From positions 1 to 32,325 of the IMG/VR virus record IMGVR_UViG_3300037809_000244: a DNA stretch of 32,325 nt, one strand, 5' to 3'. A model generated the notes under the pieces. That model was not told the origin of the DNA, made no database searches, and was given only the letters and a program-made list of their open reading frames with translations. Every line of letters starts with the position of its first letter. Positions within the stretch are counted from its first letter, which is position 1. This document shows, in pieces, positions 1-32,325 of this stretch. The position numbers and the translations under genes were made by a program. The stretch is from a virus.

Positions 1-333
1 ACAGAACAAGAAGAATCAAATTGGTATTTCAGTGGAGTTCCCACAGATAGTGGTAGAGGAACATGGGAAGAAGAAAAGTCTAAAAAAGATGATAGTGATT
101 TACGGTTACTTGAAGCAATCGCTGTACAACATGAAGTAGATCATCTAAATGGAATAGTTTGTATGGATAGACAACGCAAATTAGAACCATTCAATATAGA
201 AGAAAGTTTTGGTCGTAATGAAAAAGTTAGAATATCTGATGGTGTAAGGGTGCAGGTATTAAAATATAAAAAGGCAAAATCATTAATTGAAAGTGGTGAT
301 TGGAAACTTGTAATTAGCGGGTCAGTATCTTGA
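1..333 (+). CDS. def: Peptide deformylase, C-terminal part (5' end outside window)
   Basis: This is the last 110 codons of an open frame that enters from the left edge. The fragment carries HEVDHLNG (fragment residues 44-51), the HExxH metal-binding motif of peptide deformylase, preceded by LLEAIAVQ as is usual in the family. The EGCLS motif normally lies about 44 residues further upstream, so it would be just outside the window. Known role of the family: removing the formyl group from the N-terminal methionine of new proteins. After the catalytic motif there is a basic C-terminal extension of about 50 residues (GRNEKVRI...LKYKKAKSLIESGDW) that is not part of the minimal enzyme. The stop TGA overlaps the TTG start of the next ORF (TTGA), so the two are probably translationally coupled. 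The family call is firm; activity cannot be judged without the N-terminal half. Confidence 0.88.
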   Translation, partial: TEQEESNWYFSGVPTDSGRGTWEEEKSKKDDSDLRLLEAIAVQHEVDHLNGIVCMDRQRKLEPFNIEESFGRNEKVRISDGVRVQVLKYKKAKSLIESGDWKLVISGSVS

Positions 334-476
334 AAAACGTAAAGTCGATAAAATCTAAATTAAAGAAAATAATAACTGATGGCGTTAATGATGTTAATAA
401 GACTGTACCTTGGGATGGTATGTATGATCATATTGTAGAAAAAATTATGATCATCGTTGAAGTTGGGGCTAAATGA
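330..476 (+). CDS. Small basic/amphipathic protein, 48 aa, function unknown
   Basis: This short ORF starts at TTG (330), overlapping the deformylase stop as TTGA, and its TGA (474-476) overlaps the ATG of the IMPDH-like gene as ATGA. This double overlap is the main support, because the same TTGA arrangement is used by the large recombination gene at 22370. The translation starts MKNVKSIKSKLKKIITDGVND and ends MIIVEVGAK: a lysine-rich N-terminus and a short hydrophobic stretch near the C-terminus. There is no clear Shine-Dalgarno sequence, so translation would depend on coupling from upstream. No domain is recognised. Confidence 0.5.
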   Translation: MKNVKSIKSKLKKIITDGVNDVNKTVPWDGMYDHIVEKIMIIVEVGAK

Positions 477-1678
477 AAAAGACACTGACTTTTGATGATG
501 TTGGGATTGCCCCTAAGTATAGCGAAGTTTTATCCAGAAGTAATATAGACTTAACAACTCGTTTCACAAAAAATACTGAAATCTCAATCCCAATAGTTTC
601 TTCACCAATGGATACCGTTACTGGTTATAAAATGGCGAAAGAAATGATGGAATGGGGTGGTGTAGGAGTTCTACATAGATTTAATACTATTGATGAACAA
701 TCACTTATGATGAAACGACTTCATAATGAATGGGATAAGTTTTTTGATATTGGTAAAGATTTTAGTTCATATGAAGAAATGTGGGAAAAGTGGAATAGTA
801 AGTTCAGTGGAAATTTACTTAACCGACAACTCACTCCTAATAAAGATGATTGGGATGACTTAAAGGAAGATATGTTCTTTGTTGATGAAATGGAAGAGAT
901 GAATGAACGGTGGAGAAAAAAACCACTATGTGCTGCAATCGGTGTGATAGATGATTATGTAGAAAGAGCACAAGAATTAGTAGCTAACGGATGTAATGTA
1001 CTACTTATAGATGTAGCGCATGGACATCACATATTAGTAAAAGATGCGTTAAGGAGATTAAAAAATGAAGTTAAAGGAACGTTTGAAGTCGTGGCTGGAA
1101 ATATCGCCACATCGGAAGCAGCAAAAGATTTATGTGAATGGGGAGCAGATGGTCTTAGAGTGGGAATCGGAAATGGAAGCTTATGTGAAACCCGTATTAG
1201 AACGGGCGTCGGGATTCCGCAAGTTACTACTCTTATGGATATACTTCCCATCTCTGATAATTATAATGTCCCTATTAATGCTGATGGTGGCATTCGTAAT
1301 ATCGGTGATGTTTGTAAAGGATTGGCTTGTGGAGCTGATTCAGTCATGTTGGGGTCTTTGTTATCGGGCACTAAAGAAAGTCCAGGGAGTATCGAAAAAA
1401 TAGGTCAATGGCCTAACGAACAGTTATTTAAAAAGTATAGGGGTTCTGCTTCGTTGGACTCTAAATTAGATAGAGGCGTAAATGAGAATGTGGAGGGAAA
1501 TCATAAAATCATACCATACAAAGGTAAACTCAAAAGAATACTTAAAGACATTACGGATGGAGTTCGTAGTTCTTTCAGTTATGTTGGCGCTAACAATATT
1601 AGCGAGTTTCATAGTAAAGTAGAATTAGTAGAAGTCACATATGCGGGGATAGTGGAAGCTAAACCGCATTTATTGTAA
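473..1678 (+). CDS. guaB: IMP dehydrogenase / GMP reductase family enzyme lacking CBS domains
   Basis: The 401-aa protein matches the IMPDH/GMPR TIM barrel along its length: LTFDDVGIAPKYSEVL at the N-terminus, SSPMDTVTG (43-51), LLIDVAHGH (177-185), the active-site loop GIGNGSLCETR with Cys238, the phosphate-binding DGGIR (271-275), and MLGSLLSGTKESPG (292-305). IMPDH oxidises IMP to XMP, the committed step of GTP synthesis. SSPMDTVT, the DGGIR context and the ESPG, YKG and AGI-E-PH C-terminal motifs favour IMPDH over GMP reductase, but the family cannot be split with certainty by eye. The tandem CBS regulatory domains usually inserted near residue 90-150 are missing. A charged, tryptophan-rich segment of different character (about 85-150) sits there instead. 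In the loop, the usual CTTR is CETR. The start overlaps the preceding stop (ATGA). Confidence 0.85.
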   Translation: MKKTLTFDDVGIAPKYSEVLSRSNIDLTTRFTKNTEISIPIVSSPMDTVTGYKMAKEMMEWGGVGVLHRFNTIDEQSLMMKRLHNEWDKFFDIGKDFSSYEEMWEKWNSKFSGNLLNRQLTPNKDDWDDLKEDMFFVDEMEEMNERWRKKPLCAAIGVIDDYVERAQELVANGCNVLLIDVAHGHHILVKDALRRLKNEVKGTFEVVAGNIATSEAAKDLCEWGADGLRVGIGNGSLCETRIRTGVGIPQVTTLMDILPISDNYNVPINADGGIRNIGDVCKGLACGADSVMLGSLLSGTKESPGSIEKIGQWPNEQLFKKYRGSASLDSKLDRGVNENVEGNHKIIPYKGKLKRILKDITDGVRSSFSYVGANNISEFHSKVELVEVTYAGIVEAKPHLL

Positions 1679-1735
1679 CACGAAAATAAGATGAAAAAAT
1701 AATTATATCCTATTTATTTGATATTGGAGAATTTG

Positions 1736-1894
1736 ATGGATAACGTACATGTATTGGAAGTATTAAAAAAATCAGAATTAGAAGAAAGTTGGGAAATGAT
1801 TCAAGAATTGATTGATGAATTAACTCGAGAACTTGAGGATAGTATATTTGACGATTATGAGTCGGATATAGATATAGACGATGTATGGGGCTGA
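1736..1894 (+). CDS. Acidic 52-aa protein whose stop codon lies inside the tmRNA gene
   Basis: This small ORF starts at ATG 1736 with GGAG six bases upstream (1726-1729). The translation begins MDNVHVLEVLKKSELEESW and ends in an acidic run, DYESDIDIDDVWG. It looks like a helical, strongly acidic protein of unknown function. The last codons (TGG GGC TGA) overlap the first eight bases of the tmRNA gene, so the stop codon is in the tmRNA acceptor stem. It follows the IMPDH-like gene by 57 bases, in which CTATTTATTTG at about 1709 is a weak match to the promoter-like element used elsewhere in this genome. The good ribosome binding site and plausible composition support it; its short length keeps confidence moderate. 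Confidence 0.6.
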   Translation: MDNVHVLEVLKKSELEESWEMIQELIDELTRELEDSIFDDYESDIDIDDVWG

Positions 1895-2225
1895 TTAGGC
1901 TTCGATTGGTGTTTTTTGAAAAATAAGTGCAGTAGATGATTACTTACAATCACACGTCAATTAAATTGACAACTATACACAATACGCGTACGCCGCTTAG
2001 TCGTATGCCACCTATACCTAAGACACAGATATTAGGGATAAGGTGTCGCCCATCTGTAAGAACCTGAGACAACAGCAAATCTTCGTTGGTTAATTACTGA
2101 GCTACGACGAGTAATAAAAGAACAGATGTAGTTGACTTTGTTAGTGGGAAAGAAACTAAACAAACTGTGAATGACTTTTTGGATGATGCATTAAGACGGC
2201 GGTTCGATTCCGCCCAGCTCCACCA
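1887..2225 (+). ncRNA. ssrA: tmRNA (transfer-messenger RNA), one-piece, CCA encoded
   Basis: The tRNA-like ends are complete. The 5' GGGGCTG (1887-1893) pairs with 3' CAGCTCC (2215-2221), including the G-U wobble at the third pair that is the alanine identity element. A perfect T arm follows (GGCGG 2198-2202, loop TTCGATT, CCGCC 2210-2214), and ACCA is encoded at 2222-2225. The 5' segment ATTAGGCTTCGATTGG matches the reduced D-arm region of bacterial tmRNA. The tag frame ends in TAG at 1998-2000 and reads DNYTQYAYAA (1968-1997). An in-frame TAA at 1962-1964 limits any upstream extension to one Ile codon, so the resume codon is GAC or ATT. Downstream is a clear H-type pseudoknot: CACCT/CCTAA (2009-2021) pairs with TTAGG/AGGTG (2032-2045), and loop ACAGAT (2025-2030) pairs with ATCTGT (2052-2057). 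AGTGCA (1926-1931) can pair with TGCATT (2187-2192) as helix 2. Known role: rescuing ribosomes stalled on nonstop mRNAs by trans-translation. Confidence 0.95.
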
Positions 2226-2269
2226 ATTAAAAAATGAAAATGAAAACGTAAAACTGACAGGATAGCTGA

Positions 2270-2779
2270 ATGACTGATAGACATATGCAATTACTTATAT
2301 TTACTATAATAATATGCACCATTAATGGTTACATTTCAACAGAGGCTATTACTTCTAATAATAAAATCCATACAAATATAATTCATAAGTTACAATATGA
2401 AAATGGTATGTTGGCAGACTCACTGGAGTCTTTCAAAGAATACGGGATTGAAGTTGACGTTACTATGTATCAACCAGTATACCCCCAAACTGATATAACT
2501 CCTAATATCACTGCGGATGGGACTAAATTTAATACAAAAAAAGCATCTGAATATAGATGGGTTGCTTTATCTCGCAATCTATTAAAACGGTGGGGCGGTG
2601 AGTTTGACTATGGAGATTTTGTATTAATAAAAGGCACCACACATAAAGATGGGGTGTATCAAGTTAAGGATACAATGAACGCTAGATTCGTGAACGTGGT
2701 TGATATTTTAGAATCAATAACAGTTATGCCATATCGATACGATGATGTTCAACTCTTTAAATTAAATTGGATAAACTAA
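2270..2779 (+). CDS. Membrane-anchored 3D (double-psi beta-barrel) domain protein
   Basis: This 169-aa protein starts at ATG 2270 with AGGA seven bases upstream. Residues 7-20 (QLLIFTIIICTING) form a hydrophobic N-terminal segment, either a signal peptide or an anchor. The C-terminal half has the pattern of 3D-domain proteins (named for three conserved aspartates, related to the MltA/RlpA barrel): TDITPNITADGT (74-85), RWVALSRNLL (96-105), EFDYGDFV (111-118), YQVKDTMN (130-137) and VDIL (144-147). Likely aspartates are D116, D134 and D145. Family members act on or bind peptidoglycan, so an envelope role at lysis or entry is a reasonable inference but is not shown. It follows the tmRNA directly and precedes the HD-domain gene by 16 bases. 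Confidence 0.72.
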   Translation: MTDRHMQLLIFTIIICTINGYISTEAITSNNKIHTNIIHKLQYENGMLADSLESFKEYGIEVDVTMYQPVYPQTDITPNITADGTKFNTKKASEYRWVALSRNLLKRWGGEFDYGDFVLIKGTTHKDGVYQVKDTMNARFVNVVDILESITVMPYRYDDVQLFKLNWIN

Positions 2780-2795
2780 ACAATAAGGAAAAACG

Positions 2796-3626
2796 ATGGT
2801 TATAAATGAAACAATGACACCCGATCAGATTCAATCGAATTGGGATGAATTGATGGATGTTGTAAATAATAAGTTTACAGGGGAACGAAAAGATAATTTA
2901 TTAAAATTATACAATCATTTCGAACAACGAATGATGTTTGCTCCTGCTAGTGGGGTTACGTATTATCATAGTGCATTTCCTGGTGGATACGTATGTCACG
3001 TGTTAAATATAACAAGGTTCGCTCTCAAACTAAAAGATATGTATGATGATATAGGCATGCACACTTCAGAATATTCAGAGGAAGATGTTATATTCTGTAC
3101 ATTACATCACGATTTAGGAAAAATAGGTAATATGGAGTATGATTACTACATTCCTAATGAGTCAGAGTGGCACCGTATAAATCAAGGTAAGCTCTACGAC
3201 TATAACGATAAGATTCATCACATGACCGTAACTGACAGATCTATATGGTTGTTAAATCAATTTAATATTAAGATGTCTGAACTCGAGTATTTGAGTTTAA
3301 GATTGGCTGATGGTATGTATGAAGACGCTAATAAGGGTTATCTAATGGGTTATGGTGAAGGTAAAAACCTTAAAAGTAATTTACCGTATTTAATACACGA
3401 AGCTGATATGTTAGCTACTCGATGGGAGAAGGAACAATATATGTTTGGTGATAATCCAGGTATACCGTATGATGATATCTTATCAGGGGAAGTGGTATCC
3501 CATAAACAGTCTAAACCTAAAAAGGTGTCTAAGTCATACGCTAAACCTAAACAACTTAATATTAAGGATGATGAATTAAATCAACGAAGTAAAGATTTAT
3601 TTAATGAATTGTTCGGGGATAAATAA
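2796..3626 (+). CDS. HD-domain phosphohydrolase
   Basis: The start has AAGGA seven bases upstream. The 276-aa protein has the HD superfamily metal-binding signature in order: H68 in FPGGYVCHVLN, the H105-D106 pair in LHHDLGKIG, downstream H141/H142 and D204 in IHEADMLATRWE. These enzymes hydrolyse phosphoester bonds in nucleotides or RNA. The YYHSAFPGGYVCHVLN segment resembles the arrangement in YhaM-type 3'-5' exoribonuclease HD domains, but the substrate cannot be assigned. The C-terminal 50 residues are lysine-rich and probably extended (SKPKKVSKSYAKPKQLN), suggesting a nucleic-acid contact. The stop overlaps the next start as TAATG. Confidence 0.8.
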   Translation: MVINETMTPDQIQSNWDELMDVVNNKFTGERKDNLLKLYNHFEQRMMFAPASGVTYYHSAFPGGYVCHVLNITRFALKLKDMYDDIGMHTSEYSEEDVIFCTLHHDLGKIGNMEYDYYIPNESEWHRINQGKLYDYNDKIHHMTVTDRSIWLLNQFNIKMSELEYLSLRLADGMYEDANKGYLMGYGEGKNLKSNLPYLIHEADMLATRWEKEQYMFGDNPGIPYDDILSGEVVSHKQSKPKKVSKSYAKPKQLNIKDDELNQRSKDLFNELFGDK

Positions 3627-3886
3627 TGATGGTAGAAATACTAGTTGCTTTATGTACTATATTGGTCGTAACTTTATTGTATGTAGTATGGAACTTAATG
3701 AAAAAAACTGAATTGCTGGAGTCTTGGGTTGAGAGTTTCACTCAAGATATTAACAAGGTTAAAAGTGAGCTAGACAATATAGATTCTACAGGACACTTCG
3801 AAGCTGATGATGAAGTCGGGGCAATTTTTAATGAAATAAAAGATATTATAAATACACTAAACACCATATATGGAGAAACTGAATAA
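3626..3886 (+). CDS. Small single-pass membrane protein, 86 aa
   Basis: The ATG overlaps the upstream TAA by one base (TAATG), and its own TAA overlaps the next ATG in the same way, so it is embedded in a coupled operon. An N-terminal hydrophobic helix (residues 4-22, EILVALCTILVVTLLYVVW) is followed by a predicted coiled-coil or helical acidic region (KVKSELDNIDSTGHFEADDE...EIKDIINTLNTIY). The topology would be a short membrane anchor with a cytoplasmic or periplasmic helical domain. No family is recognised. Confidence 0.75.
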   Translation: MMVEILVALCTILVVTLLYVVWNLMKKTELLESWVESFTQDINKVKSELDNIDSTGHFEADDEVGAIFNEIKDIINTLNTIYGETE

Positions 3887-4608
3887 TGGCTAAAAAAACT
3901 GCTAAGAAGAAAAAAAGTAGGATGTATTTTACACAAGAAACTGAAGATGCTATAATTAAATACAATAAAGAAGAAAATCCTCACGTGAGGAATATGATAT
4001 ATAGAGAACATATAGATTACCCATTTGATAAGTTAGCTGAAAATATTATCCATACTTTTAAGTTTTATTATTTTGATGTACCACCAAATCAGGTAAAGCA
4101 TGAGGTAGTGTCATTTCTAGTTATGAATATGCATAAGTTCCAAGAAGGTAAGGGGAAGGCATTTTCATATTTTAGTATAGTAGCTAAAAACTATTTAATC
4201 TTACATAATAATAATAACTATAAAAAATTAAAAACACATAGTGATTTAGTTGTATTAGATCGCAAGAGAAACTATTCAGCTGAAAGTACTATTGATTCTA
4301 ACGTATTTAGTAAAATTGAGTTTATTAATCAGATGCTAGAATACTGGTCTAATAATATGACTAATATCTTTAAAAAGCAAAAGGATATTAACGTGGCTGA
4401 TGCTGTGCTTCATTTATTTAGAAACAGGACAGATTTAGAGATTTTTAATAAAAAGGGCTTATATATTCTAGTCAGGGAGATGACTGGATCTAAGACTCAA
4501 CATATTACTAGAGTAGTAAATGTGATGAAGCAGCACTATTATGAGATCGCTCAACAATTTGTTAATTTAGGTCAGGTAGACACTAAGAATACTGGGTCTA
4601 TTTTTTAA
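3886..4608 (+). CDS. Putative late-transcription sigma factor, T4 gp55-like
   Basis: This 240-aa protein begins with a very basic N-terminus (MAKKTAKKKKSR). Residues about 72-115 (HEVVSFLVMNMHKFQEGKGKA followed by FSYFSIVAKNYLILHNN) follow the sigma region 2 pattern seen in T4 gp55: a helix ending in (M/L)HKF, a short basic turn, then an aromatic helix A-YF-IVAKNYLI. In T4-type phages gp55 binds host RNA polymerase and recognises the late -10 element. The assignment rests on this pattern and on position, just before a strong terminator and the first late-type promoter element of the structural operon. The C-terminal part (KKGLYILVREMTGSKTQHIT) resembles a helix-turn-helix. A diverged sigma-like factor with another target is the main alternative. 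Confidence 0.6.
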   Translation: MAKKTAKKKKSRMYFTQETEDAIIKYNKEENPHVRNMIYREHIDYPFDKLAENIIHTFKFYYFDVPPNQVKHEVVSFLVMNMHKFQEGKGKAFSYFSIVAKNYLILHNNNNYKKLKTHSDLVVLDRKRNYSAESTIDSNVFSKIEFINQMLEYWSNNMTNIFKKQKDINVADAVLHLFRNRTDLEIFNKKGLYILVREMTGSKTQHITRVVNVMKQHYYEIAQQFVNLGQVDTKNTGSIF

Positions 4609-4641
4609 AAGAATTTTTAAAAAATACAACATATAGTAATT

Positions 4642-4674
4642 AAAAAGCTTGACACCGTCAAGCTTTTTGTTTTT
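4642..4674 (+). terminator. Strong intrinsic terminator
   Basis: A perfect 12-bp stem, AAAAAGCTTGAC (4642-4653) and GTCAAGCTTTTT (4657-4668), has a three-base loop and is followed by GTTTTT. It lies 34 bases after the late sigma-like gene and 20 bases before the first late promoter-like element. It therefore separates the auxiliary block from the structural operon. The A/T flanks would allow function in both directions, but there is no minus-strand gene to end here. Confidence 0.9.
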
Positions 4675-4693
4675 ATACATATTTTTTAATTAT

Positions 4694-4710
4694 GTTATAT
4701 TTATACATAA
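4694..4710 (+). promoter_or_regulatory. Putative late promoter element (TATATTTATA)
   Basis: GTTATATTTATACATAA holds the shared intergenic motif, with octamer TATTTATA at 4698-4705, 40 bases before the ATG at 4746 and directly after the terminator. The same element occurs in four other gaps before plus-strand genes. Assignment as a promoter is inference from recurrence and position. Confidence 0.55.
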
Positions 4711-4745
4711 GTTATAAAAATTATTTATCAACATAGGAATATAAT

Positions 4746-5132
4746 ATGGGTGTAGAATATGAAGTGTTTGGAGGTAAGTCTTTATCATCACTTTTTGAAG
4801 ACATATATAATAATTCAAAAAGAAATAAAGGTCAGCTTGAAATATTAGTAAAGGAAGTATCTAGTTTTATAAAAGACGGCGATATGGCTATACAGTTGAT
4901 TCCTATGATAAAAGAATATCTTGAAATTAATGTAAAGAATGATGAGCAATTAATTAAATTAGCAGGCATAGTTCAAAAATTAGCAACAGCAGAACAACGG
5001 GTTAGTGGTGATGATGAATTTGGTTTATCTGATGATGAGAAGAGTCAGCTGATGAGAACTTTAGATAAAACTGCCACTCGACTTCAAAAGAAAAGTGATT
5101 CTATTAATAAGGAAATAGATAGGGTAAATTAA
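4746..5132 (+). CDS. Conserved-type structural-operon protein, 128 aa, function unknown
   Basis: This is the first gene of the late structural block. It starts at ATG 4746 with AGGA seven bases upstream and a promoter-like element 40 bases upstream. The protein is soluble, largely helical and charged. LFEDIYNNSKRNKGQLEILV near the N-terminus and the C-terminal TLDKTATRLQKKSDSINKEI suggest helical bundles or a coiled coil. There is no signal peptide or membrane segment. It precedes the hub/spike-like gene by two bases. A baseplate or tail assembly role is likely from context only. Confidence 0.7.
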   Translation: MGVEYEVFGGKSLSSLFEDIYNNSKRNKGQLEILVKEVSSFIKDGDMAIQLIPMIKEYLEINVKNDEQLIKLAGIVQKLATAEQRVSGDDEFGLSDDEKSQLMRTLDKTATRLQKKSDSINKEIDRVN

Positions 5133-5134
5133 AT

Positions 5135-6301
5135 ATGGCTTGGACTGATAATTCTGAAAATATAAAAGATTTACAATATTCTAAACAGGGATTTACTACT
5201 GAAAAAGAAGTAGCTGATTTAATTCAAGAGAGATTTTCAGATGTATCTAAATTCTATGAAATGGAAGTCGCTGAAGTTGTTGATGTTATATTATCTAAAG
5301 ATGAGTTACCTGATGTGTTTGATGAAGATTATCAGCCAGAATGGGATGAACTAGATTATTCATATATAGGATATATTAAAGCTCGCATGATAAATAGTGA
5401 AGCTGGAAAGGCTAGCCCAGACTTGAAATGGCTACGGCCGTTAGATACTAATATAAAAGAATACCCACTAAAGGGTGAGTATGTAGTTGTAGTATCCCAT
5501 TTTCATAGACAGTTTGGATCCAAACATCAACCAGGTGTACGATTCTATAGTCAAAAAATAAACTTATTACATAGTGTAAATAATAACGCGATGAATGGTA
5601 TAGGATCTATAGGTGATAGAGATTTCGATCCCGATTATGTAATAGGGGATGTGTTCCAGATAAACTCTGATATTAGACAAGTTCAACCATACGAGGGTGA
5701 TATTATATTTAATGGGAGATTTGGGCAATCTATTAGGTTTGGTGGAGGTGATTCATTTTTACAATCACCTAATATAAAAATTAGAGCTGGTCAATTAACA
5801 GATGCTGGAATATTTGATGTCGAAGATCAAAATGTGGATTTTGAAGAAATACCCCTCAAACCTGTGGTTGAAGATATTAATGCTGATGGGTCTTCAGTTT
5901 GGTTGACAGTGGATGGTGAATTTCCAATTCCATTAATCCATGCTGATGGTTTTGTGGGCCCAAATGATCTTGAAGGTAAATCAATTATAGTGAATTCTGA
6001 TAAAATTATAATAAACGCAAAAGCTGGTCAAATATATCAAAGCGCATCAACTGAAATAAAATTATCTGCACCTAAGATCATGTTAGGCGATACTTCTAAA
6101 AGCGATGGTGCTATTCCTCACGGCACGTTGTTGTTGGCAGCGCTGGAAAACTTGATAAGTATAGTGTCCACTCTAGGAACTACACCATGTGCTAATGCAG
6201 TGCCCTTAATGCCTGCTATTGACGCTCAACTTTCAGGTGTGTTGGATACATTAGAAAAAGCCATGGATACTGTCGGGCACATTTCTTTAAATGAAGATTA
6301 G
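5135..6301 (+). CDS. Baseplate hub/spike-like structural protein
   Basis: This 388-aa protein starts two bases after the previous stop. An N-terminal helical region is followed by an OB-like segment (SPDLKWLRPLDTNIKEYPLK, then GEYVVVVSHF, about 94-123). Then comes QPYEGDIIFNGRFGQSIRFG (about 188-207), a pattern I associate with hub/spike proteins of marine T4-like phages. The C-terminal part (ASTEIKLSAPKIMLGD, then a helix around GTLLLAALENLISIV) resembles the end of gpV/gp5-type spikes, in which short beta repeats form a trimeric needle. No lysozyme domain is visible, unlike T4 gp5. The position directly upstream of gp25 and gp6 supports a baseplate role. Structural assignment is fairly sure; the exact T4 counterpart is not. 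Confidence 0.65.
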   Translation: MAWTDNSENIKDLQYSKQGFTTEKEVADLIQERFSDVSKFYEMEVAEVVDVILSKDELPDVFDEDYQPEWDELDYSYIGYIKARMINSEAGKASPDLKWLRPLDTNIKEYPLKGEYVVVVSHFHRQFGSKHQPGVRFYSQKINLLHSVNNNAMNGIGSIGDRDFDPDYVIGDVFQINSDIRQVQPYEGDIIFNGRFGQSIRFGGGDSFLQSPNIKIRAGQLTDAGIFDVEDQNVDFEEIPLKPVVEDINADGSSVWLTVDGEFPIPLIHADGFVGPNDLEGKSIIVNSDKIIINAKAGQIYQSASTEIKLSAPKIMLGDTSKSDGAIPHGTLLLAALENLISIVSTLGTTPCANAVPLMPAIDAQLSGVLDTLEKAMDTVGHISLNED

Positions 6302-6318
6302 ATAGGAGTTATAATTAT

Positions 6319-6774
6319 ATGAGTATAGCAGATGAATTAATGAAACAAGTTACAAGTCAAATAGATATTGGTGCTCAATTAAAGCAGCATGCTAATAAAT
6401 TATACACCGACGCTATAATGGGTGTTGACATAACAGAAGAGTTGGGTAAAGTTCAGACTTTGGTTGATGAAGTTAACAGTGCTCAGCAGACACTAGTGAG
6501 CATTCAGGAGACTGCTGAAACCGCTAAAACTACAACAGAGACGGTGGTTGCTGCTCAGAAGGCAGCTTCTATATCAGGTGCGGGAATAGCAGCACCTGGT
6601 ATGACTGCTAAATATTTACAAGAAGAAGCCGCCAAAATAGCAGATGATCTAAAACCCGTTCCTGATATGGTGAAGGGGATGATAGGTGTGTTGGGTAAAG
6701 ATATAAAAGATGTGGTAAAGATAGTAACTGAAAAAATCCCAAAGGTAATAGGAGTTGATAATGAAGAAAAATGA
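6319..6774 (+). CDS. Helical/coiled-coil protein in baseplate operon, 151 aa
   Basis: The protein has no recognised domain. An acidic helical N-terminal half with many Gln and Thr residues (VQTLVDEVNSAQQTLVSIQE) looks like a coiled coil. A small-residue-rich hinge follows (AASISGAGIAAPGM), then an amphipathic C-terminal half (KDIKDVVKIVTEKIPKVIG). An AGGAG sits about ten bases upstream of the ATG, slightly distant. The 3' end overlaps the next gene by 14 bases. A small baseplate, chaperone or membrane-interacting factor is possible; nothing in the sequence decides. Confidence 0.65.
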   Translation: MSIADELMKQVTSQIDIGAQLKQHANKLYTDAIMGVDITEELGKVQTLVDEVNSAQQTLVSIQETAETAKTTTETVVAAQKAASISGAGIAAPGMTAKYLQEEAAKIADDLKPVPDMVKGMIGVLGKDIKDVVKIVTEKIPKVIGVDNEEK

Positions 6775-7192
6775 TTTTATCAAAATAATAGAAGCAATTG
6801 TACGTAAAGAAGTTAAAAAACAAGTAAATGATATATTTATTAATAAGGAACAACCCCCACTAGAATTGTCAGATATAACCGATGTTGTGGATACTAAACC
6901 TAGAACTAAATATTCTAAGAATGAAGCTATAAATAAAGTTTTAAATGAAACTAAAGGTGGGTTATCTCAAGGGCGAGAATCATATCCTACAATGGGTAGC
7001 GGTACGTTTGATAGTACACGTATGCGCGAAATAATGGGACACAACAAATCACCAGACTCTATGAGAGAATTATCAGCAGCTCAAACTGCAAATGCTGCTG
7101 GTGTTGATCTAAATAAAGTTCCTGAAAGTGTTGTGAATGCATTGACTAGAGATTATAGTGATTTGATGAAGGTAATTAATAAGGATAAATAA
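6761..7192 (+). CDS. Unknown structural-operon protein, 143 aa
   Basis: ATG 6761 is chosen over an upstream TTG at 6755 because GGAG (6751-6754) is six bases before it, whereas the TTG would sit directly on that site. The protein begins MKKNDFIKIIEAIVRKEVKK, a basic amphipathic start that recurs in small genes of such phages (compare MKKSELVQIIRNEL at 19744). The middle is low-complexity and probably disordered (GGLSQGRESYPTMGSGTFDS), and the C-terminal part is helical (PESVVNALTRDYSDLMKVI). No family is recognised. It lies between the hub-like gene cluster and gp25. Confidence 0.65.
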   Translation: MKKNDFIKIIEAIVRKEVKKQVNDIFINKEQPPLELSDITDVVDTKPRTKYSKNEAINKVLNETKGGLSQGRESYPTMGSGTFDSTRMREIMGHNKSPDSMRELSAAQTANAAGVDLNKVPESVVNALTRDYSDLMKVINKDK

Positions 7193-7193
7193 A

Positions 7194-7610
7194 ATGGCAA
7201 GTGCAAGAGAAAAAGATTTAGATCCTGATGTTTGGATTGGATTGAGTTTTCCTTTAGGCAGGAGCTCATCTGGATTCTTTCCTCAAACACAAACCACATT
7301 AGAGCAAGTTAAATCTAACTTAAAAAACTTATTGCTAACTAACAAGGGCGAGAGATTGGGTCAACCTGAATTTGGTTCTAATTTGTATAAAACCTTGTTT
7401 GAAAATATAGACTCTGATTTGACGTCATCAGTAGAAGAGGAAATTAGGGGTGCCATAGGAAGATGGTTACCTTATGTTAATGTTGAAAACGTAATAGTAA
7501 CATCACCTGATATGATGCCTAATAGACTTGAAATAGAAATTAAATATAGTATAACATTAGAACCCGACAGGAATGATTCTTTATCGTTATCATTCGATTT
7601 GCAGGGATAG
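7194..7610 (+). CDS. 25: Baseplate wedge protein gp25 (gpW/gp25 family)
   Basis: This 138-aa protein is of typical gp25 length. It shows the family pattern: an N-terminal FPLG stretch, then TTLEQVKSNLKNLLLTNKGERLGQPEFGS, where the segment NLLLTNKGER..QPEFGSNLY is the hallmark, followed by a helix-strand region EEIRGAIGRWLPYVNVENVIV and a C-terminal beta region. In T4 and in contractile injection systems, gp25 joins the inner baseplate to the sheath and helps nucleate the wedge. AGGA lies eight bases before the ATG. The gene is immediately followed by gp6, the conserved order in T4-type phages. Confidence 0.9.
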   Translation: MASAREKDLDPDVWIGLSFPLGRSSSGFFPQTQTTLEQVKSNLKNLLLTNKGERLGQPEFGSNLYKTLFENIDSDLTSSVEEEIRGAIGRWLPYVNVENVIVTSPDMMPNRLEIEIKYSITLEPDRNDSLSLSFDLQG

Positions 7611-7622
7611 TGGAGAATTTAA

Positions 7623-9584
7623 ATGGCAACACCAACAAAGAAAATATCAAAAGAAGTTAGATATCTCAATAAAGACTTCGCTGGATTTAGGGACTCACTT
7701 ATAGAGTTTTCTAAAATATATTTTCCAAACACATACAACGATTTCAACGAATCAAGCCCAGGAATGATGTTTATTGAGATGTCATCTTATATAGGTGATA
7801 CGTTGTCTTATTATATAGATTCTCAGTTTAAAGAATCCCTATTAGCGTTTGCTGAAGAAAAGCGTACTGTATTTGAGATGGCCCAGACTTTTGGATATAA
7901 GCCTAAATTATCAAGTCCTGCTGCTGTGGATTTGGATGTATTCCAAACAGTACCTTCTATAGGCAATCCTGATAGCATAGCACCCGATCTAAGGTATGGT
8001 TTAGAAGTTCCATCAGGGCTTGAGGTGAAATCAAAGAGTGGAGTGACCTTTAGGACGTTAGAAGATGCTAATTTTAAATATTCGAGCTCTATGGACGATA
8101 TGGAGACTTCAATATACGAAACTGATGCAGATGGGTTAGTTTCAAAATATTTACTTAAAAAAACAGTTAAGGCTGAAAGTGGGCTTGTTAACACTGAAAC
8201 GGTATCTATAGGATCTGCTGAGAAGTATAAGCGAATAATATTAGATAAATTAAATATAATTCAAATCATTAGCATAACAGATAGTGACTCTAATTCTTGG
8301 TATGAAGTTCCATTTCTAGCTCAAGACACTGTATTTGATGATGTTGAAAACACATCAGCGGGCGATAGTGAACTATCACAATATAGTGATGATACCCCGT
8401 ATTTGATAAAGTTGATAAAGACCCCACGTAGATACACTACATTTATTAGATATGATAATAAGACTGAATTAAGATTCGGTGCAGGTATATCAGATAACCC
8501 TGATGAGGAGATAATCCCTAACCCTGATAGTGTGGGGTCATCATTACCAGGGAGCCCTAGTTACTTAAATACAGCGTTTGATCCTTCAAACTTTTTAGCA
8601 ACTAAATCATACGGTCAAGCACCTTCTAACACAACACTCACTGTTACTTACTCATATGGTGGTGGAGTTAAAGATAATGTAGCTCAAGGTGATTTAACGC
8701 AAATATCATCAGTATCATATAATATCAATGACACTAATTTAAATTCAAACGCGGTTCAAGATTCTAAGAATTCTGTCGCAGTTTTAAACCCCATTGCTGC
8801 TACTGGTGGTAGAAGTGAGGAATCGATACAAGAGATTAAGCATAACTCATTAGCTTATTTCCAAGCACAGCAACGGGCTGTTACTAAGGAAGATTATATT
8901 ATTAGAACATATGCACTACCCGCTAAATATGGAAGTATTTCAAAAGTATATATAGTTCAAGATGATCAACTAAATAAAGCTAACGATGAGCTCCTTACTT
9001 TTAATAAAAAGAAAAAGAAAAAATATAAAGCGGCTGCTAGAATAGCCAATCCCTTAGCTCTGAACATGTACACTTTAGGATACACAGCTGATAAGAAATT
9101 AATCACACTTAACGAAGCCACTAAGGAAAATATAAAAACTTATATAGGTCAATATAGAATGGTGACTGATGCGGTGAATATTAAAGATGCGTGGGTTGTA
9201 AATATTGGTGTAAAATTTAATATTATAACTAAAAGAGGTTATAATAAAAATGACGTTTTGTTAAAAGCTATCCAAAATATAAAAGGGTTTTTTGATATAG
9301 ATTCATGGCAGATTAATCAACCTATTATACTATCAGACATTGCATATAAATTATCTCTAGTAGATGGTGTGGCATCTATAGTACCACCTAAAGATGACAA
9401 TCCTCAAAACCTACCTATATTAGTAACCAACAAGTGGAGAACGTCTGATGGGTACTCTGGAAACATTTATGATATAGATTCAGCTATTAAAGATGGGGTG
9501 TTATACCCATCAATGGATCCTAGTATATTCGAATTAAAATACCCCGATATTGATATAGAGGGTAGAGTAATGGGAGATTATTAA
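7623..9584 (+). CDS. 6: Baseplate wedge protein gp6 (gpJ-like)
   Basis: This 653-aa protein is close in size to T4 gp6 (660 aa). The N-terminus has the conserved RYLNKDFAGFRDSLIEFSKI, then NESSPGMMFIEMSSYIGDTL and SYYIDSQFKESLLAFAEEKR, the characteristic start of gp6/baseplate J-like proteins. The middle contains AYFQAQQRAVTKEDYIIRTY, matching the J-like core, and a lysine-rich turn (LLTFNKKKKKKYKAA). In T4, gp6 dimers with gp7 and gp53 form the ring that drives baseplate expansion. GGAG precedes the ATG, and the stop overlaps the next start (TAATG). Confidence 0.9.
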   Translation: MATPTKKISKEVRYLNKDFAGFRDSLIEFSKIYFPNTYNDFNESSPGMMFIEMSSYIGDTLSYYIDSQFKESLLAFAEEKRTVFEMAQTFGYKPKLSSPAAVDLDVFQTVPSIGNPDSIAPDLRYGLEVPSGLEVKSKSGVTFRTLEDANFKYSSSMDDMETSIYETDADGLVSKYLLKKTVKAESGLVNTETVSIGSAEKYKRIILDKLNIIQIISITDSDSNSWYEVPFLAQDTVFDDVENTSAGDSELSQYSDDTPYLIKLIKTPRRYTTFIRYDNKTELRFGAGISDNPDEEIIPNPDSVGSSLPGSPSYLNTAFDPSNFLATKSYGQAPSNTTLTVTYSYGGGVKDNVAQGDLTQISSVSYNINDTNLNSNAVQDSKNSVAVLNPIAATGGRSEESIQEIKHNSLAYFQAQQRAVTKEDYIIRTYALPAKYGSISKVYIVQDDQLNKANDELLTFNKKKKKKYKAAARIANPLALNMYTLGYTADKKLITLNEATKENIKTYIGQYRMVTDAVNIKDAWVVNIGVKFNIITKRGYNKNDVLLKAIQNIKGFFDIDSWQINQPIILSDIAYKLSLVDGVASIVPPKDDNPQNLPILVTNKWRTSDGYSGNIYDIDSAIKDGVLYPSMDPSIFELKYPDIDIEGRVMGDY

Positions 9585-10690
9585 TGTACTATTTTGAATA
9601 TGGATCACAGGATGCGACGCTATACGAATCATCTCAAAGTATGAATTCAGGATTAGATAGTGTAGTTGAAATCCGGAAAGATGTTAATGCTAATGCTTCA
9701 GTTATAAAAGTTTCTAGAGGATTAATTCAATTTGATGTGACTTATATTTCAGAATCAATTGCCTCAGGCTTAATGCATAGTGCATCATTTTATCTCAACA
9801 TGTATGATGCTAATCCTGATAATTTAAATTTTGATACAACCCAAACGTTGTTAGCATATCCTGTAAGTCAGAGCTGGTCAATGGGAGTGGGTAGCTATAG
9901 CGATACTCCTATTACAACAGAAGGTGTGAGCTGGAAATATAGAAATGGTGAAAATGATGGGACACAATGGATCAGTGGTTCTGATGATACTGGGGGTGCT
10001 TGGTATTCTGGAAGTGGGTATGAAGCATCACAATCATATGATATAGATTCCAACGATATGCGAATGGATGTTACTGATATTGTGAATAAATGGGTAGATG
10101 GCACTATTCCTAATAACGGGTTTATCTTAAAGAGAAGTGGGAGTTTGGGTAATTCAGACGTCAATACACCTGAAGGTGATTCTAATAAATACGGCAACTT
10201 TAGTTTCTTTTCGAGAGAAACTAATACCATATATCAACCCAAGTTGGAAGTTGAATGGGATGATTCGACGTGGTCGACTGGATCGTTGGATGAGTTAACG
10301 TCAGGGGATTTGGATGATATGACGTTATATATGAAGGGACTGCGTGTTGAATATAAGGAGTCATCTAAGACTAAATTTAGAGTTGTTGGTAAGGAGCGAT
10401 TCCCGACAGCTACATGGGCCACTACATCTGACAATCTCACTGTAAAATATCTTCCAAGCGGTAGCTCTTATTATCAGATCAAAGACTCTCATAGCGGTGA
10501 TGTGATTATGCCTTATGGAACAGGGTCATTGTTAAGTTGCGACTCATCTGGGAATTATTTTAATATGTGGATGAACGGATTGCAATCTGAGAGATTCTAC
10601 GATATCGAATTTAAAGTTGTTAGTGGCAGTGGAACTGTCGATGAAACTATTCAATATTTCGATGGTGGTCATTTTAAAGTTGTGATATAA
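9584..10690 (+). CDS. DNRLRE-like beta-sandwich structural protein
   Basis: This 368-aa protein is coupled to gp6 by a TAATG overlap with GGGAG upstream. The N-terminal half follows the DNRLRE / disaggregatase-related pattern: repeated DATLYESS at the start, RGLIQFDVTYI, ASFYLNMYDA, then MRMDVTDIVNKWVDGTIPNNGFILKRSG and YQPKLEVEWDD. Such domains are beta-sandwiches found in surface and adhesion proteins. The C-terminal part is Ser/Gly/Tyr-rich beta structure. A peripheral baseplate or fibre-attachment role, perhaps with glycan binding, is inferred from neighbours. It has no obvious T4 counterpart. Confidence 0.7.
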   Translation: MYYFEYGSQDATLYESSQSMNSGLDSVVEIRKDVNANASVIKVSRGLIQFDVTYISESIASGLMHSASFYLNMYDANPDNLNFDTTQTLLAYPVSQSWSMGVGSYSDTPITTEGVSWKYRNGENDGTQWISGSDDTGGAWYSGSGYEASQSYDIDSNDMRMDVTDIVNKWVDGTIPNNGFILKRSGSLGNSDVNTPEGDSNKYGNFSFFSRETNTIYQPKLEVEWDDSTWSTGSLDELTSGDLDDMTLYMKGLRVEYKESSKTKFRVVGKERFPTATWATTSDNLTVKYLPSGSSYYQIKDSHSGDVIMPYGTGSLLSCDSSGNYFNMWMNGLQSERFYDIEFKVVSGSGTVDETIQYFDGGHFKVVI

Positions 10691-10691
10691 T

Positions 10692-11861
10692 ATGCCATAT
10701 TCATTAAAGGAATTAAAAAATAATCAATTTTGGAATGACATCCAAGATGCTGATGAAAAGGAGTATAATGATAAAATAAATCTAGAGTTTGATAAAATGT
10801 CAGCATCAGGGTCAACAATGAGCTCTAATCAGAATATGAGGGATGCTAATGGTAACATGCTGTTGTTTGAGGACGTAAATTCGGGTATGGGATTAAATAT
10901 GCCTCACCAGTTTATTTCAGTTTTTAGTTTACGTAGAAAGTATAAAAGTGGCCCAGCTATTGATCTTATATTAAAGAGGGATATTACTCAACTATTCCCT
11001 AAAAGTAAAACCAACATCAACACTAATATAATCACAGGATCTGTTACACAAACGGACCCGTCAGATACAAGTTCTGGTGGGACTTCGGATACAAGTTCTG
11101 GTGGGACTTCGGATACAAGTTCTGGTGGGACTTCGGATACACAGGTAGGTACGCCTACACTTACAGTTGATCCCATATCAATAATAACTAACCCAGATTC
11201 GACTATATACGCTGAACAGGGGGTTGATGATTATGTTGAGATCGTAGTGGATGTTAATGGCACTGCACCTATATTTCGATGGTATAAAGAATCTATCCCA
11301 TTAGTAAGCAGCGAGGCTTTTTCTGGAGTTTATACTAAAAAATTAAGAATAACAAACCTCAACGTTGCAAACAGTGGATATTATAACTGCGTTATAAGTA
11401 ATTCTAAATCGACTGTTTCCTCTACAAACGCATTAGTTGCAATTGCAACAGAACAAGATACTGGTGGGGGTCAAGGTGTATGTTTCGGCAAGAACGCTAA
11501 TATTTCAATGGCTAATGGTAAGCAAAAAGTCATACAACGAATCAAGCTAGGTGATGTAGTGAAAACCAAGAATGGTATAGCAGTCGTCAGCAAGATATAT
11601 AAAACACCAATTCACGGTCTACATAGAATGGTTAAATTAAACGGAATGTATTTGACAGACGGTCATCCAGTTTGTATAAATAATAAATGGAAGACTCCTG
11701 ATGAGGTTAAGCCTGCTGCTATGAAATATGTTGATTATTTATATAATTTAGAATTAAAAGGTGGTGATACAGTGTATGCTAATAATACATTATCAGCTAC
11801 TTTAGGTAAATGGAATAATATGGAATCTTTTTATAATTGGCGGAATATAAATAATGTCTAG
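10692..11861 (+). CDS. Baseplate-region protein with Ig-like domain and C-terminal Hint (hedgehog/intein) domain
   Basis: This 389-aa modular protein has four parts. Residues 1-115 are a helical phage-specific region. Residues about 124-150 are a linker of three perfect SDTSSGGT repeats. Residues about 155-252 are an Ig-like domain (FRWYKESIPL...LRITNLNVANSGYYNCVISNS, with the Ig Tyr-x-Cys motif). Residues 264-375 are a Hint domain: Cys264 at the splice-type N-terminus (VCFGKNANISMANGKQKVIQ, then RIKLGDVV), the block-B-like T322-x-x-H325 (LTDGHPV), and YNLELKGGDTVYANNTLSAT. Hint domains carry out N-to-S acyl shift and self-cleavage. The usual terminal His-Asn is replaced (ANNTLSAT), so intein-style splicing looks impossible, but hedgehog-type cleavage before Cys264 is plausible. 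The stop overlaps the next gene by eight bases. Confidence 0.78.
   Translation: MPYSLKELKNNQFWNDIQDADEKEYNDKINLEFDKMSASGSTMSSNQNMRDANGNMLLFEDVNSGMGLNMPHQFISVFSLRRKYKSGPAIDLILKRDITQLFPKSKTNINTNIITGSVTQTDPSDTSSGGTSDTSSGGTSDTSSGGTSDTQVGTPTLTVDPISIITNPDSTIYAEQGVDDYVEIVVDVNGTAPIFRWYKESIPLVSSEAFSGVYTKKLRITNLNVANSGYYNCVISNSKSTVSSTNALVAIATEQDTGGGQGVCFGKNANISMANGKQKVIQRIKLGDVVKTKNGIAVVSKIYKTPIHGLHRMVKLNGMYLTDGHPVCINNKWKTPDEVKPAAMKYVDYLYNLELKGGDTVYANNTLSATLGKWNNMESFYNWRNINNV
11064..11135 (+). repeat. Three perfect 24-bp in-frame tandem repeats
   Basis: Three identical 24-base units (11064-11087, 11088-11111, 11112-11135) encode the SDTSSGGT linker between the phage-specific region and the Ig domain. 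A partial fourth unit (GATACA) follows. The repeat length is a multiple of three, so copy-number change would lengthen or shorten the linker without a frameshift. Confidence 0.95.
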
Positions 11862-12585
11862 TAAATTAAATAACAAAGACACTGAGATGTTAGTATTAAC
11901 TGGAAATGTTCCAGTTAATGGGTTCGGCACGTTCCCTACAGATTTTGTTGAAGTGCACGTGTATGATTCAGAAGGAGTTCTTTTAAAGTCTAGTAGAACT
12001 TCTGATTACATAATAGGTGGTGAAATAAAAATGCAGCCCGGTAGTGATCTTAGAAGGATGGGATTTCGTAGGGGAAAATATAAAGTCAAATATAATTTTT
12101 TAAGAAGAAAAGCTGGTGATGATAAATACGTTGTTATTGATAGTGATAATAAAATATTTTCAGGGGATTATCACGTGGATGATGATGGTAGAATTTATAA
12201 GGGGAAGATAAAACCTATTGATGGGTCTCCCGTTGTTGAATTGGCTATTAAACCTTATAAATATTTTATACACGACATATCTAAGAACAGAAGTGAAATA
12301 CGAATAGCCCCTATAGGTATATCTGATTACAGATATAAAACCCCATTTAGTAGACTGGGGAGTGAGTGGATTACTACGAGCCCGGCTGGAGATGTTACTA
12401 TAGATTCTACAGACCCCACAATATTACATTTTGATGCAGATTCTTCAGGGTTTAATAAAAGAATGAAGGGTGGGTTTATAACTATCAAAAATGCGTTTTT
12501 AGTTGGCTATGAACAAACTATAGTAGGGTATAACAATATAGGCCCAAATGAGTCACATCTTCCAGGAGATTCACATGTCCCATAA
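11854..12585 (+). CDS. Structural-operon protein of unknown function, 243 aa
   Basis: The ATG lies eight bases inside the preceding Hint-protein gene, suggesting translational coupling. The protein is mainly beta: DTEMLVLTGNVPVN at the N-terminus, KYKVKYNFLRRKAGDDKYVV, then EIRIAPIGISDYRYKTPFSR and a C-terminal KGGFITIKNAFLVGYEQTI. No signal peptide or membrane helix is present. It lies between two tail genes and ends within the next one, so a baseplate or fibre-connector role is inferred. No family is recognised. Confidence 0.7.
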   Translation: MSSKLNNKDTEMLVLTGNVPVNGFGTFPTDFVEVHVYDSEGVLLKSSRTSDYIIGGEIKMQPGSDLRRMGFRRGKYKVKYNFLRRKAGDDKYVVIDSDNKIFSGDYHVDDDGRIYKGKIKPIDGSPVVELAIKPYKYFIHDISKNRSEIRIAPIGISDYRYKTPFSRLGSEWITTSPAGDVTIDSTDPTILHFDADSSGFNKRMKGGFITIKNAFLVGYEQTIVGYNNIGPNESHLPGDSHVP

Positions 12586-15500
12586 AAATATACATTCTGT
12601 GTTGTGGGGTGGTGGGAGCAACACCGTTAAACTTAGAATGATTGAACTAGGAGATGGTGGTGGGTCTGGTGGAGGCGGCGCTGGGGGTGGTGGATCATCC
12701 AACAACACCAACACATCTTCTAACACTAACAATTCACCACCTGCTGGATGGTCTTCTTGGGGCGATTATGATGAATGGAATAATGAAGGAGGAGGTGATT
12801 TAAGTGATAGATCTCAATATGGGTGGGTTCAACCATCGAGTGATGAATCAAGTAATCAAACTCCTCCAGTAGAAGAAGATTTCGAAGACGATGAGCAGAT
12901 ACCAGATACGCCTGGAGATCCCCAAGCTAACGATCCTGGGTATGATGCAATATATGAGACTACACCTATATATGCTGATTATACAACTAAGATATCCGAA
13001 ATATTATCACCAACGTCTATTAAGGTTGAGACTACATGGGAGAATAGAGCTAACACACACCCTGATGTTATATCTACAGAGTATAGTGGTCTAGAGACAT
13101 ATCCATTTAAGAACCCTAAAATTAAATTTAAATATCAGAGTAGATATGGGTTAAATAATTATTTAAATTTTGGTGGTGATAATTTATTACTCACTACCAA
13201 TTTTATCCAAGATAAAGTTACATTTGAAAAGTCACCATATTCAATGGTATATAAATTATATGATAAGCTTCCCTCAAATATAGTTAAAAAGGATTATTGT
13301 TATGTTGTTGAAGAAGTTCTCCCACCTATTGAAGAGGACGTATTTTTAATAGACTTTGTTGAAGAAGACGTCGATGCTGTAGTTTTAAGGAACCCAAAAT
13401 TAAATGATGTCGATTTCCCTATTAATATCAGAACTACCGATTATAAAACATACGATACCTTACTAACATCAGACGGCGATATAAGAGATGAATTAGAGAA
13501 CAAATTACTCAGTGGTAGCTCTGACAGCGTTGAACTCAACGTCGATTATTCTAGATATAAGAACTTCATCAATTTTAGTTCAATAGAAAAACGTATACGT
13601 AATTTTAAATACAAGCTAGATCAGATTGAAACGTATAGTGCTAATAGTGCATCACACGCAACTAATAACACACCAGTTACTGCTAGTTTAACTACAGAGA
13701 TTAATAGGTGGATGTTAAAACGACGTGAAACTATAAATGGATTTGATGGGTTTGAAAAATATATGTATTTTGAAAGCTCATCGTATGTTACTAGTTCCCT
13801 AGGGGAATTTTATGAAAACTCATGGCCAAAGACTAGTGGTGATGGGACATTTGCATCACCTTACGTGTTATCTCACACAACATCATCAGAAGGAGTTGAT
13901 TGGTTTGATGCTCAAATTTCAAGTGCGTCTTTATATGATACGCTAAACCCTAATTATTTATTAAACAATTTACCATCATTCGTTGTAGAAGATGATTCGA
14001 ATCGATCATTTTTAGACTTTGTAAAAATGACCGGGCATTATTATGATGATAATATATTTCTATACATTAAAAACATGACATCACCATTTAATACAAGGGA
14101 TGGGTTACCTGATGGTATGTCAAAAGAGTTAGTGTTTGATGTTGCTAAGTCGTTTGGGTTCAATTTAAAAGATGGCAAAGATTTGGTGGAACTCCCATTA
14201 TACCATATGGGGTATCAGCAGACGGGATCTGAATCTCCGACTGTTTATTCTGTATCATCAACTCAAGATATCTCTCGCGAGATATCTAAACGTGTTTTGA
14301 ATAATATGCCTTTCTTTTTAAAAACTAAAGGAACCGCTAGAGCTTTAAAAGGTCTTATAAATTGTTATGGTATTCCATCATCTATACTTAGAGTTAGAGA
14401 ATACGGAGGCCCTGATATACCAGGATCTGCTACATCTTACTCTATCACTAAAAAGTTTACCAAAGCATTGAATTTCAAAACCGGCCAGTTTATAAAAACA
14501 ACATGGATTGATAACGTTGATAGTGGACGTAAACCAGATACTGTTGAGTTTAGATTTAAGAGTTTAGCGAGTGATGGTTCAACTAATAGAGTATTGACCC
14601 AAAGTGGGGCCAGTTGGGCTCTCAGATTAATAGACAATGGTTCTGTTGATAATATAGGGAGAGTCGGATTTATAATGTCTGGGTCAGCAGGTTACTCTGA
14701 AGTATCTTCGTCAGAACTACCAGTGTTTGATGGTGAATTTTATTCAGTGATGTTAAATAGAGTATCATCATCTGGCGCTCAACTATCAAGTGATAGTGCA
14801 ACTCAAAATATAGATTATAATTTATCTGTAAAGAAATATGATGCGAGTCGCAGTACTATATATTTATCATCTACAGTTAGTATGAGCGTAGATGGTACTA
14901 CCAGTTCATCTTACAACTCATCATTTATAGTAGATAACAGCGCTTATATAGGCGGTAATGGCTCTACATTCGGATCAGCATTTACAGGGTCTATGATGGA
15001 GTTTAGATACTGGACTACAGCTCTGACAATGTCCGCTTTTGATAACCACGTTTCAGCCCCAAAAGCGTATGATGGTAATCACGCATCAGCTTCATGGGAA
15101 GATTTAATATTGAGATATTCTTTTGACGATAATAGCAATTTAGACGTTGATGGTGATATTAGAGATACTAGTTCAAATCAAACGTACTATCAAACGGGTA
15201 GTGCATCAGGATATACGGTAGGTAATAGACCTCATTTCAGTTCCGTTGTAGATGAACAAAAAATGTTTGTTCCTAATATAGGACCTAATAGAAAAATATC
15301 CAGTAAAATTAGAATTGAAACTAATACTATAGAACCTAACACTGATGGGACTACTACATTAGTAATGAATAAGAGAAAGGAAAAGAGTGCTTTTGATAGT
15401 GCTCCTTTAGATTCCAACAAAGTTGGTATATACTTCTCACCATCAGATGCTATAAATGAAGATATAATGCAATCAATGGCTAATTTAGATTTTAACCAAT

Positions 15501-16339
15501 ATCTGGGTGATCCTAGAGATGAATATAGCGATGATTATAGAGGGTTGCAAAGTGTGAGAGATTCTTATTGGAGAAAATATACTAGCCCTAACAATCTATG
15601 GGATTATATAAGATTGCTAAAATATTATGATATGTCGCTATTTGATAATATCAAGGGGTTGCTTCCTGCTAGATCAAATGCAGTAGTTGGGTTATTGATT
15701 GAGGGTAATATGCTAGAAAGATCTAAGGTAGCTATACAACCCAATAAACCATCAGTTGATAATTTATATTATGATACCACTATCGATGTGAGTGGGCATA
15801 CTGCAGATAGAGTCATATCAATAGGGTCAGATAGCGTTCTCCCATCTGTCGATGGTATAGGTGATGTTAATTACTACGAAGCTTCTAGCTCTTATAGCAT
15901 TGATTATTTACAAAGACCATCACTTGCTAAATTTAATGGGAATAATTTATATACTACAGCCTCAGTTAATGTAGGAGGGCCTGAGTATGTGTTTATTGAA
16001 ACAGTTCAACCTATTGTTACTGGATCCAGACCATCAGCTCATAATGAGGTCATGGACTATTTTTATAGTTCTGTAGCTAGCCATTCATTAGATATGCCCA
16101 GCTCATCATCATATTCTCCAGCTGATGGTGACACTTCCGCAAGAGAGTCGTTATCTTTTAGGAGACTGTATTTTGAAGGGTGTTTGCAAACTAAAAACAC
16201 TACACCCGATGGATTAATTCCAGTTGAAGTTACATTAACATCACCTACAGTATTAGTGACTAGTGAACCTGGAGAATCAACATTAAACGTAGATGGGCCC
16301 CACTTTACCCCTAAAACAATTGACGGTGAAGAGATTTAA
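12575..16339 (+). CDS. Large tail/baseplate protein with LamG-like domain, 1254 aa
   Basis: ATG 12575 is preferred to ATG 12548 because AGGAG (12564-12568) is six bases before it. The N-terminus (HKNIHSVLWGGG) leads into a Gly/Ser/Asn-rich flexible segment (about 25-110). Residues about 576-614 hold PFFLKTKGTARALKGLINCY followed by GIPSSILRVREYGGPD, similar to the P2 gpI/T4 gp7-type tail segment LPyLLKTKGT..l..l...YGI. Residues about 630-850 resemble a LamG/concanavalin-like lectin domain (VEFRFKSLASDGS, YIGGNGSTFGSAFTGSMMEF, RYWTTAL). Its position after gp25-gp6 supports a wedge-extension or fibre-docking role with possible glycan binding. The coding frame is continuous with no visible break. 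Confidence 0.75.
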   Translation: MSHKNIHSVLWGGGSNTVKLRMIELGDGGGSGGGGAGGGGSSNNTNTSSNTNNSPPAGWSSWGDYDEWNNEGGGDLSDRSQYGWVQPSSDESSNQTPPVEEDFEDDEQIPDTPGDPQANDPGYDAIYETTPIYADYTTKISEILSPTSIKVETTWENRANTHPDVISTEYSGLETYPFKNPKIKFKYQSRYGLNNYLNFGGDNLLLTTNFIQDKVTFEKSPYSMVYKLYDKLPSNIVKKDYCYVVEEVLPPIEEDVFLIDFVEEDVDAVVLRNPKLNDVDFPINIRTTDYKTYDTLLTSDGDIRDELENKLLSGSSDSVELNVDYSRYKNFINFSSIEKRIRNFKYKLDQIETYSANSASHATNNTPVTASLTTEINRWMLKRRETINGFDGFEKYMYFESSSYVTSSLGEFYENSWPKTSGDGTFASPYVLSHTTSSEGVDWFDAQISSASLYDTLNPNYLLNNLPSFVVEDDSNRSFLDFVKMTGHYYDDNIFLYIKNMTSPFNTRDGLPDGMSKELVFDVAKSFGFNLKDGKDLVELPLYHMGYQQTGSESPTVYSVSSTQDISREISKRVLNNMPFFLKTKGTARALKGLINCYGIPSSILRVREYGGPDIPGSATSYSITKKFTKALNFKTGQFIKTTWIDNVDSGRKPDTVEFRFKSLASDGSTNRVLTQSGASWALRLIDNGSVDNIGRVGFIMSGSAGYSEVSSSELPVFDGEFYSVMLNRVSSSGAQLSSDSATQNIDYNLSVKKYDASRSTIYLSSTVSMSVDGTTSSSYNSSFIVDNSAYIGGNGSTFGSAFTGSMMEFRYWTTALTMSAFDNHVSAPKAYDGNHASASWEDLILRYSFDDNSNLDVDGDIRDTSSNQTYYQTGSASGYTVGNRPHFSSVVDEQKMFVPNIGPNRKISSKIRIETNTIEPNTDGTTTLVMNKRKEKSAFDSAPLDSNKVGIYFSPSDAINEDIMQSMANLDFNQYLGDPRDEYSDDYRGLQSVRDSYWRKYTSPNNLWDYIRLLKYYDMSLFDNIKGLLPARSNAVVGLLIEGNMLERSKVAIQPNKPSVDNLYYDTTIDVSGHTADRVISIGSDSVLPSVDGIGDVNYYEASSSYSIDYLQRPSLAKFNGNNLYTTASVNVGGPEYVFIETVQPIVTGSRPSAHNEVMDYFYSSVASHSLDMPSSSSYSPADGDTSARESLSFRRLYFEGCLQTKNTTPDGLIPVEVTLTSPTVLVTSEPGESTLNVDGPHFTPKTIDGEEI

Positions 16340-16358
16340 AATAGAACGAAAATTAAAA

Positions 16359-16400
16359 AGTTTTATATTTATAAATGATAAAGTTTATATTTATAATATC
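16359..16400 (+). promoter_or_regulatory. Duplicated putative late promoter element
   Basis: Two copies of the motif lie 22 bases apart (octamer TATTTATA at 16366-16373 and 16388-16395) within AAGTTTTATATTTATAAATG and AAAGTTTATATTTATAATAT. The second copy ends 37 bases before the ATG at 16433. Two helical turns separate the copies. This gap (16340-16432) has no gene and no terminator hairpin, so read-through from upstream is expected in addition to new initiation. Confidence 0.55.
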
Positions 16401-16432
16401 CAACATAAAAGCGTAACCTTAGGAGAAACTAA

Positions 16433-17077
16433 ATGGGTTTTCTTGACAACACGGCCATAACAGTCGACGCTATCCTTACTAAAAAGGGTAGAGAACTGTT
16501 AGCTAAAGGCCAAAATGAATTTAACATAACAAAATTTGCATTAGGTGATGATGAAGTAGATTATACTCTATGGGATGTCACCCACCCAAATGGAACTGAT
16601 TATTACGGTAGTGTAATTGAAAACATGCCTTTACTTGAAGCTTCTCCTGATGAGACTCAAGTAATGAGATATAAATTAGTAACTATGCCAAAAACAACGG
16701 CAAGGATGCCTATATTAGAGTTACCATCACCGTCATTAGCGTTTAATGGGGACGGAATCACTCAAACTATTACACCTAACACTAGGAATGCGTCAGATGC
16801 TAATGGCGGATACACTTTCATTCTACACAATTCAGATCTTGCGAGAATGATTCCGGTATCTGGAGCTTCTGTTGAAACGGGTGCTACTATTCCATTCTTC
16901 CTAAGTGATGCTGATTCTAAATCTACAATAACAGTAACTGCGTCATCTGTGAATTTAATTTCTAAGGTGGTTACTGTTGCTACAACAACACAGTTAACTG
17001 TAGTGGGTAATGAGACGGGTGCGACTTATACAATACAAGTAACAGTCAACCCATCACCATCATCTATTTCAGTGTAA
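16433..17077 (+). CDS. Conserved tail/fibre-region protein, 214 aa
   Basis: The start has AGGAG seven bases upstream. The N-terminus MGFLDNTAITVDAILTKKGR followed by ELLAKGQNEFNITKFALGDD is a pattern I recognise from structural proteins of marine T4-like phages, where it precedes fibre genes. It goes on with VDYTLWDVTHPNGTDYYGS and a C-terminal Thr/Val-rich beta region (TVTASSVNLISKVVTVATTT) that resembles a small bacterial-Ig-like or beta-sandwich domain. No enzymatic motif is seen. The leader and ribosome-binding region are nearly the same as those of the giant fibre gene at 25808, suggesting shared timing. Confidence 0.75.
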   Translation: MGFLDNTAITVDAILTKKGRELLAKGQNEFNITKFALGDDEVDYTLWDVTHPNGTDYYGSVIENMPLLEASPDETQVMRYKLVTMPKTTARMPILELPSPSLAFNGDGITQTITPNTRNASDANGGYTFILHNSDLARMIPVSGASVETGATIPFFLSDADSKSTITVTASSVNLISKVVTVATTTQLTVVGNETGATYTIQVTVNPSPSSISV

Positions 17078-17087
17078 GGGGATAAAA

Positions 17088-18236
17088 ATGTCAAATAATA
17101 AAAAACTAATTTGGGGTGGGGTTGATAAAACACCTATTCCTAAAATGATTGACTTCGATTTTAGTAACTTTCAATTACCACCGGGCGGCTTTTCTCTGTC
17201 ACCACCAACATCACCTTCAGTATATACTATATTTGATCAGAATAACGATGTTGTTGAAAATATGCAACAGACTGTGTCTTCAGGGATGTGGACTGGTGGT
17301 AGTGGTACACTCTCATCATTTTACACTTCATCAACACAAAGTGGTAGTAATGGGGAATATTATTACAACGTATATCAAGCTAATTACACATCAGCTAGCG
17401 CTGAAGTTCAATTCTCAGTTTCATATGGTCATTTAAATGGAAGTGGTTCTGAAGGTGGTATTGGTGATTCATCAGGTAATAGAGCATCAGCTGCTATATA
17501 TAGACAGATGAGGAATATGTTATTAGGCCCTAACGATAATCAATTCACATTTGCTCCTAGTAAAGATAAAGATCAATTTTACATGATGTCTATCAACAGG
17601 TCCAGATTACGTGAAAAGATGGATCCGGGGAATTGGGAACTTACTTTGACTAAAGGTGCTAAGACTATACATCTTATAGATGATAGTGGTGCTACAACTA
17701 ACCCATCAGTTAATAGTGGTGGTCGTGTTTTTAACATAGTTAGTGGTTCAATATCGACAGGCACCGCTGTTTATGAAACTACAGCAGCGAATGAAACTGT
17801 AACTGGTGCTCCGGGTTTATTTTACCCAGATTTAGGTATCATGATACTGAATGCTGATTGGTTAGACGGCTCTGGAAATCTAGCGTTAGCCACAGTAACG
17901 GGCTCTGATACTAATAATAATAATAGTGGTCGTATGTTTGATGCTATAGATGACGGCGTTGAATTCATAGCACGTAGGGAAGAAAATATAAACTCTACTC
18001 ATTATTTTTGTAGAGCTAATAATAAGAAATATAATTTTAGCACCAACCCTACATTTTTTACAGGGTCGGATGGTTCATTTACTAATACGTCATTTTTTAA
18101 AGATCCTAAAACGTACATTACTACAGTTGGATTATATAACAATAGTAATGAATTATTAGCGGTAGCTAAACTAAGTAAACCGTTATTGAAATCATATTCT
18201 CGTGAGGCTATAATCAAAATTAAGCTTGACTTTTAA
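17088..18236 (+). CDS. Tail/fibre-region structural protein, 382 aa
   Basis: An AGGGGAT precedes the ATG. The protein is Ser/Gly/Tyr-rich with NRASAAIYRQMRNMLLGPND in the middle and FYMMSINRSRLREKMDPGNW, suggesting a structured core. The C-terminus TTVGLYNNSNELLAVAKLSK followed by PLLKSYSREAIIKIKLDF is a module shared with the next gene (VTSVGLYNDSNQLLAIGKLA followed by QP...VVRFDI). The two proteins therefore appear to be homologous at least at the C-terminus and may form a hetero-oligomeric part of the tail. There is no signal sequence. Virion localisation is inferred. Confidence 0.72.
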   Translation: MSNNKKLIWGGVDKTPIPKMIDFDFSNFQLPPGGFSLSPPTSPSVYTIFDQNNDVVENMQQTVSSGMWTGGSGTLSSFYTSSTQSGSNGEYYYNVYQANYTSASAEVQFSVSYGHLNGSGSEGGIGDSSGNRASAAIYRQMRNMLLGPNDNQFTFAPSKDKDQFYMMSINRSRLREKMDPGNWELTLTKGAKTIHLIDDSGATTNPSVNSGGRVFNIVSGSISTGTAVYETTAANETVTGAPGLFYPDLGIMILNADWLDGSGNLALATVTGSDTNNNNSGRMFDAIDDGVEFIARREENINSTHYFCRANNKKYNFSTNPTFFTGSDGSFTNTSFFKDPKTYITTVGLYNNSNELLAVAKLSKPLLKSYSREAIIKIKLDF

Positions 18237-18251
18237 TATCGGATAAATATC

Positions 18252-19262
18252 ATGTTCAAAACTTTGAACCCAAACGATGTTTCGATAAAATCATTTAAAG
18301 TATATAAATCTTTTAATTTTACTCAGGCTGATAGCGGCAGTAGTGTTTTTGGGCTAGAGGGTATTAGTGGAAGCTTATATGCGTTCGAGTTATCATCGTC
18401 ACCTTCAAGATCATTCACTAAAGACACTGCTCCTTACTCACAATCGTTTTATAGTGAGCCATTATACTATGAAATCAAACGATTATATTACACTACATCA
18501 GATCAGCCTTTTAATTCATTTGGTGGTAATAATACTAAAAAAGAACTTAGGCAGTTACATAATAAATTCACTTTACTCACTATACCTCAAGAATTTGTAG
18601 GTGAAGGTATTAAACCTGGATCAATTCAAATTACAGATAATAGTGGGCCTACTACTTTAGATTTAAGGGATGATGGAAACGGTAATGTATATGATTATCA
18701 ATACTCATCAAGCTTTGCTGCATATTCAAGTGGTGCATTTGCAGATACAGATACATTAACTGCTGAAGGAAGTGGCAGTGTTATAGGTAATGCTTTTTAT
18801 CAACACGGGTTAGTCACTATAACAGATACAGGTTCTATGTACGCATCATGTAGTTTAGGTGATGGGGCAGATGGCTTTGAGGTTGATTTTAAATCAACTA
18901 TGACATTAAATGAATATGAATATACATGTTTAATAGGTCCTAATGAATTTAATTTTTCTAAAAATATAAGTGTCACTCAAGATCGTAGTGGAAGTATTAG
19001 TATAGCGAATGTAACGAGTGATATCTCAAAGTTTTTCCCACCAGGTGACAATCCAGGAGAAGGTACTGGTTCATTTTCATCAACATATTCAGCAACTGAG
19101 TATTTAATAGGGGAAGCTACACATTCAGATTTTAGTACGTACGTTACATCAGTCGGTTTATATAACGACTCTAATCAATTATTAGCTATAGGTAAACTAG
19201 CTCAGCCCATAAAAAACGACCCTGAATTAGCATTAGGAATAGTTGTTCGATTTGATATATAA
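18252..19262 (+). CDS. Tail/fibre-region structural protein, 336 aa, related to upstream gene
   Basis: The ATG follows CGGAT with 15 bases between genes. The protein is beta-rich (SFNFTQADSGSSVFGLEGIS, LGDGADGFEVDFKSTMTLNE) and ends with the same GLYN-SN-LLA--KL--P module as the 17088 gene. The middle has QLHNKFTLLTIPQEFVGEGI and KPGSIQITD, a motif typical of repeated tail proteins. A stem-loop region and the next promoter-like element follow it, so it probably ends the structural transcription unit. Confidence 0.72.
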   Translation: MFKTLNPNDVSIKSFKVYKSFNFTQADSGSSVFGLEGISGSLYAFELSSSPSRSFTKDTAPYSQSFYSEPLYYEIKRLYYTTSDQPFNSFGGNNTKKELRQLHNKFTLLTIPQEFVGEGIKPGSIQITDNSGPTTLDLRDDGNGNVYDYQYSSSFAAYSSGAFADTDTLTAEGSGSVIGNAFYQHGLVTITDTGSMYASCSLGDGADGFEVDFKSTMTLNEYEYTCLIGPNEFNFSKNISVTQDRSGSISIANVTSDISKFFPPGDNPGEGTGSFSSTYSATEYLIGEATHSDFSTYVTSVGLYNDSNQLLAIGKLAQPIKNDPELALGIVVRFDI

Positions 19263-19266
19263 ATAA

Positions 19267-19297
19267 GTGCATTTTATCATTATATGAGATAAAACAC
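19267..19297 (+). terminator. Stem-loop after structural operon, possible weak terminator
   Basis: GTG...TTTTATC (19267-19278) and GATAAAACAC (19288-19297) form a hairpin with a 9-base loop, just after the stop of the 336-aa gene. No U-run follows (the next bases are TAATATATATT), so termination efficiency is doubtful. It could instead be a transcript 3' end stabiliser. Confidence 0.4.
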
Positions 19298-19306
19298 TAA
19301 TATATA

Positions 19307-19320
19307 TTATATTTATATAA
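19307..19320 (+). promoter_or_regulatory. Putative late promoter element
   Basis: TTATATTTATATAA carries octamer TATTTATA at 19310-19317, 25 bases before the GTG start at 19343. Position and sequence match the other intergenic copies of this element. Confidence 0.5.
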
Positions 19321-19342
19321 TACAACTTAACGGGAGAATATA

Positions 19343-19690
19343 GTGAACGACCAAACGCTTAGCCTTGTCGAGCGAATGACAGGTCAATATGGTTGGTTAT
19401 TTTTAGTGGGTATAATTACTCTTATCTTTCAAAATACCATAAGAGAAATAGTAGACGGGCTAATGGTCTTTTTAGGAAACGATTACAATGAAGATGATGT
19501 TGTAGACGTTGACGGTGAACCTGGAAGAATAGTGCGAGTGGGTATATGGAAAACTGTATTTTTTATATATCACCTAAAAGATGGGTCGGTAGTAGGAGGC
19601 TCTAAATTAGTAGTAGCTAATTCAAAATTAAAGGATTTGAAGATAGAAAAGCCATTAGCTAATTTAGACTTATCAAAATACAAAAAATAA
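19343..19690 (+). CDS. Minimal MscS-like membrane protein (TM3 plus beta-domain), copy 1
   Basis: The start is GTG 19343 with GGGAG six bases upstream. The 115-aa protein has one hydrophobic helix (residues 17-44, YGWLFLVGIITLIFQNTIRE and DGLMVFLG) followed by a small beta-domain: YNEDDVVDVDGEPGRIVRVG (48-67), WKTVFFIYHLKDGSVVGGSK and LVVANSKLKDLKIEKPL. This order matches the pore-lining TM3 and Sm-like beta-domain of MscS channels (compare [20 protein letters not shown], then F--GEYVDLGGVAGTVLSVQ in E. coli). TM1, TM2 and the C-terminal alpha/beta cage are missing. It could assemble into a small pore or serve as a regulatory partner. Inferred roles are a holin-like or osmotic-control function. 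An unrelated Sm-fold membrane protein is the main alternative. A paralogue lies 360 bases downstream. Confidence 0.62.
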   Translation: MNDQTLSLVERMTGQYGWLFLVGIITLIFQNTIREIVDGLMVFLGNDYNEDDVVDVDGEPGRIVRVGIWKTVFFIYHLKDGSVVGGSKLVVANSKLKDLKIEKPLANLDLSKYKK

Positions 19691-19713
19691 TTTATTTATA
19701 TATTTATATTATT
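19691..19713 (+). promoter_or_regulatory. Putative late promoter element (two overlapping octamers)
   Basis: TTTATTTATATATTTATATT contains TATTTATA twice (19693-19700 and 19701-19708), directly after the first mini-MscS gene and 35 bases before the ATG at 19744. Confidence 0.45.
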
Positions 19714-19743
19714 AAGAACTATTAAATAGGGGTGTAAATTAAA

Positions 19744-19962
19744 ATGAAAAAATCAGAATTAGTTCAGATAATTAGAAACGAATTAAAAAATCTTAGTGAA
19801 CGAGTTGCTAGCCCAATGTCTTACAAACTTAGAGATGCTCAAGATGCTATTGAGTATATGATTGAGCAAGGACCTCTTGAAGATGAAGATGTATACTCTA
19901 AACCAGGTGATGCTATGAAACATTTATCTATAGCTCAAAAAGCACTTAGTAAAATAAAATGA
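19744..19962 (+). CDS. Small helical protein, 72 aa, unknown
   Basis: A GGGGTG lies upstream of the ATG. The protein starts MKKSELVQIIRNELKNLSER, then helix-rich sequence (SYKLRDAQDAIEYMIEQGPL, KHLSIAQKALSKIK). No membrane segment or motif is recognised. Its N-terminus is like that of the 6761 gene (MKKNDFIKIIEAIV), possibly a recurring capsid, tail or scaffold-targeting start. Its stop overlaps the next small ORF as ATGA. It lies between the two mini-MscS paralogues, so it may work with them. Confidence 0.65.
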   Translation: MKKSELVQIIRNELKNLSERVASPMSYKLRDAQDAIEYMIEQGPLEDEDVYSKPGDAMKHLSIAQKALSKIK

Positions 19963-20051
19963 AAAAAAATAATATGGGTGGTGTTGTGAATGCCCCATCT
20001 AAAGAAATAAAAGATGAAATTGATGAAACTTTAGCTGACGACTTATTCTAA
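19959..20051 (+). CDS. 30-aa ORF coupled between neighbours
   Basis: ATG 19959 overlaps the upstream stop (ATGA), and the final A of its TAA is the first base of the next ATG. The product is MKKNNMGGVVNAPSKEIKDE followed by IDETLADDLF: a short acidic-tailed peptide. The double overlap is the only real support, because there is no separate ribosome binding site. It may serve to carry ribosomes to the second mini-MscS gene. Confidence 0.45.
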   Translation: MKKNNMGGVVNAPSKEIKDEIDETLADDLF

Positions 20052-20380
20052 TGGATCATAATTCAGTGCAGCTTTTAATTGAAAATTTAGCAGGGAGATA
20101 TGGTTGGCTATTTATAGCAGCTATATCAGCATTATTTTTTAAAAATATGATAAATAACACATTTGCAGGTGTTATGTTTTTATTAGGAAGTGATTTTGAT
20201 GTGGATGATGTAGTGTATATAGGTGGTGTGAAAAAAGCAAGAATAGTTAGACAAACTTTATTTAAAACTGTATTCCATTTAATTGATACTGATAGAAAAT
20301 TGATTATACCTAATACATCTCTGTATGGATTAAAGTTAGAGAAGGTACTACCTGGATCTAAAAACGGAACTGAATTATAA
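20051..20380 (+). CDS. Minimal MscS-like membrane protein, copy 2
   Basis: This 109-aa paralogue of the 19343 product shares the start of the TM segment (G-YGWLF) and the same order: a hydrophobic helix (17-46, YGWLFIAAISALFFKNMINN then TFAGVMFLLG), FDVDDVVYIGGVKKARIVRQ, FKTVFHLIDTDRKLIIPNTS and LYGLKLEKVL. The IIPNTSL motif is the IPN(S/T) hallmark of the MscS beta-domain, which makes this copy the stronger family match. Other MscS transmembrane helices and the C-terminal domain are absent. Both genes lie in a late-type block after the tail genes, where T4-type phages can carry lysis functions. It is coupled to the upstream 30-aa ORF and to the downstream peptidase-like gene (TAATG). Confidence 0.68.
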   Translation: MDHNSVQLLIENLAGRYGWLFIAAISALFFKNMINNTFAGVMFLLGSDFDVDDVVYIGGVKKARIVRQTLFKTVFHLIDTDRKLIIPNTSLYGLKLEKVLPGSKNGTEL

Positions 20381-20781
20381 TGGCATCTCTAAAAGAAATG
20401 TATATGCTATATGAACGTGTTGATTATATAGATATAGCTGAGGTAATTGTTAAGTTGTATAAACTCAAGTCTAAAGTAATAATATCTAGAGGATCAAATA
20501 AAGCTGAATATAATATGGACACTGATACTATCATTATTAGACCGTCATATAAGTCAATTAAGGATTTCATTATAACAGTATTACATGAGATAAACCATGC
20601 AATGGATGCTTCGAAGCTGGGTAAGTCTAAGTATAAAAGAGCATACGAATTAGCTGGATCATATGCTATAGCTGATGGTGGCGACTTCCACGATGATAAT
20701 AAGTTTGAAAAAAAAGCTGAAAAGTGGGCACATTCAGAATTTAAAAAACAATATATATCAGATCTTATAAAAAAACTTTGA
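20380..20781 (+). CDS. Putative zinc metallopeptidase (HExxH)
   Basis: This 133-aa protein contains ITVLHEINHAMDA, an HEINH zinc-binding motif, with a later FEKKAEKWA helix that could supply the third ligand (E), as in ImmA/IrrE-type peptidases. The central region (DTIIIRPSYKSIKDFIITVL) is beta-alpha. Substrate and role are unknown: it could process a phage protein, or act in cleavage of a repressor or envelope factor. The start overlaps the stop of the second mini-MscS gene. No signal peptide is present. Confidence 0.6.
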   Translation: MASLKEMYMLYERVDYIDIAEVIVKLYKLKSKVIISRGSNKAEYNMDTDTIIIRPSYKSIKDFIITVLHEINHAMDASKLGKSKYKRAYELAGSYAIADGGDFHDDNKFEKKAEKWAHSEFKKQYISDLIKKL

Positions 20782-20809
20782 TTGTTTTTAAAAAACTCTG
20801 ATATATATT
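20778..20809 (+). promoter_or_regulatory. Possible sigma70-type promoter for replication/recombination genes
   Basis: TTGATT (20778-20783) and TATATA (20802-20807) are separated by 18 bases, overlapping the end of the peptidase-like gene. It is the best sigma70-like pair in the gap before the nuclease gene, but in DNA this AT-rich such pairs arise easily and the spacing is one base over ideal. Confidence 0.25.
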
Positions 20810-21075
20810 ATTGTAGTCAGTACTGCGAATACAAAATAGGTTTTAACTAAAATGTTTTAATATAACTTTTAGTCTGAAATTAGTGTACCTATTACATATA
20901 TTCATCTGTGCTGATTACTAATTAAATAATAATAATTAACTATTAAATAATAATAATTAACTATTAAATAATAATAATTAACTATTAAATAATAATAATT
21001 AACTATTAAATAATAATAATTAATAATTAACTAATTATATAGTAGTATTAATAATAATACAAATAAGTTATTTAT
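20782..21075. other. Non-coding AT-rich region between late and replication blocks
   Basis: No convincing ORF, tRNA or intrinsic terminator is visible in these 294 bases. The left half has a 7-bp stem (ACTAAAA 20846-20852 with TTTTAGT 20867-20873) around a 14-base loop. The right half is the 21-bp tandem repeat array listed separately. The location between the tail/small-protein block and the primase/recombination block makes it a candidate replication start or control region. Confidence 0.6.
20921..21025. repeat. 21-bp AT-only tandem repeat array (four perfect copies plus a near-perfect one)
   Basis: Units of 21 bases begin at 20921, 20942, 20963, 20984 and 21005. The first four are identical and the fifth differs only at its last two bases. 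Each unit is nearly all A and T, with one C, and contains AATAATAATAATTAA. The array ends in further AT-rich sequence about 50 bases before the nuclease gene. A 21-bp period is two helical turns, so the A-tracts repeat on one face of the helix. The layout suits an origin iteron, a DNA-unwinding element or a bent protein-binding site. Confidence 0.9.
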
Positions 21076-21423
21076 ATGAAAACTTCAAGTGCTAAAGCTA
21101 AAGGTCGAAGACTCCAACAGAATGTCAGAGATATATTACTAGAAACATTCTCAGATCAATTAGAGCCAGATGATATCCGTTCAACATCCATGGGTGTATC
21201 GGGTGAAGATCTGCAACTATCACCCTCAGCTAGAAAATTAATCCCATACTCTTGGGAAATGAAAAATCAACAAAAACTCAATATATGGGATTCGTTAGAT
21301 CAAGCTGATGCTAATAGTGGATCATATACTCCAGTATTAGTATTCAAACGCAATAGGACTAAAACATATGCTGTAATAGAGCTTTCAGAATTTGTTAAGT
21401 TAATAAAGGATAATAGTGGATAA
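21076..21423 (+). CDS. Putative PD-(D/E)XK nuclease (Holliday-junction resolvase-like)
   Basis: This 115-aa protein has the arrangement of small PD-(D/E)XK enzymes: a basic start (SSAKAKGRRLQQNVRDILLE), then RSTSMGVSGEDLQLSPSARK with a candidate acidic residue in GED, then SWEMKNQQ giving the E-x-K. VLVFKRNRTKTYAVIELSEF completes the core. Related phage enzymes cut branched DNA or process ends. Proximity to the primase and fused Mre11-Rad50 genes supports a recombination or repair role. The upstream ribosome binding site is weak. The stop is two bases before the GTG start of the primase. Confidence 0.65.
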   Translation: MKTSSAKAKGRRLQQNVRDILLETFSDQLEPDDIRSTSMGVSGEDLQLSPSARKLIPYSWEMKNQQKLNIWDSLDQADANSGSYTPVLVFKRNRTKTYAVIELSEFVKLIKDNSG

Positions 21424-21425
21424 TA

Positions 21426-22373
21426 GTGGATAAACTAGTTTATTTGTTAAATAGGGTTATAGGTAATTCCGGTAAAAAACTTAGAAAGGCTGATGAACGT
21501 ATATGGAATTGCCCATTCTGCTCCCACCACAAACCCAAACTGCAGATTAATTTGAAATCATATAATTGGCATTGTTGGGTATGTAATGTAAAGGGTAGAT
21601 CATTTTTTCAATTGTTTAAAAAACTAAATACATCAGTTGAAAATTTCAATGAGCTTAAAGAATTAACGGGCACGTCAATATATGAATATTGTGGCGATAA
21701 ATTAAAATCAGATAATATACAACTACCACCTGAATATACACCCATACTATATGAAAACAGCGGCCCTGTATTTAACAGAGCTAGTTCATATCTAAAATCA
21801 AGGGGAATAACGCACAGTGATATACTAAAGTATAATATAGGGTACTGTGAAACCGGAGTTTATTCTAATAGAATTATAATACCATCATATGATGATACAG
21901 GTAATTTAAACTACTTTATAAGCAGAGATTTTTATGATAGCAGTATGAAGTATAAAAACCCAATAGGCTCTAAGGATGTTATCGGTTTAGAGTTATTTAT
22001 CAATTGGGATGAGCCTATAAAAATTGTTGAAGGCATTTTCGATGCGATAGCTATTAAGCGAAACGCTATACCGCTATTTGGTAAAACTATACTACCTAAA
22101 TTGAAGAAGAAGATAATAGAAAAAAAGGTTACAGACATCTACGTTTTATTAGATGAAGATGCTATAAACGACTCTATGAAAATGATCCAAGAGTTTATGG
22201 ATAATGGAATTAACGTGTACTTCACAAATCTCACTGGGGGTGACCCTAGCGATATAGGGTTTGCCAAAATCACCCAGTTAATATCAGATACACATAAGAT
22301 GAGTTTTTCAGATTTTATTAAGCAAAAGCTGGTCACTAAGACTAAAAATATATGGGATAATTTTTCAATTTGA
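21426..22373 (+). CDS. DNA primase, T4 gp61-like (zinc finger plus TOPRIM)
   Basis: The start is GTG 21426. The 315-aa protein is close to the 342 aa of T4 gp61. An N-terminal zinc finger CPFCSHHK (C29, C32) and WHCWVCNVKG (C50, C53) binds template DNA. A TOPRIM domain follows: IVEGIFDAIA (Glu202), and YVLLDEDA (Asp243 and Asp245) as the DxD motif. Primase synthesises RNA primers for lagging-strand replication, normally with a helicase, which is not in this window. An AAGGA lies about 15 bases upstream, and a direct repeat GATAATAGTG (21409-21418, 21419-21428) spans the junction with the nuclease gene. The stop overlaps the next start as TTGA. Confidence 0.85.
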   Translation: MDKLVYLLNRVIGNSGKKLRKADERIWNCPFCSHHKPKLQINLKSYNWHCWVCNVKGRSFFQLFKKLNTSVENFNELKELTGTSIYEYCGDKLKSDNIQLPPEYTPILYENSGPVFNRASSYLKSRGITHSDILKYNIGYCETGVYSNRIIIPSYDDTGNLNYFISRDFYDSSMKYKNPIGSKDVIGLELFINWDEPIKIVEGIFDAIAIKRNAIPLFGKTILPKLKKKIIEKKVTDIYVLLDEDAINDSMKMIQEFMDNGINVYFTNLTGGDPSDIGFAKITQLISDTHKMSFSDFIKQKLVTKTKNIWDNFSI

Positions 22374-25300
22374 AAAATACTAAAATAAAAGTTAAGTTTG
22401 ATAAGTTAACGCAGATATTTCATATTTCAGATATACATATTAGAAACTTAAAAAGACACAATGAGTATGAAGCTGTGTTTAGTCGTTTATATTCTAAGAT
22501 ATCATCACTCAACGACGGATCTAGTATAATATATGTGGGGGGCGATATAGTACATGCTAAAACGCAAATGTCTCCTGAACTGATACATCTCACATCTGAT
22601 TTTTTCAAAAGATTAGCAGACATATCACCCACATTAGTTCTTATGGGTAATCATGATTGTAATTTAAATAATAGAAGTAGAATGGATGCACTGTCTCCAA
22701 TAATAGAAAATTTAAATCACAAAAATTTACATTATATGAGAGATAGTGGAACCTTTGATGTAGCAGACACTACGTTTACAACATGGTCTGTTTTAGATAG
22801 TAGCGATGATTACATATCAGCTAGTGATGTAGTAGGAAAAACTAAAATTTTATTATTTCATGGTACTATAGATCACTCTAAAACTGATATGGGATTTGAA
22901 TTACCGTCAGATGTTAAGTTGTCAATGATGGATGGGTATGATATGGTATTATTAGGGGATATCCATAAAGCACAAACGTTGCAGCGATATTCAACTAAAT
23001 CTAAAATAAAAAAACCTATAGTGAGGTTTTGTGGAGATCTCATACAACAGAACCACGGTGAGTCTTTGAAAGGTCACGGAATGTCTGTGTGGGATGTTGA
23101 AGATAGATCATATAAGCATGTGGAGATACCTAACGATTATGGTTACTACACTATGGATATAGAAGATGGGGTAGTCCCTGATGTTGATGATGTACCTGAT
23201 AAGGCTAGAATGCGCATACGAGTATCTAATACTACTGAATCTGATTTAAAGAAAGCCTTAGCTATAATCCATAAAAGACACGGTATAAAGGATGTAGTTG
23301 TTAATCGCAATGGTAAGTTGATTGACAGGGTACGTGGAAGTTCTTTAGAAATAGGGGACGTATCAGATCCAAATTATCAATACGAGCTCATCGATGATTA
23401 TTTAAAACGAAATCATGTGTTAGATGATTCCATTCTATCTAAGATAAAGAATATAAATGAGGCAATGAATTCGGACTTACCAGATGGAGACGTGTCTAGA
23501 AATGTAAACTGGAAATTAAAGAAATTTGAGTTTTCTAATATGTTTTCATATGGTGATAATAATACAGTCGATTTTACACATATGATGGGCATTATGGGGT
23601 TATTCGCACAAAACGCTGCTGGTAAATCATCATTATTAGATGCGTTATCGTTCTGCTTATATGACACATCTTCCAGAGCATTTAAAGCAAGTAATGTATT
23701 GAATAATAAAAAAAATAATTTTGAATGTAAAGTTAATTTTGAAAGTGCGGGTGTTGATTATTATATTGAGCGAAAGGGTAAGAAGCTAAGTAATGGATCT
23801 GTAAAGGTAAATGTTAATTTCTACATGCGTGATGAATCTGGTGATGTTATTTCATTAAACGGAGATCAACGTAGAACTACCAATATAAACATTAAGAAAA
23901 TTATAGGAACGTTTGAGGATTTTATATTAACATCTATGTCACTCCAAAACAATAATACAGTTTTCATAGATAAGACTCAGAAAGAACGAAAGGAAATATT
24001 AGCTCAATTTATGGGCATAGGTGTATTTGATGATTTGTATAATAGGGCTATCGATGAAATATCAGATGTGTCTGCTGTTCTAAAAAACTTTAAACAAAAT
24101 GATTATGGTATTGAATTAGCAAATGTTGAAAGTGAGTTAGCATCTAAAGAATCCCACCACACGGAACTCAAATCTCAATACTTAACGTTAAAAGAGAAAA
24201 GGGTAATTATTGATGAAAAAATATTAGACCTCAACAAACGATTGAAGCCTATAGATGATTCTATATTAGACCTTGATGATTTAGAATCACAAAAAACTAT
24301 ATTGGTTGATGGTTTAGAATCCATAGACACCCAGCTTGGGGTGATATCGTCTACTAGAAATGAGAATATTATAAATGAAGATGAACTTAATATTAGAATA
24401 AATCAACACGTTAGTGATAATGTTAATAATTTATTTTTAGAATACAAGCAACACGAATTAGATAGAGCTGAAACTAAAATAGATATAGATAAATTAAAGA
24501 TAAACGTTAGAAATAAATTAGATAAGATAGAAAAGTTAGGTAATTTAGAGTATGATGATAATTGCGACTACTGTATGAATAACCCTTTTACCTTAGACGC
24601 TATAGATACAAAATCACAGTTAGATCACGATAAAGCGCTAGCATCTGAATATGTAGTTAAAATAGATAATCTGGATAGTATATTAGAATCTATGAAATGG
24701 GTACATCAAGCAAAAATCGACTTTGATACTTCAATTGAATCTATAAAGAATATAGAGATATCAAAAAACAAATTGGATTCGGAATCCACATTATGTATTG
24801 AGATGAAAAAAAACATAATACATCAGATATCATTAATAGAATCTAAGATATTAGACCACAATGAAAAGCAGAGTGATATTGAGTATAATGTAAACATCGA
24901 ACGTAACTTAGTAGCGTTAGAATTAGAAGTGGTTGATTTAAATGAAAGCATCGTAAGTGTGGATCTCAATATCAATGATGTGTATGGTGATGTTAAGGTG
25001 TTGGATTCTAAAAAAATATCAATATTAGAAACAATAGACAAAGTAACTGATCTTGAAGATAGATATGCTGCTTATGAATATTATTTAGACGCTATCAAGC
25101 GCGATGGTGTACCTTATGAACTTATAACAAAAGCATTACCTGCAATAGAAGGTGCTGTTAATGATATATTAGCTCAAATAGTAGACTTCTCTATTATATT
25201 GGAAATGGATGGTAAGAATATCAACACTTATATAGTGTATGATGATGATAACGTATGGCCGTTAGAGCTGAGTAGTGGTATGGAACGATTCGTATCATCA

Positions 25301-25546
25301 TTAGCTATAAGGGTAGGATTGATTAATGTATCTAATTTACCTAGATCCAACTTCCTAGCAATTGATGAGGGTTTTGGTAATATGGATGCTGATAATCTAA
25401 ATTCAGTATATCAATTATTTCAATACTTAAAGAGTCAATTTCAATTTACAATGGTAGTGTCTCATATAGAGTCTATGAGGGATGCTGTTGATTCTTTAAT
25501 AGAAATCAAAAAAGAAAATGATTTTAGTAATGTTAATTATATTTAG
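22370..25546 (+). CDS. Fused Mre11-Rad50 (SbcD-SbcC; gp47-gp46) recombination nuclease
   Basis: This 1058-aa single chain has TTG 22370 overlapping the primase stop (TTGA). The N-terminal Mre11/SbcD part shows FHISDIHIR, GGDIVHAK, MGNHDCN, LLFHGTIDH and LLGDIHKAQ, the five phosphoesterase motifs that bind two metals. The Rad50/SbcC part starts near residue 380: Walker A FAQNAAGKSS (about 412-420), Q-loop SLQNNN, a coiled-coil arm with a CxxC zinc hook (Cys732, Cys735 in NCDYCMNN), ABC signature LSSGMERF (about 967), Walker B FLAIDEGFGNMD (Asp999, Glu1000) and H-loop VVSHIE. In T4 the two halves are separate genes and resect DNA ends for recombination-dependent replication. All catalytic motifs are intact here, with no stop between the halves. 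The 3' end overlaps the minus-strand regulator by 14 bases. Confidence 0.9.
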   Translation: MKNTKIKVKFDKLTQIFHISDIHIRNLKRHNEYEAVFSRLYSKISSLNDGSSIIYVGGDIVHAKTQMSPELIHLTSDFFKRLADISPTLVLMGNHDCNLNNRSRMDALSPIIENLNHKNLHYMRDSGTFDVADTTFTTWSVLDSSDDYISASDVVGKTKILLFHGTIDHSKTDMGFELPSDVKLSMMDGYDMVLLGDIHKAQTLQRYSTKSKIKKPIVRFCGDLIQQNHGESLKGHGMSVWDVEDRSYKHVEIPNDYGYYTMDIEDGVVPDVDDVPDKARMRIRVSNTTESDLKKALAIIHKRHGIKDVVVNRNGKLIDRVRGSSLEIGDVSDPNYQYELIDDYLKRNHVLDDSILSKIKNINEAMNSDLPDGDVSRNVNWKLKKFEFSNMFSYGDNNTVDFTHMMGIMGLFAQNAAGKSSLLDALSFCLYDTSSRAFKASNVLNNKKNNFECKVNFESAGVDYYIERKGKKLSNGSVKVNVNFYMRDESGDVISLNGDQRRTTNINIKKIIGTFEDFILTSMSLQNNNTVFIDKTQKERKEILAQFMGIGVFDDLYNRAIDEISDVSAVLKNFKQNDYGIELANVESELASKESHHTELKSQYLTLKEKRVIIDEKILDLNKRLKPIDDSILDLDDLESQKTILVDGLESIDTQLGVISSTRNENIINEDELNIRINQHVSDNVNNLFLEYKQHELDRAETKIDIDKLKINVRNKLDKIEKLGNLEYDDNCDYCMNNPFTLDAIDTKSQLDHDKALASEYVVKIDNLDSILESMKWVHQAKIDFDTSIESIKNIEISKNKLDSESTLCIEMKKNIIHQISLIESKILDHNEKQSDIEYNVNIERNLVALELEVVDLNESIVSVDLNINDVYGDVKVLDSKKISILETIDKVTDLEDRYAAYEYYLDAIKRDGVPYELITKALPAIEGAVNDILAQIVDFSIILEMDGKNINTYIVYDDDNVWPLELSSGMERFVSSLAIRVGLINVSNLPRSNFLAIDEGFGNMDADNLNSVYQLFQYLKSQFQFTMVVSHIESMRDAVDSLIEIKKENDFSNVNYI

Positions 25547-25712
25547 ATTTTAAAGTATGAACCGGACGTGGGTAATTAGTATTACTCCTCTTTAAACTAA
25601 GAATATGTTTATTGATTATAGACGACATAGAATCACGTTCATCTTTAGAATGCACTCTAAACCACTCAATTAAATCTTCATCTATAGTAAACGAAATTAT
25701 TTTCTTTTTCAT
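25533..25712 (-). CDS. Ribbon-helix-helix (Arc/MetJ/CopG-type) transcription factor, 59 aa
   Basis: This is the only minus-strand gene I can support. It begins MKKKIISFTIDEDLIEWFRV and continues HSKDERDSMSSIINKHIL, then a basic tail. This matches a short beta-strand (KIISFTI), helix A (DEDLIEWFRVHSK) and helix B (RDSMSSIINKHILSLK), the layout of RHH dimeric DNA-binding proteins. AGGA lies seven bases before the ATG on the minus strand. Its 3' end overlaps the recombination gene tail to tail by 14 bases. It is divergent from the giant fibre gene, so it may bind in the 25713-25807 interval. A TATAAATA on the minus strand (25741-25748) is 28 bases upstream of its start, the usual orientation for a T4 late promoter. 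Confidence 0.78.
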   Translation of the reverse strand: MKKKIISFTIDEDLIEWFRVHSKDERDSMSSIINKHILSLKRSNTNYPRPVHTLKSKYN

Positions 25713-25760
25713 ATTAACATCCTATATACGTTATATGTATTATTTATAATAAATATTAAA

Positions 25761-25784
25761 AAGTTTTATATTTATACATAACAA
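25761..25784 (+). promoter_or_regulatory. Putative late promoter element upstream of giant fibre
   Basis: AAGTTTTATATTTATACATA has the octamer TATTTATA at 25769-25776, 31 bases before the ATG at 25808. It matches the copies at 16359-16400, and both genes continue with a near-identical leader around TTAGGAGAAA. It lies in the divergent region that also serves the minus-strand regulator. Confidence 0.55.
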
Positions 25785-25807
25785 CCCCACACTTAGGAGA
25801 AATTAGA

Positions 25808-28800
25808 ATGGGTGTAATCCGCCGTTATAATAAACACCAAGGTTTAGAGAAGATAGACGTTCTTATTGATGATACAGCACCTATATCCCAATACTTCAAC
25901 GCTGCTGAAATCCCTGATGCTATTACTCAAGGGAGAAGTTCATTTTTAATTGGTGGCTCTATTTTATTAAAACGCGGTATAGAGTTGAAGGTTGAAATAG
26001 TTTCAGATTTAACTGGTAAAACGATATACACTGAGGCTGTATCTAATTATTTGGAAGGGACATCCCATAGGATATCTATAGAAGTATACAATGATAATGA
26101 CACTTTTGGAGATGCTACACTTTACATCGTAGGTGAGTTGAATACATCAAAAGTACCAGTACCACCAGAATGGAGAAATGTATATAATGTAAGGTGGACT
26201 AAAAAAATATATATAAACGGTGCTGGTGTTAATACACAACCTATATTATTTTACGATCAACCATCTATGTGGGTGAGTGAGGTAGTAAAAGGGTTTGTTG
26301 AAACTACAACACCATCTGGATCAATATCACAGAGTGCAGGAACGTTATCAGGCGATCCCACTCCAGGTTCAGCTGGATCTATAATTTCACCCGACAAGTC
26401 GTCATCATTACCTAAATTAAAAAATTCATATAAAAGTAAAGTATTCGGTGGTGGTGGTAAAAATGCAGGTATTAGTAGTAGAGGTCGAGCTGTTAGAAGA
26501 GCTTCACCTGAGGTTGAAAAATTTAGTATAAATATATCTGGTAGCGATTTTAATGTACAACATGTTGGTGCTAAGCTTACAATTACATCCCCAACAGTAG
26601 ACACGTCTCAATTTACATTAGAATCATATCATGAAGTACCTACCACATTCACTACTGAAGTAAAGAGTGTAAAAAATAACAACACATTAATACCTGATAA
26701 TGAGTTCTACGTAACTGATACTCGAACTGGCGATAAAATAACAGTTCCATTAGCAACTAGTAATTATGAATTAGAATACCAACCAGCCCCAACCCATTCA
26801 GTTAGTGTAACAAATTTTAGATCATTTGCTGATGTTAGAATTTCAAACATGAGAACGTTTTCGGGCGATGTCCATCGAGTTAAATTGTACGCTAAAAATA
26901 AAGACGCATATGGTGATTTTGAGTTAATAGCTGACACTCCAATAGAAAGCCCTGAGTTGTTATATGACACATATTCACCATCAGATTCTAGAAGGATAGG
27001 GTATTTTATAGACCAAGACACTATTGATACTTATTGGGAAAGTGGATCATCTACTAACATATCACATGATTCGAGCTTCGTGTTAGACTCAATGCATATA
27101 TCAGGATCTAATAATAGTTATGGAGATACTCTATTAGTACAGACTACTGGATCATTAGCTATAAATTTTGAACCTAATATAACGTATGTGATTAGAGCTC
27201 GTATATTAGGAAACCCTAAAGATAAGCAAACTCAAAATGGAGCTGGGTTCTTTGCTGACAATTCAATTGCTCAGTTGGGATTTTTCCTATCAGGGTCCAA
27301 TTTTAATTCAAATCACAATATGGGGTCATCTTTTGGGTGGCAAGTAACTGATAATAACTCATCTCCTGGTTGGTTAAATGTAAATGAGGGAGGAGGGTTT
27401 ACTGATTTTGGTATTGTTGAACAATCATTCACACCACCCACAACTGGATCTGCTATATTGCAAATTGGTGTACAATCTGGAGAATGGTATATATCAGATG
27501 TCTCTATAATGCCAGCTACTGATACTGGGTTCTCACCTGATTGGACTAGGTTGATAGCACCCATACCACCATTCACACAAGAACGCCCTGATGATTATGA
27601 ATTCATTGCTGAGTTTTATGATATAAATAATAATATAGCTGATAATATAGCGCACACGACAGCGTCGACGTTTGAAGGTGGTAATACAGTAATAGGCGGT
27701 ACTGATAATCTATTAACAGGCTCAGTGTATATAGGAAATGCATTAGCATCAGGTATTGAAATGGCGGGGATGAATTCTGGATTTATACGATCTATAGGTT
27801 ATGATGGATTTGTAAGTGCATCAGATGGAACTGGACAAAATGGATTTTTAATGTGGTCTGGTTCAATATTACCAGACAGTGGTGATTCATATAATGGTGT
27901 TGGTTTAGAATTAGTAGCTACTAGTGAAAGTTATTTTAGATATAGGAGCAATCCTAGCGAATTGGATATTAGAGCTGATGCTTTTTATGTAGGAAGCGAC
28001 ACTACTCAATATATTAGTGGTAGTGGTGGTAACATAGAAATTAGTTCTTCCAATTTTCACTTATCAAGTAGTGGTGATGTAACGATAGCTGGTACTATTA
28101 CAGCAGAAGCTGGTGATATAGCTGGTTGGTTAATAGCCACAGGATCAGATGGTCGTTCGTTATTAAGTGGTTCTAATATCACATTAGATGCTAGCGGTTC
28201 ATCATTTTTCATGTCAGATAAAGGACCAAGAAGTGATGCAAGTTATCCTAATGGATTTGAATCATTAGCAGACGAATATTATATGGATTTCACACCAAGT
28301 GGAAGTGATGATTCAGCTGGATATTTCGTAAAATTTGGCCCAAACTTCTCTGTTGATCATCAAGGTATTCTAATCGCAAGTGGAGCGGTATTTGAAGGAA
28401 CAATTACAGCATCCGCCGGTTTAATCGGCGGAGCATCAATAGAAAGTGCGTCATTAGCCTATTCACCATATTGGAGGATATCTGCTTCAGCCGATACATC
28501 AGATCCAGTATCATTTATTTCATCAAGTAAATTTAAAGTATCAGCTGGTGGTGTTGTAACAGGATCACAAGTATTATTTGACGGTGGAAAAATCGCTGGT
28601 TGGACTATAAGTGGTGATGATTTAACTGCAACAAATATGGCATTACGAGCTGGAGACGCAATAGAAATGGGGGATGCCACTGACCTTAATACTGGAGATG
28701 GTGTTTGGATAGGTAATAGTGGTTACTTTAGAGCAGGTGATGCAGATGGACAAAGAGTAGAATTTAATGGTACTAGTTTAATATTAAGTTCATCAAATTT

Positions 28801-31800
28801 TTTCTTAGGTGGAGCTGATCAATATATAAGCGGTTCCAATGGGTTATTAGAAATAAGTTCTTCAGGATTCTATCTCGATAATGTAGGTAATACTACAATG
28901 CAAGGAACTATTACCGCTACAGCAGGTAACATTGGTGGATTTGGAATTAGTAGTGATGCAATTTATTCCAGTAATTTCTTTTTAAGTGGTTCTGCAACAG
29001 GAAATGATGGCACAGATGATACTAATTTATTTATTTCTTCAAGTCGATTTAAAGTAACATCGGATGGAGATGTAACAGGATCACAAGTATTATTTACTGG
29101 TGGAAAAATTGCTGGATTTGAATTATCAGGAAATACTCTTACTGCGACATATTTTACATTAGATGCTAGTGGTAAATCTATAACTCTCGGCAATACAGCC
29201 ACAGATGATGTTTTTATTGTAGATGCAGATACTGGTATTCAATTGGGACATAATACATTTTCAAGTGCACCATTTAGTGTAACGAAAGCTGGTGTACTAA
29301 AAGCTGAATCTGGGACGATAGCTGGGTGGGCTATAGATGATACATCTATGACTGGTGGTGATATGATTATTCGAAAGGATGGGACTATCGAATCGAGTGG
29401 ATTTGCGAGTAATGTAGCAGGTAGTGGATTTAGGTTAACAGCAGCTGAAGGTGGATTTCTTGAAGTAGAAAATGCAAAAATTCGTGGTACACTAGCCACA
29501 GCTGTATTCGAAAAAGAAACAGTTAATGCGGTGGGCGGACAATTATATGTTGCTAATTCAACCACTTTAACTGGATCGTTATCCAATCAGGGTGGTTTCT
29601 ACAATTCAACTGATACTACAATGTCTGTTGTAAATGTAACTGGATTTGTAGAAGGTGAAATACTTTCCGCTAAAAAAGTTAGTTCAACTGGATTTGGGAC
29701 AGAATATTTTAAAGTTGAAAGTGCATCCAGAAACGATTCAAGTAGTGATGTAGATTACGGTGGGAAAATTTATGTTCAACGTGGATATGGATACGGAACG
29801 ATTGGAGACTCTGGGTCTCTAGGTGGTACTCCTGGAAGTGCCCAAGAATATACAGGCAGTCAAGTAATAGTTTCTACTGGTAAACTTGGAACTGGTTATA
29901 TAAGACTTAATGCTAATCCAAACGATCAAACCACACCGTATATTGACATAGTAGAAAGAACTGGTAGTGCTATTTATGATATAGAATTAAAAGCAAGACT
30001 GGGTGATTTAAGTGGATTAAGTAGTGGGTTGTTATATGGTGAAAATAATCCCGGATTTGGTTTATTTACTGAAAATATATTCCTACAAGGCTCTATTACA
30101 GCAAAGACTGGTTCATTTATAGGAGCCGTCCACGTTGGTACTGGTGGAACAATGAAATTTGGTCAAAATGTTTCTTCAACAAATGACGGAATTTTTATTA
30201 ATACAGATAATTTTTGGTACGATACGGGAAATTTCAAAGTTGGAGATGGAACATCTTTTATTTCTTCATCAGGAGAAATTCAAACTGATAAATTTGAATT
30301 AATAACTGATAGAGTTAAAATTTCATCTACTCATGCTTCTATGAGTATTGGAAATGCCCCAACTCTTACAAGTGGAGCAGGAGTATTTTTATCTGGATCA
30401 GGTGAATTTAGATTGGGGGATGATGATGGATACATTAAATTTATAGATAATAGTTTTTCAATTGTAGGATCAGATTTAGATATTAATGTTAATCAACTTA
30501 ATATAAGTGCGAGTGGGTTTACATTATCTTCACCAGAGGCTTCAATGTCATTTGGGGATAGTCAAGAAATATTACTTCATGCTACGGGTGGAACTGGTGG
30601 AGTACCGATTCTTAAATTAAGTGGTGGTGAGATATCAGCTTCTAATTTCTTTGTTTCTGCAGAAGGTAATTTAACTGCGAGTAATGCATATTTTGATGGA
30701 ATTATTTCATCATCTGAAGCTAATTTGGGCGGTTGGACTATAGACTCTAACTCGATTAAGAAGGGAGTAACTATATTAAGTGCATCAAATGATCCTGGAT
30801 TGTATATTGAAGATGCTCATGGTAATGATATGGTTGTGGTTGCAGAAAAAACGATGTACGAAATTGGATCAGCTCCTGATGAAGCTGGAAATGATAGTTT
30901 TGAAGAAGACCCAGATAGTTTATGGTCAACTGATGGTTATCATATAGGTACATCTAACGCATCATTATCAGTTCCAAGTTGGTCATTTAACGCGACTGGA
31001 CCAATATCTCACTCTATAACAAAAAGAACGACTGATGATGTATTTAGTAATTTCAACGCTGCAGTTCTTGGTGATTTCACATTTGATGTGATACATCCAG
31101 GACAATGGGCTCCAACATCTGCATTGAGCAGAAGTTTTGGTGAAGCTAGTTCTTCATATTTGAGTGGAAATACTTATGAATTAACTCAAATAGTAAGTGC
31201 GAGTCAAGCTCAAGGGAATATATGGAAAGCTGGTAATGTTGTTTCCTTCGCGGGTGTTGCTAAAATGTCCCATTCACTAGCAGGAAATGGTTATGAGAGA
31301 GGATTTCAAAAACAGAGATTTAAAGTAGACTATTGGACAGGTACCGATTGGGAAACATTTATACCTAAGAGTGGAAGTAGATCGATGAAACCTGACGGAT
31401 TTGTACATTATTCATTGGGGTCACGGTATGCTTCTATAGCAGGTGGTGGTGAGCTACCAGTAAATACTGATAAACTGAGAATAGTTTTATCTGGATCAAT
31501 AAACCCCGATACATTTTATACTACAACTACTTCTATATATCAAGCTAATGTAATTGACGCGATGACATCACCACCAGGAGCTGCTGATATAGCTAATGTT
31601 GACGAAACTATCGTATTGAATGATGACAGTAGTGCTAAATACCCATATACAGAGATAACATTTGATAATTTTAGATTAAGACAATCACAACCAAGAGTGG
31701 AACTGTCACCAGATGGATTTCTACTATACTCATCAGATACATCATATATTAAAATGACACCTGAAGGTATTGATATTAGGGGTGGTCAGGGATTTACTCA

Positions 31801-32325
31801 AGCTAGTACGATGATGGCAGGAGAAAGTAATTCTGATAATGTGGATGTTTATGGTTCATTTGCAGGTCCAAGTTTACAGGCATATACCGCTGATACTAAC
31901 CCTATTAGTACCACCAGCTGGCCAGGTAATGTTGGTGAGTATTCTATGGGTAATCATAGACACGATCTTGAATTTAGTGTATTAGATACAGTAGCGGGGG
32001 AGGGGACTTTCACTTCATTGACGGCCACAACATTATCAGGCATTTTTTCAGGAGCCGTATCAAGCTCTGCACAAATAGCATCTGACATTTCAGGATCGTG
32101 GCAAGGTTCAATTGACATTTCAACAGACACTAATTTAGTAGCTGGTACGAATATTAGTTTAAGTGGTGATACTTTAAATGTAGACGATGTGTTTCTTAAA
32201 AATAATGCAAGTGATACGACAACTGGAACAATTACTGCCGGTGGATTCACAACTACTGGAACATTAGATATTAGTGGTGGAACATTAACATTAGCGAACA
32301 ATCAAATTAGTGGAGATAAAGTTGA
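25808..32325 (+). CDS. Giant repeat-rich tail fibre protein (3' end outside window)
   Basis: The start is ATG 25808 with AGGAG eight bases upstream. The frame is open to the window end, at least 2172 codons. The N-terminal 150 residues (YNKHQGLEKIDVLIDDTAPI, DAITQGRSSFLIGGSILLKR) look like an attachment domain. The next part is beta-rich with Ser/Gly blocks. From about residue 750 on there are repeated modules of about 150-200 residues with GTITA-AG-I-GW-I, SSS-FK and VTGSQVLF-GGKIAG motifs, typical of trimeric phage fibre shafts. DNA copies at 28511-28604 and 29027-29118 are near-identical (both contain ACAGGATCACAAGTATTATT). The distal part (TSLTATTLSGIFSGAVSSSA) resembles a fibre region close to a C-terminal chaperone or peptidase, but none is in the window. 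Role: host recognition, inferred. Confidence 0.85.
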   Translation, partial: MGVIRRYNKHQGLEKIDVLIDDTAPISQYFNAAEIPDAITQGRSSFLIGGSILLKRGIELKVEIVSDLTGKTIYTEAVSNYLEGTSHRISIEVYNDNDTFGDATLYIVGELNTSKVPVPPEWRNVYNVRWTKKIYINGAGVNTQPILFYDQPSMWVSEVVKGFVETTTPSGSISQSAGTLSGDPTPGSAGSIISPDKSSSLPKLKNSYKSKVFGGGGKNAGISSRGRAVRRASPEVEKFSINISGSDFNVQHVGAKLTITSPTVDTSQFTLESYHEVPTTFTTEVKSVKNNNTLIPDNEFYVTDTRTGDKITVPLATSNYELEYQPAPTHSVSVTNFRSFADVRISNMRTFSGDVHRVKLYAKNKDAYGDFELIADTPIESPELLYDTYSPSDSRRIGYFIDQDTIDTYWESGSSTNISHDSSFVLDSMHISGSNNSYGDTLLVQTTGSLAINFEPNITYVIRARILGNPKDKQTQNGAGFFADNSIAQLGFFLSGSNFNSNHNMGSSFGWQVTDNNSSPGWLNVNEGGGFTDFGIVEQSFTPPTTGSAILQIGVQSGEWYISDVSIMPATDTGFSPDWTRLIAPIPPFTQERPDDYEFIAEFYDINNNIADNIAHTTASTFEGGNTVIGGTDNLLTGSVYIGNALASGIEMAGMNSGFIRSIGYDGFVSASDGTGQNGFLMWSGSILPDSGDSYNGVGLELVATSESYFRYRSNPSELDIRADAFYVGSDTTQYISGSGGNIEISSSNFHLSSSGDVTIAGTITAEAGDIAGWLIATGSDGRSLLSGSNITLDASGSSFFMSDKGPRSDASYPNGFESLADEYYMDFTPSGSDDSAGYFVKFGPNFSVDHQGILIASGAVFEGTITASAGLIGGASIESASLAYSPYWRISASADTSDPVSFISSSKFKVSAGGVVTGSQVLFDGGKIAGWTISGDDLTATNMALRAGDAIEMGDATDLNTGDGVWIGNSGYFRAGDADGQRVEFNGTSLILSSSNFFLGGADQYISGSNGLLEISSSGFYLDNVGNTTMQGTITATAGNIGGFGISSDAIYSSNFFLSGSATGNDGTDDTNLFISSSRFKVTSDGDVTGSQVLFTGGKIAGFELSGNTLTATYFTLDASGKSITLGNTATDDVFIVDADTGIQLGHNTFSSAPFSVTKAGVLKAESGTIAGWAIDDTSMTGGDMIIRKDGTIESSGFASNVAGSGFRLTAAEGGFLEVENAKIRGTLATAVFEKETVNAVGGQLYVANSTTLTGSLSNQGGFYNSTDTTMSVVNVTGFVEGEILSAKKVSSTGFGTEYFKVESASRNDSSSDVDYGGKIYVQRGYGYGTIGDSGSLGGTPGSAQEYTGSQVIVSTGKLGTGYIRLNANPNDQTTPYIDIVERTGSAIYDIELKARLGDLSGLSSGLLYGENNPGFGLFTENIFLQGSITAKTGSFIGAVHVGTGGTMKFGQNVSSTNDGIFINTDNFWYDTGNFKVGDGTSFISSSGEIQTDKFELITDRVKISSTHASMSIGNAPTLTSGAGVFLSGSGEFRLGDDDGYIKFIDNSFSIVGSDLDINVNQLNISASGFTLSSPEASMSFGDSQEILLHATGGTGGVPILKLSGGEISASNFFVSAEGNLTASNAYFDGIISSSEANLGGWTIDSNSIKKGVTILSASNDPGLYIEDAHGNDMVVVAEKTMYEIGSAPDEAGNDSFEEDPDSLWSTDGYHIGTSNASLSVPSWSFNATGPISHSITKRTTDDVFSNFNAAVLGDFTFDVIHPGQWAPTSALSRSFGEASSSYLSGNTYELTQIVSASQAQGNIWKAGNVVSFAGVAKMSHSLAGNGYERGFQKQRFKVDYWTGTDWETFIPKSGSRSMKPDGFVHYSLGSRYASIAGGGELPVNTDKLRIVLSGSINPDTFYTTTTSIYQANVIDAMTSPPGAADIANVDETIVLNDDSSAKYPYTEITFDNFRLRQSQPRVELSPDGFLLYSSDTSYIKMTPEGIDIRGGQGFTQASTMMAGESNSDNVDVYGSFAGPSLQAYTADTNPISTTSWPGNVGEYSMGNHRHDLEFSVLDTVAGEGTFTSLTATTLSGIFSGAVSSSAQIASDISGSWQGSIDISTDTNLVAGTNISLSGDTLNVDDVFLKNNASDTTTGTITAGGFTTTGTLDISGGTLTLANNQISGDKV
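28511..28604 (+). repeat. Intragenic fibre repeat, copy 1
   Basis: This segment encodes FISSSKFKVSAGGVVTGSQV then LFDGGKIAG and is highly similar in DNA to copy 2 at 29027-29118. It marks a module duplicated within the giant fibre gene. Confidence 0.8.
29027..29118 (+). repeat. Intragenic fibre repeat, copy 2
   Basis: This segment encodes LFISSSRFKVTSDGDVTGSQ then VLFTGGKIAG and matches copy 1, including an exact shared ACAGGATCACAAGTATTATT. It is about 516 bases downstream of copy 1, close to one structural module. Confidence 0.8.

Follow-up and report, generated by a model that had tools for sequence, protein, structure and literature searches.

The locus and its surroundings

The DNA analysed here, hereafter the window, is a virus record of 32,325 bases (IMGVR_UViG_3300037809_000244), in which an open reading frame at 10692-11861 (+) encodes a protein of 389 aa. 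Upstream of it lie a gene for a GPW_gp25 protein (7194-7610; Pfam) and one for a gp6/J-type wedge protein (7623-9584). Viral contigs contain relatives of the wedge protein by the several hundred, and it shows 40-47% identity to its counterparts in Flavobacterium phage immuto and Microcystis phage Mel-JY01. With these genes just upstream, the frame is located in a baseplate operon, as the original prediction had it, here the T4-like one of an uncultured contractile-tailed phage, and by its gene position the 389-aa protein is presumably part of the virion. Another record, IMGVR_UViG_3300037805_000456, shares 99.987% identity with the window across 15,142 nt, so the two records amount to a single phage population known to carry the gene.

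The frame's stop codon (11859-11861) and the start of the following gene, whose ATG lies at 11854, share an overlap of 8 nt; the overlap had been pointed out before and stands. A fusion of the C-terminal domain to the next gene through this overlap was considered and rejected: 8 nt is ordinary coupling, and no such fusion occurs in the relatives examined. The two following genes, 11854-12585 and 12548-16339 (+), overlap each other by 38 nt in different frames. A single long frame spans both homologues in five related loci and the homologues are separate in two others, an arrangement that may reflect either a gene split or fusion, or a frameshift.

Elsewhere, the window encodes an IMP dehydrogenase (473-1678 (+); PF00478, E 1.9e-102) and, in one gene at 22370-25546 (+), a calcineurin-like phosphoesterase together with an SMC/SbcC ATPase part, that is, an SbcD-SbcC (gp47-gp46 type) fusion. 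An AT-rich 21-nt tandem repeat of ~6.7 copies (20893-21060) stands upstream of a small frame and the primase gene. A frame of at least 2172 aa (25808-32323 (+)) runs off the window; it has internal repeats and no Pfam match, and it is a tail-fibre or adhesin candidate.

Domain architecture and the N-domain family

All parts of the protein are encoded on the + strand. The N-terminal domain (residues 1-~105; 10692..11006), recognized by profile matches and gene neighbourhood, belongs to a conserved baseplate-operon family and is followed by a low-complexity linker (11007..11183), in which TRF and a repeat search place a 24-nt (8-aa) tandem repeat of 3.2 copies, 100% identical, at 11064-11141. 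Next come an Ig-like (I-set) domain (residues ~165-252; 11184..11447), a Gly-rich junction, TEQDTGGGQGV, ending in Val263 (residues 253-263; 11448..11480), a Vint-type Hint core (residues 264-373; 11481..11810) and a post-core tail of 16 aa (residues 374-389; 11811..11858). The Ig assignment is based on an above-cut-off match to PF07679 at residues 178-245 (E 1.1e-6) and on the similarity of the isolated domain to titin (E 2e-18, phmmer). Both the repeat linker and the Ig-like domain had been proposed from the letters of this DNA, and both hold. From the residues at the junction, Val263-Cys264 is the predicted scissile bond.

In most related loci, residues 1-~105 are matched at the same place by a protein of ~100-110 aa, and the gene order is kept: a homologue of 9584-10690, the N-domain gene, then homologues of 11854 and 12548. 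The window protein likewise stands between the 9584-10690 and 11854-16339 genes and carries the family pattern MPY-x-x-EL ... FED ... V/ILxRxIxEL. An N-domain profile gave 67 matches in a first set of loci, window copies included, and a second viral-contig scan yielded 98 complete distinct members, window included. About two-thirds of these (66 of 98) are 80-119 aa long and consist of the N-domain alone, ending in ...VLDREIKEL, which aligns with ...ILKRDITQL of the window protein, near residue 101. Because the short members stop there, everything past about residue 101 in the window protein is an added extension. In an AlphaFold model of residues 1-263 only the N-domain is good (pLDDT about 80-90 at 1-40 and 50-70, with a long helix at residues 12-38), and a Foldseek search with this model gave nothing significant. 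A match of residues 17-98 (10740-10985) to the AcrF10 anti-CRISPR (NCBIfam, E 2.4e-4, under cut-off) was set aside; the stretch lies within the conserved baseplate-operon family.

The extensions on the N-domain differ widely. Four members reach a total of ~380 aa and two are 319-aa forms, and a subgroup of ~185-250 aa, with more than six members, shares a distinct ending, NGDVVTN...KWLI..NQKR.F.DL..FY, which is another interchangeable extension. In four relatives, L120, L121, L122 and L137 (300 aa), the N-domain is followed by a C-terminal Ig domain; Ig_2 is matched over its cut-off in L137 (E 2.9e-7) and just under it in L122 (6.9e-6), and the Ig of L120 and L121 was assigned by near-identical sequence. 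The Hint domain is absent from all N-domain relatives among the 98 complete members. Since N-domain plus Ig occurs in relatives and the Hint in none, the window protein is best described as an N-domain and Ig protein with a Hint placed after the Ig.

The Hint domain and its catalytic residues

The C-terminal domain belongs, on profile evidence, to the Vint family of the Hint superfamily. With the whole protein as query, PF14623 (Vint) matches residues 263-366 (E 6.4e-19, Pfam), and the isolated Hint part gives E 5.3e-20 and 72.3 bits, where the cut-off is 27. The other Hint-type profiles, Hom_end_hint (21 bits), Hint (the Hog profile, PF01079; 15.6 bits against 29.7) and Hint_2 (14 bits), all stay under their cut-offs. 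Cys264, Thr322 and His325 are all present, the latter two in the motif T322-D-G-H325, and further Hint core features are a block-F-like DYLYNLEL and the end TLGK. The Vint match spans only 1-111 of the 166 profile positions, and only 16 residues follow the core; as the 112-166 region is missing, we class the domain as a Vint-type Hint core and not as a complete Vint domain. The upstream VWA and Vwaint of VWA-Vint proteins are also lacking: the baseplate N-domain and the Ig stand in their place, and Pfam gives no VWA match. A single-sequence AlphaFold model of the Hint alone, made without an alignment, has a pLDDT of 30.

The only significant PDB relative of the domain is 8r2c (E 7e-7, 28% identity), deposited as a VWA-domain protein of Tetrahymena, which we take to be a Tetrahymena Vint domain. 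The alignment score to it is 106, a value reached by none of 5000 shuffles of the Hint (shuffle maximum 55). The 8r2c protein has LGHNFQE at 116-122 of 169 and continues for ~50 residues beyond the core, a region to which the paper on the structure reportedly assigns adduct recognition; in the phage protein, Lys373 replaces the LGH histidine and 16 residues remain after it. The Asp of intein block F is replaced by Asn352, where 8r2c has Gln. The C-terminal His-Asn of inteins is absent, as was originally noted, and Ala-Thr (in NNTLSATLG) takes the equivalent positions in our alignment. The other marks of a class 1 intein, a +1 nucleophile and a C-extein, are lacking too, the frame ending soon after the Hint.

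These features bear on the idea that the domain is a degenerate intein, a mobile element that inserted at the gene's end and has no function for the phage. Inteins do occur in other phage genes, such as phiCbK TerL, but here the endonuclease part and the C-extein are both absent, and the 72 bits for Vint stand against 21 and 16, both under cut-off, for Hom_end_hint and Hint; we consider this origin very improbable.

The original prediction thus stands in its main parts: a C-terminal Hint domain, Cys264 and T322-x-x-H325 at the positions given, no terminal His-Asn and a baseplate operon. It missed the assignment to the Vint family, the conserved N-domain and the existence of N-domain and Ig relatives that have no Hint.

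Searches for further viral or bacterial copies

Neither the whole protein nor the 8r2c segment found anything significant among 50,697 phage records, nor did the Hint among these records and 72,556 plasmids. Scans of viral contigs, whether by whole protein, by Hint, by an alignment of two Hint sequences or by three DNA patterns, returned the same phage only, a weak negative as these were exact-match or single-sequence searches. Genome contigs returned nothing, again a weak negative because the canonical-Vint patterns were exact-match. PF14623 was found in one of 50 records covering the window's twin and related phages, namely the twin, and control genomes match the Vint family only below its cut-off. 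In the literature searched, no paper describes a Hint domain on a baseplate or tail protein; those that turned up deal with inteins elsewhere in phage genomes, and the Vint domain was itself defined from eukaryotic VWA proteins (PMC2362128).

Proposed self-cleavage and its alternatives

The best explanation, to which we give an even chance on the strength of the residues and the architecture, is that the Hint serves as a self-cleaving C-terminal tag that leaves an N-domain and Ig form of the protein. The conserved ~100-aa baseplate-operon protein would bear a variable C-terminal extension, here the repeat linker and Ig followed by the Vint-type Hint. After folding, Cys264 would attack the Val263-Cys264 bond with the assistance of Thr322 and His325, forming a thioester; its resolution by water or a thiol would shed the 126-aa Hint, and the 263-residue N-domain-linker-Ig protein would remain on the baseplate. 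The Hint would thus be a removable, perhaps timed, tag. By analogy with proposals for Ig decorations on other phages, the Ig domain probably touches the host surface.

The residues fit a cleavage at Val263-Cys264, because Cys, Thr and His are present and the His-Asn and a C-extein are absent. Type B bacterial intein-like (BIL) domains, which have no block G, undergo cleavage but not splicing (PMC4031507), and a Gly-rich junction lies ahead of Cys264. The Vint match, far over its cut-off, also speaks for this reading. By composition the Hint is no fresh insertion, because its G+C (0.336) matches that of the window (0.342), and composition therefore points to neither an origin nor a date for its gain. 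Cleavage would also restore a natural architecture, the one that L120, L121, L122 and L137 encode directly; the 263-aa product, ending in GGGQGV soon after the Ig, would have its terminus near the natural end of these relatives. It is mainly because of this resemblance that we prefer a shed tag. Against it, neither the Asp of block F nor the His of LGH is kept, and the Hint, known from one phage population (two records), offers no independent copy in which conservation of the catalytic residues would show.

The same replacements favour an inactive decoration, in which the acquired Hint fold has lost cleavage and, like the Ig, adds a surface domain to the baseplate. The free variation of C-terminal extensions among relatives and the singleton status of the Hint agree with this reading. 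Yet the domain has diverged to 28% identity with 8r2c while keeping all three N-terminal catalytic residues, and its reading frame is intact. We regard loss of activity as possible but rather doubtful.

The thioester at Val263 could instead be handed, as in hedgehog proteins, to a nucleophile of the virion or host surface, covalently fixing the phage or the Ig stalk. This chemistry is open to Hint domains with the Cys and T-x-x-H, cholesterol modification by the hedgehog domain uses no step beyond the first acyl shift (PMC7664689), and a place in the baseplate would bring the protein to the host surface. However, 16 post-core residues, compared with ~50 in 8r2c, leave little room for an adduct-binding part, and no adduct or partner is known. 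The original prediction had offered cleavage and covalent attachment side by side; the short post-core region weakens attachment, which we think unlikely.

Comparison with known systems

With a Vint-type domain on a phage baseplate protein, a bacterial virus carries a hedgehog-related autoprocessing domain, and carries it fused to an Ig of the adhesion type. Although a singleton, the N-domain, Ig and Hint form an unusual and testable combination. If active, the tag would spare phages a separate protease in the maturation of a tail protein, and a small Hint with no His-Asn and almost no trailing region would be useful for asking what cleavage requires.

The closest likeness is to the eukaryotic VWA-Vint proteins and 8r2c: the phage domain falls far over the cut-off of the same family, PF14623, it stands at the C-terminus of its protein as theirs does, and it shares with 8r2c the T-x-x-H, the W-x-x-P, the D-Y-x-Y block and the LG ending. 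It differs in having LGK for LGH, in the loss of most of the ~50 post-core residues, and in the Ig and baseplate domain that replace VWA and Vwaint. With the Hedgehog Hog domain (PF01079) it has in common a C-terminal Hint, the Cys1 and T-x-x-H and the lack of His-Asn, whereas its match to that family is under cut-off and little post-core region is left for adduct recognition. Type B BIL domains likewise lack intein block G, and the phage Hint would cleave without splicing as they do; unlike them, it exceeds the cut-off of no Hint-type Pfam family besides Vint, and it ends its protein with only a short C-flank. Finally, as in the Ig-like decorations of phage tails, an Ig is appended to a tail or baseplate protein, and four relatives carry one behind the N-domain described here, but in this phage a Hint follows the Ig.
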